Both the position numbers and the translations under genes were made by a program. Under the pieces are notes generated by a model. It had not been told where the DNA came from, ran no database searches, and saw nothing but the letters and a program-made list of their open reading frames with translations. From contig CAMHJX010000002.1 of the NCBI GenBank assembly GCA_946185535.1, positions 1 through 64,000 on the forward strand: 64,000 nucleotides of DNA. Reading direction: 5' to 3'. Below, in pieces: positions 1-64,000 of the stretch. The DNA comes from an uncultured Bacteroidales bacterium. GTDB lineage: Bacteria > Bacteroidota > Bacteroidia > Bacteroidales > F082. Every line of letters begins with the position of its first letter. Within the stretch, counting starts at the first letter, position 1.

Positions 1-58
1 TGGAATTTAAGCACTTATAAAATCACAACTGAAAATCGCGGAAAACAGGAAAAGTCTG

Positions 59-66
59 CAAAAATA
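59..66 (-). promoter_or_regulatory. -7 promoter element facing left
   Basis: On the minus strand this reads TATTTTTG, an exact match to the Bacteroidota -7 consensus TAnnTTTG. It would serve a gene to the left of the window. No good -33 TTG is seen at the usual spacing, so the call is tentative. Confidence 0.35.
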
Positions 67-127
67 GTAAATCGACTTGAATTGGTGAATTTTATTGTCA
101 AAAAACTTCACTTTTGCCGTTTTCTCG

Positions 128-135
128 TATTTTTG
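128..135 (+). promoter_or_regulatory. -7 promoter element for the LMW-phosphatase-like gene
   Basis: TATTTTTG, exact TAnnTTTG match, ends 19 bp before the GTG at 155. Its position inside a longer open frame (which could begin at a TTG at 95) supports the GTG as the true start. Confidence 0.5.
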
Positions 136-154
136 CGGTGTAATAATTATAGGT

Positions 155-487
155 GTGAAGATTCTTGTATTGACCGATACCGATGCCTGCTGCGGTCCGA
201 TGACAGCGGCTTTCCTGAACGATTATTCTCCTAAGTTGGAAACAGTTTCAGCAGGGAGAAATCCTTTGCAATCTTTTGAACCTATGATGGTTACGGCGAT
301 GAAAGAATGTTTGATAGATTTGTCAGGCTATGTACCGAAAGCAGTCACGGAGTTAGACATGACCGCTTTCGACCAGGTGTATGAATGTCCTGATTTGCCC
401 TGTCCGACAACGATGGAAGAATGCCGCGTTTTAAGAGATCACATCAAAAACGAAGCCTATCTTTTCTTCAAACAAATCCGACTCTAA
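155..487 (+). CDS. Degenerate low-molecular-weight protein tyrosine phosphatase / ArsC-like protein
   Basis: A 110-residue protein reading from GTG 155. The fold signature of the LMW-PTP/arsenate reductase family is clear: MKILVL start, P-loop position followed by PMTAAF, VSAG strand, MKE..IDLSGYVPK and a late FDQVYE segment. In the family the P-loop is CxxNxCRSPM with a nucleophilic Cys and an Arg. Here the equivalent stretch is TDTDACCGPM, so the catalytic Cys is Thr7 and the Arg is Cys13; extra cysteines lie nearby (C12, C13, plus CPDLPCP later). It is therefore unlikely to be a normal phosphatase; it may bind a ligand or metal, or use another cysteine. The frame stays open upstream to a TTG at 95, but that start lacks the family's beginning and contains the promoter. 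Converges on the regulator gene at 581. Confidence 0.75.
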   Translation: MKILVLTDTDACCGPMTAAFLNDYSPKLETVSAGRNPLQSFEPMMVTAMKECLIDLSGYVPKAVTELDMTAFDQVYECPDLPCPTTMEECRVLRDHIKNEAYLFFKQIRL

Positions 488-580
488 ACTTTCAACTCTC
501 AACTGACTCTCAACTCTCAACTCTCAACTTTAAACTTTTAACCCTCAACTTACTCTAAACTCTAAACTCTCAACTCTAAA
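488..580. repeat. Low-complexity AACTCTCAACTC tandem tract
   Basis: Between two convergent genes lies a run of imperfect 8-11 bp units of the type ACTCTCAACT / ACTCTAAACT. This kind of tract is common in Bacteroidales intergenic DNA. It has no coding potential. Confidence 0.8.
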
Positions 581-1174
581 CTATTTATACACTTCATTCT
601 CATCAATCAAATTGTTCAACAACGCATACACCGTGAGACCAGAAACGGATTTGATGCCAGTCTTGCGCGTGATGTTCTTGCGGTGAGAGATGACGGTGTG
701 GATGGAGATGTTCATTTGGTCTGCAATCTCCTTGTTCATCATGCCTTTGGCCACAGCCACCAGCACGTCGATTTCGCGTTTCGATAGTTCCACATCTTCG
801 TTTTTTTCCTGTTTGTCGATGCTTTTTACGATTTGCCCTATCTTGTTGATGATTTTCGGTTTCGAGTCGTTGATTTCGATGACACCATCATAGGGCTTCA
901 GCAGGGTTGGCTCTATGTAGGTGGTGATCAAGGCCATGACGCTGAGTTGCGGGTGCTCTTTGACAAGTTGCATGGGTAGGTTTCGCTCGGCATGACCCAA
1001 AAGTATCGGGTTGATGATGAGTAGGTTGGCATCGCAGGCAAGAATCTTTTCGCCGAGTTGCTCGGGGTTGTCCAAACGTGCCACGACATCGTATCCTGCC
1101 ATGCCTTGAAGGATGTCGTAAAGCCCAGTGGTGATGATTTCTGACGCCTCACAGATGATGATTCGGTTACTCAT
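581..1174 (-). CDS. LuxR/NarL-type regulator with degenerate receiver domain
   Basis: 197 residues: an N-terminal receiver-like fold (about 1-120) and a C-terminal LuxR helix-turn-helix (about 130-190: LSKREIDVLVAVAKG, NKEIADQMNISIHTV, RKNITRKTG). In response regulators the phosphate-accepting Asp ends strand 3; here the strand is NLLIINPIL with Asn55, and the conserved Lys of strand 5 is also missing. It is thus probably not phosphorylated and may sense through its partner or a ligand. Its ATG overlaps the TGA of the upstream hemerythrin gene (ATGA, 1171-1174), indicating translational coupling and a joint function, plausibly in response to oxygen, NO or redox state. Confidence 0.85.
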   Translation of the reverse strand: MSNRIIICEASEIITTGLYDILQGMAGYDVVARLDNPEQLGEKILACDANLLIINPILLGHAERNLPMQLVKEHPQLSVMALITTYIEPTLLKPYDGVIEINDSKPKIINKIGQIVKSIDKQEKNEDVELSKREIDVLVAVAKGMMNKEIADQMNISIHTVISHRKNITRKTGIKSVSGLTVYALLNNLIDENEVYK

Positions 1175-1869
1175 GGCCTGACATTTTCAAGGGATTCGAC
1201 GAAGGGGATGAGGATGTGCTCTTCGATGCGCGAGTGGGTGGTGAGGTCGGCTGAGAGTTCCATGATGTCGGTGGCGATGCAGATGCGTTCTGAAGGCAGG
1301 ATGTCGCCCGGCAGGTACTTGATAAGGATGTTGGTCATGTCCTCAAGGGCGTCCTCGATGTTGCTGTGGCTGTGGCGGAATTGGTCGATGCTGTAGTCAG
1401 TCTTTTCGCCCTTGCGCAGGGAGTTGATATAGGGGAACACCACTTCTTCCTCATATTTGAAGTGCTTCACCAACTCACGCTTGTATTCGTTGTAGAAATG
1501 GTCGAGCATGTTGCCGTATTTGGTTCCTGCGGCTTCAATGATGCGGTTGAGATGCATCTCGATATGCGGGAAATGCTCGTCTAAATAGGCGCGGTGCGAG
1601 GCGTTGAGGTAGGAGAGGAGCGAGGTGAGGTCAGCGTCGTCAGGATCCGACATTTGAGTGGGCGTGTCAGGGTCGAAGTGTAGCGCGCACACCTGCATGA
1701 AAAGTCGGGTGCTGACATTGTTTTGTCGGCACACCTCATCCACGCTGCGGTCACCAAATCCGAGTTGGATGCCGAAGCGGGGTAGGAGGGGCAACAGCTT
1801 GGGGTTTGTCGCAATCAGTTCATAGAGTTTTGTTTTCTCTGAGTAGTTAAGAATGGTATTCATGTTCAT
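1171..1869 (-). CDS. Hemerythrin-domain protein (ScdA/RIC-like)
   Basis: 232 residues from the ATG at 1869. The first ~60 residues (TNPKLLPLLPRFGI, VDEVCRQNNVS) resemble the ScdA N-terminal (DUF542-type) domain; residues ~80-230 form a four-helix hemerythrin domain with iron-ligand candidates in HFKYEEEVVFP, RHSHSNIE and HSRIEEHILIPF. Such proteins bind a di-iron centre and act in O2/NO/ROS sensing or iron-sulfur repair. Translation-coupled to the LuxR-type regulator downstream, suggesting a sensor-regulator pair. The frame is open further upstream, but that extension runs antisense through the low-complexity end of rpsP and is an artefact. Confidence 0.85.
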   Translation of the reverse strand: MNMNTILNYSEKTKLYELIATNPKLLPLLPRFGIQLGFGDRSVDEVCRQNNVSTRLFMQVCALHFDPDTPTQMSDPDDADLTSLLSYLNASHRAYLDEHFPHIEMHLNRIIEAAGTKYGNMLDHFYNEYKRELVKHFKYEEEVVFPYINSLRKGEKTDYSIDQFRHSHSNIEDALEDMTNILIKYLPGDILPSERICIATDIMELSADLTTHSRIEEHILIPFVESLENVRP

Positions 1870-1942
1870 TTGCTTTTCAATCGGCAAAAATAAAAAAAAC
1901 CGCCCGAAATGGAGCGGTTTTCTTTTTTCTGAAATATTCCGA

Positions 1943-2515
1943 TTAGGCTTCGGCAGGAGCTTCTGCTTCGGCGGCTGGGGCTTCCTCAGCGGGAGCTTCT
2001 TCGGCAGCGGCCTCAGCGGCGGCTTCGGCTTCAGCAGCCTTCTTGGCTTCCATTTCAGCGAGTCTCTTCTTGGCGAGCTCGGCGGCGCGTGCCTCGTTGA
2101 CTTGCTTCTCGGCTTCCAGACGGGTCTTCTTCTCGCCACGGGCCTTCTCTTCGTCAGCCTTCACGATGTTGGCGTTGCGGGCTTCCTTCTCCTTCATCCA
2201 GTTCTGGAACTTGATTTCAGCTTGCTCTTCAGTCATAGCGCCTTTCTGGACACCACGCATCAGATGATACTTCATCATGACGCCGGTTTTGCTGAGCAGC
2301 GAACGAGCAGTGTCGGTGGGCTGAGCGCCAACGCTGTACCAATACAGGGCTCTGTCAAACTTGATGTTGATCTGAGCGGGGTTGGTGAGCGGATTGTAGG
2401 TGCCTAATTTCTCAATGAATTTACCATCACGTGGTGAGCGAGAGTCGGCAACTACGATGTGATAGAAGGGTTGACCCTTCTTGCCATGTCTTTGCAATCT
2501 AATTTTTGCAGGCAT
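1943..2515 (-). CDS. rpsP: 30S ribosomal protein S16 with Ala/Glu-rich tail
   Basis: 190 residues. The N-terminal ~85 residues are standard S16 ([57 protein letters not shown]). Typical bacterial S16 is ~80-90 residues; here a charged helical extension follows (about 95-155, Lys/Glu/Ala) and then a low-complexity tail of Ala, Glu and Pro. Tails of this kind occur in other Bacteroidota S16 proteins. Monocistronic; promoter at 2577-2606. Confidence 0.97.
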
Positions 2516-2576
2516 AATTTAATGTTTTAAGTTGATTTTTAATGAATTAACTAAAACCTACCCGAGGTTTCGGCTG

Positions 2577-2606
2577 CAAAAGTACAACTTTTTATCGGAC
2601 TGGCAA
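2577..2606 (-). promoter_or_regulatory. rpsP promoter (TTG-N19-TACTTTTG)
   Basis: On the minus strand TTG (2606-2604) is followed after 19 bp by TACTTTTG (2584-2577), a full match to the Bacteroidota -33/-7 pattern. A ~60-nt leader separates it from the rpsP ATG. Confidence 0.7.
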
Positions 2607-2690
2607 TCAGGTCGGAACAAATTTTTCTTTTTTCCCGTTTCGTAAATCGCCCGACAATGCCTAATTTTGCGGCCGTTTTTAAAAAACAAG

Positions 2691-2728
2691 GTCCCTGAGC
2701 CCTGAGCTTGTCGAAGGGTCGAAGGGCC
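2691..2728. repeat. Dispersed short repeat, GTCCCTGAGC...GTCGAAGGG type
   Basis: Reads GGTCCCTGAGCC, then CTGAGCTTGTCGAAGGG, then TCGAAGGGCC: the common bacterial CCTGAGCTTGTCGAAGGG repeat, here with two small internal duplications. A second, inverted copy lies inside a coding sequence at 63873-63896. Translated antisense it gives the peptide FDKLRAQ. Confidence 0.75.
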
Positions 2729-2745
2729 GGTTTACAAAGAATACA

Positions 2746-3630
2746 ATGCAAAACAAGAATACACTTCGTTGGGGTTATATAGCGGGCATCGTCTCGGGCA
2801 TCACCTACGGCATGAACCCACTCTTTGGTGTGCCCGTCATCAACAAGGGATTGGATGTCAACTCTTTATTGTTTTATCGTTACGGCGTGGCGACTTTGTT
2901 GATGTTGGCCTATATGCTCGTCGCAAAACGACAAATTCGCATCACTTGGAAACAGTTTGGCTTAATGGCTATTTTGGGTGCTTTGTTCACTGGATGCAGC
3001 ATCACCTTGTTTGAAGCCTACAAATACATCCCTTCGGGCATCGCCACAAGCATACTCTATGTCTATCCCATTATGGTCGCGCTGATCATGATGTTTTTCG
3101 GACAGTTCCCGAGTTGGAAGACTTGGATTTCCATCTTCGCGGGCGTGGCGGGCGCCATTTTGCTCTCGCTCAAAGGCGGTGGCGGCTTCATCGACTGGCG
3201 TGGCATCGCCTTGGTGGTGGCCTCTGGACTGTGCTATACCTTATTTATTGTCATTGTCAACCTGAGCAATCAAGTCAAAGCGATTCCTAACCTCACTTTG
3301 ACTTTCTATTGCTTCTTGATAGGCTCGGTGATGTTGTTTGCCTTGTCGGGTTTCGGCGTGCATCTCAATGCCGTTCCCGATGCGGTCAGTTGGCTGAATG
3401 TGCTGGGCTTGGCGATTTTGCCTACAGCTATTGCGACCATCACCTTGGCGGCTTCGAGCAAAGCGGTGGGTGCCACTAAGACTTCCATCCTCGGCATCCT
3501 CGAGCCTTTGACGGCCATTGTCATTGGCACGCTGGTCTTCCATGAGGCCTTCACGCTCAACGTCGCCCTTGGCGTCGCGCTGATTCTCTTCGCGATATTG
3601 TTTATGATTTTGACTGAAAAGAAGGCCTGA
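2746..3630 (+). CDS. EamA-family (DMT superfamily) transporter
   Basis: 294 residues, almost wholly hydrophobic, about ten membrane helices in two EamA-type repeats of five. The second repeat carries the family-like LEPLTAIVIGTLVFHE segment near the end. Inner-membrane exporter of metabolites or drugs; substrate cannot be told. A possible -7 element TAATTTTG lies at 2662-2669. Convergent with the T9SS protein gene, only 2 bp apart. Confidence 0.88.
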   Translation: MQNKNTLRWGYIAGIVSGITYGMNPLFGVPVINKGLDVNSLLFYRYGVATLLMLAYMLVAKRQIRITWKQFGLMAILGALFTGCSITLFEAYKYIPSGIATSILYVYPIMVALIMMFFGQFPSWKTWISIFAGVAGAILLSLKGGGGFIDWRGIALVVASGLCYTLFIVIVNLSNQVKAIPNLTLTFYCFLIGSVMLFALSGFGVHLNAVPDAVSWLNVLGLAILPTAIATITLAASSKAVGATKTSILGILEPLTAIVIGTLVFHEAFTLNVALGVALILFAILFMILTEKKA

Positions 3631-3632
3631 CC

Positions 3633-4766
3633 TTATTGGACTTGCACCTTGCTGATGTTCCAGCTTTGTCCGTTGTAGGCTTTCACCAGATAAAGGCCTG
3701 AAGCCAAGGTGGACACATCGATGGTATGCCGTTTCCCGTTGGCTTGACCTTGCAAGATGGTTTTGCCGTTCATATCGATGATTTCATAGCGGCGCAAGCC
3801 TTCGAGGCTGAGGGTCATTTCTCCTTGAGTGGGGTTGGGATAGACAACCATCATGTCTGCGATGGGTGCTTCATGTTGAGGAACGCCCTCGAAGTCGCCA
3901 TATTCAAAGATGTAGTCACAGACATAGACAAGTTGCCCACCGTCGTTGGCAGCCTCCCAGGCATAACCCAGGGGACGGTTGGCGAATTGATCCCAGGTGT
4001 AGTTAGGCTCTGGATGATAGGGCATGAGGACATGGTCGATGGTGCAGGCTTCGTCGTAAACATAGCTCTTGCGGTCAACTATCAGTCCGTTGGTGTGTTT
4101 CTCGCGCTGTATGCAGTTGCCGTTGGCATCGAATAGCCTGTCGATGCTGGAGTCCGGCGCCCAACCGTTTTGCCAATAGGAGTAGGTCTCATTGGTGCAA
4201 TTGCCGGCTTCATCGTAGGTGTAGGTGGTGAGGGCCGAGTTGCTCCATCCCGTGCCACCCCAGGCGTCGTTGTATTCTTCAAGGAATTGTGTGCAGAGGC
4301 CGTTGTCGTAGGAATATGTGCCGCGCATGAGCAATGTCCCGCCGAGGGTCATCTCATAGCTGGTGAGCAGGTCGCCATTATAAGAATAGGTGTAGATGCC
4401 TTGCAACTCGAATCCGCTGCCCCAGTCGTTATAGTTGGTGCGTGTGAGGCGGTGGTTGTTGTCATCGTAGGTATAGGTGATGTAGCTGGGGAAGATCCAC
4501 TCGTTGTTGTAATATTGGAAGAAGTCGATGCGGATTATGTTGCCTCGTTCGTCATAGTAGAGGGAGTCGATGAGGTCATCAATCTCGCCTCCCGCATTGG
4601 ACAAGGAATGGTAGGATTCCAGCAGGTTGTCGGCGTTGTAGTAGAATTGCACTTGGTCGACTCCGTCGTCGGAATAGAAACGGTCAAGGAAATAATCTTG
4701 TGCTATGGCTGCGCGGCAGGAGAGCAAGGCGAAGATGATCAAGAAGAAGTGTTTGAGGGTTTTCAT
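3633..4766 (-). CDS. Secreted T9SS-sorted protein with YD-like repeats
   Basis: 377 residues. Signal peptide at 1-22 (MKTLKHFFLIIFALLSCRAAIAQ region). The middle repeats units of the kind YDDNNHRLTRTNY / YDEAGNCTNETYSYW / DANGNCIQREKHTNG, similar to the YD/RHS-type tyrosine-aspartate repeats of secreted proteins. The last ~75 residues form a type IX sorting domain (VVYPNPTQGEMTL, YEIIDMNGKTIL, STLASGLYLVKAY), so it should cross the outer membrane through T9SS. The binding partner or substrate is unknown. A -7 element TATCTTTG (minus strand, 4803-4796) lies 30 bp upstream. Confidence 0.85.
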   Translation of the reverse strand: MKTLKHFFLIIFALLSCRAAIAQDYFLDRFYSDDGVDQVQFYYNADNLLESYHSLSNAGGEIDDLIDSLYYDERGNIIRIDFFQYYNNEWIFPSYITYTYDDNNHRLTRTNYNDWGSGFELQGIYTYSYNGDLLTSYEMTLGGTLLMRGTYSYDNGLCTQFLEEYNDAWGGTGWSNSALTTYTYDEAGNCTNETYSYWQNGWAPDSSIDRLFDANGNCIQREKHTNGLIVDRKSYVYDEACTIDHVLMPYHPEPNYTWDQFANRPLGYAWEAANDGGQLVYVCDYIFEYGDFEGVPQHEAPIADMMVVYPNPTQGEMTLSLEGLRRYEIIDMNGKTILQGQANGKRHTIDVSTLASGLYLVKAYNGQSWNISKVQVQ

Positions 4767-4795
4767 GATGTTTGTGTTGTTAGGTAATAATGGAG

Positions 4796-4803
4796 CAAAG
4801 ATA
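4796..4803 (-). promoter_or_regulatory. -7 element for the T9SS YD-repeat gene
   Basis: TATCTTTG on the minus strand, exact TAnnTTTG, 30 bp before the ATG at 4766. Confidence 0.5.
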
Positions 4804-4825
4804 CGGAAAATTCTTTTCGGTGCGC

Positions 4826-4856
4826 TTGCGCCGTTCCCATATATTTCTTATTTTTG
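4826..4856 (+). promoter_or_regulatory. dnaE promoter (TTG-N20-TATTTTTG)
   Basis: TTG at 4826-4828 and TATTTTTG at 4849-4856, 20 bp apart, both matching the Bacteroidota pattern. A ~65-nt leader follows, with an AACTTTCAATTCT low-complexity stretch. Confidence 0.6.
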
Positions 4857-4922
4857 AAGGCTGAAAGTTGAGGCAAATCTTGCCCCAACTTTCAATTCTA
4901 AATTATCAATTCTCAACTGATT

Positions 4923-7900
4923 ATGTTTTTAGTCTTCGATACAGAGACCACTGGTCTTCCCAAAATTGAAAACGCTCCGCTGACCGACTTCGACAACTGG
5001 CCACGTATGGTGCAACTGGCCTGGCAGATCCATGATGAGAAAGGCCGCTTTGTGGAGAACCACAACTATCTGGTTCAGCCCGACGGCTTTGTCATTCCCA
5101 TCGATGCAAAGATGGTGCACGGCATCTCCACCGAACACGCCATGAAATATGGCAAGCCGCTCAACGAGGTGCTTGACTTGTTTATGATCTCTGCCGCCAA
5201 AGCCAAATACCTTGTTGGTCACAATATCAACTTCGACCTCAATGTGTTGGGTTGCGAGTTTCTGCGCTGCGGTCGCGAGAATCTCTTGCGCCGCTGGCAA
5301 ATCATCGACACCTGCACGGAGAAGACGGCTGAGTTCTGCCAGTTCCCTGGTGGCAAGGGCGGCAAGTTCAAGTTGCCGCGTCTGGGAGAGTTCCATCATC
5401 TGCTGTTTGGCGAGGACTTCGACTCGGCACACAATGCTTCTGCTGATGTAGAAGCTACGGCCCGCGTCTTCCTCGAACTGATTCGTCGCGGCGTGTTGGA
5501 TGAGACCGACCTGCACGTCGATGCCCAGTTCATCGATGACTTCAAAGCCGCCAACCCCGATGTGATTCAACCTGCAGGCATCAAGGTGGAGGCGAACTTT
5601 GATGAGGAGGAAAAAGGGGAAGAAGAACCCGAAACGGGCAACTATATTCCACAACATTTCACGCATCTGCACGTCCACTCGCATTATTCAATGCTCGATG
5701 GCATGTCAAAGGTGCCCGATCTGGTGTCAAAGTGTAAGAAAAACGGCATGTACAGCCTCGCCCTTACTGACCATGGCAATATGTTCGGTATCAAGGACTT
5801 CGCCGATACGGTGAACAAGGAGAACGGCAAGGTTAAAGATGCTATCAAGGAGCAACAAGCCATTATCGGGAAGCCTGAGTCTACCGACGAGGAAAAGTTA
5901 GCCGCCCAAGAACAAATCGAAAAACTGAACAAACAGTTCTTTAAGCCTATCTTCGGCATTGAGACCTACTGCGCTCCCATCAGTATTGATAAACGCGATG
6001 GCCGCCAAGACCGTGGATGGCACCTTATTTTATTGGCTAAGAACAAGACGGGCTACCACAGCCTCTGCAAGTTGAGTTCCATCGCCTACACGGAGGGATT
6101 CTACTACAATCCCCGTATCGACCACAGCCTGCTTGAAAAGTACCACGAAGGCCTGATTTGCAGCTCTGCCTGTCTCGCAGGCGAAGTGCCGCAAAAGATC
6201 ATGAATGGCGACATGAAGGGTGCGGAGGAGTCGATACAATGGTTCAAGAACTTGTTTGGCGAGGACTATTATCTTGAAGTCCAGCGGCATAAGACCGACA
6301 AACCTGGTGGTGATACTGAGGTGTACGAACGCCAGAAAGAGGTGAACAAAATCATCTTCGACTTGGCGAAGAAAAATGATGTGAAGGTCATCGCTACCAA
6401 TGACGTCCACTTTGTGGAAGAGGAACACGGCGAGGCCCACGACCGCCTCATCTGCCTCAGCACGGGCAAAGACCTTGACGACCCGACGCGTATGCACTAC
6501 ACCAAGCAGGAATGGCTGAAGACACCCGAAGAGATGGGCCGCATCTTCTCAGACCATCCCGAGGTGCTGGAAAACACGCAGGAGATTGTCGACAAGGTGG
6601 AGACCTACAGCATCGACTCGGACCCTATCATGCCGATTTTCCCCATCCCTGAGGACTTCGGCACTGAGGCGGAATATCGACAAAAATATACCGAGGAAGA
6701 CTTGTTCAACGAGTTTACCCGCGATGAGCATGGCAATGTGGTGCTGTCGCAAGAAGAAGCCGAGAAGAAGGTCAAGAAACTGGGTGGCTATAACCGTTTG
6801 TACCGTATCAAACTTGAAGCAGACTATTTGGCCAAACTGACTTGGGAAGGCGCCAAAGAACGCTATGGCGAGAACCTCACCGAAGACCAAATAGAACGAA
6901 TTAAGTTTGAGCTGCATGTGATGAAGACTATGGGTTTTCCGGGCTATTTCCTCATCGTGAGCGACTATATCCGTGCAGCGCGTGAGGAGTTGGGCGTTTC
7001 TGTAGGCCCGGGCCGTGGTTCTGCGGCTGGTTCTGTTGTGGCTTACTGCTTGAAAATTACCGACTTGGATCCGCTGAAATACGACTTGCTGTTTGAGCGT
7101 TTCCTTAATCCTGACCGTATCTCCCTGCCCGATATCGACGTGGACTTCGATGATGACGGTCGTGGCCGTGTATTGGATTGGATTACAAAGAAATACGGCA
7201 AGGAGAAGGTGGCACACATCATCACCTATGGCACGATGGCAGCCAAATCAGCCATCGCCGATGTGGGACGTGTGCAAAAGGTGCCATTGCCCGAGGTCAA
7301 CAAAATCAAGAGCTTTATCCCTGACCGCAATTTCGACGAGGCAGCGGTAAAAGCCGTGGAAGGCGAGTTGCCCAAGAAGATGCCCAAGGTCAACCTGAAG
7401 AACTGCTATAAATATGTGCCCGAGCTGAAACAGCTGGTTGAAGGCGATGACAAGAACATTTCTTCCATGCTGACCTACGCCGAGGAGCTGGAGGACACCA
7501 ACCGCCAAATCGGCATCCATGCCTGCGGTGTCATTATCGGTGCCGACGACTTGACTAATGTAGCTCCGGTTTGTACCGTCAAGGATAAAGACACCAAGGA
7601 GGATGTCGTGGTGACCCAATATGATGGCCATGTCATTGAGACAGTTGGCTTGATTAAGATGGACTTCTTGGGCCTGAAGACCTTGACCTTGATCAAAGAC
7701 GCATTAAAGAACATCAAGAAGACGCATGGCATCGACATCGACATCGACCACATACCGATCGACGATGAAGAGACCTACAAATTGTATTCGGCGGGCAACA
7801 CCATTGGAACCTTCCAGTTTGAATCGCCTGGAATGCAGAAATACCTGCGTGAGCTGCAGCCTTCCGTCATCGGCGACATCATCGCAATGAATGCCCTCTA

Positions 7901-9539
7901 CCGTCCCGGCCCGATGGACAACATCCCTGACTTTATCGCCCGTAAGCAGGGTAGGCAGGAGATCAAGTACGATTTCAATTGTATGGAGAAGTACTTGAAG
8001 GACACCTACGGCATTTGCGTATATCAAGAGCAGGTGATGTTGCTCTCGCGTGAGTTGGCCGACTTCACGAGAGGTGAGTCCGATACCTTGCGTAAGGCTA
8101 TGGGTAAGAAGCAGTTGGCTAAGATGGAGGAGCTTTATGGCAAGTTCATGAAACAAGGTGTGGCCAAGTTGACCAAGACAGAAAACTTGCCCGAAGACGA
8201 GGTGAAGAAGCGTTTGGAGAAGATTTGGGAAGAGTGGAAGAAGTTCGCATCCTATGCCTTCAATAAGTCGCATGCCGCTTGCTATAGTTGGGTGTCGTAC
8301 CAGACGGCTTATCTCAAGGCGCACTATCCTGCTGAGTTTATGGCTGCAGTGCTTAATAATGAGTTAGGCGACATCAAGCAGGTCAACTTTATGACCGAAG
8401 AATGCAAGCGTATGAAGATTGAGGTGCTGGGTCCCGATGTGAATGAGTCGGAGTATGAGTTTTCGGTCAATGAAAAAGGAGAGATTCGCTATGGCATGGG
8501 CGGCATCAAGAATGTAGGCGAGGCGGCTGTGGCGGGTATCGTTGCTGAGCGTGAAGCCAATGGAAAATTCAAAGACTTTGGTGACTTTGTGATGCGTGTT
8601 GCCGATAAAGGACTTAATGTCAGGGCTTTGGAGAGCATGGGCATGGCAGGCTGCTTCGACAGTTTCAAGGGTTTCCACCGTGCCATGTTGTTCAACATCG
8701 CTCCCAACGACTCGGTGCCTTTCTCTGAACGCGCCATGCGCATGGTGGCCTCGTTCAACGAGCGGAAGAACTCGGCGCAGATGGACCTTTTCGGTTTCGG
8801 TAGCGATGAGGGGACGGAGGAGACTTTCAATATCCCGTTACCGGAGTGCGAACCGTGGTCGAAGATGAAGGAATTGGAGATGGAGAAAGAGGCTTTGGGC
8901 TTCTATATCTCCTCGCATCCCATGCAGGTCTATCACCTGCCCATCAAGTACTTCTGCAACTGCGATGTGGAAGGTTTGAAGAATGCCTTGAATGATGTGG
9001 AGAAAAACCTCAAGCGTCCGGTGCGCCTTGGCGGACAAATCACACGTGCCGAAGAGTTTACGGCTAAAAATGGCAATCCATATGGTCGTTTCACCATTGA
9101 AGACCAAAGCGGTGCGTTGCAGTTTGCCTTGTTCAAGGAGAACTATCTGAATTGCAGGAATTTGCTGACGGTCAATTCCTTCGTGATGCTTTCCGGTATT
9201 ATGGACCGACCTTTCCCAAGGGCGGGACAAGACCCGAATGTGGTGCTGCAGACGCTTGAGGTAAGGTTTACGGAAGCGCGCTTGCTTGATTCTCTTTTGG
9301 AATCCACCTCAAAGACGGTTTACATCAAGTTGAATGTTGCAGAAATGAATAAGGAAAGCATGGAGGAGTTTATCAAGGTGTTGAAGGATAATCCTGGAAA
9401 ACAGCATTATAAATTGCATCTTTTCGATCCGCTAAGCAAAAAGTCCTGCAATCTGACTCCTGTGAAAGGTTCAATCAATGCTCAGGAGGTATTGCCGCTA
9501 TTAGAAAAGATGCCTTTTGTCGAATTTGACTTGCGATAA
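4923..9539 (+). CDS. dnaE: DNA polymerase III alpha subunit fused to N-terminal proofreading-type exonuclease
   Basis: 1538 residues. About 1-195: DEDDh exonuclease (FDTETTG motif I, GHNINFDLNVL motif II, HNASADVEAT motif III), as in the epsilon subunit DnaQ. About 245 onward: PHP domain (HLHVHSHYSMLDG, LTDHGNMFGI) with a lysine-rich insert (ADTVNKENGK...). Polymerase core: GPGRGSAAGS, catalytic PDIDVDFDDDGR near residue 735, FQFESPGMQ, ALYRPGPMDNIP, TRGESDTLRKAMGKK. A beta-clamp binding motif QMDLFGF lies near 1285, followed by an OB-fold (VRLGGQITRAEEF...). DnaE alone is ~1150-1250 residues; the excess is the exonuclease plus linker. Unlike Gram-positive PolC, the exonuclease precedes rather than interrupts the PHP domain. 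All catalytic motifs of both activities look intact, so this should be a self-proofreading replicative polymerase. Confidence 0.95.
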   Translation: MFLVFDTETTGLPKIENAPLTDFDNWPRMVQLAWQIHDEKGRFVENHNYLVQPDGFVIPIDAKMVHGISTEHAMKYGKPLNEVLDLFMISAAKAKYLVGHNINFDLNVLGCEFLRCGRENLLRRWQIIDTCTEKTAEFCQFPGGKGGKFKLPRLGEFHHLLFGEDFDSAHNASADVEATARVFLELIRRGVLDETDLHVDAQFIDDFKAANPDVIQPAGIKVEANFDEEEKGEEEPETGNYIPQHFTHLHVHSHYSMLDGMSKVPDLVSKCKKNGMYSLALTDHGNMFGIKDFADTVNKENGKVKDAIKEQQAIIGKPESTDEEKLAAQEQIEKLNKQFFKPIFGIETYCAPISIDKRDGRQDRGWHLILLAKNKTGYHSLCKLSSIAYTEGFYYNPRIDHSLLEKYHEGLICSSACLAGEVPQKIMNGDMKGAEESIQWFKNLFGEDYYLEVQRHKTDKPGGDTEVYERQKEVNKIIFDLAKKNDVKVIATNDVHFVEEEHGEAHDRLICLSTGKDLDDPTRMHYTKQEWLKTPEEMGRIFSDHPEVLENTQEIVDKVETYSIDSDPIMPIFPIPEDFGTEAEYRQKYTEEDLFNEFTRDEHGNVVLSQEEAEKKVKKLGGYNRLYRIKLEADYLAKLTWEGAKERYGENLTEDQIERIKFELHVMKTMGFPGYFLIVSDYIRAAREELGVSVGPGRGSAAGSVVAYCLKITDLDPLKYDLLFERFLNPDRISLPDIDVDFDDDGRGRVLDWITKKYGKEKVAHIITYGTMAAKSAIADVGRVQKVPLPEVNKIKSFIPDRNFDEAAVKAVEGELPKKMPKVNLKNCYKYVPELKQLVEGDDKNISSMLTYAEELEDTNRQIGIHACGVIIGADDLTNVAPVCTVKDKDTKEDVVVTQYDGHVIETVGLIKMDFLGLKTLTLIKDALKNIKKTHGIDIDIDHIPIDDEETYKLYSAGNTIGTFQFESPGMQKYLRELQPSVIGDIIAMNALYRPGPMDNIPDFIARKQGRQEIKYDFNCMEKYLKDTYGICVYQEQVMLLSRELADFTRGESDTLRKAMGKKQLAKMEELYGKFMKQGVAKLTKTENLPEDEVKKRLEKIWEEWKKFASYAFNKSHAACYSWVSYQTAYLKAHYPAEFMAAVLNNELGDIKQVNFMTEECKRMKIEVLGPDVNESEYEFSVNEKGEIRYGMGGIKNVGEAAVAGIVAEREANGKFKDFGDFVMRVADKGLNVRALESMGMAGCFDSFKGFHRAMLFNIAPNDSVPFSERAMRMVASFNERKNSAQMDLFGFGSDEGTEETFNIPLPECEPWSKMKELEMEKEALGFYISSHPMQVYHLPIKYFCNCDVEGLKNALNDVEKNLKRPVRLGGQITRAEEFTAKNGNPYGRFTIEDQSGALQFALFKENYLNCRNLLTVNSFVMLSGIMDRPFPRAGQDPNVVLQTLEVRFTEARLLDSLLESTSKTVYIKLNVAEMNKESMEEFIKVLKDNPGKQHYKLHLFDPLSKKSCNLTPVKGSINAQEVLPLLEKMPFVEFDLR

Positions 9540-9560
9540 AAAAGAAAATTTGTATCTTTG
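9531..9560 (+). promoter_or_regulatory. trxA promoter (TTG-N19-TATCTTTG)
   Basis: TTG at 9531-9533, inside the last codons of dnaE, then TATCTTTG at 9553-9560: a full -33/-7 pair with 19 bp spacing. It gives thioredoxin its own promoter with a ~45-nt leader. Confidence 0.75.
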
Positions 9561-9610
9561 CAATCCGAAAATGAGTAGAATCAGATTTATAAACTAAACG
9601 AATTAAAACT

Positions 9611-9931
9611 ATGGCAGTAATTCAAATGACTGACGACCGTTTTGAAGAAGTCGTCCTGAAATCGGAACTCCCTGTGATGGTGGACTTTGGTGCTACTTGG
9701 TGTGGCCCTTGCAAAAAGGTAGAGCCCATCGTCGATGAGCTTTCAGAAGAATATGCAGGCAAGATGATTGCCGTGAAATGCGACGTTGAGGAATGTCCCG
9801 GCACCGCTGGAAAATATGGCATCATGAACATTCCTACCGTTCTCTATTTCAAGGGTGGCGAGCCCGTCGACAAGAATGTGGGTGCCGCTCCCAAGAAGGT
9901 GTTTGTGGAGAAACTGGAGAAGCTGTTCTAA
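9611..9931 (+). CDS. trxA: Thioredoxin
   Basis: 106 residues, full length for thioredoxin. Active site W30-C31-G32-P33-C34 in VDFGATWCGPCKK, cis-proline segment MNIPTVLYFKGG, and the final helix. Cytoplasmic disulfide reductase, reduced by thioredoxin reductase. No signal peptide. Two further cysteines (DVEECPG) sit in the middle. Confidence 0.95.
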   Translation: MAVIQMTDDRFEEVVLKSELPVMVDFGATWCGPCKKVEPIVDELSEEYAGKMIAVKCDVEECPGTAGKYGIMNIPTVLYFKGGEPVDKNVGAAPKKVFVEKLEKLF

Positions 9932-9944
9932 AAAGATGGCTTTC

Positions 9945-10006
9945 AGCTATCAGCCTTCAGCAGTCAGCAAACTAAGCTGATAGCTGAAGGCTGACTGCTG
10001 ATAGCT
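9945..10006. repeat. REP-like palindromic element (AGCTATCAGC family)
   Basis: AGCTATCAGCCTTCAGCAGTCAGC is followed by an imperfect inverted copy, GCTGATAGCTGAAGGC and TGACTGCTGATAGCT, forming a ~24 bp stem with a bulge. It fills the gap between trxA and the DUF58 gene. A related element lies at 57679-57753. Confidence 0.7.
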
Positions 10007-10023
10007 AAAACAATTCAACCACC

Positions 10024-10959
10024 TTGGACTTTTCAATCGATAGGAACCGGCTGACGCAATTCGGCAGTTTGGAGTTCTTGGCACGTCAAATCGTGGAGGG
10101 ATTCATCACGGGTTTACACAAGAGTCCCTTCCACGGTTTTTCTGTTGAGTTCGCCGAACATCGCCTTTACAACACGGGCGAACCCATCCGCCATATCGAC
10201 TGGAAACTCTATGGCCGCACGGAGAAGCTCTTCGTGAAACGCTTCGAGGAGGAAACTAACCTGCGCTGTCAACTGGTCATTGACCAAAGCTCGAGCATGT
10301 GCTTCCCCGTGAGACAGAAGGTCGACTTTGAGCATCCCAACAAACTCTTTTTCTCCATCTATGCCGCTGCCTCGCTCATGGAGTTGATGCGTCGCCAGCG
10401 CGATGCGGTAGGCTTGGATTTGTTCGATGAGACGATTGCGTTCCACGAATCGGCCAAGTCATCCAATGTGCATAACAAGTTGATTTATACCGAGCTGGAG
10501 AAACTGATTGACACTTACGACAAAAATAACCGCAAGATGACTTCGACGCCGCAGTGCTTGCACCAAATCGCTGAGATGACGCACCGTCGCAGCCTTGTGG
10601 TCATCTTCACCGACATGCTCGACGGCCTTGATGACTACAAACCGATGTTTGAGGCATTGGAACACCTTAAATATAATAAGCACGAGGTCATCTTGTTCCA
10701 TGTCTTCGACAGCAATTTGGAGCAGAACCTTGACTTCGAAAACCGCCCGTACCGTTTCGTCGATTTGGAGTCGGGCGATGTGCTGAAACTCAATCCTGTT
10801 GAGGTACAGGAGGCATACAAGAAAATCATGACTGAGCGCAAGGAGGCTTTGTTGCGCCATTGCTACCAGTACCAAATCGACTATGTTGAGGCCGATATTA
10901 ATAAGGACTACAACCAAGTGCTGACGAGTTACTTGATTAAGCGGACAAAACTACACTAA
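10024..10959 (+). CDS. DUF58-domain protein (vWA-like)
   Basis: 311 residues, TTG start (upstream frame has no better start; the family begins at this point). Contains the DUF58 hallmark (EHRLYNTGEPIRHIDWKLYGRTEKLFVKRFEEE region, about 45-80) followed by a von Willebrand A-like domain with a MIDAS-type DQSSSM motif near residue 90. DUF58 proteins usually stand next to MoxR AAA+ ATPases and are thought to act with them as chaperones for protein or metal-complex assembly; no MoxR gene is seen in this window, so it stands alone here. Ends before a large hairpin and a terminator. Confidence 0.9.
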   Translation: MDFSIDRNRLTQFGSLEFLARQIVEGFITGLHKSPFHGFSVEFAEHRLYNTGEPIRHIDWKLYGRTEKLFVKRFEEETNLRCQLVIDQSSSMCFPVRQKVDFEHPNKLFFSIYAAASLMELMRRQRDAVGLDLFDETIAFHESAKSSNVHNKLIYTELEKLIDTYDKNNRKMTSTPQCLHQIAEMTHRRSLVVIFTDMLDGLDDYKPMFEALEHLKYNKHEVILFHVFDSNLEQNLDFENRPYRFVDLESGDVLKLNPVEVQEAYKKIMTERKEALLRHCYQYQIDYVEADINKDYNQVLTSYLIKRTKLH

Positions 10960-10965
10960 TACAAG

Positions 10966-11035
10966 AAGATGATGAAAGCATAGATTCCATGCTCGCCCAC
11001 TTGCCCATGCAGGAATGACATGCTTTCATCATCTT
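10966..11035. repeat. Long perfect hairpin downstream of the DUF58 gene
   Basis: AAGATGATGAAAGCAT (10966-10981) and its perfect complement ATGCTTTCATCATCTT (11020-11035) enclose a second, weaker stem (ATTCCATGC / GCAGGAAT). A 16-bp perfect outer stem over 70 nt is strong. No T-run follows directly. It may be a stable 3' mRNA end, a processing site, or a small mobile palindrome. Confidence 0.7.
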
Positions 11036-11042
11036 ATGAAAC

Positions 11043-11076
11043 AAAAAAGTCCGAGAGCCAGGCTCCCGGACTTTTC
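11043..11076. terminator. Bidirectional intrinsic terminator
   Basis: Stem GTCCGAGAGCC (11049-11059) / GGCTCCCGGAC (11061-11071) with one wobble pair, flanked by AAAAAA on the left and TTTT on the right. It sits between the convergent DUF58 gene and the giant T9SS gene and can stop both. Confidence 0.85.
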
Positions 11077-11112
11077 GTTTCCCCAAAGGGAAAATTACTT
11101 ACCTAACTATTA

Positions 11113-14100
11113 TTACTTAACTATTACTTTTACAGAAACTGCGTTCTGGTTGTTTTGCAAACTGATGATGTAGACACCCGTGGCGAGACTGTGGCTGATG
11201 CGCTCAGTGCTGCCCGCGTTGATCTGCTTCATCATCATAGGTTGACCGAGGATATTATACACGGCCATGTTATAATGGGCGTTGTCACCATTATCGATGA
11301 CAAACTCATGGTCGGTGCTCCAAATCTTCACATTGGTTTCAATGTTATCAGCCACGCCATCATCGGTGAGGTCGATGAAGATGGGTGAATCGAGGCCCGC
11401 GTTCGGGTTGACGGTGTTAGCTTCAGGACTCCACTCGCCGTTTACTGATATGTATTCGTTGAGCGTGTAGCTGTAAAGGTCCCAAATTACAATGCGGTTG
11501 ACACCGTTGGGATTCACATTGGGCAGGATGCCACCGAACCAACCGTCCTTACCAGCCACCTTTTCCTTATAGAAGTCGGCGTATTGGTTGATGCTTCCAA
11601 AGTCAACACCTGTTGTCTCAACGCTGGTGGAATAAAGCGGACGGAAGGGGTTTGCATCCGACAACAGCATGGCGAAGCTCATAGGATCTTCTTCGCTCTT
11701 CACATAGAAGGCTGATCCGCTATACTCGTCGTTTTCAGTGCCAAAGTTAAGCACAGTGGCATATTCATCGGTGGTGAATGTGTTAGCCACTTCTGTGCCG
11801 TTGTGACCGTCATTGAGGCGGATACGGAGATAGACATGGTTGCCAGGCGTGAAGCGGGCATTGGCCGTGGGCTCGTTCATGAACCAAACAATCTGACTGC
11901 CATTGGCGCTTGTCGTGAACTCACCATAGTTGCCTTCCGTTTCAAGGCTCGGGCTAGTCGTACGGTAGAAACCATCACCGTTGACATAGATTACATTGCC
12001 TGCGCCGGCTGTTTCAGGTCCATCGTTGCCGTCGACCAACTGGTTGGTGTAACGGTAGGTGGTGTTCGGTTCGAGGTTAAGCAGCGTGACTTGGATGGCC
12101 ACGGGCACGCGGTTGTTGTTCGATCCGTTGTTACCTTGGATGTAAAACGGCATGGCAGCTGAGATGGTAGGTTCAAAATCACCGCGGACGGTACCGGACA
12201 GGCTGACCGTAGCGGTAGCTCCGCCACCATTATGGGTGATGTTTCCTGGATAAGGACCAATAGGAAGATCACCTTTCAAACGGATGGTGATAGTCACAGG
12301 CTGATTGTCGATTACTCCATTGGAATAGTGGAGCTCAAACGGACTACTGCTATAGTTGCCATCGTCATTTAAGATTTCGAATTCACCTGACACCGTTACA
12401 GTGATGTAGCCTTCACCTTCGAGGTTGGCGCCAGTAAGGGTGTAGCTTTGTGAGGCTGAAGGTCCGTTTTCAAAGATGTAGTCGAGGCCATTAATAGTAT
12501 TAGGTGTGGCTGTCAGAGTCGGGATGGGCGTTGCGCCTCCGCCTGCGGTAAGCATGATGTCGTCGACTTCCCAACCTGCAGCTTCCTCATCGGTGCAAGT
12601 GTACTTGAAACCGATGTAGCAGTTCGAGCCACTGAATTCATCGAGGCTGATTTCACCCGACTCAACCCAGTTCCAACTGCCTTGCGAGAGTTCGCATTCG
12701 AGTTCTTCCCATGTGGCTATGGTCGGGTCTTGGCCGTCGTAGTCGTTGGAGAAAAACACTCCAAGGGCGGGGCCAGTGTAGTTCATAGCCGTTCTAAAGC
12801 TCAGCACTACATCATCGTAGCTGTCCAAATCGAAAGCGGGCGAGATGAGCCAATCCTCTGTGGCAGGATGGTTGTAGCCATTGGCATAGGCGTAGTGGTT
12901 GCCTTGGTAGGAGGCAATGCGCCAGAGCGAGTCACCATATACACAGCGTTCGGTCCAGCCGTTCCAGTCGTCTTCCCAGTCTTGGTTGAAGATGATGGTA
13001 AGGTCGTCTTGGATGATGTAATCTGCGTAGACGACAGGGCTGTCGTTGCAGCCCTCTTTCGTGGCATAGGCCCAGATGGCTGCGAACTCTTCAACTGTGA
13101 TGGGTTCTGTGTATGGTGTCCAAGGTCCATTCTCGGTAATGTGGCTGTACCAGATGGTCGCTCCTTCTGTAGCACAGCTGATTGTGACTTCTTGAGGCTC
13201 ATAGTAGGTGCCTCCAGCAGGGCTGAAGGTCGGAGCTGCCACGGTGCATGAGCCGCCTTCGCCTTGCATGAAGATGTCGAGGAAGAAGTTGTAGGTTTCA
13301 CCAGCCATGTTCTGGATATGGTAGGGACCGAAGTTGTGGCTGCCGTTTAAAGCGAATGCCCTGTTCGGATTGTTCACGTTGCCAATAACGAAGCCCGTGT
13401 AGTTGGGCACCATGGCTGTCTCTTCTGAAGTGCCGATTTCTATGCTCCACGCCGTGTTGTCGCCATTGGGGGAGAAGTTGGTGCTTGAGGAGTAGCCAAT
13501 CAGTTCGCCGTTAGCGTTGGTGAAGGTGTAGCCGTCAGCTGTGACATTCACCGTCCAGTAGAAGTTGTCCTCTAATCCAATGATAGAAGCAGGAAGGATT
13601 TCATTGCTGCCCGATGTGGTAGAAGTGAATAAAACGCCTTCAGGCTTGCCGGAAGCAGCATTGCTCATGGCATAGTATTCAGTAGCATTCTCATTATAGC
13701 GGGCAGCAAAGACGATGCGGTTGCCAGAAACGAGTTCGCTCATATCACTGATGCGAACATAGTCGTCTCCCGGAGCGGGTTGTTCGGTGACGGTGCCATT
13801 CAATGAAACGGTGGCTTGATCCGAAGAAGAAGCGTGTATGTTGATAACGCCACTGTATTGGCCCACTTCCGAACCATTCATTCTTACATAAACTGGGGTT
13901 GGTGGAAGCGTGCCGTTAATACCATCAATGTTAACCTGCCATGAGAATGTCTCGTTGTCGAGAGATACCTCGAATTCATTTTCACTGGACTGAATGATGA
14001 TGCTACCCGTTGAGCCGCCGCCCGGTGCCGGACCGATGTTGACACCCGACAAAGTGAAGTATTGCGATTCTGAAGGGCCTTCACCTACCACATGTGTGAA

Positions 14101-17100
14101 GCCTGACAATGAGTTTGGCGTTACAGTGAGATTTGGAACGCTGGTGGCTCCCACAAGCATGATGTCATCAACCTCCCAAGCGGCAGCCTCGTTTTCTGTT
14201 GAGGTGTATTTGAATGCAATGTAGCAGTTTGTGCTATATGCTGGATAAATACTGATCGGGATGTCGCCTGACTCAACCCAAGTGTATGAACCTGGCGATA
14301 TGTTGAAGTCGAAAGTCCACCAGCTGGCTGTCGTTGGGTCAACGCCATCGTAGTTGGTTGAATATTTCAATTCCAAATCAGGACCAGTGTAGTTCTTCGC
14401 ATTTCTAAACGTCAGGATTACATTCTGGTAATCGTTGATGTTGAAAGCAGGGGAAATGCACCACTGTTCGTTAACGCCACCGTTGTAACCGTTAGCGTAA
14501 GCGTAGTGGTTGCCTTGGTACTGACCTACGGTCCAGGGCTTATTGCCCTCAACAGTAACAAAGGTCCAGCCATTCATTTCGCCTTCCCAGTCTTGGTTGA
14601 AGATGGTGACCATGCCGAGTTGGATGGTATAGGTGGCCTCGGATACTGGGCTGTCGTTGTAGCCTTCCTTTTCGGCGTAGGCCCAGATGGTCATGCTCTC
14701 ATCGACTTGGATAGCTCCTGAATATGGAGTCCATGGACCGTTTTCTGATACTGTACTATAATAGATGGTGGCACCTTCAGTCGTACAAGTGATGCTCACG
14801 GTCTGCGCTTCAGTATAGGTACCTGCGGCAGGCGAGAAGGTAGGTGCGGCTACCGTGGGTGTGGGTGGGACGGGAGGCTCACCACCAGCCTTTACAAACA
14901 GGTCAAGGTAGAAGTTGTACCCATTGCTGGTAAAGTTATTCGAATGGTAGGGGCCGAAGTTATGGTTGCTGTTCAAAGCGAAATGCCTCTGATCGTTATT
15001 CACATTAGTAACAAGGAAACCTGAATAGTTGGGTACCATTGCCCCAGCATCAGCACTACCCAGCTCGATAGCCCATTCGGTGTTGTCGCCGTTTGTGGTG
15101 AAATTGGTGCTACTGGTATAACCAATCATTTCGCCGGCAGCGTTGGTGAAGGTGTAGCCGTTGTCTGTCACACCGACAATCCAATAGAAGCTGTTTTCTT
15201 CATCAGTGATAGTAGCAGGCAGAATCTCATTGCCTTCATTAGTGGTGGAGGAGAACAAAACGCCAGTGGGCTTGCCCGAGGAAGTGTTGCTCATGGCGTA
15301 ATAGTCGGTGGCATTCTCATCGAAACGGGCAGCAAAGACCACATAACTGCCAGCAATGAGTTGACTAAGATCGCTGATGCGCACGTAATCGCCTTCCGTA
15401 GGAGTAGGCGGTTCGGGCGGGGTAGGCGTGCTACCGTTGACACTGCCTGAAACGTTGACATATACAGTACCTGCCTCTTCTGAAGTGATAGCAATCTGTT
15501 CGTTGTACGTGCCTGCTTCAAGACCGGCTTTCAGTCTCACACAAATTTGGATATCGTAGAATGAACCCGATTCAGGGATGTAGATCATTGCAGGATTTTC
15601 TGGTTCAAACTGCTCGATGACCTGAGTGGAAACCTCGAAATGCTCAGAAGGAATCACACTGACATCGTTAGTCAATTGGTCACCGCTTACAGTGAAATAC
15701 AGGATTTCCGACGGGCCACCAGCCTCGAAATCATATTCGAAACCGGAAAGCGTCGTCGGCGTAACGGTTAAAGTTGAGGTTGAAGGCGTTTCGATTAAAG
15801 TCACATCGTCGGCCAAAGCGACTCTCAGTTGAGGCACGTTGAAATAGCCGATGACGCTGACGACATCCACCAAATTACCTTCTTCGATGCCTGTCAAGGC
15901 TGGCACCTTATAAATGTTGATGCTGGCTCCGTCTTGTGTCAAAGGCGTGTTGCCGGACGTGTTGATGGCACCAATGGTGGCACCTTCTACCTTGACGCGG
16001 GTGCATTGCAGGGCATCGGCACCACCTTCGAGGATTTCAGCGATGGTTTTCACGGCCAAGGGCAGTGTGTTGCCTGACGAAAGGATACTGAATTGTTCGG
16101 CATCGTTGCCGTTGATACCACTCAGTTCGGCGAGGCCGTTGTATGCAGCCCTTTTGCCGTAGGCTTGGACCATATCACCCAAGGCGATGGCCGAAGGCAC
16201 GGTGTTGTTGTTCAAGTAGAGGTCGATGCCAGCCGTCTCATCTTGGATGTAGACATTGCGGCCGTCGATGAAAGTCACCACACCTTGTACCAAGGCGTAT
16301 TCGTTGAGGGCAAGGGCGCGTGCCTCGGCGATGGTGATGAGGGTCGGAGCTGGGGCTTCGGAAATGGTATAAGTGGCCGAAGCGACACCGCTGTTGAGAT
16401 AGCCTTCTTTCATGGCGAAGGCTTTCACCGTAGTGGTTTCGGTGATGTTAATGGCACTGGTGTAGACCGTGCCGTCCTCCATCGGGTTGCTACCGTCAAG
16501 GGTATAGTAAAGGGTTGCCCCTTCAGTGGCGCAACTGATGGTGACCGAAACGGCTTCGGAATAGGTGCCGGCCTCAGGGTTGAAGGTCGGGGTGGCCACG
16601 GTCTCTTGAGGAGTGCCGCCTTCGCTGTTCCAAGTGATGTCAATTTCTGTCAAATACATGGCACCACTGGCAGAACGGAGGCCGAGGTACTCGTAAGAAC
16701 CTGTAATTGCCAATTCCTCACTTGTGCCTTTCACAATAGTGCCGAGGAGTTCTCCAAAAGTTTCGGCACTATACAATTCTGTTGGTGAAGTGTAGGCAGT
16801 ATGGCTACCATATACTTGCAAGGTTCTACCTTCTGCTGTGTTTTCGTTCCATGTGACAGTAACATTGGTCAGTGTTCCGCCCGATGCAGTGGTGATAATG
16901 CCTGAGTTGCTGTTGTTGCTTCTCAGCTGGATGGATTCGTTGCTGCCAGCACTTTGTCCTGCATAGACAGCATCGGAGTTACTGGTCTTTCCTTCCCAAG
17001 CGGTATAGGATGTTCCAGTGACACCAGTAAGGTCTCGGTTGAGAACATCGGTGATCTCCGTTCGGGATTGCGCCCAAACGTTCATTCCCGTCAACAGCAA

Positions 17101-17136
17101 CAAAGTTGTCAACAAAAAAGTAAGATTTCGTTTCAT
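11113..17136 (-). CDS. Giant T9SS surface protein with chitobiase-like and choice-of-anchor-J domains
   Basis: 2007 residues. Signal peptide 1-22 (LLLLTGMNVWAQ). Visible modules: chitobiase C-terminal-like (CHB_HEX_C-type) domains near 182, 760 and 1300 (ATPTFNPEAGTYSE..., each with GATxYY/W); an OB-like segment near 262 (ITIAEARALALNEYALVQGVV); two copies near 586 and 1127 of a domain beginning YVRISDLSQLIAG/YVRISDMSELVSG; two choice-of-anchor-J-like domains near 849 and 1387 (FNQDWEGEMNGWTF / FNQDWEDDWNGWTE). A C-terminal T9SS sorting domain (YNMAVYNILGQPMMM, LATGVYIISLQ) ends the chain. The order 586-1127 is repeated at 1127-1660, a tandem duplication of ~540 residues. Likely a cell-surface adhesin or carbohydrate-binding protein; no catalytic domain was recognised. 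Confidence 0.88.
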   Translation of the reverse strand: MKRNLTFLLTTLLLLTGMNVWAQSRTEITDVLNRDLTGVTGTSYTAWEGKTSNSDAVYAGQSAGSNESIQLRSNNSNSGIITTASGGTLTNVTVTWNENTAEGRTLQVYGSHTAYTSPTELYSAETFGELLGTIVKGTSEELAITGSYEYLGLRSASGAMYLTEIDITWNSEGGTPQETVATPTFNPEAGTYSEAVSVTISCATEGATLYYTLDGSNPMEDGTVYTSAINITETTTVKAFAMKEGYLNSGVASATYTISEAPAPTLITIAEARALALNEYALVQGVVTFIDGRNVYIQDETAGIDLYLNNNTVPSAIALGDMVQAYGKRAAYNGLAELSGINGNDAEQFSILSSGNTLPLAVKTIAEILEGGADALQCTRVKVEGATIGAINTSGNTPLTQDGASINIYKVPALTGIEEGNLVDVVSVIGYFNVPQLRVALADDVTLIETPSTSTLTVTPTTLSGFEYDFEAGGPSEILYFTVSGDQLTNDVSVIPSEHFEVSTQVIEQFEPENPAMIYIPESGSFYDIQICVRLKAGLEAGTYNEQIAITSEEAGTVYVNVSGSVNGSTPTPPEPPTPTEGDYVRISDLSQLIAGSYVVFAARFDENATDYYAMSNTSSGKPTGVLFSSTTNEGNEILPATITDEENSFYWIVGVTDNGYTFTNAAGEMIGYTSSTNFTTNGDNTEWAIELGSADAGAMVPNYSGFLVTNVNNDQRHFALNSNHNFGPYHSNNFTSNGYNFYLDLFVKAGGEPPVPPTPTVAAPTFSPAAGTYTEAQTVSITCTTEGATIYYSTVSENGPWTPYSGAIQVDESMTIWAYAEKEGYNDSPVSEATYTIQLGMVTIFNQDWEGEMNGWTFVTVEGNKPWTVGQYQGNHYAYANGYNGGVNEQWCISPAFNINDYQNVILTFRNAKNYTGPDLELKYSTNYDGVDPTTASWWTFDFNISPGSYTWVESGDIPISIYPAYSTNCYIAFKYTSTENEAAAWEVDDIMLVGATSVPNLTVTPNSLSGFTHVVGEGPSESQYFTLSGVNIGPAPGGGSTGSIIIQSSENEFEVSLDNETFSWQVNIDGINGTLPPTPVYVRMNGSEVGQYSGVINIHASSSDQATVSLNGTVTEQPAPGDDYVRISDMSELVSGNRIVFAARYNENATEYYAMSNAASGKPEGVLFTSTTSGSNEILPASIIGLEDNFYWTVNVTADGYTFTNANGELIGYSSSTNFSPNGDNTAWSIEIGTSEETAMVPNYTGFVIGNVNNPNRAFALNGSHNFGPYHIQNMAGETYNFFLDIFMQGEGGSCTVAAPTFSPAGGTYYEPQEVTISCATEGATIWYSHITENGPWTPYTEPITVEEFAAIWAYATKEGCNDSPVVYADYIIQDDLTIIFNQDWEDDWNGWTERCVYGDSLWRIASYQGNHYAYANGYNHPATEDWLISPAFDLDSYDDVVLSFRTAMNYTGPALGVFFSNDYDGQDPTIATWEELECELSQGSWNWVESGEISLDEFSGSNCYIGFKYTCTDEEAAGWEVDDIMLTAGGGATPIPTLTATPNTINGLDYIFENGPSASQSYTLTGANLEGEGYITVTVSGEFEILNDDGNYSSSPFELHYSNGVIDNQPVTITIRLKGDLPIGPYPGNITHNGGGATATVSLSGTVRGDFEPTISAAMPFYIQGNNGSNNNRVPVAIQVTLLNLEPNTTYRYTNQLVDGNDGPETAGAGNVIYVNGDGFYRTTSPSLETEGNYGEFTTSANGSQIVWFMNEPTANARFTPGNHVYLRIRLNDGHNGTEVANTFTTDEYATVLNFGTENDEYSGSAFYVKSEEDPMSFAMLLSDANPFRPLYSTSVETTGVDFGSINQYADFYKEKVAGKDGWFGGILPNVNPNGVNRIVIWDLYSYTLNEYISVNGEWSPEANTVNPNAGLDSPIFIDLTDDGVADNIETNVKIWSTDHEFVIDNGDNAHYNMAVYNILGQPMMMKQINAGSTERISHSLATGVYIISLQNNQNAVSVKVIVK

Positions 17137-17250
17137 TGGATGATGATTATTTGTTTGATACTTAATGATTTAAATCGCAATAATTCCAAATAAGGATAAG
17201 CACTCAAAATTAGGAAATTGTAGGTGATTCAACGGAAAGAGGCGCCAATT

Positions 17251-17300
17251 AGTTTTCAACATTTTATCAACAGGTTTATCAACAGGGGTAGTTGAAAACT
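17251..17300. repeat. Inverted repeat enclosing two TTATCAACAGG direct repeats
   Basis: AGTTTTCAAC (17251-17260) and GTTGAAAACT (17291-17300) are perfect inverted repeats. Between them TTATCAACAGG occurs twice, 12 bp apart (17264, 17276). It lies in the 283-bp gap between two divergent genes and may be an operator. TTATCAACA resembles but does not match the DnaA box. Confidence 0.55.
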
Positions 17301-17365
17301 TATTTTCATCTGACAGGTGGAATGAACTTTTTTGTCGCCGTTTTGGGGCATTTTTGGAACTAAAA

Positions 17366-17396
17366 TTGTTGTATTTGTCGAAAATTGTTATTTTTG
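17366..17396 (+). promoter_or_regulatory. Promoter of the lipoprotein/radical SAM operon (TTG-N20-TATTTTTG)
   Basis: TTG at 17366-17368 and TATTTTTG at 17389-17396, 20 bp apart, 23 bp before the first ATG at 17420. Confidence 0.7.
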
Positions 17397-17419
17397 CACC
17401 GTTATATAACATTGAAAAG

Positions 17420-17875
17420 ATGAAAAAAGTAGTTCGAACTGTATGGATTGGCGCACTGTCGGGCTTGGCCTTCTTGGCTGCCTGCTGCTCTCAAAATGGC
17501 TTGACACGCAAGGAACGCAAGCAACTTGTCAAAGAACGCGACTCCATCCAGGCGATTTTGACCAGTCGGGAAGGCTCTGTGGTTTACGGAACGCCAGAGA
17601 TTATGGCCAGACGAGCTGCCGACACCTATCGCCTACAAAGTCAACTTGATTCCATCAATGCCAAATTGGGCGAAGAGGTCGACTTGGAGAAGAGTGCTCG
17701 CCGAGTGGCTTTGCAGGAACGTATCGCAGACCTTCAAGCAGCCTTACAACGTCGCGAAGGCGCTTGCGTTTACGGCTCGCCTGAAATTATCGAAGAATAC
17801 GGCAAGGAAACCCAACGCCTGAGGAGTGAACTTGAAGCGGCTCGACAGGAACTGAAAGAGTTGAACCAGGAATAA
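17420..17875 (+). CDS. Radical-SAM-associated lipoprotein, copy 1
   Basis: 151 residues from ATG 17420. Lipoprotein signal peptide (MKKVVRTVWIGALSGLAFLAACC) with a lipobox ending at a Cys-Cys pair. The mature part is charged and helical, with two repeats of a unit containing VYGTPEIM and VYGSPEII, each followed by coiled-coil-like sequence (RLQSQLDSINAKL...). Very similar in its N-terminal half to the next gene, so a tandem duplicate. Family knowledge: a Bacteroidales radical SAM enzyme type (TIGR04133, rSAM with adjacent lipoprotein) sits next to such lipoproteins; I assign this by context and the YGxP motif. It is a candidate modification substrate. The first gene of a six-gene run. Confidence 0.75.
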   Translation: MKKVVRTVWIGALSGLAFLAACCSQNGLTRKERKQLVKERDSIQAILTSREGSVVYGTPEIMARRAADTYRLQSQLDSINAKLGEEVDLEKSARRVALQERIADLQAALQRREGACVYGSPEIIEEYGKETQRLRSELEAARQELKELNQE

Positions 17876-17880
17876 CCGCC

Positions 17881-18459
17881 ATGAAAAAGGTAGTTCGTTC
17901 GGTATGGATTTGTGCCCTGTCGGGGCTGGCTTTCTTGGGAGCCTGCTGCACGCAGAATGGCTTGACGCGCAAGGAACGCAAGCAGCTCCGCAAAGAGCGT
18001 GAGCAGGTTGAAATGCAGCTGGCCAAGGTGAAAAGCGATGAGTTTGAAAATTCCGAAGAGGATGACCCAAACTACTACCAATATTACTGGGAAGCTTTCA
18101 TGGAACATTTTGATGAAAAGTATTCCCTAGAAAACAGGCTTGACTCCATCAACTATCGTTTAGGCGAAGATATCGACCTCGACCGTAACGTTCGCCGCCG
18201 TCAAATCCTAAAACGTATTGATTCATTGGATTTCCTTATTAAAGCCTATATTCCGCCTTGTGTCTACGGCCCGCCTCCAGGGATGTATCCAGATTACGAT
18301 GAAAAACAAGCCAATATGGAAAGTGATATTTCCATTTGGGAGAGACAGCTGAAAGAAGCGAAAAAAGAGCTGGATGAGTTTGATATTTCTCGTTTACCGG
18401 ATGCCGAAGTTTTGTATGGTAGTCCATATGAGATAGAGATACGGCAAATGAAAAAGTAG
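17881..18459 (+). CDS. Radical-SAM-associated lipoprotein, copy 2
   Basis: 192 residues, 5 bp after copy 1. Signal peptide and first ~40 residues nearly match copy 1 (MKKVVRSVWICALSGLAFLGACC, QNGLTRKERKQL). The rest diverges: an acidic insert rich in Tyr/Asp/Glu, then SINYRLGEDIDLDRNVRR, a CVYGPPPGM motif and a near-terminal VLYGSPYEI motif. So both lipoproteins carry two YG(T/S/P)P motifs. The C-terminal position of one motif (ending EIRQMKK) would suit enzymatic modification. Directly followed, 7 bp later, by the radical SAM gene. Confidence 0.75.
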   Translation: MKKVVRSVWICALSGLAFLGACCTQNGLTRKERKQLRKEREQVEMQLAKVKSDEFENSEEDDPNYYQYYWEAFMEHFDEKYSLENRLDSINYRLGEDIDLDRNVRRRQILKRIDSLDFLIKAYIPPCVYGPPPGMYPDYDEKQANMESDISIWERQLKEAKKELDEFDISRLPDAEVLYGSPYEIEIRQMKK

Positions 18460-18466
18460 AGAAGAA

Positions 18467-19543
18467 ATGAGCGAACGTCTCGGCTTTTATAAAAAGGTGA
18501 TGCTTGAGCTTAATCATCAGGTGCTGCAAAAGCGCATCGATGAACATGAGCTGCACCAGTTGTTTTGGGAATGCACGCTGCGCTGCAACCTCAACTGCCG
18601 CCACTGCGGTTCCGATTGTCGTATGCTCTCCGAGAAAGATGACATGCCTTTTGAAGATTTCGCCAAGGTACTTGATGAAGTGCGCGCCCATCAAGATCCG
18701 GGCAAGGTTATGGTCATCACGACTGGTGGTGAGCCCACCGTGCGTCCTGATTTGGCCCGTTGCGGCAAGGAAATCTCGAAGCGCGGCTTCGTGTGGGGCA
18801 TGGTGTGTAATGGCATGTTGCTCTCGGCCGAGAAACTCAACGAGTTTATGGATGCTGGACTGAAGTCGCTGGCAGTCAGTTTCGACGGCTTCGAGGAAGA
18901 TCATAACTGGATGCGCGGCAATCCGAATAGCTATAAAAATGTGTTGCGAGCCGTGGAAGCCATGAAACAGCATCCGAGCCTTACATGGGATGTCATTACC
19001 TGTGTCAACCAGCGTACCATCAAATACTTGCCGAAGTTTCGCGATTTCCTGATCTCGTTAGGCATACGCCGTTGGCGCTTGTTCACCGTGTTTCCTTTCG
19101 GTCGTGCCGCTAACGAACCCGACTTCAAGCTCAGCAACGAACAGTTTGTGCAGATGATGGAATTCATCAAACAGACGCGTCTGGAAGGCAAGATTCGCGC
19201 CGACTATGGCTGCGACGGCTTCCTTGGCAAATATGAGGGCGAGGTGCGCAACCACTATTATTCATGCAGTGCGGGCATTAATGTGGCTTCCATATTGGCC
19301 GACGGTTCTATCTCGGGTTGCCTCAGCATCCGCAGCGATTACCATCAAGGCAATATCTACAAGGACAGTTTTTGGGACGTTTGGCAAAACAAATTCCAGG
19401 TTTACCGCGACCGGAAATGGATGAAGACCGACCAGTGTGAGCATTGCAAGATGTGGCGCTATTGCCAAGGCAACGGCATGCACCTCCGCGACGGCGATGG
19501 AAAATTGCAAATCTGTCAATATCACATGATTACTAATAACTAA
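18467..19543 (+). CDS. Radical SAM/SPASM enzyme (probable TIGR04133 type)
   Basis: 358 residues. Radical SAM cluster motif CNLNCRHC (C-x3-C-x2-C) near residue 38, TTGGEPTVRPD near 84, and a barrel of AdoMet radical type. The C-terminal SPASM-like region holds cysteines in YYSCSAGINVASILADG, GCLSIRSDY and CEHCKMWRYCQGNGMH for auxiliary 4Fe-4S clusters. SPASM enzymes modify peptides or proteins in the cytoplasm. The two lipoproteins just upstream are the likely targets; the two exported proteins downstream are alternatives. In one transcriptional run with them. Confidence 0.9.
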   Translation: MSERLGFYKKVMLELNHQVLQKRIDEHELHQLFWECTLRCNLNCRHCGSDCRMLSEKDDMPFEDFAKVLDEVRAHQDPGKVMVITTGGEPTVRPDLARCGKEISKRGFVWGMVCNGMLLSAEKLNEFMDAGLKSLAVSFDGFEEDHNWMRGNPNSYKNVLRAVEAMKQHPSLTWDVITCVNQRTIKYLPKFRDFLISLGIRRWRLFTVFPFGRAANEPDFKLSNEQFVQMMEFIKQTRLEGKIRADYGCDGFLGKYEGEVRNHYYSCSAGINVASILADGSISGCLSIRSDYHQGNIYKDSFWDVWQNKFQVYRDRKWMKTDQCEHCKMWRYCQGNGMHLRDGDGKLQICQYHMITNN

Positions 19544-19554
19544 AGCCTAAGATT

Positions 19555-20319
19555 ATGAAAAGGAAACTATTGATTTCACTGATAATCATTTTGTTGTCGA
19601 TGCCTATGCTGACCTTGGCACAGACGGGAAGCAATTATTATGATGATAATACAACTGTATTTGTCAACACCGAAGCTTTTGGCGTGCATAAGGAATATGA
19701 CAGTAAACGCGGCTGCTATGTGTGGAAAAACAGTATGGGTGGCTTTATCTGCCTCGACAAGAACATGAAGCCTATAGAAGAGATGGACAAGCATGTGCAT
19801 TTCACGGGTTCAAACAACGATCCCGACAATCCCGAGGTGTCGCCTTTTTCAGGCGTCAGGAAAGTGTGGGACCAGAAACGTGGTTGCTATGTGTGGAAAA
19901 ACATTTATACTGGTGACTTCCTAGGAACCGACAAGTCATCGGTCCACCAACAGGAAAAGGCGAAGCAGAAGGGAACGGGAAAAGAAACGACCCAGCATAA
20001 GCAGAACACGGGTAAGAAGGATCAGCCTAAGCAAAATACTGGAAAGAAGGATCAGCATGATAGCCAGCAACAGGTCGGGAAGCAAGAACAACCTAAGGAA
20101 AAGAGTAATGTTGAGACTAACAATACGACAGAAGAGTTGATCATCACTACAGATGAACAGCTTAGGCAGGCTGAGGCAGCCCTAAAGGAAGCTAAGGCAG
20201 CAGTGGCTTATGCGAAAGCCCATGGCGTCGATGTGAATGAATACTGCCCTGTAGAACAGTATATCAAGCAGGCTGAAGATGCCATTAACGAATATAAACG
20301 CAAAAGAAATCTAAAATGA
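19555..20319 (+). CDS. Secreted protein with duplicated KRGCYVWKN motif
   Basis: 254 residues, not a family I recognise. Signal peptide 1-22 ending LTLAQ. Two repeats of ~55 residues each contain the nonapeptide KRGCYVWKN (DSKRGCYVWKN and DQKRGCYVWKN). Then a Lys/Gln-rich low-complexity region with repeated KQNTGKKDQ, and an acidic/helical end (EQLRQAEAALKEAKAAVAYAKAHG). It starts 11 bp after the radical SAM gene and overlaps the next gene by ATGA, so it belongs to the same operon. The Gly-Cys-Tyr-Val-Trp core looks like a possible modification site, but nothing proves it. Confidence 0.7.
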   Translation: MKRKLLISLIIILLSMPMLTLAQTGSNYYDDNTTVFVNTEAFGVHKEYDSKRGCYVWKNSMGGFICLDKNMKPIEEMDKHVHFTGSNNDPDNPEVSPFSGVRKVWDQKRGCYVWKNIYTGDFLGTDKSSVHQQEKAKQKGTGKETTQHKQNTGKKDQPKQNTGKKDQHDSQQQVGKQEQPKEKSNVETNNTTEELIITTDEQLRQAEAALKEAKAAVAYAKAHGVDVNEYCPVEQYIKQAEDAINEYKRKRNLK

Positions 20320-20762
20320 AAAAGACTATAGTGTTGATGTTGCTTGCCCTGATTATGGCAGGCTGCATACCTGGAGGCAAACGCAAGGCTGAGCCTAAAC
20401 AATCTGTTGCCAAGGAAGCAGTATGGGATTTCTATCTTATTGGCACATGGAAATATACAGAGGAGAATTTCGAACAAAAGTCGTTCTTCCCTAAAGGCTC
20501 AGAGTCCTTTTATGGTGATGGCAAGTATTTGTGTCATGCCGTTGACAAAAAGGGGAACAATGTGACCATTGAAGGCTCTTGGCGACTTGACGACAAGGAG
20601 AACTTCGTCGTTTGGGTCACATATAATGTCGTGAAGAGCGGTAGTAAGACCCTTACAAAGGAAAAGAAAGTGGTGAAGTATGTTGTCAATGCCTTGGCGC
20701 CGAACAAATCTATGGTCTATCAGGTAGGCGATGCATTTCGTTCTGCCGATTGGGTGAAATGA
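20316..20762 (+). CDS. Small lipoprotein, lipocalin-like
   Basis: 148 residues. Lipoprotein signal (MKKTIVLMLLALIMAGC). The mature domain has beta-strand character with a lipocalin-like opening (YLIGTWKYTEENF, GSWRLDDKENFVVWVTY). Function unknown. Overlaps both neighbours by 4 bp (ATGA at each end), so it is translated in chain with them. Confidence 0.7.
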   Translation: MKKTIVLMLLALIMAGCIPGGKRKAEPKQSVAKEAVWDFYLIGTWKYTEENFEQKSFFPKGSESFYGDGKYLCHAVDKKGNNVTIEGSWRLDDKENFVVWVTYNVVKSGSKTLTKEKKVVKYVVNALAPNKSMVYQVGDAFRSADWVK

Positions 20763-21286
20763 TGAACGTGAATCGGATTTATCTCGTCGGTTACATGGGC
20801 GCGGGTAAGACAACCACGGCGCGTCGCTTGGCCAATCGTTTAGGTTGGGAGGTGGCAGATACCGATGATTTGTTCGAGGAGAAATACAAGATTTCAGTAT
20901 GCGATTTCTTTCACAAATACGATGAGCCCTTATACCGTAAACTTGAGTCGGAGGTGCTGAAGGAGACCGAAAACCTTGAGAACGTAGTGATTTCGACAGG
21001 TGGCGGCACGGCATGCTATTTCGACAACATGGAGTGGATGAACCAACATGGTTTGACGGTTTTTTTGCGCATCAGCGAAAAGGCCGTCGTTGACCGATTG
21101 CTTCACGCCAAGCGGAAACGCCCTCTTTCCATTGGTAAAAGCGAGGAAGAACTGACTGAGTTTGTCGCCCAGCATTACACGTCACGGTTGCCGTTCTATG
21201 AGCAGGCTAAAATCACAGTGAAGTCGGAAGACCTCGACCTAGATAATTTGTTGGAAATGATCAAAGGGACACTCTTAGTCTCTTAA
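20759..21286 (+). CDS. aroK: Shikimate kinase
   Basis: 175 residues from ATG 20759 (a second ATG follows at once; a TTG at 20750 is also in frame). P-loop GYMGAGKTTTARRLA, shikimate-binding DTDD (Walker B type) and the STGGGTACYF motif, plus the lid region KRKRPLS. Phosphorylates shikimate at O3 in the chorismate pathway; ATP-dependent, cytoplasmic. Overlaps the lipoprotein gene by ATGA, so it is apparently expressed with the radical SAM operon, an odd partnership. Its last 12 bp overlap the end of convergent rlmD. aroE lies 1.6 kb downstream on the other strand. Confidence 0.95.
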   Translation: MMNVNRIYLVGYMGAGKTTTARRLANRLGWEVADTDDLFEEKYKISVCDFFHKYDEPLYRKLESEVLKETENLENVVISTGGGTACYFDNMEWMNQHGLTVFLRISEKAVVDRLLHAKRKRPLSIGKSEEELTEFVAQHYTSRLPFYEQAKITVKSEDLDLDNLLEMIKGTLLVS

Positions 21287-22714
21287 TGTCAGCAAACAAA
21301 CATTCTCCACATGCTGTGTGTGCGGGAACATGTCGACGGGCTGCACAGCCATGACCTTATAGGCTGAATCAAGCAATTGTAAATCACGGGCTTGTGTGGC
21401 TGGGTTGCAGCTGACATAGACGATTTTCTTCGCACGAATCTTCAGCAATTGTTCAACCACTTTTTCAGCCATACCTGCACGAGGCGGGTCGGTGACGATT
21501 AGGTCGGGCGTGCCGTTGGTGGTGATGAAGTCATCGGTGAAAACCTTGGCCATGTCGCCGGCATAGAATGTGCAATTCTTGATGCCATTGATTTCGGCAT
21601 TCACCTTGGCGTCTTCGATGGCAGCCTCCACATACTCTATACCGATCACTTTCTTGACAAACCTTGAGAAATACTGGGCGATGGTACCCGTGCCCGTATA
21701 GAGGTCATACATCAGTTCGTCGCCTTGCACATCGGCGAGGTCGAAGGCGGTCTTATACAACCTTTCCGCTTGATAGACATTGGTTTGGAAGAACGATACC
21801 GGCCCGATGCGGAATTTTAGGTCATCGTATCCCGGGCGCGGCGATTTCATCGTTTCGATGAGGTAAGGCTCGCCCTTGAGGCACTCAAAGGGCAGGTCGT
21901 TGATGATGTCGTTCAACTTCGGGTTGATGACCAATAGCAGTGACGCGATTTGTGGGAAGGCCATTTCCAAGGCTGGGATGAGCTCATGGCGCACGATGGC
22001 GTTTTCCTCACCGATCACGATGATGACCATGAACTCGCCTTTTGAGTTGCAGCGGATGACAAGGTTGCGCATCAGTCCCTCGTGGGCGCGAAAGTTGTAG
22101 TAGGGGAGGTGTCGCTCCAGCGTGAAGCGCCTAACGAACAGACGGATATCGTTCGACGGGTCGGCTTGTAAATGGCATTTCTCGATATCTACAATGCGGT
22201 CAAAGAGTTGGGGTAGGTGGAAACCGAGTCCCTTGCAGGCGTCTTCATCATGAGTTCCTGAGGGTGCACCATCAGTAAGCCACTTACGGTTCGAGAAGGT
22301 GTATTCCAGCTTGTTGCGGTAGGCAAACTGCTTTTCGCAACCCAAAATCGGGCGAATCTCAGGGTATACTATTTTCCCGATGCGGTCGAAGTTGTCCTTC
22401 ACCTGTTTCTGCTTGTAGTAGGTCTGCCATTGGTAGTCCATGTGCTGCCATTTGCAGCCGCCACAAAGGCCGAAATGCTGGCATACGGGTTCCACGCGTT
22501 TGTCCGACAGCTTCTTGAAGTTCAATATCTTGCCTTCAAAGAAGTTCTTCTTGCGCTTATAGACCTCGATGTCGACCACGTCGCCAGGCACACCATAGGG
22601 AATGAAGACCACGCGCCCTTCGGGCTTGGCCACCGACATGCCTTCGGAGCCTGCATCGACAATTTCGACATTCTCGATGTATTCGGGTTCTCGTTTTATT
22701 TTGCTTCTAACCAT
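21275..22714 (-). CDS. rlmD: 23S rRNA (uracil-1939-C5)-methyltransferase
   Basis: 479 residues from ATG 22714 (good AGAAAGAAA upstream; 12 more in-frame residues are possible but unlikely). TRAM domain at the start, 4Fe-4S cluster cysteines in CQHFGLCGGCKW, SAM-binding DLYTGTGTIAQYF, TDPPRAGM and the catalytic SCNPATQARD motif. RumA/RlmD family; some members in Bacteroidota may methylate other uridines. The gene end overlaps aroK. Confidence 0.92.
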   Translation of the reverse strand: MVRSKIKREPEYIENVEIVDAGSEGMSVAKPEGRVVFIPYGVPGDVVDIEVYKRKKNFFEGKILNFKKLSDKRVEPVCQHFGLCGGCKWQHMDYQWQTYYKQKQVKDNFDRIGKIVYPEIRPILGCEKQFAYRNKLEYTFSNRKWLTDGAPSGTHDEDACKGLGFHLPQLFDRIVDIEKCHLQADPSNDIRLFVRRFTLERHLPYYNFRAHEGLMRNLVIRCNSKGEFMVIIVIGEENAIVRHELIPALEMAFPQIASLLLVINPKLNDIINDLPFECLKGEPYLIETMKSPRPGYDDLKFRIGPVSFFQTNVYQAERLYKTAFDLADVQGDELMYDLYTGTGTIAQYFSRFVKKVIGIEYVEAAIEDAKVNAEINGIKNCTFYAGDMAKVFTDDFITTNGTPDLIVTDPPRAGMAEKVVEQLLKIRAKKIVYVSCNPATQARDLQLLDSAYKVMAVQPVDMFPHTQHVENVCLLTLRD

Positions 22715-22795
22715 TTTCTTTCTTTTTGTCACAAAACCTACAAAACTCACAAAATTCTTTTTGTTTGGGCCGCGGCGCCCAACTGGGTCGCCGCT

Positions 22796-22822
22796 GGAAA
22801 GCAGGCCGGTTGGCTGCTTTCC
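22796..22822. repeat. GC-rich hairpin upstream of rlmD
   Basis: GGAAAGCA (22796-22803) and TGCTTTCC (22815-22822) are perfect inverted repeats, next to another GC-rich stretch (GGGCCGCGGCGCCC). They lie in the 169-bp gap between rlmD and aroE, whose remaining sequence is AC/GT-rich. No T-run follows on the minus strand. It may be a structured leader or a short palindromic repeat. Confidence 0.5.
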
Positions 22823-22883
22823 ACCTGTTAACTATGTTCTTTATGAATTGTGTTTTGCATTGTTTTGTATGTTTTGTGATTGA

Positions 22884-23615
22884 CTAAATAGAAAAAATCT
22901 CCCAGGTTTTCTTCGCCTGTTCCTCAAACATCTGCATGCCGTTGTACACCTTTGCGCCCCAGGTCTTGCCCAATTCCATAAATGCCGTCTCCTTCGGGTT
23001 GTAAATCAGGTCTATGAGGATGTGCTTGCCGCTTAAGGCTTGGTAATGGAGGTCGGGGAATGTGTCCACTTGTGGTGCCATGCCCAAGGGCGTTGTATTA
23101 ATGATAAGGTGGTTTTGGCGCAGGATTTCATCGTTCAGCGTGTCGTAGGTGTAGTCGCCTTTTTCGGCACTGCGGCTAACAGTAGAATAGGGAATGCCTT
23201 TTTGCTTCAGAACATACTGCACCGCTTTTGAAGCACCTCCTGTACCCAACACCAAGGCATGACTAACTGCTTTGCCATTGATGGCACGATTGAGTAGTTG
23301 CTCGAATCCGTAAACATCGGTGTTGTAGCCTTTCAACTTGCCTTCCGTGATTTTCACCACATTGACCGCGCCGACTTGTTTCGCGGTCTCATCGATTTCA
23401 TCCAACAAGGGAATGATGGCTTCCTTATAAGGTATTGTCACATTGAACCCACAGAGGTCAGGGTAGCGTTCCATCACCTCTTGAAGTTCATCCAATGACT
23501 TGAGGTCGAAATGCTGATAAAGGCAGTCGAGACCTTCATATTCGAATTTGTCGTTGAAGTAGAACCTTGACTGCGAGTGTTTCAGTGGATGTCCGATGAG
23601 TCCGTAGCGTTTCAT
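22884..23615 (-). CDS. aroE: Shikimate dehydrogenase
   Basis: 243 residues, the short Bacteroidota form. N-terminal GLIGHPLKHSQSR (substrate-binding Ser), GFNVTIPYKEAI with catalytic Lys, GYNTDVYGF (Asp), Rossmann motif LGTGGASKAV, NTTPLGM. Reduces 3-dehydroshikimate with NADPH. 12 bp downstream of the COG2426 gene, probably one operon with it and the TPR gene. Confidence 0.95.
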   Translation of the reverse strand: MKRYGLIGHPLKHSQSRFYFNDKFEYEGLDCLYQHFDLKSLDELQEVMERYPDLCGFNVTIPYKEAIIPLLDEIDETAKQVGAVNVVKITEGKLKGYNTDVYGFEQLLNRAINGKAVSHALVLGTGGASKAVQYVLKQKGIPYSTVSRSAEKGDYTYDTLNDEILRQNHLIINTTPLGMAPQVDTFPDLHYQALSGKHILIDLIYNPKETAFMELGKTWGAKVYNGMQMFEEQAKKTWEIFSI

Positions 23616-23627
23616 AGTGCCTTGTTT

Positions 23628-24131
23628 TTATTGTCCTGTAATGCCAAACCATGCTCCGAATCCAAGGGTGCACAACACACCGACAATGACGCTGGCGAGC
23701 ACCACACCTCCAATGACGGCCAACACGCTTTTCTTGAAGTCCATGTCAAGGAAACTGGCTGCTAAGGTGCCAGTCCATGCGCCCGTGCCAGGCAACGGGA
23801 TGCCGACAAAGAGCAATAAGGCGAAATATAGGCCACGACCGGCTTTCGCTTGCAGTTTCTGGCCACCTTTTTCGCCTTTTTTCAGACACCAAGTGAAAAA
23901 CCTTCCGATGATTTTCTTGTCTTTTCCCCATTCTAAGATGCGACGGGCAAAGAAGAAGATGAAGGGAACGGGAATCATGTTGCCGATGGCGATGACAATG
24001 TAGCTCAATAAGATGTTGAGGTCAGGGGAAGTCGTCGCTTTTAGGGTGTAGGCAACAGGGATGGCGCCACGCAGTTCGACGATGGGCACCATGGCAATCA
24101 GGAAAATATATAGGTAGTCTTTGATACGCAT
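23628..24131 (-). CDS. COG2426-family small multidrug-export-like membrane protein
   Basis: 167 residues, four or so membrane helices. Family hallmarks: VPIVELRGAIPVAY near the start and GIPLPGTGAWTGTLAAS in the middle, with an internal basic loop (KGEKGGQKLQAKAGRG). Inner membrane. The family is called small multidrug export protein in databases but transport is not well shown. 3 bp after the TPR gene. Confidence 0.85.
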   Translation of the reverse strand: MRIKDYLYIFLIAMVPIVELRGAIPVAYTLKATTSPDLNILLSYIVIAIGNMIPVPFIFFFARRILEWGKDKKIIGRFFTWCLKKGEKGGQKLQAKAGRGLYFALLLFVGIPLPGTGAWTGTLAASFLDMDFKKSVLAVIGGVVLASVIVGVLCTLGFGAWFGITGQ

Positions 24132-24134
24132 GAA

Positions 24135-25595
24135 TTATTCGGGTTGGTTTGCTGTATTTGAATTCTGGTTTTTCTTGTGTTGTTCGATGAGTTCGAGGAT
24201 TTGGGAGTCGTTGGCCAGCAGTTCCTTGTCGTATTCCAAGAAGTCGGGCCACACTTCGAAGTCGGCATCCAAGGCTTGGTCTAAGGCTTCCAAACCTTCG
24301 TGGTGTGAGCCTTTCACGAAATAGGCGTAGGCCAAAAGATAAAGCAGCGAGGAGTCGTTGTCGGTTTGCATCAGCCCGAATTTGATGGTGTTGATGGCCT
24401 CATCGATTTTGTCCTGCTGTCCGTAGAGGTCGGCGATGTAGTAATAGGCATCGGCATCGTTAGGCGTCTGCTCTTGGATTTTGCGCAGGCATTCCATGGC
24501 CTTGTCGTATTCCTTCAGTTTCATGTAATCGGTGGCGATGGAGTAGAGGTGGTCGGTCTCCCAAGGCTCGTATTCCAGGGCTTTCTCAAAGAATTTGATG
24601 GCCTTTCGGCTTTGGCCACGGTCGCTGAAGACATAGCCGAGACCGGCATAACCGGAACCTATCATTGGGTTGATTTCCAAGGCTTTGTTGAAATGATCCT
24701 CAGCGGTTTGCAGGTCGTTGAGGCGGTAGTAGCAGTCGCCGATGGTGGTGTGTATCATCGAGGTCTCCACACCGTTGCGCAAGGCTTCCTCAAGGGTGTC
24801 GATGGCTTCCTTGTAGCGGCCGAGGTCGTAATAGATGTCGGCAAGGTGCATGTTAGTCCAGAGGTCTTCCGGGTCGATGCTGAGGGCGTACTCGTAAGGG
24901 TCGATGCTCTCTTCGTATTGGCCCATCATGCGGTAGACATCTCCGATGTTGGTCCAGGCCTTGCTGTTGTACGGGTCTTTGTCGACCAGCTTTTGGAAGT
25001 AGTCGATGGCGTCTTCCTTGCGGCCTGCGCTGAGGTAGCAGCAGCGGATCTCGTGGTAGATGGTGTCTTTGTCATCGGCGAGGGCAAGGGCTTTGTCGTA
25101 GAACTCAAGGGCGAGGTCGTATTTTCGCATGTGTTGGTACTCGTAGGCGATGGCGTTGTAGAGTTCAAACTTCTCGTCCTCATCGAAGTAGGGCAGGGCG
25201 CTGAAATAGTTCTCCAAAGCCTCTTCCGACTTGCCCAAGACGGCCAGACATGAGCCGAGGGTGAGGAAATAGTCGGGGTCTTCGTCATCGTCGACGCGTT
25301 CCACATGCTGCATGATGTCGAAAGCACTTTGGGCGTCGTTTTCCAAAAGGTATTGGCGAGCATACTTGATTTTCAACATGTTGCTTTCGGGATGCTGCGC
25401 CATAGCCAACTCCACAGCCTGCCGTGAGCGGTTTAGGTCGTTGTTTTTGGTGTAATGGTCGATGATGAACTCAAACTCCTCGCTGTCGAAGTACACCGAT
25501 TCGTGTGTTTTCAGCATGTCCTCATACCGCTCGATGGCCGCCTTTCGGTCTTTTTCTTCTTCCCAATAATCTTCAAAGTCTTCGTTGTCAAACAT
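24135..25595 (-). CDS. TPR-repeat protein
   Basis: 486 residues from ATG 25595. About ten tetratricopeptide units (for example SKAWTNIGDVYRMMGQYEES, TNMHLADIYYDLGRYKEA, SGYAGLGYVFSDRGQSRKA), acidic N-terminus, no signal peptide. A cytoplasmic scaffold for protein-protein contact; typical conserved Bacteroidales protein of unknown role. The longer open frame upstream crosses the divergent promoters and is not used. First gene of an operon with the COG2426 gene and aroE. Confidence 0.9.
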   Translation of the reverse strand: MFDNEDFEDYWEEEKDRKAAIERYEDMLKTHESVYFDSEEFEFIIDHYTKNNDLNRSRQAVELAMAQHPESNMLKIKYARQYLLENDAQSAFDIMQHVERVDDDEDPDYFLTLGSCLAVLGKSEEALENYFSALPYFDEDEKFELYNAIAYEYQHMRKYDLALEFYDKALALADDKDTIYHEIRCCYLSAGRKEDAIDYFQKLVDKDPYNSKAWTNIGDVYRMMGQYEESIDPYEYALSIDPEDLWTNMHLADIYYDLGRYKEAIDTLEEALRNGVETSMIHTTIGDCYYRLNDLQTAEDHFNKALEINPMIGSGYAGLGYVFSDRGQSRKAIKFFEKALEYEPWETDHLYSIATDYMKLKEYDKAMECLRKIQEQTPNDADAYYYIADLYGQQDKIDEAINTIKFGLMQTDNDSSLLYLLAYAYFVKGSHHEGLEALDQALDADFEVWPDFLEYDKELLANDSQILELIEQHKKNQNSNTANQPE

Positions 25596-25618
25596 GGGTT
25601 GCCTGATGAAATTTGGTG

Positions 25619-25626
25619 CAAAAATA
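25619..25626 (-). promoter_or_regulatory. -7 element of the TPR gene
   Basis: TATTTTTG on the minus strand, 23 bp before the ATG at 25595; exact TAnnTTTG match. Confidence 0.6.
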
Positions 25627-25656
25627 ATAAAAAAGGAGGATATATGGCTTTTTTTG

Positions 25657-25664
25657 TATCTTTG
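25657..25664 (+). promoter_or_regulatory. -7 element of the TPM-domain gene
   Basis: TATCTTTG, exact match, 19 bp before ATG 25684. It is arranged back to back with the TPR promoter. Confidence 0.6.
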
Positions 25665-25683
25665 TAAGGTTGTTACACAAACG

Positions 25684-27252
25684 ATGATGAAACGAATTGC
25701 CTTGTTTTTGATGTTGTTTTCATTGGCTTTCAATGCGATGGCGGATCGAGCGTGGACGGTGCGCACAGTGCCCAACACGCGTTTGCAAAGCAACGACATC
25801 CATGTTTCGGATCCTGATGGATACCTGTCGGACAGCGTCGAGATGACCATCAACACGGCCTTGTGTGCCATTCGCGACAAGGCGGATGTCTTCGTGGTGA
25901 CCTTGTCGAGTATCGGTGAGGCGGAGCCCAAGCATTTTGCCACGGAGCTTTTCAACGATTGGGGCATAGGCGATGCTGAAACCGACAATGGCGTGCTTTT
26001 GCTCTTTGTGGAAGACCAGCATGCCTTGGAGTTTGAGACGGGCTACGGTGCCGAGGAGACGCTCACTGACTCCAAATGCGAGCGCATCTTTACCAAAACC
26101 ATCAAGCCTTTTTTCAAGGCGGGCGACTATGAGGGTGGACTCTGTGCTGGCGTGGCCGATATTGTGACCGTTTATGGAGGAGAAATCCCTATGGGGCTGA
26201 AAACTACTTTGCCTTCGCAAACCGATTATGACGCTGATGACGATTTTGACGAGGTTGGCAGTAGTCTATGGTTGGGATTGTTTGGTTTGCTCTTGTTTGC
26301 CATGCCCATTGTCGGCATTGTCTTTTGGCTGCGCAAGCGAAAGGAACGAAAGGAAACAGTGTCAAGTGCTTATCAATCGTATAATGAAAGCGGTGTTACC
26401 TTTGTCGATGGTTTCAGTACGAATTGGTCGGGCTCGCCATGGGAGGGCAAGGGTTGTCTTGGTGGTATGATGTTGGGCCTTTCCATATTCGTCATCTTAT
26501 TTATGGTAGTTGCGTTTATGACCCTACGATACCCTAATGCCGAGCAGAGCAAACTATACAGTTGGATAGCGTTAGTTACACTGCTTTTGTATCTCTCATG
26601 GATATGCTTCCGCCATAACCAGCGTCTCTTGAAAACAGCCAAGAAATTGGCAAAAAAAACGGTCAATCCTAATTCGGTCTACCGAGCCGCTTTCGACCGT
26701 CCCAACAACAAGATTGCATTTTGGATAGCACCTTGGTTGGGCTGGATTTATTATCTGATTCTTAAAAAACGGATGAATGCGGCAAAAGAATTCCGTTGTC
26801 CACAGTGTGGCCAAATGTTGAGCAATGATAATTCTTTCCGCTTGTCGGAAATACACGAGGCGGAGGCAAGGTTAGAGGCTTTGAAGTTCACGCCCTACCG
26901 TTGCCCCAATGGACACGAGTATGTGGTGAGGGAACATGGAAAGCGTTACAACAAGTTCTCGACTTGCTCGAAGTGCGGAGCCTTTACCTCATTGTTGACG
27001 AATACGGTGACGACACGTCAAACCAGTTATTCCCAAAGCGGTGAGAAGCAGGAGACTTATGTCTGTCAACATTGTGGCGAAACCATCTTGAAAACCTTGG
27101 CGATACCTAAGCTGGTACACTACAGTAGCAGTTCGTCATCCAGCTCATCAAGTGGCAGTAGTTATTCGAGCCATTCCTCCAGCCATCACTCATCGAGTGG
27201 CTCCTTCGGCGGTGGCCATAGTGGCGGTGGAGGATATTCGGGGAAATGGTAG
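25684..27252 (+). CDS. TPM-domain membrane protein with zinc ribbons and Ser/Gly tail
   Basis: 522 residues from the first ATG of an ATGATG pair. Signal peptide ending FNAMAD. TPM domain at about 35-175 (DGYLSDSVEMTINTAL, FATELFNDWGIGDAETDNGVLLLF, ALEFETGYGAEETL), which faces the periplasm. Then several membrane helices (LWLGLFGLLLFAMPIVGIVFWL, FVILFMVVAFM, LYSWIALVTLLLYLSWICF) and cytoplasmic zinc-ribbon-like pairs (CPQCG, CSKCG, CQHCG). The last ~45 residues are Ser, then Gly-rich, ending GYSGKW, as in many TPM proteins. Role unknown; TPM proteins have been linked to photosystem repair and envelope functions elsewhere. Confidence 0.88.
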   Translation: MMKRIALFLMLFSLAFNAMADRAWTVRTVPNTRLQSNDIHVSDPDGYLSDSVEMTINTALCAIRDKADVFVVTLSSIGEAEPKHFATELFNDWGIGDAETDNGVLLLFVEDQHALEFETGYGAEETLTDSKCERIFTKTIKPFFKAGDYEGGLCAGVADIVTVYGGEIPMGLKTTLPSQTDYDADDDFDEVGSSLWLGLFGLLLFAMPIVGIVFWLRKRKERKETVSSAYQSYNESGVTFVDGFSTNWSGSPWEGKGCLGGMMLGLSIFVILFMVVAFMTLRYPNAEQSKLYSWIALVTLLLYLSWICFRHNQRLLKTAKKLAKKTVNPNSVYRAAFDRPNNKIAFWIAPWLGWIYYLILKKRMNAAKEFRCPQCGQMLSNDNSFRLSEIHEAEARLEALKFTPYRCPNGHEYVVREHGKRYNKFSTCSKCGAFTSLLTNTVTTRQTSYSQSGEKQETYVCQHCGETILKTLAIPKLVHYSSSSSSSSSSGSSYSSHSSSHHSSSGSFGGGHSGGGGYSGKW

Positions 27253-27325
27253 GGTAGTTTAGAGATTAAAGTTTAGGGAATAGAATTGTGCAAACTTAGG
27301 AAAAAATGGTTTTTATTATGCCTTT

Positions 27326-27440
27326 TCTTCGTTGTTCATTCGCTCTTCCTTCGCTTTTCTCACGCTCTAGGCATACTGTTGGCATAGTTAAGCAAGCTGT
27401 TTGAGTATGCCAACACCTTGCCAAAAGGCTTTGAAAAAAT
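27326..27440 (+). repeat. Shared upstream element, copy 1 (TTGGCATA/TATGCCAA)
   Basis: Begins TCTTCGTTGTTC, contains CGCTCTTCC-type pyrimidine units, then the inverted repeat TTGGCATA (27379-27386) / TATGCCAA (27406-27413) around AGCAAGCT, then CACCTTGCCAAAAGGCTTTGA. Nearly the same sequence stands at 33008-33146 before the second sigma-like gene. Likely a binding site or a former terminator/mobile repeat. Confidence 0.75.
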
Positions 27441-27513
27441 TATTCTATAGTTTCTCATCAGTTTTGACTTATTGTATTTTTTTATTCCTATGTTATGTTT
27501 TTTGCTTATTTTC

Positions 27514-27544
27514 TTGCATACATGGATAATATAGTGTATTTTTG
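27514..27544 (+). promoter_or_regulatory. Promoter of the sigma-like/Hsp70 operon (TTG-N20-TATTTTTG)
   Basis: TTG at 27514-27516 and TATTTTTG at 27537-27544, followed by GCATCGTC. It lies 200 bp before the start codon at 27744. The related region at 47695 has TAATTTTG followed by GCAGCGAC at the same distance from its ATG. Confidence 0.6.
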
Positions 27545-27650
27545 CATCGTCATTTACCATTGAGTATTTCAGTGGTTTTAAAATGGCGATTTTGTGTTAT
27601 TGAAAATGTAAATTATTGAAATTTAGTTACATAACTATGGAATTCAAAGG

Positions 27651-27741
27651 TCGAATATAGAATATAGGCGATTAAAAAGACTATGATTTTGTAATGAAAT
27701 TGACTATGAAACATAGTCTTTTGAGTCTAAACTATATTCGA
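27651..27741 (+). promoter_or_regulatory. Leader inverted repeat, copy 1
   Basis: TCGAATATAG (27651-27660) and CTATATTCGA (27732-27741) are perfect inverted repeats 91 bp end to end, closing 2 bp before the ATG at 27744. Inside are AAAGACTATG / CATAGTCTTT (27676-27685, 27712-27721) and a tight hairpin GACTATG-AAA-CATAGTC (27702-27718). The layout is matched at 47811-47902, with different arm sequence that keeps pairing. In RNA it could hide the start codon. Confidence 0.7.
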
Positions 27742-27743
27742 TT

Positions 27744-28733
27744 ATGTACAATAATTGCAAAAATGGATTTATTCCAGAAAGCCTTAAAATCAATAAGGCT
27801 GCAGTCGATGAAATCATCGATCGGTTGAAGGCGGATCCGAAATTCTGCCAAGAGTTCTTTTATGGAACCTCAAAGCAAAATTGCTACATTAGTCAGTTGC
27901 GCTACGGCGAGTTAAGCTATCTGGCTCAGAACTACAATGTAGTGATTTCTGAAGACTTCTTCAGTACCATCCTTTATCAAACCCTTTGGTCGGAAGGTAC
28001 CTGGTCAAAACTTGACGCCTACAATCATCGTAACTCGTTTTTTGCCTGGTTAAAGGTAGTGGCCCGGAATGCCGTATTGGAAAGATTGGCCAAAGACCGT
28101 GTCATCCCATCGATTCGTACGCGAACCCCTGGCAACACGAGGCTTGCCTTGCTTTCCAAGTCTGTGGAAATGTGTCAGTTGGTCATCGATGAGCAACTGA
28201 AAGGAAGCAAGTATCACGATTTAATGGTTTCCATCTATGTCAGCCGGCTCGCAAAAGAGCAAATCATGGAAAAATATGGCATGACGGATCAGGAGTATCA
28301 ACATGCCAAATATCAAGGTGAATATGCCTTGAAAGACGCTTTGCTCCGTTCAACTAGCGGCTATGAGGAGGAAGTGCTCCGGAACAAGACCTGCGACTAT
28401 CAGAGTGAGTCGTTGGAATTTGGAGCCGACATGGAAGAATGGATAAGAACCAAGATGGGTGAAAACTCATTGGCAGATGTGTTTGGACTCAATCTCACAG
28501 ATGAGGAAGTCCATGAAAAGGTCATAGACCTTTTGTATAGCCTGTCCGTGAAGATGGACTGGAATGAGCGTGACAGATTCCTTTGGCGTCAGCGCTTTAT
28601 CCATAACACTTCTCCCGTGAAGTTGGCAACGACATTAGGGCGTACTCGCGCATGGGTGGATACACGCTTTTCACAACTTAACGACAGAATAGAGCCAACC
28701 CTCAAAAGATGGTGGACTGCTTGTGCGGCGTAA
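27744..28733 (+). CDS. Sigma-70-like (divergent ECF-type) protein
   Basis: 329 residues. Residues ~65-115 look like sigma region 2 (SEDFFSTILYQTLWSEGTW, NSFFAWLKVVARNAVLERLAKDR); the final ~80 residues contain a region-4-like helix-turn-helix (WNERDRFLWRQRFIHNTSPVKLATTLGRTRAWVDTRFSQL). Between them is an extra ~130-residue helical part with a second possible HTH (SRLAKEQIMEKYGMTDQEYQHAKYQG). Larger than normal ECF sigma factors (~180-210), so the call is by motif only. Heads an operon with a GrpE-like, an Hsp70-like and a J-like gene. Probably regulates this locus. Confidence 0.6.
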   Translation: MYNNCKNGFIPESLKINKAAVDEIIDRLKADPKFCQEFFYGTSKQNCYISQLRYGELSYLAQNYNVVISEDFFSTILYQTLWSEGTWSKLDAYNHRNSFFAWLKVVARNAVLERLAKDRVIPSIRTRTPGNTRLALLSKSVEMCQLVIDEQLKGSKYHDLMVSIYVSRLAKEQIMEKYGMTDQEYQHAKYQGEYALKDALLRSTSGYEEEVLRNKTCDYQSESLEFGADMEEWIRTKMGENSLADVFGLNLTDEEVHEKVIDLLYSLSVKMDWNERDRFLWRQRFIHNTSPVKLATTLGRTRAWVDTRFSQLNDRIEPTLKRWWTACAA

Positions 28734-28805
28734 TTTTTTTCATCGAATTGATAGAATGCTTAAAAACGCCCATATATATCTATATACAACGTATAATTAT
28801 TGACA

Positions 28806-29315
28806 ATGAACATGTTTTTTGCATTTACAATCGTCTTCGCAACCATCATGCTATGGATTGCCGTTAGGTGCAAACGTAACAACCGCCGTCTGCTTGGCGA
28901 ATTGAAACACCTGAAAGCATCGTTGGTCGAAGCTGAAAACGAAAAAAATCTCCTTGAAGAAAGGATGACACATGTTGCTGACGCTGGCGGCATTGGCGAA
29001 AGCACCGTCTTGGCTATTGCGGGTGAGATTGTCCGTATGGAGAACAACCTCTACCGCATGGCAGATGTGCCTGGCCGCAAGCAAGTATCAAAGTCACTTG
29101 AGCGCATGAAAGTAGCCTTGCAAGCTGAAGGCTATGCCGTGGTTCCTCTTTTGGGAAACCCATACAAAGAAGGGATGCAGATGTCTGCCGTTTTCGTTCC
29201 TGACGAAAGTCTCCCCTTTGGAAGCTCGATTATCACCTCTGTACAAAAACCTCAGGTGAACCGAAACGGCAAAATGATTCAAGCGGCTTGTGTAACCGTG
29301 GGACAAAATAACTAA
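28806..29315 (+). CDS. Membrane-anchored GrpE-like protein
   Basis: 169 residues from ATG 28806 (TTG 28800 and ATG 28812 also in frame). One N-terminal membrane helix (residues 2-19, NMFFAFTIVFATIMLWIAV), then basic residues and a coiled coil (LLGELKHLKASLVEAENEKNLLEE). The last ~60 residues follow the GrpE head-domain pattern: VPLLGNPYKEGMQMSAVFV, ESLPFGSSIITSVQKP, VNRNGKMIQAACVTVG, comparable to GEPFDPxxHEAV, GxVxEVLxxGY, NGRVLRPAxVxV of GrpE. Normal GrpE is soluble. It lies 19 bp before an Hsp70-like gene, so it is a plausible dedicated nucleotide exchange factor fixed to the inner membrane. The GrpE link is my own pattern match. Confidence 0.65.
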   Translation: MNMFFAFTIVFATIMLWIAVRCKRNNRRLLGELKHLKASLVEAENEKNLLEERMTHVADAGGIGESTVLAIAGEIVRMENNLYRMADVPGRKQVSKSLERMKVALQAEGYAVVPLLGNPYKEGMQMSAVFVPDESLPFGSSIITSVQKPQVNRNGKMIQAACVTVGQNN

Positions 29316-29334
29316 CCTTCATACATTACTTAAT

Positions 29335-31836
29335 ATGGACAACAATGGAAAGATCAACAGGGGCATTGACCTCGGCACGACCAACTCGGCCATCGCCGTC
29401 ATGGAGAATGGTGTCCCTGTTATCAAGAAAAGCAGCACGCAGAAGGATACGACGCCTTCTATCGTGTCTATCAACCGCAAAGGTGTCATTCACATTGGCG
29501 ATACGGCCGCCAACGAACTGGCTAGTCAGATGCTCCGTGCCACCAAGACATGGGATGGATGTTCTTCCTCGACTGACGTTTTCAAGGAGTTTAAGCGCAC
29601 CATGGGGACTATTGAAGTGTACATCAGCAAGAACCTCAAGCAGGACTTCTCTTCTCAGCAGCTCTCTGCCGAAATCATCAAGGCTCTTGCTGCCAACGCT
29701 GGTATCAACGATGGGAGATGCATTGTCATCTCCGTGCCAGCCAAATTCGATGCCACACAGAAGACCGCTACGGTGGAAGCTGCATGTCTGGCAGGTTTCC
29801 AGTACGTGGAACTGATTCAGGAACCCATCGCTGCTGCCATTGCTTTCGGCGTGGCAACGGGACAGACCGATGGCTTCTGGTTGGTGTTTGACCTCGGCGG
29901 TGGAACCTTTGACGCTGCCCTGCTTCGTGTTGACGGCGGTGTTCAGCAGGTTGTTGACACTGAGGGCGACAGCTATCTTGGTGGCAAGGACATCGATTAT
30001 GCATTGGTGGACAGCATACTCATCCCATTCGTCAAGAAGAATTACAAGGTCGACATGATTATGGCTTCGGAGAAGAGAGCTGCCATCTTTCGTGAAGCCT
30101 TAAAGGTCTCTGCTGAAGCTGCTAAGGAGGCTCTCTCCACCGCACCCAGTGTTGATGTGCTCTCCGACCTTGGCGAGTTTGGTTGTGACGACAACGGCTC
30201 TGAGATTGAACTCGACCTGACCATTACCCGTGAGATGGCTTATCCCATCATGGAGCCATTCTTTAAAAAGGCCGTAGCCATTTGCCAGAAGGTTTTGGAG
30301 CGTAACCACCTTGATGGGAGTCAGCTTACCAAGCTCATTCTTGTTGGAGGCCCCACTTATTCTCCCTATCTCCGCCAGATGCTGAAGGATGAGGTTTCTC
30401 CCAACATTGACGCATCGGTTGACCCGATGACAGCTGTCGCCAAAGGAGCAACCCTCTACGCTGCCACCCGTGATATACCGGTGGAGTTTAAGGCTTCTCC
30501 CGATGCCGGTGCTCTGGAGCTGGAACTCCACTACGACACCATGGCAGTGGGTTTGACCACCTATATCGCTATCATGGTCAAGAGCCGTAAAGTCATGACC
30601 GAAGGCATGACTGTGGAGGTGATTCGCAATGATGGCGCTTGGAGGAGCGGCCTTGTGCCCTACGAGTATAACGGTATCGTCGTGGAGCTTGCTTTGGTGG
30701 AACATGCTGCCAACAACTTCACCGTTCGCTTCTACAACGATTTTGGACACAATGTGAAGGTGTCACCCGACAACCTGACCATACTCCAAGGCACACTTGC
30801 ATCGGCTGCACCGCTGCCTTACCATATCGGTTTCGGGGTGTGGGACAACGAAACAGAGCGTCAGGCTTTTGTCCCTTTCATTGGGCTCGAAAAGGGCAAG
30901 CCGCTTCCCACCATTGGCGTGGCGCATGGGAGGAAGACTACCATGAAACTCGTTCCTGGCAATAAGAAAACGGTTTTGAAGATTCCAGTCTATCAGGCAG
31001 GAAGCTACACGATTAACTCGCCAGCCTCTCTTTATGAGTATGTCGGGGATGTCCTCATCACTGGCAAGGATGTGAAGCATGAAGTGCCAGCGGGTACTGA
31101 GGTGGAGATACAGGTCGCTGCCGACAGTAGCGAGATGATGACCTTCACGGTTTCCATTCCCAGCGTTGATGAGGATGTGGTCAAGCAACTTGACACATCA
31201 CCTCGTTTCAATGCATGGGATGCCAACAAACTCATTGCCGAATATATCGACAATGCCCGTCGTTCGCTCCGCACTTTGGAGTCGGAGAATGTGGCCGTTG
31301 ATGTCCTAAGGAACCGTCTCTTTGCTTTGAAGCACAATTGCCATCACACGGAGAAGAAAGCTGTTGTGGAGCAGTACAAGGAACTGCTTCGCGACATCTA
31401 CCGTTTGGAGTGCGATACCGCATGGGAACGCATCATCAGCAAGGTTAACAAGGAGATGGCTTTTCTCCAGCTTAATGATCTGGCCAACGGTGATGAAAGG
31501 AGCCACTATGCATTCAGATACTTGGAAGCCTACGTCGAGAGCGCCAAGGCCAACCGTGATGTGGCAGCCGCTAAGAACATCCTTGAGGAGATCTCTTTTC
31601 TCAACTACGATTTGAAGTGGAAGACCCGCATTCCCGAAAGCATCAGATGGTATGACCATAACTTCGACAATGTGGAATGGGATGACAAGGAACATGCCCG
31701 CCGTTGTGTCAACCAAGCACTAGAACTCATTAAGAAGATGTTCACAAAGGAACAGGTGAAAGATGCCCTTCGTAATATTCTCAGCGCTCGGAAAAGCACC
31801 GAGGAAATCCGTGAGGCAGAGGGCTTACTTGGATAA
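29335..31836 (+). CDS. Divergent Hsp70/DnaK-like chaperone with long helical C-terminus
   Basis: 833 residues. Nucleotide-binding domain ~1-390 with phosphate-1 GIDLGTTNSAIAVMENG, phosphate-2 VFDLGGGTFDAALLRVDGG, adenosine motif LILVGGPTYSPYLRQM, and the EPIAAAIAFG segment. After a short linker a beta-rich part (~395-610) replaces a standard substrate-binding domain (it begins like DnaK ELELHYDTMAVGLTTYIAI but diverges). Residues ~620-833 are helical with basic/acidic heptads and no EEVD tail. Longer than DnaK (~640). ATPase residues appear intact. Not the housekeeping DnaK. Operon partners are GrpE-like (upstream) and J-like (downstream) proteins. Confidence 0.88.
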   Translation: MDNNGKINRGIDLGTTNSAIAVMENGVPVIKKSSTQKDTTPSIVSINRKGVIHIGDTAANELASQMLRATKTWDGCSSSTDVFKEFKRTMGTIEVYISKNLKQDFSSQQLSAEIIKALAANAGINDGRCIVISVPAKFDATQKTATVEAACLAGFQYVELIQEPIAAAIAFGVATGQTDGFWLVFDLGGGTFDAALLRVDGGVQQVVDTEGDSYLGGKDIDYALVDSILIPFVKKNYKVDMIMASEKRAAIFREALKVSAEAAKEALSTAPSVDVLSDLGEFGCDDNGSEIELDLTITREMAYPIMEPFFKKAVAICQKVLERNHLDGSQLTKLILVGGPTYSPYLRQMLKDEVSPNIDASVDPMTAVAKGATLYAATRDIPVEFKASPDAGALELELHYDTMAVGLTTYIAIMVKSRKVMTEGMTVEVIRNDGAWRSGLVPYEYNGIVVELALVEHAANNFTVRFYNDFGHNVKVSPDNLTILQGTLASAAPLPYHIGFGVWDNETERQAFVPFIGLEKGKPLPTIGVAHGRKTTMKLVPGNKKTVLKIPVYQAGSYTINSPASLYEYVGDVLITGKDVKHEVPAGTEVEIQVAADSSEMMTFTVSIPSVDEDVVKQLDTSPRFNAWDANKLIAEYIDNARRSLRTLESENVAVDVLRNRLFALKHNCHHTEKKAVVEQYKELLRDIYRLECDTAWERIISKVNKEMAFLQLNDLANGDERSHYAFRYLEAYVESAKANRDVAAAKNILEEISFLNYDLKWKTRIPESIRWYDHNFDNVEWDDKEHARRCVNQALELIKKMFTKEQVKDALRNILSARKSTEEIREAEGLLG

Positions 31837-31855
31837 CAAACAAAGAAAACGAAAT

Positions 31856-32986
31856 ATGAAGTTCAAAGATTTCATTCAGAACAACCCGTTTCGGGTGATG
31901 GGAGTCTTCACCAACGACTCCTCCGACATCATTTCAACCAACAACAGTCGAATGAAGGCTTTCGCAGTCATCGGCAAGGTTGTGTCCTTTTGGCAAGATA
32001 TGATAAGCGTCTTTGGTACTGAACCCAAACGGCAGGTGGAAACACTTGCTTCCAGTGTCGCTGCCTTGAGTTCGCCCGAAGGACGACTACGCAGCGGTTT
32101 ATTCTGGTTTATGAATCTTAACGCCACCGATGCCAGGGCTCTTGCAGCTTTGGCTCGGGGAGGCGATTTGTTGGAAGCAAGGAAGATTTGGGAGGATGGA
32201 GAGCAGAACACGTCCTCACTCCAAAACCAGTTGATGTGTTGTCTGCTGAAAGACCCCCGTTCCTATTCCAGAGCACTTCAGCAGGCCTTGACCCTTTATG
32301 ACAACTATGGCCATGAGTTCATTACTACAGTTAGTAACGGCTTCGAAGTCATTACTCCCGACAAACTGATGCCCACGTTTCTGTCGGAAATCATCAAAGT
32401 ATCTGATGGCGACTGTTGGTGGTGGGACAAGGCTGTCAAGCGCTTAGGGAATGAGACTGTTGACCTTCAGTGGACGGAAGCTAAAGCTACATGGCACATA
32501 GGCAAACTTCAAGATGCGCTTAATGTCGCCAAGACCACAGAGATTCACTCCACACAGGATAACTATGACATAGCTGTAGCTTTGATGAAGCAAGCAGAGC
32601 CGCACTTGAAGGCGTTGAAGGCACTTAATGACGGTTACCCTGCTCTGCTCTCCCGTTATGCGACCATTGCTGATGCCGTTTGTGAAGAAATTCTCAACCG
32701 TGAGATTGAATACTATAACCATATCGGGTGGTTCTCGGGTAAGGTTGACCGTGTGCTCGTCCTCAAGCGTTTTTGTTATCGCTATGCGGCCACAGTTCGT
32801 TTCAAGGACCGCTGTCGACTCAATATTAACATCGTTATGGGACGTTCGAGCAATGCCCCGGTCTTCCCTAATGGTATGCCCGACAAACTATTTTTTGAGA
32901 GCGACCGCAAAAAACGGAATGCGGGGATTTGTGCTATCCTTGCTGCCCTCAAAGAACGAAATACAGATAATGGTTATGTGGCCTGA
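31856..32986 (+). CDS. Protein with degenerate J-domain-like N-terminus
   Basis: 376 residues from ATG 31856; 19 bp after the Hsp70 gene. The start reads NPFRVMGVFTNDSSDIISTNNSRMKAFAVIGK, close to the opening of J-domains (xYxVLGVxxxASxxEIxxxxRKL) but with no HPD tripeptide. The rest is helical (TPR-like character in places: LLEARKIWEDGEQNTSSLQNQL, WHIGKLQDALNVAK). By position it would be the co-chaperone that brings clients to the divergent Hsp70. The J-domain link is an inference from pattern and context; a HHpred-type search would settle it. Confidence 0.55.
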   Translation: MKFKDFIQNNPFRVMGVFTNDSSDIISTNNSRMKAFAVIGKVVSFWQDMISVFGTEPKRQVETLASSVAALSSPEGRLRSGLFWFMNLNATDARALAALARGGDLLEARKIWEDGEQNTSSLQNQLMCCLLKDPRSYSRALQQALTLYDNYGHEFITTVSNGFEVITPDKLMPTFLSEIIKVSDGDCWWWDKAVKRLGNETVDLQWTEAKATWHIGKLQDALNVAKTTEIHSTQDNYDIAVALMKQAEPHLKALKALNDGYPALLSRYATIADAVCEEILNREIEYYNHIGWFSGKVDRVLVLKRFCYRYAATVRFKDRCRLNINIVMGRSSNAPVFPNGMPDKLFFESDRKKRNAGICAILAALKERNTDNGYVA

Positions 32987-33007
32987 TGGTCATTAACCAA
33001 TGTGTCT

Positions 33008-33146
33008 TCTTCGTTGTTCTTTCGCTCTTCTCTCGCTCTTCCTTCGCTCTAGGCTTACTGTTGGCATAGTCAAGCAAGCTATTTGAGTATGCCAACACCT
33101 TGCCAAATGTTTGCCTACATCTTGCCAAAAGGCTTTGACAAAATGT
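33008..33146 (+). repeat. Shared upstream element, copy 2 (TTGGCATA/TATGCCAA)
   Basis: Same element as at 27326-27440: TCTTCGTTGTTC, CGCTCTTC units, inverted repeat TTGGCATA (33061-33068) / TATGCCAA (33088-33095), CACCTTGCCAAA, with an extra TTTGCCTACATC insertion, then CTTGCCAAAAGGCTTTGA. It fills most of the 300-bp gap between the J-like gene and the second sigma gene; the rest is AT-rich with no other feature than the promoter. Confidence 0.75.
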
Positions 33147-33238
33147 TTAATGCGCCAATTATTATTATTATTATAAAATGATTTATAACGAGTTGTGGAA
33201 AATTTTCAAAAATATGTAAAACTGAAAGATTAATTATG

Positions 33239-33246
33239 TAAATTTG
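33239..33246 (+). promoter_or_regulatory. -7 element of the GTPase/Hsp70 operon
   Basis: TAAATTTG, exact TAnnTTTG match, 40 bp before ATG 33287. No good -33 TTG at normal spacing, which would fit control by an activator or by the operon's own sigma factor. Confidence 0.45.
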
Positions 33247-33286
33247 CCACATTGTCATCGACCCGTTTTGCAAGGAAGACTATGTA

Positions 33287-33931
33287 ATGAGAAAACAATC
33301 TAGACTCATGCCTAAAGACATACGCATCTTTACCGAGGACTTAGAAGTAGCCCAGGCGATACTACATAGGGATGAAGCCGTAACGAAACGATACCTGTAT
33401 CAGCAGTGCTATCCGCTTTTCAAGCGATATTTTGACGGCTATTATACCGATTGCGAGAATTGCATTGAGTTTATCAACGAGATATATGTACTCATTATGA
33501 CACCAAGCCGAAAAACGGGGCGGTGCCGCCTGATGAGTTATCGAGGTGAAAGCACCTTGACAAAATGGTTGAAATCAGTTTGTACTTTCTATTGTTACAG
33601 CCAGTTTGAATTGAAAAACAGACAGCCTGAAACTGAAACGATTTCACCTCCAAATCCAGAAAAAAGCAAGTCAGGTGATAGAAAACAGCCAAAAGAACCG
33701 TCTATAGATGAAGACCTCAGTATGTTCCAACGTGAGGATGTGGAGGTGATTCTTGGTTTGATGAAGAATAAACGTTATAGCCAACTCATCCGTCTGCGCC
33801 ATGTTGAACTGAAGACTGACAAAGAAACGGCTGAAGCACTTGGCATGAGCATGGACAATTATTATAACAAGCACAAACGAGCAAAAGAGATGTTTGCTGA
33901 AACGCTCAGAAAGGAGGAATGCGATGGTTAA
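33287..33931 (+). CDS. ECF-type sigma factor
   Basis: 214 residues. Region-2-like part at ~35-115 (RYLYQQCYPLFKRYFDGYY, ENCIEFINEIYVLIM, YRGESTLTKWLKSVCTFYCY) and region-4-like HTH at ~165-208 (MKNKRYSQLIRLRHVELKTDKETAEALGMSMDNYYNKHKRAKEMF). Between them is a Lys/Pro/Glu linker. First gene of a ten-gene operon; it overlaps the next gene, whose N-terminus looks like an anti-sigma domain, the usual sigma/anti-sigma order in Bacteroidota. Probably autoregulates the operon. Confidence 0.75.
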   Translation: MRKQSRLMPKDIRIFTEDLEVAQAILHRDEAVTKRYLYQQCYPLFKRYFDGYYTDCENCIEFINEIYVLIMTPSRKTGRCRLMSYRGESTLTKWLKSVCTFYCYSQFELKNRQPETETISPPNPEKSKSGDRKQPKEPSIDEDLSMFQREDVEVILGLMKNKRYSQLIRLRHVELKTDKETAEALGMSMDNYYNKHKRAKEMFAETLRKEECDG

Positions 33932-35345
33932 GCATTTGCCACATATCAGCATAGAGAAATATGCCGCTTATCTTGACGGCAATTTGCCAGATGAGGAAAT
34001 GAAGCAGATGGAGGCCTTCATTGACACCGATGCTGACATGCAAGCGGTTTTGGAAGCTGATAGCAATATTGGGGCTGATTTAGATTTGGATTTGCTTGAA
34101 AACGAGCCTATTCCCTTCGATTTTGAATTAGCTTCCATTAAGCTCCCAACACTGAATACAGGATTGGCATTGGAGCAGAATGTATTTTTTGATGAACTTT
34201 TTTCTTCCGATAGTGATAGGTATGGGGAAGAAATGGTGTCTATAATAAATGAAACCGATCAAGACAATAATTCACAAAACAACATTATCATGGCAAAAAA
34301 CACAGAATACAAAACCTATGGAGAACAGGGGGAGAACATCAAGGATTTGAATATACTACAACCAGACGACCATTCCTGTGCTTTGCGAGCACAACAAATT
34401 ATTCTGCGAGATTATGGTATAGACATTCCTTTTGAGGATTTGGAACAAATAGCTAAAAACGCAGGATACTATTCGGATAGCGGCACTTACCAGCATGATA
34501 TGGGTAAAGTACTAGAAATGGCAGGAGTGGGTGTGCATCAGATTGAAGGAGGGACTGTTTACGACCTTACCAATGAATTGGCACAAGGGCACCGCATTAT
34601 CGTTAGCGTTGATGCTGATGAGCTATGGTATAATGATAAGTTCAAAGATAAAATCAGCAATTGGATAAGTGATAGATTCGGCACACAAGCTGGCAACCAT
34701 GCTCTTATCGTGGCTGGTGTTAAGGTAAATCCAGACAATCCAAATGATGTAAAAGTTGTATTGACGGATTCGGGGGCTGGAGATTTGCGTGTTGAATACC
34801 CATTAGACCAGTTTATGGATGCATGGCAAGACTCGAACTATTTCATGGTTGCCACCGATGTTCCTGCACCATACCAATATGATGCCAGTACGCGCATGGA
34901 AGTTCCTTCTAATTTCGCTTCGCAAGTATATTTCAATCAATTTGTTGAAGAACACAGTTATCAGTTGAATGATGATTGTATTATCAGTCCGCAAGGTTAT
35001 CAGCCAGCCTTTAAAGGTCATCTTGATACGATAAGCGATGTGAAATATGAAGATTTCAGAAGCAAATACGATTTGTTGCAGGGAGCTAAATCAAATGCCG
35101 TAATACAAAGTAAAAACATTCCTGGAATGATTACAGCATTGGTGAATGACATAAAAACATTATTTGGCCATCATACCGAGCCTATGCCCGAAGAACATCA
35201 TACGGGCACTCATCCTCATGATGAGGAACCATATCCAGACGACGATTTGCCTAACGATGGCATTCATCCTTTTGAAAATCATTTTGACCATCCAGATCAT
35301 ACAGGTCCCTACACCGATGGATTTGATGGCATTGACCTTTATTAA
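33924..35345 (+). CDS. Anti-sigma-like domain fused to C39-like cysteine peptidase
   Basis: 473 residues from ATG 33924, chosen because a strong AGGAGG stands 6 bp upstream and it overlaps the sigma gene by 8 bp. N-terminus HISIEKYAAYLDGNLPDEEM matches the opening of anti-sigma/zf-HC2-like domains in Bacteroidota, without the zinc His/Cys set. Residues ~145-310 are a papain-fold, C39-like peptidase: Cys152 in DHSCALRAQQIIL, His in GNHALIVAGV (~258), Asp in LTDSGAG (~281). The C-terminus is rich in His, Asp and Pro (HHTEPMPEEHHTGTHPHDEE), perhaps metal-binding. No signal peptide, so it should act in the cytoplasm. The fusion suggests that proteolysis could release the sigma factor or activate the operon's proteins. 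Confidence 0.75.
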   Translation: MVKHLPHISIEKYAAYLDGNLPDEEMKQMEAFIDTDADMQAVLEADSNIGADLDLDLLENEPIPFDFELASIKLPTLNTGLALEQNVFFDELFSSDSDRYGEEMVSIINETDQDNNSQNNIIMAKNTEYKTYGEQGENIKDLNILQPDDHSCALRAQQIILRDYGIDIPFEDLEQIAKNAGYYSDSGTYQHDMGKVLEMAGVGVHQIEGGTVYDLTNELAQGHRIIVSVDADELWYNDKFKDKISNWISDRFGTQAGNHALIVAGVKVNPDNPNDVKVVLTDSGAGDLRVEYPLDQFMDAWQDSNYFMVATDVPAPYQYDASTRMEVPSNFASQVYFNQFVEEHSYQLNDDCIISPQGYQPAFKGHLDTISDVKYEDFRSKYDLLQGAKSNAVIQSKNIPGMITALVNDIKTLFGHHTEPMPEEHHTGTHPHDEEPYPDDDLPNDGIHPFENHFDHPDHTGPYTDGFDGIDLY

Positions 35346-35365
35346 GAGCAAACACAACTAATACT

Positions 35366-37267
35366 ATGTCAGAAATATCATACGAAAAGCTAACCGTCGC
35401 CATGAGCGGGGTAATGCAGAAAATGCAATCTTATGTTGCAGTAAACGAGAAACTTTCACTGCCCAAACCTCATACGGAATTTGTCGCGGCGAAACACACT
35501 TTGGAAGAAGGGAAACTCCGTGTTGCCGTGTGCGGGAAGGTTAAAAACGGAAAGAGTTCGTTCATCAATGCCATTATAGGCCGTGAATTGCTTCCTGTTT
35601 GTTCAGATGTGGCGACCTCACAAGTTTTCGTCATCAATCACGCAGAAAAAGATAGTTTTTTTGTAGTCTATGCCAATGGAGACAGAAAACCTATTCCAAC
35701 CAAAGAAGAATTGGTTGCCTATGGTTCACAAGCAACAATTGATTCAAAGGGGGTCATGGATGCTGACAAATCCATTCTCTATATTGAAGTAAATACACCT
35801 ATAGAATTTCTTCCTAAAAGTGTGTCAATCATTGACACTCCTGGCATTGGTTCAACCTATCCTCAGCACACTGCCATTACAAAACGATATTTGAAAATGG
35901 CAGATGCCGTTTTGTTTGTCGCCAATCCTTCTCCGTTGGAGAAAATCGAAACAGACTTCCTTAAAGAAATTGTTGATGTGACACCTAACATTATGTTTGT
36001 CACAACAAAAATTGATGAAAACGGCATTGAAAGCGTCGAAAGCAACATTGCCAACAACACAAAAAAAATATCGGAAGCTATTGGCGGCAAACTGTATAGA
36101 CCTGTAAAGATGCTGAAGATGTCGAGCAAGATACTCTTGGAAGCCGCCCTTACTGACAGTGAGAAGGCTTCGGATTTCAAATTTCGGCATTCGCATTTTC
36201 AAGAGGTAAAAGAAGAATTGTTGAACACTATTTATCTTACAAGAGGTTATTATCAGGTTGGATATGCTTACAATGAAAGCCTGAAATACTATAATGCCGT
36301 CTTGCAAAGCATAGAAAAGCGATTACAAACGGCTTTGGCCGAAGGAGAGAAAGCTAATGAAATTGCCAATCAGATAGCCGAAGCAAGAGCAAGGTTGAAT
36401 AGTCTTGGTCGACAAAAACAGGCAGATATTATGGCAGAAGTTGATAATCGGCTACGAGCCTTTGACCTTTCCTTCCGTCAAAAGATGCAAATGAATGGGT
36501 CGATTGTTTCCAAATATGAGTCGAAAATCGATAATTTGAAATACGATGAAATTCAGCAATTTGCCGATGACCTGCCTGCCAAATTAACCGAAGACCTTCA
36601 AAATGAATGGGCGCATCTGCAAGAAACACTTGTTGGTGATATTACGAATTTGCTTGAAAACTATGTAGATGAAATCCAAACAGCACCAAGCGGAGGTTCC
36701 GATGTTGTGTTATTTAGCCCAAACGGGATAGGAGAAATGGAAAAAGTAGGATTTCGCAAATACGCTGTAAATGCCCGTAACGAGGCGTACATTGGTATTG
36801 GTGGTGTCGCCATACTTGATTTCATCGGAGCCACTGCTATTCCAATTATTGGGCCTTTGGTCGTGTTAGGCGGATTAGGCTATACATTATATGGATTGTT
36901 TGCTGGTAGAACAAGAGCAAAAGCCGAAGTTCTAACTCAAAACCAAAATGCATTAAAACGTTTTGTGAGAGAAACCGTTCAGGATTTCAGCAAGCAATAT
37001 ATGGAAGTGTCACTCGAAAACGGCCAATACAATTCGTTGTTAGATGGCTATAAATTGAATTTACACAACTATGCACAGCAAGTGCTGTCAAGCACTTACG
37101 ACGCCTATTTACAGGAAGTGAAGGCTTTGGAAGAAGTCAGAGACAGCAACAAGGCTGAATCGGCAACTCTGTTGAGAGGCATCATGGAAAAATGGGAACG
37201 AAACAAGCCATTGCTGGCAGATGTGCGCAAACAACTTGAAGAGATTGGACAGGGATTAAAACAATGA
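35366..37267 (+). CDS. Dynamin-like GTPase 1 (with membrane hairpin)
   Basis: 633 residues. G1 GKVKNGKSSF (~57), G2 Thr in DVATSQVFV, G3 DTPGIGS (~157), G4 TTKID (~213): a dynamin-family G domain. Long helical parts follow (YNAVLQSIEKRLQTALAEGEKANEIANQIAEARARL). Residues ~473-513 hold a hydrophobic hairpin (IGIGGVAILDFIGATAIPII, GPLVVLGGLGYTLYGLFAG), probably a membrane-insertion paddle. Bacterial dynamins bind, tubulate or fuse membranes. They often occur in pairs; the partner here is at 42456. Located 20 bp after the peptidase gene. Confidence 0.85.
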   Translation: MSEISYEKLTVAMSGVMQKMQSYVAVNEKLSLPKPHTEFVAAKHTLEEGKLRVAVCGKVKNGKSSFINAIIGRELLPVCSDVATSQVFVINHAEKDSFFVVYANGDRKPIPTKEELVAYGSQATIDSKGVMDADKSILYIEVNTPIEFLPKSVSIIDTPGIGSTYPQHTAITKRYLKMADAVLFVANPSPLEKIETDFLKEIVDVTPNIMFVTTKIDENGIESVESNIANNTKKISEAIGGKLYRPVKMLKMSSKILLEAALTDSEKASDFKFRHSHFQEVKEELLNTIYLTRGYYQVGYAYNESLKYYNAVLQSIEKRLQTALAEGEKANEIANQIAEARARLNSLGRQKQADIMAEVDNRLRAFDLSFRQKMQMNGSIVSKYESKIDNLKYDEIQQFADDLPAKLTEDLQNEWAHLQETLVGDITNLLENYVDEIQTAPSGGSDVVLFSPNGIGEMEKVGFRKYAVNARNEAYIGIGGVAILDFIGATAIPIIGPLVVLGGLGYTLYGLFAGRTRAKAEVLTQNQNALKRFVRETVQDFSKQYMEVSLENGQYNSLLDGYKLNLHNYAQQVLSSTYDAYLQEVKALEEVRDSNKAESATLLRGIMEKWERNKPLLADVRKQLEEIGQGLKQ

Positions 37268-37271
37268 TGAC

Positions 37272-38549
37272 ATGGCAACTTTAGGTATAGATTTCGGTTC
37301 GTCTTATAGCACCGTTTCATGGATTAATCCCAAAAGCGGCAAGCCGGAGGCTGTGGAATTTGATGGGGTTGGCAACGTAAAAATGCCTTCGGTTATGCTG
37401 GCCACTAAAGACGGCTTTATGTATGGGTTTCAAGCAAGTAGCCATTTAAAAGGACTTATTGGTGCTTATGAAGTTCCATATCAAGAGCGTATGGAGATGA
37501 TGGCAAATTTCATTCTTGATTTGAAAAGAAAAGCAAAACCAAAAGCGACAGAGTGCTTTTTTGAAAAAGATTATTCTCATTTGGAACTGCTGAAATTGTT
37601 ATTCCATCACTTAATTGAAAAATCGAAAGAACATTGTGGATCGGATTATGTGGTTGACCGCATTGTTTTTTCTCATCCAGTTGAAAACCCGTATTTTCCA
37701 CATGAAAGAGTTCTTTTGATAGAAAAGGCTTTTCGTGAAATAGGCTATTCTACTATTAGCACAATGTTGGAGCCTGTGGCCGCGGTAAAAGGCTATAATC
37801 TAGATCATCGAATCAACGAAGGAGAGGGTATTCTTGTTTTTGATTTTGGTGGCGGTACCATTGATGTCGCTTATGTCAAAAAGCATTTTGGTGAATTGAA
37901 AATTATTGTGGAACCAAAAGGAAAGGGTAACTGTGGCGGTCAGGATATTGATTCTTTGCTCTATGAAGACATAAGAAAAAAAATCCGTGAGCAATATGAC
38001 TTTGACATTTCTCAAAATGGCAAAGTGATAGACCATATTATCTTATCTAAATGTGAAGAGTTGAAAAAAGATTTTAGTGAGAAAAACGAGGCGTATGAAA
38101 CAAAGTTTTATGTAAAAGGGAATCAAGTTGTATATCGTTTAAGCCGAGATGCTTTCAATGCAATCATTTCTCCAAAAGTTCAGGAAGCAATAAATGTCGC
38201 CAAAGAAGTTGTCGAAGAAGTGAAAAACAAAAACTATCGTATTGATAAAGTCTTATTGATAGGTGGCAGCTCGAAACTAACAATGGTAAAAGAACTTTTA
38301 TCCGAACTGGTTGGTAATACTCCGATTGAAACATTTGGGAAAAAAGACATTGCTGTAGCTTTAGGCTGTTTGTCTGATTGTACGCCTGTACAACAGGATG
38401 AAATACCGACACCTGAAAAAGAGGAGGAAGATGAATCCGACTTGAACAAAAAAAGTGTAACAGAAGAAGTACGTAGTGTTGGAGTAATACATCGCGGGCT
38501 ATCTGAAATACAAGAAAAATATAAAAGATCAAAACAATTAAAAACGTAA
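37272..38549 (+). CDS. NBD-only Hsp70-like ATPase
   Basis: 425 residues, 4 bp after dynamin 1. Actin/Hsp70 ATPase: GIDFGSSYSTVSWI phosphate-1, VFDFGGGTIDVAYV phosphate-2, LLIGGSSKLTMVKELL adenosine motif, EPVAAVKGYN. It ends soon after the NBD (~385) with a charged tail; there is no substrate-binding domain. It thus resembles regulatory Hsp70-fold ATPases more than a general chaperone and may drive or gate the GTPases around it. A GrpE-like partner may be the last gene of the operon (44081). Confidence 0.85.
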   Translation: MATLGIDFGSSYSTVSWINPKSGKPEAVEFDGVGNVKMPSVMLATKDGFMYGFQASSHLKGLIGAYEVPYQERMEMMANFILDLKRKAKPKATECFFEKDYSHLELLKLLFHHLIEKSKEHCGSDYVVDRIVFSHPVENPYFPHERVLLIEKAFREIGYSTISTMLEPVAAVKGYNLDHRINEGEGILVFDFGGGTIDVAYVKKHFGELKIIVEPKGKGNCGGQDIDSLLYEDIRKKIREQYDFDISQNGKVIDHIILSKCEELKKDFSEKNEAYETKFYVKGNQVVYRLSRDAFNAIISPKVQEAINVAKEVVEEVKNKNYRIDKVLLIGGSSKLTMVKELLSELVGNTPIETFGKKDIAVALGCLSDCTPVQQDEIPTPEKEEEDESDLNKKSVTEEVRSVGVIHRGLSEIQEKYKRSKQLKT

Positions 38550-38554
38550 TAGCT

Positions 38555-39481
38555 ATGGATATTTTAATGATAGGGCACAGCCGTTCTGGTAAAACCAGTT
38601 ACATGGCAGGATTATACAAAGAATTTGGCAACAAAGAAAGAGGTATCGGCATTTGGACTTCTGACTCTTCTAAACAGAGCAAATTAAAAAGGATAGCGGA
38701 CAATATCTCTCGTGGTATATACCCGACTGGTACAGACATAGCCTCTGAATATGATTTTTGGCTGCAAATTGATAACAGATTGGTAATTCCCTTTAATTGG
38801 TATGATTATCGTGGCGGTGCATTGTCTGAAAGCTCAAGGACTTCACGGGATGCGCAAAAACTAATTGAAAAAATCGAAAATGCAGATGCACTAATAGTGT
38901 TCCTTGATGGTGAAAAAATTGTCGAAGACACTGATGAAGATGCAGAAGATGATTATGAGATTCTTTTGTGGGCAATTCAAAAGGCAGTTTCTCGGAAGCA
39001 TTTGGGCTCTGGCAATTATTTCCCCATTTCATTTGTCATTACAAAAGGAGATTTGTATTCGGACTATTCGCCACTATATGATTCAGATGGCTTAGAGTAT
39101 TTTACTCCATTCTTTAAGACTATTAGAGATGGTAATACGGTTGCCGGAATGATTTCAATATGTGAAGTGGCTAAGACAGGCGTATATAATGTATTTGCTC
39201 CGTTGCTTTTTTCACTATACTATGGAATGCCTGAATACATAGGCAAACGTATGGATGCTATTAACAAAGAAATTGATTATTATAATACACTTTACCCCAA
39301 TATTCTTGACGATATTTGGACAACTATTTTTGGAGGAACTTCAGATAGAGAATTGGCTAGAAAGAGTTTACAAAAAATTGAAGAAGAAAAACAGAACCTT
39401 GAGTATTTAGAATCCATGAGCAAAGACATGTGGGATGCACTGAATTCTTTGGCAGATAATAATCATATTATTAAATTCTAA
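38555..39481 (+). CDS. Small TRAFAC-type GTPase A
   Basis: 308 residues. G1 IGHSRSGKTSYMAGLY at the very start, G3 replaced by WYDYRGG (DxxG kept as DYRG), G4 ITKGD. A helical C-terminal region (INKEIDYYNTLYPNILDDIW, KSLQKIEEEKQNLEYLESM) follows. First of three adjacent GTPases. The G1 plus YRGG pattern recalls the DO-GTPase (double-GTPase) families described in bacterial conflict systems, but I cannot confirm that without a profile search. Soluble. Confidence 0.7.
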   Translation: MDILMIGHSRSGKTSYMAGLYKEFGNKERGIGIWTSDSSKQSKLKRIADNISRGIYPTGTDIASEYDFWLQIDNRLVIPFNWYDYRGGALSESSRTSRDAQKLIEKIENADALIVFLDGEKIVEDTDEDAEDDYEILLWAIQKAVSRKHLGSGNYFPISFVITKGDLYSDYSPLYDSDGLEYFTPFFKTIRDGNTVAGMISICEVAKTGVYNVFAPLLFSLYYGMPEYIGKRMDAINKEIDYYNTLYPNILDDIWTTIFGGTSDRELARKSLQKIEEEKQNLEYLESMSKDMWDALNSLADNNHIIKF

Positions 39482-39482
39482 A

Positions 39483-40307
39483 ATGAAACAGTTTGATATT
39501 ATCGGTCTTGATGGTTCGGGAAAAACTTGCTATTTGTATGCAATGGCAGAAACAATGAGGCAAGGCCTTTATGGGCTGTCTTTTCATAGCAATTGTGACG
39601 GGTGGCAAAAGATAATAGCGGAATTACAGTGGCCTTCTGGGACTTGTAAAACTTCGTTTTTTGATTTTCAGTGTTTTTATAACTCTAAACATATAGATTG
39701 GTTGGATTTTAGCTGTATCGATTATCGAGGAGGAATAATAGTATCCTATAATGAAGTAGACAGATTGTTAAGATCCAAATTCAGGAAACGCATCATCAAC
39801 ACAGATGGTTTGATTATTCTTGTTGCAGCGGATATGTTGAAAGGTATCCTTATGGGTGACTTTGAAGCGAGAGATGATATAGATATGCTTAACTATACTA
39901 TATCGGGAGTTGGACAAAAATTGAGTCAAATACCCATTGCTATAGCGATAACAAAAAGTGATTATTTTAATAATGACGAGAACAAAGTGATGTTTCCTTT
40001 GGTTAAGCAATTGTTCCCTTTTATTTTCAATGCAGCTTTGCATTTAAATACTTTAATTGTTCCAGTCAGTTTAGGTCGAAATCTAAGCAATAACAGTTGT
40101 AGCTCGGAGAGCGTTCTTTATAATAATCCGAGTGATGGTAACATCCACATTCCCATATTATTTAACTTATATCACATTCTTGACAATCTGATTAAGACAT
40201 CCATTTCATTTAAAGACATTGCTGATCTAACTTCTATAAAGAGCACAATAAAAAAAGAACTTGTAGCATTTGCTAATAATAACATAATAGAAATAAATAC
40301 AATATGA
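39483..40307 (+). CDS. Small TRAFAC-type GTPase B
   Basis: 274 residues, 1 bp after GTPase A and overlapping GTPase C by ATGA. G1 IGLDGSGKTCYLYAMA, G3-like CIDYRGG, G4 ITKSD. Close homologue of GTPase C (FDIIGLDGSGKTCYLYAM vs ISIIGLSRAGKTCYMYAM; LIVPVSLG and HIPILFNLYH shared), so this pair arose by duplication. The most AT-rich gene of the operon by eye. It has the shortest C-terminal tail of the three. Confidence 0.7.
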   Translation: MKQFDIIGLDGSGKTCYLYAMAETMRQGLYGLSFHSNCDGWQKIIAELQWPSGTCKTSFFDFQCFYNSKHIDWLDFSCIDYRGGIIVSYNEVDRLLRSKFRKRIINTDGLIILVAADMLKGILMGDFEARDDIDMLNYTISGVGQKLSQIPIAIAITKSDYFNNDENKVMFPLVKQLFPFIFNAALHLNTLIVPVSLGRNLSNNSCSSESVLYNNPSDGNIHIPILFNLYHILDNLIKTSISFKDIADLTSIKSTIKKELVAFANNNIIEINTI

Positions 40308-41320
40308 AACAGATTAGTATTATCGGCCTTTCTCGCGCTGGCAAAACATGTTATATGTATGCTATGGCCAAAACAATGAAGCGCGGCATCAATGGAATCA
40401 CAATCTTTGCCCCAGACGATGATTTCAGGGATTTATTAGACATGGGGTGGCGATCCATCAGAAGAGAGCATAAATGGCCTCCTGGGACAGATTTGACCAA
40501 AGTTCATTGCAAATTCAATTGTTTGTTGAATTTAAGGAATGTTTTTGATTTCTGTTGGGATGATTTTAAGGGTGGTACATTGAGTAGTTTTGACGAAATA
40601 TCTAAAAAACATAGAAGTGAGTTTTATAGGTATTTACAAAATTCAGATGGCATGATTTTTTTCATCGCTGCAGATATGGTAGAGAGAATTTTGATGGATG
40701 ATCCAGATGCAGAGGATGATTTGGATGATTTAGATATGTTAAACGCAATAATAGCACAGAATGGGGATAAAATGAAACAAATTCCTATCACAATAGCTAT
40801 TACAAAAAGTGACTTGCTGGATGATGAAGCAAAGGAACTATTATTCCCTGTCATCAAACAAATCTTCCCTTCGTTATTTGTTGTCGGCAACAATGTCAAA
40901 ACCTTGATTGTTCCTGTTAGTTTAGGCCAAGATTTGGGTCATGGAGAACAAAACCAAGATATAGTGGGAGTGATTTATGCAGACCCCAAAGAGGGAAACA
41001 TACATTTACCCATAATGTTTAATTTATATCACTATCTGAAAGACTACATTAAAGAACTACGGGATGATATTTCTTCTGCAGAAAAAGAACTTCAGCGACA
41101 TGGCAAGGTTATTATCACGGCATCAAGTCATTCGGCCTTGGGTAGAGCTTTGAGAGGAGAGAGTCTTGAAGATTTAGAAATGGAAAAACAATCAATGGAG
41201 AATAATATAAAGAAATTGAAAGCAGATCTTGACCAAACCGAAAAAGACTTGAATAAGGTTCGTGAAGAGTTTACAAAGGACTGCCAATACTATGTGAACG
41301 GGAAACTTCAAACACTGTGA
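40304..41320 (+). CDS. Small TRAFAC-type GTPase C with coiled-coil tail
   Basis: 338 residues. G1 IGLSRAGKTCYMYAMA, G3-like WDDFKGG, G4 ITKSD. The core matches GTPase B; a C-terminal extension of ~85 residues forms a coiled coil (EKQSMENNIKKLKADLDQTEKDL). The switch motif has Phe-Lys in place of Tyr-Arg of its siblings, so the two may differ in GTP turnover or pair as heterodimer. 4 bp before the next gene. Confidence 0.7.
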   Translation: MKQISIIGLSRAGKTCYMYAMAKTMKRGINGITIFAPDDDFRDLLDMGWRSIRREHKWPPGTDLTKVHCKFNCLLNLRNVFDFCWDDFKGGTLSSFDEISKKHRSEFYRYLQNSDGMIFFIAADMVERILMDDPDAEDDLDDLDMLNAIIAQNGDKMKQIPITIAITKSDLLDDEAKELLFPVIKQIFPSLFVVGNNVKTLIVPVSLGQDLGHGEQNQDIVGVIYADPKEGNIHLPIMFNLYHYLKDYIKELRDDISSAEKELQRHGKVIITASSHSALGRALRGESLEDLEMEKQSMENNIKKLKADLDQTEKDLNKVREEFTKDCQYYVNGKLQTL

Positions 41321-41324
41321 TATA

Positions 41325-42431
41325 ATGGAACAGCATCTTTTTGTATATACTAGAACAAAGCATTTTGATTATCGGCTCATCTATTCACCCAATAATCAAT
41401 TTGTGCCTGACGACATAAGATGGAAATTTATAGATTTCATCAGGGAAGTTATCAACGAGGATGATCCTTTGAACGGAGAAATTGCATTGCCAAGATGGAG
41501 TTTTTATAAAATAGGCAATTATATCCTATGGGGAATTGGTTGCAGAAACTCGCTCCTTGGTTCTCAAGATTCTGATTATACAGGAACCAAAATCAGAGGG
41601 TTTTATGGACAGATAATCAAAGTGTCTGATTTTGATAAATTGTTTTTGGGTTTTACTATTGAATATTTCAAGAAATTGTATGCCGAAAAGATAGTCCCCG
41701 TATTTGAAACAAAGAGGGAAAGTGAAGTCAATAGTATTGATAGTCAGTGGCAACCAAACATTGTGTTGACACGAGTGAATAAGAGTATCCATTTGCCTCT
41801 TAATGTTAATAGTAACGTTACTAGGATTCTCCCTTCAAATAGAAATGTTCAAGAAATTGTAGAATCAGCACTGTCCTTCAACGAGATTAATATTGTTTGC
41901 TGTTTAAACAATGAGGGACATGCTCGAAAGACAGAATCATGTCGTTTTTATAATGTAACAATTATCGGACAGAACGAACAAAAAGACATTCATTTTACCC
42001 AAACCGGCGAAAGAGAGGAAGAACAACCAAAAAAAGAAAAACGAGACAGAGCATCGGTAAAGACCGCCCCAAAACATTCTGAGGCTAAAGACTCTATGTT
42101 TGACAAATGCTTCGAAAAGCTAATAGAGGGTATACTTCGTATGTCTGCCATGTTTGGATTGCCGCCAAATGAGATAATCAATCGTCTTGCCAATAAATTC
42201 CCAAACAAAACCTCTAATAATAATGTTGAAGATGGTTTTAATCAAACTGGAAAAGAAGAAAATGATGATGATTTACAGCCTTTCATTCCAATGAAATCAA
42301 ACAGAGAAGCAATTCGAGATTTAGCAGGCAAACGCGTTGAGAGAAAAAGCGAAAAAGAAGAAGTTCCAACATCCAAAGATGATTCGGATATTCGGCCTAT
42401 TTCATTTGGCAAACATGATGATGAAGGATAA
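41325..42431 (+). CDS. Hypothetical protein of the GTPase operon
   Basis: 368 residues, not recognised. N-terminal ~220 residues look like a mixed alpha/beta domain (LFVYTRTKHFDYRLIYSP, RWSFYKIGNYILWGIGCRNSL, LFLGFTIEYFKKLYAEKI). The middle and C-terminus are low-complexity, Lys/Glu/Asp-rich and likely disordered, with one helical segment (DSMFDKCFEKLIEGILRMSAMFGL). It stands directly after the three small GTPases; an effector or GTPase-activating role is possible by position only. Confidence 0.6.
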   Translation: MEQHLFVYTRTKHFDYRLIYSPNNQFVPDDIRWKFIDFIREVINEDDPLNGEIALPRWSFYKIGNYILWGIGCRNSLLGSQDSDYTGTKIRGFYGQIIKVSDFDKLFLGFTIEYFKKLYAEKIVPVFETKRESEVNSIDSQWQPNIVLTRVNKSIHLPLNVNSNVTRILPSNRNVQEIVESALSFNEINIVCCLNNEGHARKTESCRFYNVTIIGQNEQKDIHFTQTGEREEEQPKKEKRDRASVKTAPKHSEAKDSMFDKCFEKLIEGILRMSAMFGLPPNEIINRLANKFPNKTSNNNVEDGFNQTGKEENDDDLQPFIPMKSNREAIRDLAGKRVERKSEKEEVPTSKDDSDIRPISFGKHDDEG

Positions 42432-42455
42432 TTGTTTGATAAACTAAAACTAACA

Positions 42456-44084
42456 ATGACCGAAAACAACATTCTCATACAAACCCAAGCGTTGATAGAC
42501 GAAGTCTGTAGCCATTTTGAGGGGACATCTTGGGGAAAGCCTCATTGGAAAGAATTAAAAACTCTCCAAAATGAATTAACAACACCTTGCGTTTTAGCTG
42601 TAGCTGGAAAAGTAAAGGCAGGGAAAAGTTTCCTCATCAATTCATTGCTGGGGGTGGATCTGGCAATGACGGGTTGTACGGAAACAACGGCTACCATTAA
42701 TGTGTTTAAAGCGGGTAAGCCAATTTCTCCAGATACCCCTGTTTTGTGCCAATGGCTTGATGGTACAAAAGAATGGAAGCCGAAATCTTTCTTGGACTCT
42801 TTGCAGGGTACAGGTGAGACTACGCTTGAAATTGCCTCTAAAATTGACAAACTCATCTTTTATGTTGAAGGCAATCCGCTTTTGGAGGATGTGACCATTG
42901 TTGACACTCCAGGTATTGGTGCTGATGTTGGTGATGAAGGCGATGCACATCAGATTCAGACAGATGCCTATTTCAAATTAAGAAATCGGCATCAAGAAGA
43001 CACAAAAAGTCTGGCAAAATCCGATAGTGCTGACGCTGTGATTTATCTTTTCAATACAGTTCCTACAGAAACCGACAAGGATTTTATCACCTTGTTAAAT
43101 GACAATGGCAAGGGTTTGACGGCTCTTAACGGCATAGGTGTTCTATCAAAAATTGACAAAGATTTGTCGCTTTTGAAGAATGTTGACAAGTATTCGCAAT
43201 CCTTTGAAAACGAGTTGTTCACTATCATCCCTGTTTCAGCTGCGATAAAAAAATACTTACCAGAAAAAGAAAGGGCAATTGAGTTTCAGCAAGAGTTGAG
43301 AAGTGGGTTTGATTCACACGAGGGGTTTAACCTTTCAATGGATGATGAGACGTCATTTCTTGACAACGATTTGCCAGATTGTTCGCTTTCTGTTGAACGC
43401 AGAAAAGAAATGCTGAAAAGTTTTGCCAAGTCTGATTTGTCATGGAGTGCTTTCAAAATGATAGCAACTGAATTGTATTATAATGATGTGGACGAGGCAC
43501 TTCGTAAGCTATCAGAATATGCTGGCATTGAACGGTTGAGAAGACTTATTGATGAGCATTTTTTTGATAGGAGCCGTTTGTTGAGATGCAATAAAGTGTT
43601 GTCTAATTTAATGAAAGTGATTTCGCAAGTGCAGTACTCATCGTTTTTCATTGATGCTGAGTATTTTGCACGAATGAAGCAAGCTTGTCTTGAAAAGTGT
43701 ACCTCGTTGGAAGAACCTTACAGAACCATGCTGTCTCAATTGGTCGGGCAACATGTTGATGATTTGGAGGCTGTTAAAGCAGCAAAAGACAACATATTAT
43801 CCTATCGATACAGAATAGAACAATTGCAAAGCGAATTGGCGGATATTAACGACTGCTATATTGCCTATCAGAAAATGATGGCCTCAAAAGATAGTTTCAG
43901 CGATGAAGAACGTGTAGAATTAACTCCTTTGCTTACAGCAAAAGCAGTCCAAACAGACTACAGGCAACGACAAAAGTATTGGACAGCGATAGCAAACACA
44001 TCGGTTCCAAACAGTATTCGACAAATGGTGGCTATTGTTGCCAAAACTCGATACAATAATTTACTAAACGAAAAAGAACAATGA
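42456..44084 (+). CDS. Dynamin-like GTPase 2
   Basis: 542 residues from ATG 42456 (TTG 42432 in frame is a less likely start). G1 GKVKAGKSFLINSLLG (~50), G2 Thr in CTETTATINV, G3 DTPGIGADVGDEG (~149), G4 LSKIDKD (~231). Helical middle and C-terminal domains; no obvious membrane hairpin, unlike dynamin 1. The two may form a hetero-oligomer as in paired bacterial dynamins. Overlaps the next gene by ATGA. Confidence 0.82.
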   Translation: MTENNILIQTQALIDEVCSHFEGTSWGKPHWKELKTLQNELTTPCVLAVAGKVKAGKSFLINSLLGVDLAMTGCTETTATINVFKAGKPISPDTPVLCQWLDGTKEWKPKSFLDSLQGTGETTLEIASKIDKLIFYVEGNPLLEDVTIVDTPGIGADVGDEGDAHQIQTDAYFKLRNRHQEDTKSLAKSDSADAVIYLFNTVPTETDKDFITLLNDNGKGLTALNGIGVLSKIDKDLSLLKNVDKYSQSFENELFTIIPVSAAIKKYLPEKERAIEFQQELRSGFDSHEGFNLSMDDETSFLDNDLPDCSLSVERRKEMLKSFAKSDLSWSAFKMIATELYYNDVDEALRKLSEYAGIERLRRLIDEHFFDRSRLLRCNKVLSNLMKVISQVQYSSFFIDAEYFARMKQACLEKCTSLEEPYRTMLSQLVGQHVDDLEAVKAAKDNILSYRYRIEQLQSELADINDCYIAYQKMMASKDSFSDEERVELTPLLTAKAVQTDYRQRQKYWTAIANTSVPNSIRQMVAIVAKTRYNNLLNEKEQ

Positions 44085-44698
44085 GCAGCTTTATTGATGA
44101 TTTAGCAGGTGCTATTAAGGGTGTCTTTTCTCACGAAAAAAAGGGGAAAGATTATGAAGTCTTAAATCAATATGAAGACGATCCCGTTTCTCAATATGTA
44201 CCTCCCGTTGAGAAAAATAACGTTTGTGAAACTCCACTCGAAACATACGCATTGCATGAAAATGAAAATATTGACAATGTGGCTTCAAAAACAATTCAAC
44301 CTGAAGAGCCAATGAATGAAACTGAAATTGATATTCCTATAGAATCAGTGTTGAAAGATGAAGAGGTGATTGAAATGGATTTAGTGCAAGAAGACATCGA
44401 TAGAATACTGAAACTATTCATTTCTTTTTCGGAAATCATCAATGAGTTCGATACTTACATTCTGCAAACGGAAAACGAGGAAACGAAACAGATTATTGGA
44501 TTATGCCAGTACCGTTTGATAGAAGCTATGGTGTCAAACGGAGCAACTCCTATTGATAAGGATGTTGAATTTGACTGTTTAAGACATGTACCTGTACCGT
44601 TTTCAATTGTGCAAGATGGAATGCCAATCAAAGAGATACTAAGGATAGGTTTGGAGTATAACGGTAGTGTCGTTTTGAAAGCCAAGGTCGGTTTATAA
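44081..44698 (+). CDS. GrpE-like C-terminal domain protein
   Basis: 205 residues, last gene of the operon, ATGA overlap with dynamin 2. The N-terminal ~100 residues are acidic and probably disordered. Then a helix pair (EDIDRILKLFISFSEIINEFDTYIL, ETKQIIGLCQYRLIEAMV) and a terminal beta segment: NGATPIDKDVEFDCLRHVPVPF, GMPIKEILRIGLEYNGSVVLKAKV. This follows the GrpE head (GxxPIxxxxxxFDxxxHxxV, GxIxEVLRxGYxxNGxVLRPAxV). With an NBD-only Hsp70 in the same operon, an exchange-factor role is plausible. The similarity is remote and read by eye. Confidence 0.55.
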   Translation: MSSFIDDLAGAIKGVFSHEKKGKDYEVLNQYEDDPVSQYVPPVEKNNVCETPLETYALHENENIDNVASKTIQPEEPMNETEIDIPIESVLKDEEVIEMDLVQEDIDRILKLFISFSEIINEFDTYILQTENEETKQIIGLCQYRLIEAMVSNGATPIDKDVEFDCLRHVPVPFSIVQDGMPIKEILRIGLEYNGSVVLKAKVGL

Positions 44699-44724
44699 TT
44701 CTGATGTTTTTTTGTTACAGGTTT

Positions 44725-44758
44725 GGGCTGTGCTTGAAAAACACGGCTCTTTTTTTTC
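44725..44758 (+). terminator. Intrinsic terminator closing the GTPase/Hsp70 operon
   Basis: GGGCTGTG (44725-44732) pairs with CACGGCTC (44742-44749), eight pairs with two wobbles, followed by a run of about nine T. It marks the end of the ten-gene unit. Confidence 0.8.
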
Positions 44759-44923
44759 TAAAATTTGATGTAAGGTGATAGGTTTTGCCCATCGTTTCTG
44801 TCTATATTGTCAGAAAACTACAATAAAGCAAATCTGAATCAATTTTGCACTTTCCCCTATTACGAGGGGAAGGCTGCACAGGAATAATACACTCAAAACT
44901 AATCAATTAAAACTGTAAAGATT

Positions 44924-46096
44924 ATGAACAACAAACAAAAATCAGAGATGGGTAATCCTAAAAAAGATGGTGTCCTTAAGCAAGCCGCCCGCTGGGCAGC
45001 ACGCATGTTCGGCTACAAAGCCGAGAACAAGTACGCAAGGGGCGTGTGGTATGTGTTTGCCACAAGTGCTGCCGCGTTGACACTGTATTTGGCAGTGGCC
45101 CTCACTATCGTAATCGTTGATGGGGTTTGCGATATCATTAGTGACTACAAGTACCACCGCAAAGACCAAGACCCCACCTATCTGCATGACTTCGGCAACC
45201 AGTATGTCAGCCCTTACGTCATCTATCACGATTGGTATCCCAGCTATCTCTACAACATGAAGACGGGACGCCGCACCTTGACGGATGTCCATTGGATCTG
45301 CAAGTCGTCGGACGGCGACAGCATCGCCTGCTATTCTACCCTTGAGGAGCACAAACGCGGGTATTTCAATCGCTTCACGGGTGAGGTGGTGGTTCCGGCA
45401 CAATTCGACAAGGCCTGGATCTTCTCCGATGGCTTGGCTTGCGTCTATGAGAAGGGGACGCTCCACTTCATCGACCATGATGGGAAAAAAGTGATGGACA
45501 AGGAGTTCCCTTATGGCATCCGCAACGACGACTATTGCTTCCACAACGGGCTTTGCATCATGTATGACGAAAACGGACGCTTTGGCCTCATCGACAAGCA
45601 GGGCGAATGGGTGGTGGAGCCACAATACTACGAGATTGAGTATGACACAAAAGGCTTCTGGCTGGTGCAGGACTGCGATTGGAATTATGGACTGCTCGAT
45701 GCAAAGGGGCAGATGTTGCTGCCTGTCGAGTATGGCAACATCACCGTCCACCATGACGACAGCTGCATTTTTACGCGCCATCTGAACCATGTCAATCAGG
45801 TGCTCGACTTCGAATGCAATGTGCTGAACAGCTGCAATTACATGAGTGTCGAAATGCTGGAATACAACAATGGCGAATACGATGAGAATGGGGATCTGAA
45901 AACCTATCCGGCGAACTGCATGGAATACTTCACCACCGAATGGTATTGTGGCCTGATGGACAAACAAGGCAACATCATTACGCCACCTATCTATTCCAGA
46001 ATCGAGGCCATATCAGCCAACCGCTACCATTGCGACTGGGCTTATGGCTCGGTGATTTTGGACGACAAAGGACAGGAAGTAGGGGAGAAACTGTAA
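44924..46096 (+). CDS. WG-repeat membrane protein, copy 1
   Basis: 390 residues. Cytoplasmic N-terminus (LKQAARWAARMFGYKAENKYARG), one membrane helix (~45-70, VFATSAAALTLYLAVALTIVIV), then a WG-type beta-repeat region facing out of the cytoplasm (for example RFGLIDKQGEWVVEPQYYEI, NYGLLDAKGQMLLPVEYG, YCGLMDKQGNIITPPIYSRI). WG repeats are thought to bind ligands or proteins. About 75 percent identical by eye to the protein at 50130. The two copies also share the sequence around start and stop codons, so the duplication covered the whole gene. Confidence 0.85.
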   Translation: MNNKQKSEMGNPKKDGVLKQAARWAARMFGYKAENKYARGVWYVFATSAAALTLYLAVALTIVIVDGVCDIISDYKYHRKDQDPTYLHDFGNQYVSPYVIYHDWYPSYLYNMKTGRRTLTDVHWICKSSDGDSIACYSTLEEHKRGYFNRFTGEVVVPAQFDKAWIFSDGLACVYEKGTLHFIDHDGKKVMDKEFPYGIRNDDYCFHNGLCIMYDENGRFGLIDKQGEWVVEPQYYEIEYDTKGFWLVQDCDWNYGLLDAKGQMLLPVEYGNITVHHDDSCIFTRHLNHVNQVLDFECNVLNSCNYMSVEMLEYNNGEYDENGDLKTYPANCMEYFTTEWYCGLMDKQGNIITPPIYSRIEAISANRYHCDWAYGSVILDDKGQEVGEKL

Positions 46097-46114
46097 AGAT
46101 TATGAAAGTTTTAA

Positions 46115-46155
46115 GGGCTGCAAGGTCGTGGTGACGGCTTTGCAGCCCAGTTTTA
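46115..46155 (+). terminator. Hairpin after WG-repeat gene 1
   Basis: GGGCTGCAA (46115-46123) and TTGCAGCCC (46140-46148) are perfect 9-bp inverted repeats followed by AGTTTTAAG. The T-run is weak, so it may be only a partial terminator. Confidence 0.6.
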
Positions 46156-46183
46156 AGAAGAATTGAATTAAAAACAGAATCAT

Positions 46184-46588
46184 ATGAAAACAACATTAGT
46201 AACAGTTATGCTGATGCTGGCATTTGCCGCCTCAGCCCAATCTATTGACACCACCACTGTACAACTTTCACCCGATTATTTAGACTTTGACGAGGTGAAG
46301 CTTCAAATTGCGGCGCAACAATACGACAGCATCATGTACGGCGACCTCAAGGAATATCCCTTTGGCATCGTGTTCCAAAATGGCAAGGGGGGCGTTTATG
46401 ATTTCCGAAATGCTGGATTGGTGACGGAAATCATCTATGAGAACCTGACCTACGCAGGCAAAAAGGATGATGATGACGATGTCTATCATTTCTTCCGTTG
46501 GGAAGATGAGGAAACGATCGGAAAGATGTGCGTCTCGGAATCGGATGCTGGGGTTGTATCCATTGGATATAAAAAGGAAAAAGAATGA
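46184..46588 (+). CDS. Small exported protein with WG-like segment
   Basis: 134 residues, signal peptide 1-19 (MLMLAFAASAQS). The mature domain has one segment like a WG unit (FGIVFQNGKGGVYDFRNAGLVTEIIYENL). Highly acidic loop KKDDDDDVYHFF. Unknown function; it lies between WG-repeat and DUF1232 genes. Confidence 0.65.
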   Translation: MKTTLVTVMLMLAFAASAQSIDTTTVQLSPDYLDFDEVKLQIAAQQYDSIMYGDLKEYPFGIVFQNGKGGVYDFRNAGLVTEIIYENLTYAGKKDDDDDVYHFFRWEDEETIGKMCVSESDAGVVSIGYKKEKE

Positions 46589-46608
46589 GAATGACAGATT
46601 AAACTTAT

Positions 46609-46989
46609 ATGACTATGACACAATCGAATAATGACAGCTCAAATGGATGGAATCTCTCCAGCCTTTGGGAGAAAATCAAAAGCAACGCAATACGTTTTGG
46701 TCGTGGCACAACACGCCAGGTGCTGCTGATGTATTACGTTTTGAAAAGCGAGGAAACGCCACGGGGTGACAAGCTGATAGTTTACTCGGCTTTGGCCTAT
46801 CTCATTCTGCCCATCAACCTGATTTCGATGAGACGGCATCCTATTATTGGGTGGTTTGACGAGGCAGCTTCCATCGCCGTGGCTTTTCAGAAAATCCGTC
46901 AGAACATCACGCCCGAAATGGAAGAACAGGTAGATCAAACTTTGGATAGGTGGTTTGCGCAATATACGGCATACGAAGTCGTTGAATAA
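46609..46989 (+). CDS. DUF1232 (YkvA-like) protein
   Basis: 126 residues. Conserved DUF1232 core: LLMYYVLKSEETPRGDKLIVYSALAYLILPINLI, then WFDEAASIAVAF in the place of the usual DD motif. Likely membrane-associated through a short hydrophobic stretch. Function of the family unknown. Confidence 0.8.
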   Translation: MTMTQSNNDSSNGWNLSSLWEKIKSNAIRFGRGTTRQVLLMYYVLKSEETPRGDKLIVYSALAYLILPINLISMRRHPIIGWFDEAASIAVAFQKIRQNITPEMEEQVDQTLDRWFAQYTAYEVVE

Positions 46990-47002
46990 TAAAACATAAA
47001 TA

Positions 47003-47581
47003 ATGAACAAACTGATTTACTTTCATGGTTTCGGCTCATCGGGTGAAGGTAGTACGGTGAAAACACTTCGGGAATTGTTGCCTGACTGGATAGTGTTGGC
47101 ACCGGACATTCCTATTGATCCGAAAGAGGCATTGCCGTTTTTGAAGGTTTTATGCCAAACAGAACAACCTGACATCGTTTTCGGGACCAGCATGGGCGGC
47201 ATGTACGCCCAACAAATGCGAGGTTTCAAACGCATTTGTGTCAATCCAGCTTTCTACATGTCGATACAGAGCAAGGCACTCAAAGAAGGCACATTTGGGT
47301 TTTTCAATCCTCGGAAAGACGGTGCAAAGACATTCACCATCACGCATGAAACCATTGAACACTTTTCAGAAATGGAAACTCATCAGTTTGATGGTGTCAC
47401 AGAAAAAGACCAAGAGATTGTCTATGGGCTTTTCGGTGATGAAGACACCACCGTCAATTGCGAGGAGGTCTTTTTGAAGCATTATAAAAATATCATCCAT
47501 TTCCATGGTGAGCATAGACTGAACCGCCAAGACGTTGAGGAAGTGGTGACGCCATTAATTCGGGAATTGGCAAATTGTTGA
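47003..47581 (+). CDS. YqiA/UPF0227-type alpha/beta-hydrolase
   Basis: 192 residues. Opening KLIYFHGFGSSGEGSTVKTLRELLPD and nucleophile elbow GTSMGGMYA with catalytic Ser, later FGDEDTTVN (Asp) and FHGEHRL (His). This is the small esterase family related to YqiA/YcfP. It probably hydrolyses small esters in the cytoplasm. 13 bp after the DUF1232 gene. Confidence 0.85.
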   Translation: MNKLIYFHGFGSSGEGSTVKTLRELLPDWIVLAPDIPIDPKEALPFLKVLCQTEQPDIVFGTSMGGMYAQQMRGFKRICVNPAFYMSIQSKALKEGTFGFFNPRKDGAKTFTITHETIEHFSEMETHQFDGVTEKDQEIVYGLFGDEDTTVNCEEVFLKHYKNIIHFHGEHRLNRQDVEEVVTPLIRELANC

Positions 47582-47694
47582 ATTTGAATGGAAAGCCCTT
47601 CTTCCTTTAAAGTCATGAAAAACAAAAAACATATTTTTTTATGAGCGTAAAGAAAAAAACTACAATTATAGTGGCGAATAAAGAAACTATTATA

Positions 47695-47702
47695 TAATTT
47701 TG
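47695..47702 (+). promoter_or_regulatory. -7 element of the second leader
   Basis: TAATTTTG followed by GCAGCGAC, 202 bp before ATG 47904. Equivalent in position and flank to the element at 27537-27544. No clear -33 TTG. Confidence 0.5.
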
Positions 47703-47810
47703 CAGCGACAAATAATCATGATAGAATATCAGAAATAATAAATGAGTTTTTTTTGTAATATATAACACATAAATTGTTGAAATATGGTGACTTAATGTAA
47801 AGGTCATTCG

Positions 47811-47902
47811 ACCGTATATAGGATTTGTAATAATAAAGTACTAGGTTTCGCATCGAAAATCGGATGTGGAAAGTGGTGTCTAATGGTATAACTATATACG
47901 GT
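47811..47902 (+). promoter_or_regulatory. Leader inverted repeat, copy 2
   Basis: ACCGTATATAG (47811-47821) and CTATATACGGT (47892-47902) are perfect 11-bp inverted repeats, 92 bp end to end, closing 1 bp before ATG 47904. The arms differ from copy 1 at 27651-27741 but pairing, spacing and the following TTATGTACAA are kept, which looks like compensatory change. The upstream AAATTGTTGAAATATGG also matches copy 1. Confidence 0.7.
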
Positions 47903-47903
47903 T

Positions 47904-48179
47904 ATGTACAAAAAAAACCGAAATAGTCTTATTCATAAACGCCTCACAATCGAGGCGAAATCTAAGGTTGTCATCCGGTGGGTGAGGACAGGGTGCTGGC
48001 ATTGTCGGCTGTTCGTCTCTCTGTTCAAACCCAGCAAGTGCAGCATTGCTTTGCTGCGCTTCAGTACTTTTTATTATCAATCCTATTGGCCAAAGGAGGC
48101 CAAAACGGTGTCCCGTATTCGGGCACCGGGCATTGCTATGCATGCCCTGCCCTCCTGTTTGAAAAGTTACTTGATTTGA
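47904..48179 (+). pseudogene. Possible remnant or leader ORF resembling the start of the sigma-like gene
   Basis: A 91-codon frame. The first ~17 codons (MYKKNRNSLIHKRLTI) align with the start of the protein at 27744 (MYNNCKNGFIPESLKI), in DNA and in the shared leader before it. Beyond that, similarity is weak and the predicted protein is of poor composition, so it is probably a decayed copy, or a short leader peptide controlling the AAA+ gene 25 bp downstream. Confidence 0.4.
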
Positions 48180-48204
48180 TAATAAACCAAATACAATTGA
48201 GAAA

Positions 48205-50064
48205 ATGATGCTTAACTTGAATGAATCGTTTGCCGGTTTGCGGATTCTGAACTTGGTCAGCAAGCAGAGTTTCTACCGGGAAGTGTACGAAGCGCTGACA
48301 CCTAAAAGCCAAAAGGTGTATCTGATCGTTTATGACAACCACAACAGCAGAATGTTGATGGATAATGGCAAGATGAGGGAGTTTGCCATGCTTTCGAAAT
48401 TGACGAATGCGGCGTTCCCTCAACCTATCAAAACCGGCTCTCTTAGCTATCGAGGCAGGACGATGTCGTACATGACGGCAAAGCACTTTGAGGGAACAAC
48501 GCTTCGGGCTTTGATGTGCGGCAGGCCATTGATTGTAAGGGTTGCTGTCAACATCGCTCTACAGGTGATGACCGCCGTGATGGACTTGACTGTCTACACC
48601 AACGGCGGTGGACACTACAACCTGAATCCCGATACGGTCATTGTGTCGAGAGTTAAAGGAGGAGTGATCGTGCATCTCGGAGGATTGGATCATGTATCTG
48701 GCCCTTGCTCTGGGAATCCTCCTTTCATCACATCCGATTTGAACCCCTGCTGTCGTGCTCCTGAAACCTACTTGGGACGCTACAAGTCCGCTTCCGATGT
48801 GTTCTCCATGGGGATGCTGCTTAGCTATATGCTGCTTGGCAACTACCCTTACAACATCGATGAGTCAGCGGCAGAAAGCAAAATCCGTGCTATCACCAAT
48901 TCAGGTATAGAGCTGGATCTTGACGATCGGCCAGACGAGCTAAAGGAGATTATCTCCAAGGCCGTCAGCAAGAAAGTGAGGATGCGGTATGCTGACCTGT
49001 GTGACATGTTTTCCGCACTCAACAGATTTGCGAGCGAAAATGGTATTGATACCCAAGCCCCCGTCATTACCAAGACACAGGAGTCAGGGGTTAGTGATGC
49101 CGATGGGAAAGAAAAGAAAGGGAATGAACCAAAAGATGAACAGCAAGAATCCGACTCGGAAACACCTCGACTGAAGATTGAAGCCAAGGTAAAGGAAGGG
49201 GAAGGTCTGCTGGCCGTTGCAGGCATGGAAGAGCTCAAGAATGCCCTTCGTAGTGACTTTGTTGACATCATGAACAACCGTGAACTGGCCGATAAATTTG
49301 GCATCAAGCCGAACAACTTTATCCTTTACGGGCCTCAGGGCTGTGGTAAGACCTACATTTCAAATCGCTTGGCCGAAGAAACGGGCATGGATACGTTCTT
49401 TGTGAATCCATCCGACCTTGGTTCGATTTATATCCATGGCACACAAGGACTTATTCGTGACTTGTTTCAAAAAGCAGAGGAAAAAGCGAAACAAAACGAC
49501 CGAGGATGTCTGTTGTTGGTGGATGAGATTGATGCCCACCTCCCAAAACGCGACATGAGAGGAAGTGAGTATTTGGCTGGCGAGGTAGCTGAGTGGCTTG
49601 TTCAGCTTAATGACTGCATTCAGAAAAACGTCTTTGTTATAGGTATGACCAACCGTCTCGACTGTTTGGACAGAGCCGCTATCAGGCATGGCCGTTTTGA
49701 CAAGGTTTTCTTTGTTGACCTGCCTGATGCCACGGGTCGGGAGGAACTCTTGAAGATGGAAGTTGACAAGGTGCCACATGAAACACACATTGACTATAAA
49801 GGTCTAGCCAAGATGTGTGAAGGTTTCACCGCAGGCGATCTCTCGTATGTGGTAAAAGAGGCGGCTAGACTTACCTTTAGCACATGTCTTAGCACACATG
49901 AGGATAACATTGTCATCGATGAAGCCTTGCTGAAGAAAGTACTTTCAGCCACTCGTCCCTCTGTCACAACCGAGGAGTTGCGGCAATACAGGAAGATCTG
50001 GGACGAGTTCATGAACAAAAACACGACCCAGCGCCAGACCATTGGATATCGTGCGTACAATTGA
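48205..50064 (+). CDS. Pseudokinase-AAA+ ATPase fusion
   Basis: 619 residues (ATGATG start). Residues ~1-280: protein-kinase fold with late motifs kept (RAPETYLGRYKSASDVFSMGMLLSYMLLGNYPY) but the catalytic loop is HYNLNPDTVIV (HRD Asp lost), DFG is replaced by LGG, and no VAIK lysine is seen: a pseudokinase. A Lys/Glu/Asp-rich linker (~285-335) leads to a classic AAA+ module: Walker A GPQGCGKT (~375), Walker B LLLVDEID (~437), second region TNRLDCLDRAAIRHGRFD with arginine finger (~494), and a C-terminal lid. It belongs near Cdc48/FtsH-type AAA proteins, which unfold substrates. The pseudokinase may be a sensor or adaptor. Followed 65 bp later by WG-repeat copy 2. Confidence 0.85.
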   Translation: MMLNLNESFAGLRILNLVSKQSFYREVYEALTPKSQKVYLIVYDNHNSRMLMDNGKMREFAMLSKLTNAAFPQPIKTGSLSYRGRTMSYMTAKHFEGTTLRALMCGRPLIVRVAVNIALQVMTAVMDLTVYTNGGGHYNLNPDTVIVSRVKGGVIVHLGGLDHVSGPCSGNPPFITSDLNPCCRAPETYLGRYKSASDVFSMGMLLSYMLLGNYPYNIDESAAESKIRAITNSGIELDLDDRPDELKEIISKAVSKKVRMRYADLCDMFSALNRFASENGIDTQAPVITKTQESGVSDADGKEKKGNEPKDEQQESDSETPRLKIEAKVKEGEGLLAVAGMEELKNALRSDFVDIMNNRELADKFGIKPNNFILYGPQGCGKTYISNRLAEETGMDTFFVNPSDLGSIYIHGTQGLIRDLFQKAEEKAKQNDRGCLLLVDEIDAHLPKRDMRGSEYLAGEVAEWLVQLNDCIQKNVFVIGMTNRLDCLDRAAIRHGRFDKVFFVDLPDATGREELLKMEVDKVPHETHIDYKGLAKMCEGFTAGDLSYVVKEAARLTFSTCLSTHEDNIVIDEALLKKVLSATRPSVTTEELRQYRKIWDEFMNKNTTQRQTIGYRAYN

Positions 50065-50129
50065 TACCACAATGAAACAAATTGAAATCAAAAAGTAATA
50101 TTTCACTAACCATCTAAATGTTTAAAATT

Positions 50130-51302
50130 ATGAGTAAAAATGAACAAAAAGTCAAGTCCTCCACCACCTTTGGTAGAGGCATCAAGCAAGCCGCTCGCTG
50201 GGTGGCCAAAATGTTCGGCTACAAGGCCGAGAACAAGTTCGCAAGAGGAGTGTGGTATGTGTTCGCCACAAGTGCTGCCGCTTTGACGCTGTATTTTGCT
50301 GTGGCACTCACTATCGTAATCGTCGATGGTGTTAGCGATATCATTATTGACTACAGGTATCATCGCATGGATCACAGTCAGACCTATCTGCATGATTTCA
50401 GCAACGAGTATGTTAGCCCCTATGTCATCTATCACAGCAGCTGCCCCACCTATCTCTACAACACAACCACGGGCCGACGCACGGCGACTGACATCCGCTG
50501 GATTTGCAAGTCGTCGGATGGCGACAGTCTCGCCTGTTTCTCTACCGTTGAGGAGCGAAAGCGCGGCTACTTCAACCGCTACACGGGGGAGGTGGTCATT
50601 CCAGCGCGATACCAGAAAGCCTGGATTTTTTCGGAAGGTGTGGCTTGTGTTTTAGACAAGGGCGTGCTCCACTTCATTGACCACAATGGACAAACCTTAA
50701 TGGGTAGGGAGTTCCCATACACTGAACGCATCGACGACTACTGCTTCCACAACGGATTGTGTTCCATGTTGGGCGACAACAACCGCATCGGCCTCATAGA
50801 CAAGCAAGGCAACTGGGTGGTGGAGCCGGAGTATTACCAAATGTCATACGACACGAAAGGCTTCTGGCTGGTACAAGACCGTGAATGGAATTATGGCTTG
50901 CTTGATGCGAAAGGTCAGATGCTTCTGCCCATCGAGTATGACAACATCACCATTCACCCAGAGGATAGCTGCATCTTTGTGCGTCGTCTTGACCATCTTA
51001 ACCAGGTGCTGGACTTTGAATGCAACATCATCAATCCATGCAACTTCGAAGAGGTCGAGAAAATGGAGTACTCTACCGATGAGTATGACGAAGAAGGCAT
51101 CCTGAAATCGGCTACGGCAAATTGTCTGAAGTATGAAACCTTCGAAGGGTATTATGGCTTGATGGACAAGGATGGCAACATCATTACGCCGCCTTCGTAT
51201 ACCCGCATCATGGCCATCGGCAGAAACCGTTACCATTGTGACGGCCCCAATGGTTCTGTGATTTTGGACAGCAAGGGGAACGAATGTGGGGAGAAACTAT
51301 AA
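50130..51302 (+). CDS. WG-repeat membrane protein, copy 2
   Basis: 390 residues from ATG 50130 (ATG 50118 in frame is possible); the chosen start matches the start context AAAATTATGA of copy 1. Same layout as the protein at 44924: basic N-terminus (RGIKQAARWVAKMFGYKAENKFARG), membrane helix, WG-type repeats (RIGLIDKQGNWVVEPEYYQM, NYGLLDAKGQMLLPIEYD, YYGLMDKDGNIITPPSYTRI). Stop region AAACTATAAAGATTATGA is shared too. Placed after the AAA+ gene, possibly its membrane partner. Confidence 0.85.
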   Translation: MSKNEQKVKSSTTFGRGIKQAARWVAKMFGYKAENKFARGVWYVFATSAAALTLYFAVALTIVIVDGVSDIIIDYRYHRMDHSQTYLHDFSNEYVSPYVIYHSSCPTYLYNTTTGRRTATDIRWICKSSDGDSLACFSTVEERKRGYFNRYTGEVVIPARYQKAWIFSEGVACVLDKGVLHFIDHNGQTLMGREFPYTERIDDYCFHNGLCSMLGDNNRIGLIDKQGNWVVEPEYYQMSYDTKGFWLVQDREWNYGLLDAKGQMLLPIEYDNITIHPEDSCIFVRRLDHLNQVLDFECNIINPCNFEEVEKMEYSTDEYDEEGILKSATANCLKYETFEGYYGLMDKDGNIITPPSYTRIMAIGRNRYHCDGPNGSVILDSKGNECGEKL

Positions 51303-51317
51303 AGATTATGATGTTTT

Positions 51318-51355
51318 GAAGAGGGTGCGTCCTTCCATGACACACCCTCTTCTTT
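51318..51355 (+). terminator. Intrinsic terminator after WG-repeat gene 2
   Basis: GAAGAGGGTG (51318-51327) and CACCCTCTTC (51343-51352), a perfect 10-bp stem followed by TTTC. Confidence 0.75.
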
Positions 51356-51379
51356 CAGCCTTTAACGCACTAAAACAAT

Positions 51380-52018
51380 ATGAATATGACAACAATCGAC
51401 AATCATTTCAACGAACTGCTAAACGCAGACACACTCCCAAGGAGTATTTTCGAATGTTTGAACACAGAACGTTACAGGACTTATCCAGCTAAGACCGAAG
51501 ATTGGGGTGATGGAATGTCCATCGTCAGCGAAGTCATTGGCAGTTATTGGAAACCTCGTTTCCTGATGGACAACAACACAAAATGTGCCTACGAGTTCAT
51601 GGATAGTGATGAAATGCTGGTCACCGTCAGTCAAAACGACATCGATTGGGATTCCTTGCAATCCCTTCCGCAAAAAGCCATTCAACGTGCTCGTCGCTTG
51701 AGTTTCCATTATCCCTCGTTTATCAGGTTGTTTAAGAATGGAGTTGCTGAAGTGGCTTGGCAACTTAATCCTGATGGTCGCTATTACATGGACGATGATG
51801 GCTTCGGCATGACCGATGATAAAGAAATCAACATATACGGTTTTATCGACAAAACCGGAACTGTTGTGGTGAAATTCCAAGCTATTGATAGCAGCAAACA
51901 GCTCTATGCCATGCGGCGCGTGGCTGAAAAACGCGTGCGACGAAGAACAAAAACCAAGAGAGGATTTTTTAACCTAAAACTGCGAATGGATTTAAAAAAG
52001 TTTATTTTTGCCAAGTAA
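51380..52018 (+). CDS. Hypothetical protein
   Basis: 212 residues, not recognised. Soluble, mixed alpha/beta, with a WG-like strand pair near the end (INIYGFIDKTGTVVVKFQAI) and a basic C-terminus (RRVAEKRVRRRTKTKRGFFNLKLRMDLKKF). May belong with the WG-repeat genes upstream. Confidence 0.6.
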   Translation: MNMTTIDNHFNELLNADTLPRSIFECLNTERYRTYPAKTEDWGDGMSIVSEVIGSYWKPRFLMDNNTKCAYEFMDSDEMLVTVSQNDIDWDSLQSLPQKAIQRARRLSFHYPSFIRLFKNGVAEVAWQLNPDGRYYMDDDGFGMTDDKEINIYGFIDKTGTVVVKFQAIDSSKQLYAMRRVAEKRVRRRTKTKRGFFNLKLRMDLKKFIFAK

Positions 52019-52057
52019 ATCCAAGACCTTAACATATTTAATTTAATAATGACTGAT

Positions 52058-53287
52058 ATGAACAAGTTACATATAATGACAATCCTCTGCATGTTTCTAT
52101 TGCAGGGTAGTATTCTCGAATCATGCACCAATAGTACCGTCAAGAAAGTAGAGGCGGTCAAGGTGCAAGAGACTGAAACCGATAATGAGAACGTCTTTTC
52201 CATGGCGGATGAAGAAGAAGTGGTGACAGAAGAAGAGGGAATTTCACCTATTGCTGACACCATCTGTATTGTCGACGGAAGGGTCTTTTATTTTGGGGTG
52301 GGTGAAACGATTTGCTCGAATAGGATATTTGAAAGGAATAAAGTGTGGCTTGAAACTCCCGCGTTGCAAGTCTTACCTTATTCGGATACTTCATCGTATA
52401 GTTTTTGCGTATGCACTCCTTTCAAATGTCTGCTTGTAGACTTTTCGGATGAGAACAGCTTGGCTCAGCTTTCAACGCTAACGGCAGTGCTTCCATCTTT
52501 CGAACGAAAGACCCAAAGTTTCGTTAAGGAGGATAGTGTTGCCCAATACTATTTTGAAGTAGATTTTCCGACCATCTCTTTTGCTAATGCCAAAGTGATA
52601 AGGAAATGGTTGGCTGGAAAAATAGTTGCGGCAAATAATGACGAAGTGGATGGAACAATTGCGACCAACATAAATAATTGTAAAATAAGTTCGAAAGGAG
52701 TCTTGGAATATACGGGTGACCCTATGGATAATCGTCAAATTGCCCAATTTGCTGCCGATGTCTATTTTGCCATCATAGAAGCAGAATATGGAGATATGGA
52801 TGAGGATTTTGCTCCAACGTGTCTTTATCAAGAACTAAATATGCGGGCCATGATATGTAATAATAGGTTTGTGACCTATCAACAATGTGAATCTAGCTAT
52901 AGTGGAGGTATGCATGGTGGTTTCACTGAAAGATTGGTTTCTTTCGACCATGTTAATAAACAGGAGATTGATAATTCCTATTTGTTTAAGCCTGGTTATG
53001 AAGAAGAACTGGCGAATATTCTTGTCGAAGAAGCGTTGAAGTCGCCAGACAATCAGGTATCTGAATCCAGTATTCGTGCAGGTGTAACCAATTTGGATGA
53101 AGAAGGCAATCCTATCGGTGGCTATACGTTTCCAAGACCGGGTTTGTCAGAGGAAGGAGTTGTGTTTTCTTTTCAGCCATACGATATCAGTTGTTTTGCT
53201 GATGGTACATTCCATTTTGTGATACCCTACGAGAGAGTGAAGCATCTTCTGACGAATAGAGCAAAATGGTGTTTGGGTTTGAAATAA
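52058..53287 (+). CDS. Lipoprotein with DUF3298 (RsiV-like) domain
   Basis: 409 residues from ATG 52058, which gives a proper lipoprotein signal (MTILCMFLLQGSILESC); ATG 52049 is also in frame. A Glu/Val-rich linker follows. The C-terminal ~200 residues match the DUF4163/DUF3298 pattern found in RsiV-type lysozyme-binding anti-sigma factors and PdaC: SSYSGGMHGGF, SYLFKPGYEEELANIL, and GVVFSFQPYDISCFADGTFHFVIPY. Periplasmic or outer-membrane lipoprotein, likely binding peptidoglycan-type ligands or lysozyme. No sigma factor is adjacent. Confidence 0.8.
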   Translation: MNKLHIMTILCMFLLQGSILESCTNSTVKKVEAVKVQETETDNENVFSMADEEEVVTEEEGISPIADTICIVDGRVFYFGVGETICSNRIFERNKVWLETPALQVLPYSDTSSYSFCVCTPFKCLLVDFSDENSLAQLSTLTAVLPSFERKTQSFVKEDSVAQYYFEVDFPTISFANAKVIRKWLAGKIVAANNDEVDGTIATNINNCKISSKGVLEYTGDPMDNRQIAQFAADVYFAIIEAEYGDMDEDFAPTCLYQELNMRAMICNNRFVTYQQCESSYSGGMHGGFTERLVSFDHVNKQEIDNSYLFKPGYEEELANILVEEALKSPDNQVSESSIRAGVTNLDEEGNPIGGYTFPRPGLSEEGVVFSFQPYDISCFADGTFHFVIPYERVKHLLTNRAKWCLGLK

Positions 53288-53352
53288 ATGGACACTTGAT
53301 TGTTTGTTCCTTTTGAGGATTTAATTTATTAATACAATGATTAGCAATAGCC

Positions 53353-53547
53353 ATGAAATCCAACAAGAAAAAGAAAAATAAGCAAAAATTCAGCACCCTG
53401 AAAGCCCTCCTCAAAGCCGACCGCGAGAAGGAAATTGAACAGTACGGCAAGCAGGTTAGTATGCGACCGTCGAAGGTGCATAAGTCGAAGAAGGACTATG
53501 ACAGGAAACGGAATAGGGCAATTGAAAAAGATATAGATAATGATTGA
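53353..53547 (+). CDS. Small highly basic protein
   Basis: 64 residues, Lys/Arg-rich throughout (MKSNKKKKNKQKFSTLKALL, VHKSKKDYDRKRNR). Small proteins of this type (starting K-rich, then FxTLKALxKADRE) recur in Bacteroidales. Probably binds nucleic acid. Overlaps the phosphoesterase gene by 8 bp, so it is real and co-expressed. Confidence 0.65.
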   Translation: MKSNKKKKNKQKFSTLKALLKADREKEIEQYGKQVSMRPSKVHKSKKDYDRKRNRAIEKDIDND

Positions 53548-54262
53548 AATGGCTCCTCACATCATAATCATCCCCGACCTTCACGGAAGGGAGTTCTGGC
53601 GGGAAGCGATAGGTGAGTTGCCTGCGGATGCAAGGGTGGTGTTCCTCGGCGACTACCTGGATCCATACGAGAACGAATGGATATATTGGACGGATGCTTT
53701 CAAGAGCCTTCAAGACATCATTGCTTTGAAGAAGGCGAATACTGAACAAGTTACTTTGCTTTGGGGAAATCACGATTTGCACTATCTGTTTCCCTCGTTG
53801 CAGGGGAGCCGGTATAATGAATACAAAGCGGATGTGATTAGGATGACGTTTGAAGAGAATTTGGATTGTTTTCAAATGGCTGTTGAATATGCCGTTGGTG
53901 GGAAAAGATACTTTTTCTCCCATGCGGGTGTCCATCCTGAATGGTTGAAAAAACATCCTGACCTTTTCGGTTCGGCAGATAAGGTAACTGCGGAAACCTT
54001 TAACCGACTGATGTTTACGGATGAGTTTGTCGAAGCTTTAAGTGATGTCTCTGCCTTGCGAGGTGGATGGAGTCGTGTAGGGAGCATGGTTTGGGCTGAT
54101 ATTGACGAATTTGCAGGAACAAAAGTGAATGAATCGGAAATGTTACAGATTTGCGGTCATACTAAATGTCCAAATGGCCAACCCAAAGTCTGTGGAAATG
54201 CAATTTGCGTGGATTGTCAAAAGGCGTTTTTGCTGTCGGAAAAGGGAATTGTAGGTTTTTGA
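53540..54262 (+). CDS. Calcineurin-like metallophosphoesterase
   Basis: 240 residues. Metal-binding motifs in order: IIPDLHGR, FLGDYLDPY, LLWGNHDLHY, FFSHAGVHPEW, ICGHTKC. Family of PPP-type/ApaH-like phosphatases; substrate unknown. A second start (MAPHI) 9 bp later is possible. Translation-coupled to the basic protein gene. Confidence 0.9.
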   Translation: MIEMAPHIIIIPDLHGREFWREAIGELPADARVVFLGDYLDPYENEWIYWTDAFKSLQDIIALKKANTEQVTLLWGNHDLHYLFPSLQGSRYNEYKADVIRMTFEENLDCFQMAVEYAVGGKRYFFSHAGVHPEWLKKHPDLFGSADKVTAETFNRLMFTDEFVEALSDVSALRGGWSRVGSMVWADIDEFAGTKVNESEMLQICGHTKCPNGQPKVCGNAICVDCQKAFLLSEKGIVGF

Positions 54263-54283
54263 GGTTTGAAATGTTTTTTTCCG

Positions 54284-54291
54284 TAGCTTTG
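54284..54291 (+). promoter_or_regulatory. -7 element of the transketolase operon
   Basis: TAGCTTTG, exact TAnnTTTG match, 35 bp before the ATG at 54326. Confidence 0.6.
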
Positions 54292-54325
54292 CAGTCAAAT
54301 TCTTATAAAACAAAACACTTCCAAT

Positions 54326-55168
54326 ATGATTATCAACGAATTAGAAAGAATCGCCTCTCAGGTGCGCCGCGACATCATTCGCATGGTGCATGGGTGCCAG
54401 TCTGGACATCCGGGCGGCTCTTTGGGCGCGACCGACATCGTCACCGCCCTTTATTTCGACCAAATGCAAATCGACCCCGCCAACTTCCGCATGGACGGCA
54501 ACGGTGAGGACATGTTCTTCCTCTCCAACGGCCACATCAGCCCGATGTTTTACAGCATCTTGGCAAGACGCGGCTATTTCCCTGTCAAAGAGTTGGCTAC
54601 CTTTCGTCGCCTTGGCACACGCCTGCAAGGGCATCCCACCACGGCTGAGGGCCTGCCTGGTGTCCGCATCGCTTCGGGTTCGCTCGGCCAAGGACTTTCG
54701 GTGGCTGTCGGTGCAGCACAAGCTAAGCGACTGAACGGTGACAAACACCTTGTCTTCGTCCTCATGGGCGACGGCGAGCAAGAGGAAGGCCAGATATGGG
54801 AAGCTGCCATGTATGCGCCCGCCAAAGGTGTGGATAACCTCGTGGCCATCATCGACTACAACAAGAAACAAATCGACGGTCCCACTGATGAGGTGCTCAA
54901 CCTCGGCGACTTGCGTGCCAAATACGAGGCCTTCGGCTGGAATGTCCTCGAGATGAGCGGCAATAATATGCAGGCTGTGGTGAACACCCTGAAATTCGCC
55001 CGCGGGAACGCTTTCCAAGGTGCTCCGCAACTCATCTTGGCCCACACCGAGATGGGCTTTGGTGTCGACTTCATGATGGGTACGCACAAATGGCACGGCT
55101 CGGCCCCCAACGACGAACAAGCCGCCAATGCACTTTCGCAGTTACAGGAGACTTTAGGTGATTATTAG
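54326..55168 (+). CDS. Transketolase, N-terminal (ThDP-binding) subunit
   Basis: 280 residues. HGCQSGHPGGSLGATDIVTALYF, and the ThDP-binding motif GDGEQEEGQIWEAAMYA...NLVAIIDYNKKQIDG. Forms a functional transketolase with the next gene's product, moving two-carbon units in the non-oxidative pentose phosphate pathway. Split transketolases are common outside proteobacteria. Its stop codon touches repeat copy A. Confidence 0.95.
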   Translation: MIINELERIASQVRRDIIRMVHGCQSGHPGGSLGATDIVTALYFDQMQIDPANFRMDGNGEDMFFLSNGHISPMFYSILARRGYFPVKELATFRRLGTRLQGHPTTAEGLPGVRIASGSLGQGLSVAVGAAQAKRLNGDKHLVFVLMGDGEQEEGQIWEAAMYAPAKGVDNLVAIIDYNKKQIDGPTDEVLNLGDLRAKYEAFGWNVLEMSGNNMQAVVNTLKFARGNAFQGAPQLILAHTEMGFGVDFMMGTHKWHGSAPNDEQAANALSQLQETLGDY

Positions 55169-55299
55169 ATTCCCTTTTGGGAATGGAAAGGTAATGATAG
55201 TTATCCAGCGGCGGTAGGAAAAGCTATTGACAATGAAGCTGTCGCAACCGCCGCGAGTAACAAAAACAATAAACTCCATTCCCGCTGGGGAACTCAATC
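55168..55299. repeat. Palindromic ~130-bp element, copy A
   Basis: Left end GATTCCCTTTTGGGAATGGA (55168-55187), inner GCGGCGGT (55208-55215) and ACCGCCGC (55247-55254), right end TCCATTCCC (55275-55283) then GGGG and AACTCAATC. Lies between the two transketolase subunit genes. The terminal TGA.../TAG of the first gene abuts it. Copies B and C are at 56318 and 61689. Confidence 0.85.
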
Positions 55300-55337
55300 T
55301 TAAATTTTGAATTTCAAATTTTAAATCGCTGAAAAAC

Positions 55338-56291
55338 ATGGACTTTACAATTCAAAACAATAAAGATACAAGATCGGGGTTCGGAGAAGGCTTGCTCGAA
55401 GCAGGCCGCCGCAATCCCAAGGTGGTGGCTTTCTGTGCCGACCTCACCGGTTCACTGAAGATGGGCGACTTCGCCAAGGAGTTCCCCAAGCGTTTCTTTC
55501 AGACAGGCATCGCCGAGGCCAATATGATCAACATGGCAGCAGGTATGGCCTTGAGCGGCTTCGTGCCGTTCACGGGCACCTTTGCGGCTTTCTCCACGGG
55601 ACGCGTATATGACCAGATTCGTCAGAGTGTGGCCTATTCCAACAAGAACGTGAAGATTGCTGCCTCCCATGCTGGTGTTACTCTCGGCGAAGATGGTGCC
55701 ACACACCAGATCCTCGAGGACATCGGCATGATGAAGATGTTGCCCAATATGACGGTCATCGTGCCGTGCGACTTCAACCAGACCAAGAACGCCACCATTG
55801 CCGCTGCCGAGTATGAAGGCCCGGTGTACCTGCGGTTCGGTCGCCCGAAAGTACCGAATTTCACCCCTGTGGATGAGAAATTTGTCATCGGCAAGGCCCA
55901 AATGCTGCAAGAAGGCACCGATGTGACTATTTTTGCTTGCGGCCACCTCGTTTGGAAAGCCGTGCAAGCGCTTCCGATACTGAAGGAGATGGGCATCAAT
56001 GCGGAGTTGATTAACATTCACACCATCAAGCCGTTGGATATGGATGCTGTGCTGAAGTCGGTAGGGAAGACCCGTTGTGTGGTCACTGCAGAGGAACACC
56101 AACGTAATGGCGGTTTGGGCGACAGCATTGCGCAGGTTTTGGCTTTGAACATGCCTTGCCCGATGGAAATGGTGGCCGTCAACGACGTGTTTGGCCAAAG
56201 CGGTACGCCCGATGAGTTGCTGAAAGCCTATCATCTCGACACGCCCGACATCGTGGAGGCGGTGAAAAAAGTTGTTGCTCGCAAACAATAA
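55338..56291 (+). CDS. Transketolase, C-terminal subunit
   Basis: 317 residues. Pyrimidine-binding domain (FFQTGIAEANMINMAAGMALSG with catalytic Glu, GVTLGEDGATHQILEDIGMMK) and the C-terminal transketolase domain (VTIFACGHLVWKAVQALPIL, AEEHQRNGGLGDSIAQVL). Partner of the preceding gene although the gap of 169 bp is filled by an inserted repeat. Confidence 0.95.
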   Translation: MDFTIQNNKDTRSGFGEGLLEAGRRNPKVVAFCADLTGSLKMGDFAKEFPKRFFQTGIAEANMINMAAGMALSGFVPFTGTFAAFSTGRVYDQIRQSVAYSNKNVKIAASHAGVTLGEDGATHQILEDIGMMKMLPNMTVIVPCDFNQTKNATIAAAEYEGPVYLRFGRPKVPNFTPVDEKFVIGKAQMLQEGTDVTIFACGHLVWKAVQALPILKEMGINAELINIHTIKPLDMDAVLKSVGKTRCVVTAEEHQRNGGLGDSIAQVLALNMPCPMEMVAVNDVFGQSGTPDELLKAYHLDTPDIVEAVKKVVARKQ

Positions 56292-56317
56292 AGAACAAAA
56301 AAGAACGATATATTGAA

Positions 56318-56443
56318 GATTCCCTACGGGAATGGATGTTCGTTTATTAGGTACCTAGCGGCGGTTTGAGTATGTTACCTGCCGTAAGTTGGTACAGACC
56401 GCCGCAGGGTACTTTATGGTCTTCTCCATTCCCGAAGGGAATC
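56318..56443. repeat. Palindromic ~130-bp element, copy B
   Basis: Left end GATTCCCTACGGGAATGGA (56318-56336), inner GCGGCGGT (56358-56365) and ACCGCCGC (56398-56405), right end TCCATTCCCGAAGGGAATC (56425-56443). The most symmetric copy. Lies between transketolase and alkaline phosphatase genes. Confidence 0.85.
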
Positions 56444-56469
56444 TCAACAAGTAAACAAATCAATCCAAT

Positions 56470-57639
56470 ATGAAAAAACTAACTACACTATCCTTAATCG
56501 CCCTCGTTATGTTGGGCATCTTTTCCTCATGTTGCACCGAGAAAGAAACCCCAGAGCCACCTAAGGCTTTGAACGTCATTTATTTCATTGGCGACGGTAC
56601 GGCATTGCCCCAGGTCTATGCAGGTATGTTGGCTACCCGTCAGGAATTGGTGTTTCCCAAATTCCCTTACATTGGTGTGGTTGACACCCACTCAGCCAGT
56701 AATGACATCACTGACTCGGCTGCGGGCGGAACAGCTCTCGCCAGCGACCATAAGACCAACAACGCCATGATTGGCGTGAATCCGGACACTATTCCGGTCA
56801 AGACCTTGCTCGAAGTCTTTGCTGAACAGGGTAAGGAAACAGGCATCGTTGTGACGAGTTATGTCACGCATGCCACGCCTGCCTCTTTTTATGCGAAGGT
56901 GCCGCATCGCAAGCAATATGAGGATATTGCCGTGCAGATGGCCGAAAATCCTTATTTGAACCTGATCATCGGCGGAGGCATGAAACACTTTAACCAACGT
57001 AAGGACAGCCTCAACCTCGTTGAGAAGATGGAGAATGAGTTGGGCTGGAAGGTTTACGACACCCTTGCCGATATTGATGTGACATGCAAGAAATATGCGG
57101 TGATGGCCAATGACGGTCACATGCCTCCTGCGGCTGAGCGTGGCGACTTTTTGCCTCGTGCCGTGAAGACTGCCTTGAACTCCCTTGATGATGCTGAGAA
57201 TGGCTTCTTCCTCATGGTGGAAGGTTCGCAGATTGACTTCGCATGCCATGGCAACGATTCTGCTTGGATGGTGAATGAGGTGGTCGACTTCAGCCAAGCC
57301 ATTCAAATCGCTTTGGACTATGCTGAGGAACATGGAAACACTCTGGTTGTGGTTACTGCCGACCATGAGACGGGTGGCCTGACCATGCCTGACCCCAAGG
57401 GGAAATACACCAATGTCGTGTTCAATTATTCCACGGGAAGCCACACTTGCCTGCCAGTGATGGTGTATGCCTATGGTCCTGGTGCAGAGCAGTTCACGGG
57501 CTGGATGCAGAATACCGCCATCAAGGGCAAGATTTTGAATGCCTGTGGTATGGAGAATATTGGCGATGGTCTACCCGAGGTTGATAGCACGAAAGTCAAG
57601 GCGGTAAAAGTCAATTTGGATAGCAAGCCTGAAAACTAG
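56470..57639 (+). CDS. Alkaline phosphatase (lipoprotein)
   Basis: 389 residues. Lipoprotein-type signal (LVMLGIFSSCC). PhoA-family core: YFIGDGTALPQ (metal Asp), nucleophile Ser in TDSAAGGTALASDHKT, HATPASFYAKVPHR, MVEGSQIDFACHGNDS, VVTADHETGGLTMPDP, GSHTCLPV. Releases phosphate from monoesters in the periplasm. Somewhat short but with all metal and nucleophile motifs. Confidence 0.93.
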   Translation: MKKLTTLSLIALVMLGIFSSCCTEKETPEPPKALNVIYFIGDGTALPQVYAGMLATRQELVFPKFPYIGVVDTHSASNDITDSAAGGTALASDHKTNNAMIGVNPDTIPVKTLLEVFAEQGKETGIVVTSYVTHATPASFYAKVPHRKQYEDIAVQMAENPYLNLIIGGGMKHFNQRKDSLNLVEKMENELGWKVYDTLADIDVTCKKYAVMANDGHMPPAAERGDFLPRAVKTALNSLDDAENGFFLMVEGSQIDFACHGNDSAWMVNEVVDFSQAIQIALDYAEEHGNTLVVVTADHETGGLTMPDPKGKYTNVVFNYSTGSHTCLPVMVYAYGPGAEQFTGWMQNTAIKGKILNACGMENIGDGLPEVDSTKVKAVKVNLDSKPEN

Positions 57640-57678
57640 AGGAAAACCTATTTATAAACAAAGCGAAAAATGAATGGT

Positions 57679-57753
57679 CATCAGCTCTCAGCCGTCAGCT
57701 TTCAGCAATAGTGCTGTCAAGCTGATGGCTTACGGCTGATAGCATAAAGCTGA
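57679..57753. repeat. REP-like palindromic element (TCAGC/GCTGA family)
   Basis: Repeated TCAGC units on the left (CATCAGCTCTCAGCCGTCAGC) face GCTGA units on the right (AAGCTGATGGCTTACGGCTG, then ATAGC and AAGCTGA), forming an imperfect hairpin just before the ATG at 57758. Related to 9945-10006. Confidence 0.7.
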
Positions 57754-57757
57754 AAAA

Positions 57758-59710
57758 ATGAAACTCTCAGTCGTCATCGTCAACTACAACGTCGAGTATT
57801 TCCTCGAACAATGCCTTTACTCGGTGCGCCGCGCCATGCAGGGCATCGAGGGGGAGGTGTTTGTCGTTGACAACAACTCCGTTGACGGCTCGTTGAAGAT
57901 GCTGGCGCAGAAGTTTCCCGAGGTGAAGGTCATCGCCAACAAGGACAATGTCGGTTTTGCAAAGGCAAACAATCAGGCAATTAGGATTTCGACAGGCGAG
58001 TATGTGCTGCTCCTCAATCCCGACACGGTGGTGGAGGATGATACCTTCTCGAAATGTATCGCCTTCATGGACAGCCATCCTGATGCAGGCGGTCTTGGCG
58101 TGAAGATGGTGGATGGTAAGGGACAGTTCCTGCCAGAATCGAAGCGCGGTTTGCCTACGGCGAAGACGGCGTTCTACAAGATGTTCGGTCTGACCAAACT
58201 CTTCCCGCACAGCAAACGCTTTGCCCGTTATTACATGGGTCATCTTTCCAACGATGAGACCAACGAGGTCGAGATTTTAGCAGGTGCCTTCATGCTGATG
58301 CGAAAGGAAACTTTGGACAAGGTTGGCCTGCTCGATGAGACATTTTTCATGTACGGCGAGGACATCGACCTGTCGTACCGCATTACTCAAGGCGGTTACA
58401 AGAATTACTATTTCCCCGAGACGCGCATTATCCATTATAAGGGCGAGAGCACCAAGAAGACCAGCGTCAATTATGTGTTTGTCTTCTACCGCGCCATGGA
58501 GATTTTCGCCAAGAAGCATTTTGGCAACTCCTGGGCCAAGTCGTTCTCTTTCCTTATTAATGTGGCCATCTACATCAAAGCTTTCTTCGCTCTAGTGTCG
58601 CAATTTTTCCACAAGGCGGCCATACCGTTCCTCGATGCGGTGTTGGGTTATGGTGGCTTGGCGTCCATCAGTTATTTCTGGGGTCACAGCACCATTTATG
58701 GCGGTGCAGGAACCTATCCTACAGTACTGTTTGCGGTCGTTTTGCCCATCTATATCTTGATTTGGCTACTATCGACTTATTTTGCTGGAGGTTACGACAA
58801 ACCCTATAACATTGGGAAGGCCGTTTTAGGCGTGGCATTCGGTAGTGCAGTCATTTTGGTACTGTATGCCTTGTTGCCCTTGAGTCTGCGTTTCTCCAGG
58901 GCATTGATACTCTTCGGAATGTTGTGGCTGGCCTTGGAGATGAGCCTCACGCGATTCATAGGCATCTTGTTGGGCAACGAGAACTTCCAGTCGAAGAGGA
59001 CGGAGAAGAAGCGCTTCCTTGTCATCGGTAGTCCAGAGGAGACGCAACGTGTCAACTCCATTTTGGAGAGCACATCCATCAAACCGGATTTCATCGGTTT
59101 GGTGAGTTCGGAAACACAGGGTGAGGCTCCTGAAGGCTTCATCGGCAACCTCTCGCAGGTGCCCGACATCATTGAGATTTACAAGATTACAGAGGTTATC
59201 TTCTGCTCCAAGGATGTGCCGCATCAGGTCATCATCGACAAGATGGTGGACTGGCACGCCACCAATGTGGATTACAAGATTGCCCCTGAGGATAGCCTCT
59301 CTATCATTGGCAGTAATAGTATCAACACTCGGGGAGACCTTTATACCGTCGACATAAAGGCGATTGATACCGTGGCCAACCGCCGCAACAAACGCCTGTT
59401 CGATGTGGTGATGAGTGTATTTAGTATGCTTTTCTGGCTTCCTTTGGCTTTGGTCGTCAAAAAGCCTGTGAGGTTCTTGAAGGATGCCATTTTGGTTTTG
59501 TTAGGTCGTCGCACTTGGGTGGGCTACTGTTCGCCTGCCGATGAGACACAGAAGCTGCCTAAGATTCGAAAGGGCGTCTACAATCCCGCTTCATTTATGG
59601 AAAAGGACGTCGAAACCGATGTCCTCAATCAGATGAATCTGCTTTATGCCCGCGACTATACCGTTTGGAAAGATGCCGAGATTTTCTTCAGGTCGGTTAC
59701 GGTAAAATAG
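57758..59710 (+). CDS. Fused glycosyltransferase family 2 / sugar-transferase-like protein
   Basis: 650 residues. About 1-270: GT2 domain (VVIVNYNVEYFLEQCL, VVDNNSVDGSL, LLLNPDTVVEDD, GAFMLMRKETLDKVGLLDE, GEDIDLSYR), typical of rhamnosyl-type transferases. About 270-420: several membrane helices. About 420-530: Rossmann-like part (RFLVIGSPEETQRVNSIL, GFIGNLSQVPDIIEIYKITEVIFC), as in the N-terminal region of WcaJ-type polyprenyl sugar transferases. The end (RRNKRLFDVVMSVFSMLFWLP) starts like a bacterial sugar-transferase domain but is short and seems truncated. Inner membrane, polysaccharide or glycan synthesis. Confidence 0.85.
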   Translation: MKLSVVIVNYNVEYFLEQCLYSVRRAMQGIEGEVFVVDNNSVDGSLKMLAQKFPEVKVIANKDNVGFAKANNQAIRISTGEYVLLLNPDTVVEDDTFSKCIAFMDSHPDAGGLGVKMVDGKGQFLPESKRGLPTAKTAFYKMFGLTKLFPHSKRFARYYMGHLSNDETNEVEILAGAFMLMRKETLDKVGLLDETFFMYGEDIDLSYRITQGGYKNYYFPETRIIHYKGESTKKTSVNYVFVFYRAMEIFAKKHFGNSWAKSFSFLINVAIYIKAFFALVSQFFHKAAIPFLDAVLGYGGLASISYFWGHSTIYGGAGTYPTVLFAVVLPIYILIWLLSTYFAGGYDKPYNIGKAVLGVAFGSAVILVLYALLPLSLRFSRALILFGMLWLALEMSLTRFIGILLGNENFQSKRTEKKRFLVIGSPEETQRVNSILESTSIKPDFIGLVSSETQGEAPEGFIGNLSQVPDIIEIYKITEVIFCSKDVPHQVIIDKMVDWHATNVDYKIAPEDSLSIIGSNSINTRGDLYTVDIKAIDTVANRRNKRLFDVVMSVFSMLFWLPLALVVKKPVRFLKDAILVLLGRRTWVGYCSPADETQKLPKIRKGVYNPASFMEKDVETDVLNQMNLLYARDYTVWKDAEIFFRSVTVK

Positions 59711-59716
59711 TATAGC

Positions 59717-60031
59717 CTAGTAAATAGTTTTAGCTGGGAAGATTTTGTCTACAATGACAAAATCACCATCAATGTGGAAAACGACAGTCCATTTGCGGTT
59801 TATAATGGTTAGTGTTTTTGCTTTTGGATGGATGGTCTTTGCCATTTTGAAACGACTATATTGATAAGCATCTGCTGAATAGGATAAAGCAGCCAATTGG
59901 CCTAATATCCTATTGACATATTTATGCCCGCTATCAGGCCGATAAATGGAGGCAATGTATTGTGCCATTGCCTCCAATTCTGTCAAAACTGCGTAACTAA
60001 TTATTACTTGGTAAGTGCGCATAGCAGTCAT
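59717..60031 (-). CDS. RelE/ParE-family toxin-like protein
   Basis: 104 residues from ATG 60031 (ATG 60022 and TTG 60034 are alternatives). Pattern of RelE/ParE toxins: YQVIISYAVLTELEAMAQYIA, then a helix-strand end TIINRKWTVVFHIDGDFVIVDKIFP. Overlaps the small upstream gene by ~35 bp in the antitoxin-toxin order. Confidence 0.75.
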   Translation of the reverse strand: MTAMRTYQVIISYAVLTELEAMAQYIASIYRPDSGHKYVNRILGQLAALSYSADAYQYSRFKMAKTIHPKAKTLTIINRKWTVVFHIDGDFVIVDKIFPAKTIY

Positions 60032-60200
60032 CAAGTTTTTGATGAAAGAGTTCTCCGAAATGCTCCAATGTCATATATCCTTCAGGAACTCCTTGAGTGG
60101 AGCATTTTGGTATGGGTGTCGTTTGTGTCACGCTTCCATAGGCTAACTGTGGCTCTGAAGCAATTGAAGAAGGTTTTTCTTCGTCATTGTATGGTTTCAT
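59997..60200 (-). CDS. Probable antitoxin of the RelE/ParE pair
   Basis: 67 residues. Pro/Ser/Thr-rich N-terminus and a helical end (EGYMTLEHFGELFHQKLDDCYA), as in many Bacteroidales antitoxins whose MTLEHF-type segment binds the toxin. No clear DNA-binding domain. Precedes and overlaps the toxin gene. Confidence 0.65.
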   Translation of the reverse strand: MKPYNDEEKPSSIASEPQLAYGSVTQTTPIPKCSTQGVPEGYMTLEHFGELFHQKLDDCYAHLPSNN

Positions 60201-60233
60201 CTCAAATAGTATTTGACTGCAAAGATAATCTAA

Positions 60234-61658
60234 TTATTTTGCGTGGCGATACCCTTGAACTTTATTCCAATCTCCGCGAGTAAAGTCTGGCATCTGAACG
60301 GGCATACCACCATTGGCGATGGAGGCTGCCGTCAGTTCGCCGAGGCACGACCATTCGGCGGCATCGTAAACGTCTTGGTCGAGCGGCAAACCATTATGTA
60401 GGCAATAGATGAGGCGGTAGTCCATGACGAAGTCCATGCCGCCGTGACCACCCACTTCCTTGGCTTTTTCCTCGATTTCGACCGCGATGGGATGGAGGTA
60501 TTCCTTCATGATTTTGTCGCGCACCTCGGCGGGGACGAAAGCGTGTGGGTTAAGGTGCTGGCCTTCGGGGAGGAAACCGGCGGGAAGCTTTTCCTCAAGC
60601 AAAGTGAAGCCTTCCGTGGGGTATTTGTTGGCAAAGCCTTCCGTGCCCGTGAGTTGATATAAACGGTTGTAAGGCCTGTAAGTGTAAACGTCATGCTCGA
60701 TAAGCATAGTCTTGCCTTTCTCGGTCTGAATCATCGTGGTGGTCATGTCGCCGTTGGCGAAGTCATCCACATTCATCATCTCCTTGGCGATTTTCTTGCC
60801 GTTGTAGGAAGGCGTGCCCATCGAGACCAAAGTCTTCATGCGGTCGCCACGGTGAATGTTGAAGGCTTGGCAGAGAGGTCCTAAGCCGTGGGTGGGATAG
60901 ACGTCGCCTGAATGGTTTTGGTTGAACTCCAAGCGCCAGTTTTCATAATACTCGTGCCAGAAAGGCTCAAGGTTGTGAATGTAGGCACCCTCGCCATGGA
61001 TGAGTTCGCCGAACAAGCCTTGTTGAGCCATGTTGAGGGCGGTCAGTTCGAAGAAGTCGTAGCAGCAGTTCTCGAGCATCATGCAGTGGCGTTGGGTTTG
61101 CTCGGCCACATCGACCAACTGCCAGCATTCTTCGAGTGAGGTAGCGGCAGGCACTTCCACAGCCACATGCTTACCCTGCCGCATGGATTCCACGGCCATG
61201 GGGACATGGGTCTTCCAGTCGGTGCAGATGTAAACGAGGTCGATGTCATCGCGGGCAACGAGTTCTTTCCATCCTTCACGACCCGTGTAAGCGGCGGCGC
61301 GAGGAAGGCCTTTCTTTTCAAGGATGTTGGTTTGTACAGCTTCCACGCGGTCAGGCTCAATGTCGCACAAGGCAACGACAGTCACACCGTCGATGTAAGT
61401 CATGCGGTCGACGGCATCTGGACCGCGCATGCCGAGGCCGATGAAGCCGATACGAACATTCTCGATGGGGTCGACGGTGAATTGCAGGACACTCTTCTGT
61501 CCCTCGATGCGTTGTGGCTCATCGAAAACGATGGTGTTGTCGACGATGCGGTAGTTGCCCTTGCGGACTTCAGTTTCGGTAGTTTTCTTTTCGCCACAGG
61601 CTGTGACCATGGCCATTAGGATGAGGCCTAGGATGAGTTTTAGGATGTTGTTTTTCAT
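60234..61658 (-). CDS. GH109-like glycosidase (Gfo/Idh/MocA fold), probable alpha-N-acetylgalactosaminidase
   Basis: 474 residues. Lipoprotein signal (LILMAMVTAC). Rossmann NAD-binding motif GFIGLGMRGPDAV near residue 70, then EVPAATSLEECW, MLENCCYDFFELTALNM and GHGGMDFVMDYRLIYC, motifs of glycoside hydrolase family 109, which uses NAD to cleave alpha-GalNAc, for example from mucin or blood-group A antigens. Some members have other activities. Next to a hexosamine-kinase-like gene on the opposite strand, which fits use of the freed sugar. Confidence 0.88.
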   Translation of the reverse strand: MKNNILKLILGLILMAMVTACGEKKTTETEVRKGNYRIVDNTIVFDEPQRIEGQKSVLQFTVDPIENVRIGFIGLGMRGPDAVDRMTYIDGVTVVALCDIEPDRVEAVQTNILEKKGLPRAAAYTGREGWKELVARDDIDLVYICTDWKTHVPMAVESMRQGKHVAVEVPAATSLEECWQLVDVAEQTQRHCMMLENCCYDFFELTALNMAQQGLFGELIHGEGAYIHNLEPFWHEYYENWRLEFNQNHSGDVYPTHGLGPLCQAFNIHRGDRMKTLVSMGTPSYNGKKIAKEMMNVDDFANGDMTTTMIQTEKGKTMLIEHDVYTYRPYNRLYQLTGTEGFANKYPTEGFTLLEEKLPAGFLPEGQHLNPHAFVPAEVRDKIMKEYLHPIAVEIEEKAKEVGGHGGMDFVMDYRLIYCLHNGLPLDQDVYDAAEWSCLGELTAASIANGGMPVQMPDFTRGDWNKVQGYRHAK

Positions 61659-61688
61659 TAGATTATGTATTTGTAGTTGTTGTCTTTA

Positions 61689-61818
61689 GATTCCCCAATT
61701 GGGAATGGAGCTTGTTAGTTTTGTAAACTGCGGCGGAATCAGCCACTTACCGACTCAATGCATTTCAAACCGCCGCATATAGACTTTTTGACCTAACTCC
61801 ATTCCCTGAAAGGGAATC
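61689..61818. repeat. Palindromic ~130-bp element, copy C
   Basis: Left end GATTCCCCAATTGGGAATGGA region (61689-61709), inner GCGGCGG (61730-61736) and CCGCCGC (61770-61776), right end TCCATTCCC TGAAA GGGAATC (61798-61818). Lies between the divergent GH109 and kinase genes. Confidence 0.85.
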
Positions 61819-61883
61819 TTTTTCTTTGCAAAATTAGGAAATATAAGTTCAAAATTTCTATCTTCGCAAAAAAATTCCACATT

Positions 61884-62960
61884 ATGAACGAACTCTTCAC
61901 TATAGCGGGCCACTTCGTTGATCCGAAAACTATCGACAACATTGAGCCTTTGGGCAATGGACTTATCAACGATACTTATAAGATTATGGTTGCAGGACAG
62001 CCGAAATACGTGCTGCAACGCATCAATAACGCTGTCTTTACCGATGTCGATATGCTGCAAAACAACATTGAAGCCGTGACCAATCATATTCGGAAAAAGT
62101 ATGAAAGTCAAGGCGTTGCAGACATCAATCGCAGGGTCTTGCACTTTTTGAAAGCCGATACTGGCAAGACCTACATCGTTGAAGATGAAAAATATTGGCG
62201 TGTGATGGACTTCATTGCCGACAGCTACACCTACGAAGCCGTCACGCCTGAATACGCCTATTATGCAGGTCGTTCCTTTGGCGATTTCGAGTCCTTGCTG
62301 ACGGATTTGGAGACGCCGATAGGGGAGATTATCCCTGATTTCCATAATATCGAATTCCGCTTGAAGCAGATGGAAGGTGCCATTGCCGAAGACCGTGTGG
62401 GGCAAATGCGTGAGGTGGAAGTGCAGAAGTTCGTGAAAAAAATCAGAGAGGCAGCTGATAGGATGTGTCTTGGCGAAAGGCTTTATCGAGAGGGGAAGTT
62501 GCCGAAGCGCATCTGTCACTGCGATACGAAGGTGAACAACATGCTTTTTGACAAAGAAGGTAACGTGCTCTGCATCATTGATTTGGATACCATTATGCCG
62601 AGTTTTGTCTTCTCCGACTTTGGCGATTTTTTGCGTTCTGCTGCCAACACGGGTGCTGAGGACGACCCTGATTTAGACAACATCCATTTCAACATGGAGA
62701 TCTTTAAGGCTTTTGCAAAAGGTTATCTGGAAGGCACGAAATCCTTCCTGTTGCCGATAGAGAAGGAGAACTTGCCCTACGCTGCCACATTGTTCCCCTA
62801 TATGCAGGCCGTTCGTTTCTTGACGGATTACATCAATGGCAATACCTATTATAAGATAAAATATCCTACCCACAATCTGGTGCGTACACGAGCACAGTGG
62901 AAATTGTTTGAGGAAGCGGAGGCGCACCTGGATGAAATGAAACAGATATTGGCGTTGTAG
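61884..62960 (+). CDS. N-acetylhexosamine-1-kinase-like phosphotransferase
   Basis: 358 residues, APH/choline-kinase fold. PLGNGLINDTYKI (nucleotide loop), YVLQRINNAVF (Lys), catalytic HCDTKVNNMLFD (Brenner motif) and metal site IIDLDTIMPSF. Resembles NahK, which phosphorylates GalNAc/GlcNAc at C1 in mucin-sugar salvage. A near-consensus -7 element TATCTTCG lies at 61859-61866. Divergent from the GH109 gene; together they suggest a host-glycan GalNAc route. Confidence 0.85.
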   Translation: MNELFTIAGHFVDPKTIDNIEPLGNGLINDTYKIMVAGQPKYVLQRINNAVFTDVDMLQNNIEAVTNHIRKKYESQGVADINRRVLHFLKADTGKTYIVEDEKYWRVMDFIADSYTYEAVTPEYAYYAGRSFGDFESLLTDLETPIGEIIPDFHNIEFRLKQMEGAIAEDRVGQMREVEVQKFVKKIREAADRMCLGERLYREGKLPKRICHCDTKVNNMLFDKEGNVLCIIDLDTIMPSFVFSDFGDFLRSAANTGAEDDPDLDNIHFNMEIFKAFAKGYLEGTKSFLLPIEKENLPYAATLFPYMQAVRFLTDYINGNTYYKIKYPTHNLVRTRAQWKLFEEAEAHLDEMKQILAL

Positions 62961-63029
62961 AGACGCGATTTATCGCGTCTTTGATGACACAATATATGCA
63001 TTTTTCGAGACGCGATAAATCGGCGTCTC
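62961..63029. repeat. Pair of GAGACGCGAT palindromes
   Basis: AGACGCGAT-TT-ATCGCGTCT (62961-62980) and GAGACGCGATAAATCGGCGTCTC (63007-63029). Such GAGACGCGATTTATCGCGTCTC palindromes are widespread dispersed repeats. Located between convergent genes, so they may also help end transcription. Confidence 0.8.
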
Positions 63030-63286
63030 TACAAGATTAATGGTATTTGTCGTGCACGTATCTTTTTGGATTGGTGAAGATCCATTTTGTTGATTTCATC
63101 TAATCTTTTTTGGTCAAGCACACCATTATCCCATAGTTCGTCCAAACGTTCATCCATTTTTTGGGAATAGTAATGGAAAAGAAGATTTTTCAATTCGATG
63201 AGTTCTTTTTCTGTCTTCATGTATTGAAACATTTTAAGCAGATGTATCTGAGTGGGTGTGAAAACTGTAGTTCGCAGTTCTGCCAT
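63029..63286 (-). CDS. Small conserved hypothetical protein
   Basis: 85 residues, helical and charged: TPTQIHLLKMFQYMKTEKELIELKNLLFHYYSQKMDERLDELWDNG. Small proteins of this pattern recur in Bacteroidales, sometimes beside toxin genes as antitoxin-like partners, but no toxin gene adjoins it here. Preceded by a -7 element at 63312-63319. Confidence 0.65.
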   Translation of the reverse strand: MAELRTTVFTPTQIHLLKMFQYMKTEKELIELKNLLFHYYSQKMDERLDELWDNGVLDQKRLDEINKMDLHQSKKIRARQIPLIL

Positions 63287-63311
63287 GGTTTTTCCTTGTT
63301 TGATTTTGCTG

Positions 63312-63319
63312 CAAAGTTA
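63312..63319 (-). promoter_or_regulatory. -7 element of the small hypothetical gene
   Basis: TAACTTTG on the minus strand, exact TAnnTTTG match, 26 bp before ATG 63286. Confidence 0.55.
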
Positions 63320-63340
63320 CATACTTTTTCCGGAAAAGAC

Positions 63341-63348
63341 TATATTTG
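63341..63348 (+). promoter_or_regulatory. -7 element of the nuclease-family gene
   Basis: TATATTTG, exact match, 24 bp before ATG 63372; back to back with the minus-strand element at 63312. Confidence 0.6.
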
Positions 63349-63371
63349 CACTCAAAATAACGCTTGATTCG

Positions 63372-64000
63372 ATGAAAAAGTCCTTGGCTTGGCTCTGTTT
63401 TGTGTGTTTTGTGATTGCAAATACTGCTTTTGCCCAAAACGAGCCCGTACGCGTCGCCTTCTGGAACATGGAGAACTTCTTCGACCCTTTTGTGGACAGC
63501 ACCAAGACCTACAACGCTTTCACCGAGGACGGCATGCAGCATTGGACAAAGACCCGCTTTTACCGCAAGCGTAACAATATGTACAAAGCCATCTTGGCCA
63601 TGTCGGAGAACCGTCCCTTGGGCATCTTAGGCATGTGTGAGGTAGAAAACGAGTATGTGCTGAGCGCCCTTTTTGAACAGACACCTTTGAAGAAGCACAA
63701 CTACCGCTGGGTGCTTTATGAAGGCCCCGACAAACGCGGCATCGATCCCGCCATTGTGTATTCCCTTGACCATTTCCAATTGGTTGAGAGCGCCGTGTTT
63801 CCGTATTATAACCCAGAGGATACGTCGTATCATTCGAGAGATATTTTGTATGCGAAGTTTATCGGTAAGGACGGCCCTTCGACAGGCTCAGGGACCTCAA
63901 CTGTTGCAGACACCATTCACGTCTTTGTCAACCATTGGCCTTCAAGATACAGCGGCGAGTTGGAAACGGTAGGTTCACGATCATGTTCGGCGGCGATTTT
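63372..64000 (+). CDS. Endonuclease/exonuclease/phosphatase-family exported protein (partial)
   Basis: Open to the window end, at least 209 residues. Signal peptide 1-22 (LCFVCFVIANTAFAQ). EEP-fold start: RVAFWNMENFFDPF, then ILGMCEVENEYVL (catalytic Glu), DPAIVYSLDHF, FVNHWPSRYSGE (His/Asn site). Exported DNase-I-type hydrolase of the Bacteroidales. The stretch GPSTGSGT near residue 168 is encoded exactly by a dispersed repeat (63873-63896) inserted in frame, just before the conserved strand with the NHWPSR motif. Confidence 0.85.
   Translation, partial: MKKSLAWLCFVCFVIANTAFAQNEPVRVAFWNMENFFDPFVDSTKTYNAFTEDGMQHWTKTRFYRKRNNMYKAILAMSENRPLGILGMCEVENEYVLSALFEQTPLKKHNYRWVLYEGPDKRGIDPAIVYSLDHFQLVESAVFPYYNPEDTSYHSRDILYAKFIGKDGPSTGSGTSTVADTIHVFVNHWPSRYSGELETVGSRSCSAAI
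63873..63896. repeat. Dispersed short repeat inside a coding sequence
   Basis: GGCCCTTCGACAGGCTCAGG plus GACC: inverted relative of the element at 2691-2728. It encodes Gly-Pro-Ser-Thr-Gly-Ser-Gly-Thr in frame in the nuclease-family gene. Confidence 0.75.

Follow-up and report, generated by a model that had tools for sequence, protein, structure and literature searches.

Introduction

Several bacterial operons encode two different dynamin-family GTPases of which one partner has a paddle-like segment and the other lacks it, as in Cj-DLP1/2, BDLP1 and its neighbour, IniA, and LeoABC (the 'Leo' system of PADLOC). The dynamin adjoining BDLP1 has been described as carrying a DnaJ-like domain in the available part of PMC6104087. 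A second set of relevant systems is that of Kaur et al. 2020, where, in the sections of PMC7159879 consulted, GAP1-N2 loci combine paired GTPases of the DO-GTPase group with GrpE and an HSP70 that has no peptide-binding domain, in mobile gene neighbourhoods and a conflict context. The EACC2/caspase systems (Kaur et al. 2021), as presented in the accessible text of PMC8195603, join a peptidase to an ECF sigma factor that serves as the transcriptional arm.

The locus described here lies in a 64,000-nucleotide stretch (the window) from an uncultured Bacteroidales bacterium related to Prevotella, and is a swappable cassette of ten genes. Its parts are of known kinds, with described relatives among the paired dynamins and the DO-GTPase/HSP70/GrpE systems, and their combination is absent from the literature searched; the original remark that no described system with the full gene set was known holds to that extent. 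Here the dynamin pair is separated by Hsp70 and GTPase genes, unlike the known pairs, and stands under a sigma/C39 head together with a GrpE-like protein. We read the locus, with a probability of a little under 0.6, as a horizontally moving, inducible, protease-gated conflict (immune-type) cassette whose dynamin pair may be controlled by a GTPase switch together with an ATPase of the Hsp70 type.

Layout and composition of the operon

Ten open reading frames of 205-633 aa run head to tail from 33287 to 44698. L009 denotes the related locus on a Prevotellaceae contig.

33239..33246, + strand: TAAATTTG, Bacteroidota-type -7-like element before the operon
33287..33931, + strand: g01, ECF-like sigma factor with a TIGR02937 match below cut-off
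33924..35345, + strand: g02, anti-sigma-like N-terminus and C39-type cysteine peptidase domain
35366..37267, + strand: g03, dynamin 1, BDLP/IniA-like along its length
37272..38549, + strand: g04, nucleotide-binding domain of an Hsp70 without the substrate-binding domain, ATPase motifs conserved
38555..39481, + strand: g05, type-A DO-GTPase relative with a DYRGG motif
39483..40307, + strand: g06, type-B DO-GTPase relative whose L009 counterpart is broken
40304..41320, + strand: g07, type-B DO-GTPase relative with a coiled-coil-like tail
41325..42431, + strand: g08, partner protein of the type-A and type-B GTPases
42432..44084, + strand: g09, dynamin 2, short, with a C-terminal helical extension
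44081..44698, + strand: g10, N-terminal part predicted to be poorly ordered and putatively GrpE-like C-terminal half
44722..44757, + strand: weak terminator-like hairpin and T-run after g10

The ten same-strand genes were correctly predicted, and the gaps between them, announced as -8 to +24 bp, measure -8, 20, 4, 5, 1, -4, 4, 0 and -4 bp. By eye, the P-loop is kept in all five G-domain proteins. L009 has counterparts of all ten genes in an unchanged sequence, and L010, a locus in another family of the order, shares this arrangement for g01 to g05, one type-B GTPase, g08 and g09 at 22-58 % identity; no g10 match was found in L010, which counts against our reading. Chance neighbourhood or an assembly artefact might be argued from the single copy within the window, but is refuted by this order in independent assemblies and has a negligible probability, given also gaps of only -8 to 20 bp and purifying selection on gene pairs. 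In comparison with the L009 copy, made without the broken g06, dN/dS is 0.09-0.18 for eight of the nine gene pairs and 0.65 for g05, the latter on very few changes. The ten-gene run is almost certainly one functional operon.

The -7-like element is present as claimed, but TAWWTTTG occurs 20 times in the window against a mean of 15.4 in shuffles, which is near chance; since, in addition, the DNA upstream of the operon is not conserved with L009, no sigma-dependent promoter can be defined. Likewise, the hairpin and T-run claimed as a terminator exist, but their fold is little better than that of shuffled sequences (z -1.22), and they are absent from the list of a terminator scan. The AT-richness relative to the flanks is borne out: the ten genes have 33.5-42 % GC, and their third-position GC is 0.30-0.44 as opposed to 0.54-0.67 for four genes nearby and 0.65-0.68 for two that lie farther away.

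The conserved gene order supports a single conserved unit, as first proposed, but the operon is not one indivisible ten-gene system; it has three modules that also occur apart: the sigma factor with the anti-sigma-like/C39 peptidase; the dynamin pair with the Hsp70 nucleotide-binding domain and the GrpE-like protein; and the paired type-A/type-B GTPases with g08. Two further genomes (L050 and L065) hold a minimal sigma-C39-dynamin 1-Hsp70-dynamin 2-g10 version, so that the GTPases and g08, absent there, represent an insert and an optional layer.

The sigma-C39 head

The sigma factor g01 matches Sigma70-ECF TIGR02937 at 1.2e-9 and 38 bits, below the cut-off of 42.9, and is 77 % identical to its counterpart in L009 and 84 % to that in L011, a locus in a genome of the same genus (G022). 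The anti-sigma-like part of g02 comprises about residues 1-110 and reaches just 0.15 against zf-HC2 (anti-sigma). The match of g02 to the Pfam family C39_2 (0.0039, 18.2 bits) is likewise below its cut-off of 24, which is exceeded by the g02 relatives in L069 and L105. Cys152, His259 and Asp282, with roles assigned by motif, are invariant in an alignment of g02 and three relatives. At E<=1 the C39 profile matches none of the solved structures; it also matches seven further places (two in G027, and one each in G481, G483, G141, G063 and G272) that are left out of the locus descriptions.

Immune-type cargo, with M48 and/or TIR and STAND genes, is present at four other loci of the sigma-C39 type: M48 and three TIR proteins in L057; TIR, nSTAND1 and Ank/WD40 in L067; M48, a TIR protein with a SIR2-like part below cut-off, and nSTAND1 in L068; and M48 only in L058. 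Counting against our reading, seven of the 20 loci with a sigma gene near C39 (L049, L051-L056) show no clear immune-type cargo; of these only L049 and L056 were scanned, in part, and gave PEGA, Sel1, TPR and FGE-sulfatase. The pairing of a peptidase with an ECF sigma factor recalls the EACC2/caspase systems, but the peptidase is a caspase there and C39 here, and neither dynamin nor C39 has a match in the text of PMC8195603 that was available.

Dynamins, Hsp70 and the GrpE-like protein

The two dynamins are different. Dynamin 1 (g03) matches Dynamin_N at 4.3e-24 and the LeoA profile of PADLOC, a library without cut-offs, at 2.7e-27; among solved structures its family profile finds IniA (4.7e-52) and BDLP (2.3e-43). 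By hydropathy it has the only strongly hydrophobic, paddle-like segment in the operon, near residue 483. Dynamin 2 (g09), with values of 4.6e-12 for Dynamin_N and 2.1e-5 for LeoA in the same cut-off-free library, is Cj-DLP2-like by sequence profile and has no such segment. Profile matches thus extend to IniA, BDLP, Cj-DLP and LeoA.

A J domain on dynamin 2, noticed by eye in relatives, was not detectable in g09 by hhalign against 20 J domains (reversed controls 0.23-0.48), which counts against our reading: g09 gave 0.24, its five closest members 0.34 and all eight together 0.63, and there is no DnaJ Pfam match in g09 or five relatives. The L011 dynamin scored 1.6e-5, its HPD motif being absent by eye, and the L011, L069 and L070 dynamins together 7.2e-5. 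A J-like relic is consequently claimed for these relatives alone.

The Hsp70 match of g04 (425 aa; 1e-33) covers positions 2-370 of the 599 in the HSP70 profile and stops there, leaving no substrate-binding domain. The Hsp70 ATPase residues, in DnaK numbering, are retained in g04 and four relatives. As for g10, the predicted likeness to GrpE finds moderate backing in alignment and profile matches but none in Pfam, where g10 has no match. An alignment of g10-type proteins against 19 GrpE sequences gave an hhalign E of 3e-4 at 40 % probability, compared with 0.11 or worse for five unrelated profiles; the reference set holds 19 of the 21 GrpE loci chosen by position, L073 and L089 having been dropped. 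This test is noisy, since g10 alone scored 0.011 and the Pfam-confirmed GrpE of L011 alone just 0.047. A profile that includes the L011, u2 and L070 members matches solved GrpE at 1.1e-6, and the g10-type profile alone does not match it; the AF2 model of g10 is poor. GrpE-like proteins occur in the L011, L070 and L107 cassettes, and a separate GrpE is encoded on contig 1 of the window's own genome. The operon resembles the DnaK-DnaJ-GrpE machine in pairing a putatively GrpE-like protein with an Hsp70 nucleotide-binding domain whose ATPase motifs are intact, and differs from it in that the substrate-binding domain is missing and no J protein was recognised in the operon.

The GTPase module

Against Pfam cut-offs of 27 bits, g05 reaches 36.5 with DO-GTPase1 and g07 28.7 with DO-GTPase2, while g06 remains below at 18.8 with DO-GTPase2. 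g06 and g07 both belong to type B and are paralogous to each other. Type A (clade support 85/84) and type B (95/95) each have members in the window, in L010 and on cyanobacterial plasmids. g08 belongs to no Pfam family, and its N-terminal part is conserved as far as the cyanobacterial plasmids. No sign of a GAP1 identity was found: neither g08 nor two relatives have a GAP1 Pfam match, and hhalign against GAP1 gave nothing, a weak test with two GAP1-N1 proteins as the sole comparison.

Could the operon be one of the canonical conflict systems of the DO-GTPase/GAP1 kind (Kaur 2020), with the dynamins as another variable effector and g08 as a diverged GAP1? The Pfam cut-offs exceeded by g05 and g07 and the position of g08 directly after the GTPases would fit, as would two statements in the portion of PMC7159879 consulted, namely that about 14 % of the GAP1-N2 neighbourhoods contain HSP70 and GrpE and that a subset of these has a second HSP70 consisting of the nucleotide-binding domain only. 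Section 27 of that paper gives a glutamate in Walker B as the marker of the family, which we read as the E of the D..GE column present in all four GAP1-linked GTPases (L096, L097). All ten aligned GTPases of the operon kind have D[YF][RK]GG instead, and two more read DYRGG and DYRGR, so the presumed marker is found in none of the 12. Together with g08 and its relatives giving no GAP1 match (by hhalign, on a weak test) and a core that occurs without GTPases in L050 and L065, this makes the canonical system improbable. No FNIII or GASH name appears among the Pfam matches of the ten proteins, and GAP1-N1 was found in three of 247 genomes of the phylum, two above cut-off. Relative to the systems of Kaur et al. 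2020, then, no GAP1, FNIII or GASH protein is recognised here, and a dynamin pair, a sigma factor and a C39 peptidase are added; the terms dynamin, sigma and C39 have 0 matches in the accessible text of PMC7159879. Whereas section 27 describes DO-GTPase/GAP1 systems as nearly absent from cyanobacteria, relatives of the operon-kind GTPases lie on three cyanobacterial plasmids.

Distribution and cassette exchange

The g05 profile is found in two of 393 genomes of the order, one of 99 of the genus and one of 395 of the phylum, the window's own genome being counted each time. Two cyanobacterial plasmids carry the type-A/type-B pair with g08 and without the remaining genes, and an Anabaena plasmid has the order GTPase-GTPase-g08-C39-188aa-dyn-dyn. 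With g08 as query no plasmid was found; a query with its relative from Anabaena gave three plasmids of cyanobacteria, Anabaena's own included. In actinomycetes, a plasmid of R. opacus has dyn-dyn-Hsp70-hyp-C39 (C39 profile 1.5e-17), and two Rhodococcus plasmids have dyn-GrpE-like-dyn-Hsp70-Hsp70. Dynamin pairs thus stand next to C39 and/or Hsp70 in three phyla, and the predicted association of Hsp70 and small GTPases with paired dynamins is upheld by conserved loci. Counting against our reading, the stretches from Anabaena, Calothrix and Geminocystis have neither an annotated nor a matched Hsp70, a Lysinibacillus plasmid has three dynamins with neither Hsp70 nor C39, and L064 has dynamins and no Hsp70 match. 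Also against it, three scans of viral contigs (g08, dynamin 2 and g05 profiles) found no relative. Among phages, an 8.8 kb record that has no annotation gave the one match to dynamin 1, a weak one.

Along the operon, dS relative to L009 varies from 0.01 to 1.28, pointing to allele exchange. In G022 (locus L011) the interior has been swapped between the same sigma gene and the same right flank for another C39/dynamin-pair/GrpE/Hsp70 cassette:

33317..34254, + strand: left arm kept (sigma and anti-sigma part), 82.3 % DNA identity to L011
34255..44722, + strand: interior, where G022 has a different cassette of 7.6 kb instead

On the right, homology at the DNA level with the flank of the swapped locus starts at 44723. 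The sigma factor and the anti-sigma part of g02 stay together at this locus, and the peptidase part is exchanged along with the dynamins, Hsp70 and GrpE. Patchiness, AT-richness, mosaic alleles and the swap at one locus all support the horizontal acquisition originally suggested. G022 is listed with 6 % contamination, which we count against our reading. The WG protein of L011 is 72 % identical to the second WG copy of the window and 65 % to the flanking one, an observation that also does not favour it.

A proposed mechanism

The run thus presents a sigma/anti-sigma-like-C39 pair at its head and, as cargo, two different dynamins, an Hsp70 without substrate-binding domain, a GrpE-like protein and the optional GTPase/g08 module. 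A conflict role, deduced from context, is somewhat more likely than not. At rest, the sigma factor would be held by the anti-sigma part of g02. Invasion or membrane damage would activate the C39 peptidase, which would then free the sigma factor for self-induction of the operon and/or cut a downstream component; release of sigma by C39 is a tentative step that we hold to be somewhat doubtful. Dynamin 1, which has the paddle-like segment, and dynamin 2, without one, would assemble where the inner membrane is damaged or invaded. For an action of the Hsp70 on the dynamins the odds appear even; driven by ATP and reset by the GrpE-like protein, its ATPase would time the assembly and disassembly of the dynamin coat like a clock instead of working as a chaperone in folding. 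The GTPase-g08 module would set the threshold. The outcome may be membrane sealing, lysis delay or loss of the infected cell. Precedents, from the accessible parts of the sources, are B. subtilis DynA and phages (PMC8844932) and ECF sigma factors next to caspase-type conflict systems (PMC8195603).

An alternative is an operon for envelope stress and membrane repair in general, comparable to iniBAC of mycobacteria or DynA of B. subtilis and not directed at invaders: damage by antibiotics or pore-formers would free the sigma factor, and the dynamin pair, aided by Hsp70, would seal the membrane. An ECF-type sigma factor with an anti-sigma is the usual logic of envelope-stress responses, and IniA and BDLP are the closest solved structures to the dynamin 1 family; membrane repair has also been speculated for the Cj-DLP pair (PMC6104087, in the part available). 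The very patchy presence, the mosaic alleles and the cassette swapped at one site, and the TIR/STAND cargo of the sister regulators nevertheless fit conflict better than housekeeping, which leaves general repair unlikely.

Beyond the conflict cassette of this host, a bolder possibility, on the whole rather unlikely, is a cross-phylum immunity class, so far undescribed, in which C39, an Hsp70 without substrate-binding domain with its exchange factor, and a dynamin pair would form one machine. The Hsp70 ATPase would load or strip the dynamin coat at the site of membrane invasion, and the D[YF][RK]GG type-A/type-B pair with g08 would be a plug-in threshold switch; in this bacterial order, an ECF sigma factor held by the protease's own anti-sigma domain would activate the cassette. 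If this is true, dynamin, TIR or STAND cassettes would plug into the sigma-C39 head as into a general socket.

The operon joins three threads that are separate in the literature searched: the purpose of dynamin pairs, the presence of Hsp70s without substrate-binding domain and of GrpE-like proteins in conflict loci, and the way in which such loci are switched on. The occurrence in three phyla of dynamin pairs adjoining C39 and/or Hsp70 leads to a prediction that can be tested, namely regulation of bacterial dynamins by ATPases of the Hsp70 type, for which the stripping of clathrin coats by Hsc70 would be the eukaryotic analogue (PMC4436892, as far as available). Moreover, the sigma-C39 head may provide a handle for locating further inducible immune cassettes.

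Operon layout and conservation

As the original prediction held, the + strand carries ten consecutive ORFs between 33287 and 44698, separated from g01 to g10 by -8, 20, 4, 5, 1, -4, 4, 0 and -4 bp; of the gap range claimed (-8 to +24 bp) the lower bound is correct, while the upper one measures 20 bp. The greater AT-richness claimed for the stretch is borne out by third-position GC, which is 0.30–0.44 in the operon genes versus 0.54–0.67 in four neighbour genes and 0.65–0.68 in two distant ones. Strong hydrophobicity is confined to one segment of g03, where the Kyte-Doolittle value over the 19 residues from 483 is 2.13; none of the other nine proteins exceeds 1.63.

Table. Operon genes, with identity and dS of the window versus locus L009; g06, broken in L009, is left out of the dS and dN/dS comparison
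g01, first gene, +, ECF-like sigma factor; 77%; dS 0.77
g02, second gene, +, anti-sigma-like N-terminus and C39-type peptidase; 72%; dS 1.17
g03, third gene, +, dynamin 1; 94%; dS 0.24
g04, fourth gene, +, Hsp70 nucleotide-binding domain; 67%; dS 1.10
g05, fifth gene, +, DO-GTPase relative (type A); 98%; dS 0.011
g06, sixth gene, +, DO-GTPase relative (type B); ~96% (two frames, broken)
g07, seventh gene, +, DO-GTPase relative (type B); 75%; dS 1.28
g08, eighth gene, +, no assigned family; 91%; dS 0.28
g09, ninth gene, +, dynamin 2; 99%; dS 0.035
g10, tenth gene, +, GrpE-like; 97%; dS 0.23

A g04 search of genome contigs gave one confirmed relative, L009 (uncultured Prevotellaceae bacterium RUG476), in which all ten genes are present in the order of the window; L009 suggests that the host is a Bacteroidota relative of Prevotella. 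The same order is kept at 22–58% identity in L010, from another family of the order, which has g01–g05, one type-B GTPase (one GTPase fewer), g08 and g09 but gave no match for g10. Window and L009 are homologous at the DNA level from 33317 up to the g10 stop at 44698, with identity dropping on either side; the operon itself is therefore the moving unit. Since dS varies a hundred-fold within this one operon, recombination between related operons seems to have shaped it. The low dN/dS (0.09–0.18 in all compared genes but g05, at 0.65 with few changes) argues that the proteins are maintained.

Transposase-like remnants, recognised by eye, lie shortly after the operon in L009 (17371–17754) and L010 (16572–16928), and an L010 gene at 17423–18553 matches RmrA (7.5e-14) and capP (1.5e-11) in PADLOC. 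Just upstream of the operon in the window, and adjoining it, lies a second, separate Hsp70/GrpE-like cluster (27744–32986). Its members are a sigma-like protein (by eye, no Pfam match), a 171-aa protein that has a hydrophobic segment at the N-terminus and weakly resembles GrpE (hhalign 1.6e-3), an 833-aa protein whose one relevant Pfam domain is an Hsp70 NBD, and a 407-aa protein of no assigned family. At 48205–50064 a 619-aa protein combines a weak kinase-like N-terminus with an AAA+ domain (PADLOC: IetA 1.2e-25, PD-T4-6 9.8e-15); a fragment in L009 (18262–18381) resembles it across 40 residues.

Core and GTPase insert

From the C39 profile matches 20 stretches were opened and 7 match places left out. 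Two of these stretches, L050 (same genus) and L065 (another family, with two small ORFs between sigma and C39), hold relatives of sigma, C39, dynamin 1, Hsp70, dynamin 2 and g10, with no match to the GTPases or g08. Because the core is kept there without them, the GTPases and g08 are, on gene content, an insert between Hsp70 and dynamin 2. The Hsp70s of L050 (7536–8786) and L065 (3440–4684) carry C-terminal cysteine pairs, zinc-ribbon-like by eye, where the substrate-binding domain would start. In L064, sigma and C39 are accompanied by two or more dynamins, and no Hsp70 was matched.

The insert also exists in its own right. Geminocystis and Calothrix plasmids show the order A-g08-A-B-g08; neither the profile-tested genes nor the annotation of these stretches includes a dynamin, a C39 or an Hsp70. 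An Anabaena plasmid that bears C39 and a dynamin pair together reads GTPase-B-g08-C39-188aa-dyn-dyn, its first GTPase being cut by the edge of the locus. Of the single self-regulated system originally proposed, the conserved unit stands, in L009 and L010; its indivisibility does not, as the three modules, namely the sigma-C39 head, the dynamin pair with Hsp70 and the GrpE-like protein, and the GTPases with g08, also occur apart in L050, L065 and plasmids.

In a tree of 14 GTPases, g05 groups with the L010 type-A protein and two cyanobacterial A proteins (support 85/84), and g06/g07 with the L010 type-B protein and three cyanobacterial B proteins (95/95). Neither clade includes the four GAP1-linked GTPases, whose long branches leave their placement unsure. 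These four have D..GE where the ten of the window kind have D[YF][RK]GG; two further A proteins, one with DYRGG and one with DYRGR, also lack the glutamate. For Kaur et al. (PMC7159879) a glutamate is one mark of the DO-GTPase family; we take it to be the E of D..GE, which the window-type A and B proteins lack, and GTPase/g08 looks like an undescribed subfamily.

Cassette exchange and cargo of the sigma-C39 head

L011, the locus of the same-genus genome G022, matches the window at both ends. On the left, 33317–34254, which covers sigma and g02 up to about residue 110, is 82.3% identical in DNA; on the right, the flank 44723–46990, which starts 25 bp past the final g10 base, is 79.3% identical. 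Between 34254 and 44723 the window has no DNA match to the G022 locus at E ≤ 1e-8. The 7.6-kb G022 interior holds the remainder of the g02 relative (the pair 48.6% over 321 columns), a pair of other dynamins, a protein that passes the Pfam cut-off for GrpE (7.4e-8), an Hsp70-type protein whose tail looks repeat-like by eye, adjoined by a phage tail-collar domain protein (2711–3370; Pfam 2.1e-14), and an 82-aa ORF. With matching ends around a swapped interior, sigma and the anti-sigma part thus remain at their place in the chromosome, and the peptidase part travels with the effectors; we infer that the peptidase is matched to its cassette. Left of the L011 sigma, and in a further 14 kb, no window gene was matched.

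The window has two WG-repeat paralogues, at 44924–46096 and 50118–51302. The WG protein flanking the G022 locus is 72% identical to the second versus 65% to the flanking copy, although the DNA match running into the neighbour genes is to the first copy; the 134-aa gene beside it is 91% identical to its window counterpart. This discrepancy calls for some caution in reading the swap.

In a census of the window, L009, L010, L011 and 20 opened stretches (n = 24), a sigma matching the references stood near C39 in 20; L059–L062 showed none. Dynamins occur in 7 of the 20 (window, L009, L010, L011, L050, L064, L065), and M48 and/or TIR and STAND genes in 4 (L057, L058, L067, L068; L058 with M48 only, L068 with a SIR2-like part under cut-off). 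Seven more (L049, L051–L056) are alike in gene size, with PEGA, Sel1, TPR and FGE-sulfatase domains in L049 and L056, the sole two of the seven in this partial scan; L066, which with L063 makes up the 20, has TPRs. L049 is a second sigma and C39 pair of the window's own genome (contig 2, ~222.7–226.9 kb), with TPR/PEGA-domain neighbours.

The insert is rare: at E ≤ 1e-5 the g05 profile matches 2 of 393 order, 1 of 99 genus and 1 of 395 phylum genomes. The C39 profile matches 17 of 99 genus and 10 of 295 order genomes, and g09 alone 4 of 60 relatives; all these counts include the window's own genome.

Related clusters in other phyla

The g09 search of plasmids matched 31 records, six of which were opened. 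Four actinomycete plasmids carry a dynamin pair adjoining one or two Hsp70s. In two of them there is also a GrpE-like protein of 160 aa, whose Pfam match (1.2e-4 and 1.1e-4) falls narrowly under cut-off. R. opacus pLPS8 reads dyn-dyn-Hsp70-hyp-C39, its C39 matched by the g02 profile at 1.5e-17. On the opened Lysinibacillus plasmid there are three dynamins, and neither Hsp70 nor C39 was found. In g04, L104 and L105, the three Hsp70s scanned from such clusters, the Pfam HSP70 match ends at position 370–372 of 599.

Proposed mechanism

The observed composition, order, modularity, preserved active-site residues and cassette swap allow a mechanism to be sketched. Sigma might be held by the g02 N-terminus and released by its C39 domain, a step we propose tentatively. 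Dynamins 1 and 2 probably form a heterotypic membrane pair, by analogy with the solved pair Cj-DLP1/2. The odds seem even that the Hsp70 ATPase and the GrpE-like protein would power assembly or disassembly of this pair; perhaps the A and B GTPases with g08 fix a threshold. We regard a J-Hsp70 contact as no more than a lead, because a J-like C-terminus is detectable in an L011 dynamin (1.6e-5) and not in g09 (0.24). According to PMC6104087, the dynamin beside BDLP1 bears a DnaJ-like domain.

Among the matches listed, which came chiefly from open-access literature, outside most subscription journals and bioRxiv, no bacterial dynamin-Hsp70-C39 or dynamin-GTPase-Hsp70 operon is described, and the earlier statement that no known system has this set stands to that extent. 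Neither arrangement appears in the accessible parts of PMC7159879, PMC6104087, PMC8195603, PMC11090510, PMC11237479, PMC8844932, PMC4159319 and PMC4436892, and those of the DO-GTPase papers (PMC7159879, PMC11237479) do not mention dynamin. The original observation is confirmed and its interpretation supported in part; the operon is a novel combination of known kinds of parts. TIR and STAND cargo is immune-type, and mainly because it lies beside sigma-C39 heads we favour, at a probability of roughly 0.6, a conflict system whose target would be an invader rather than general stress.
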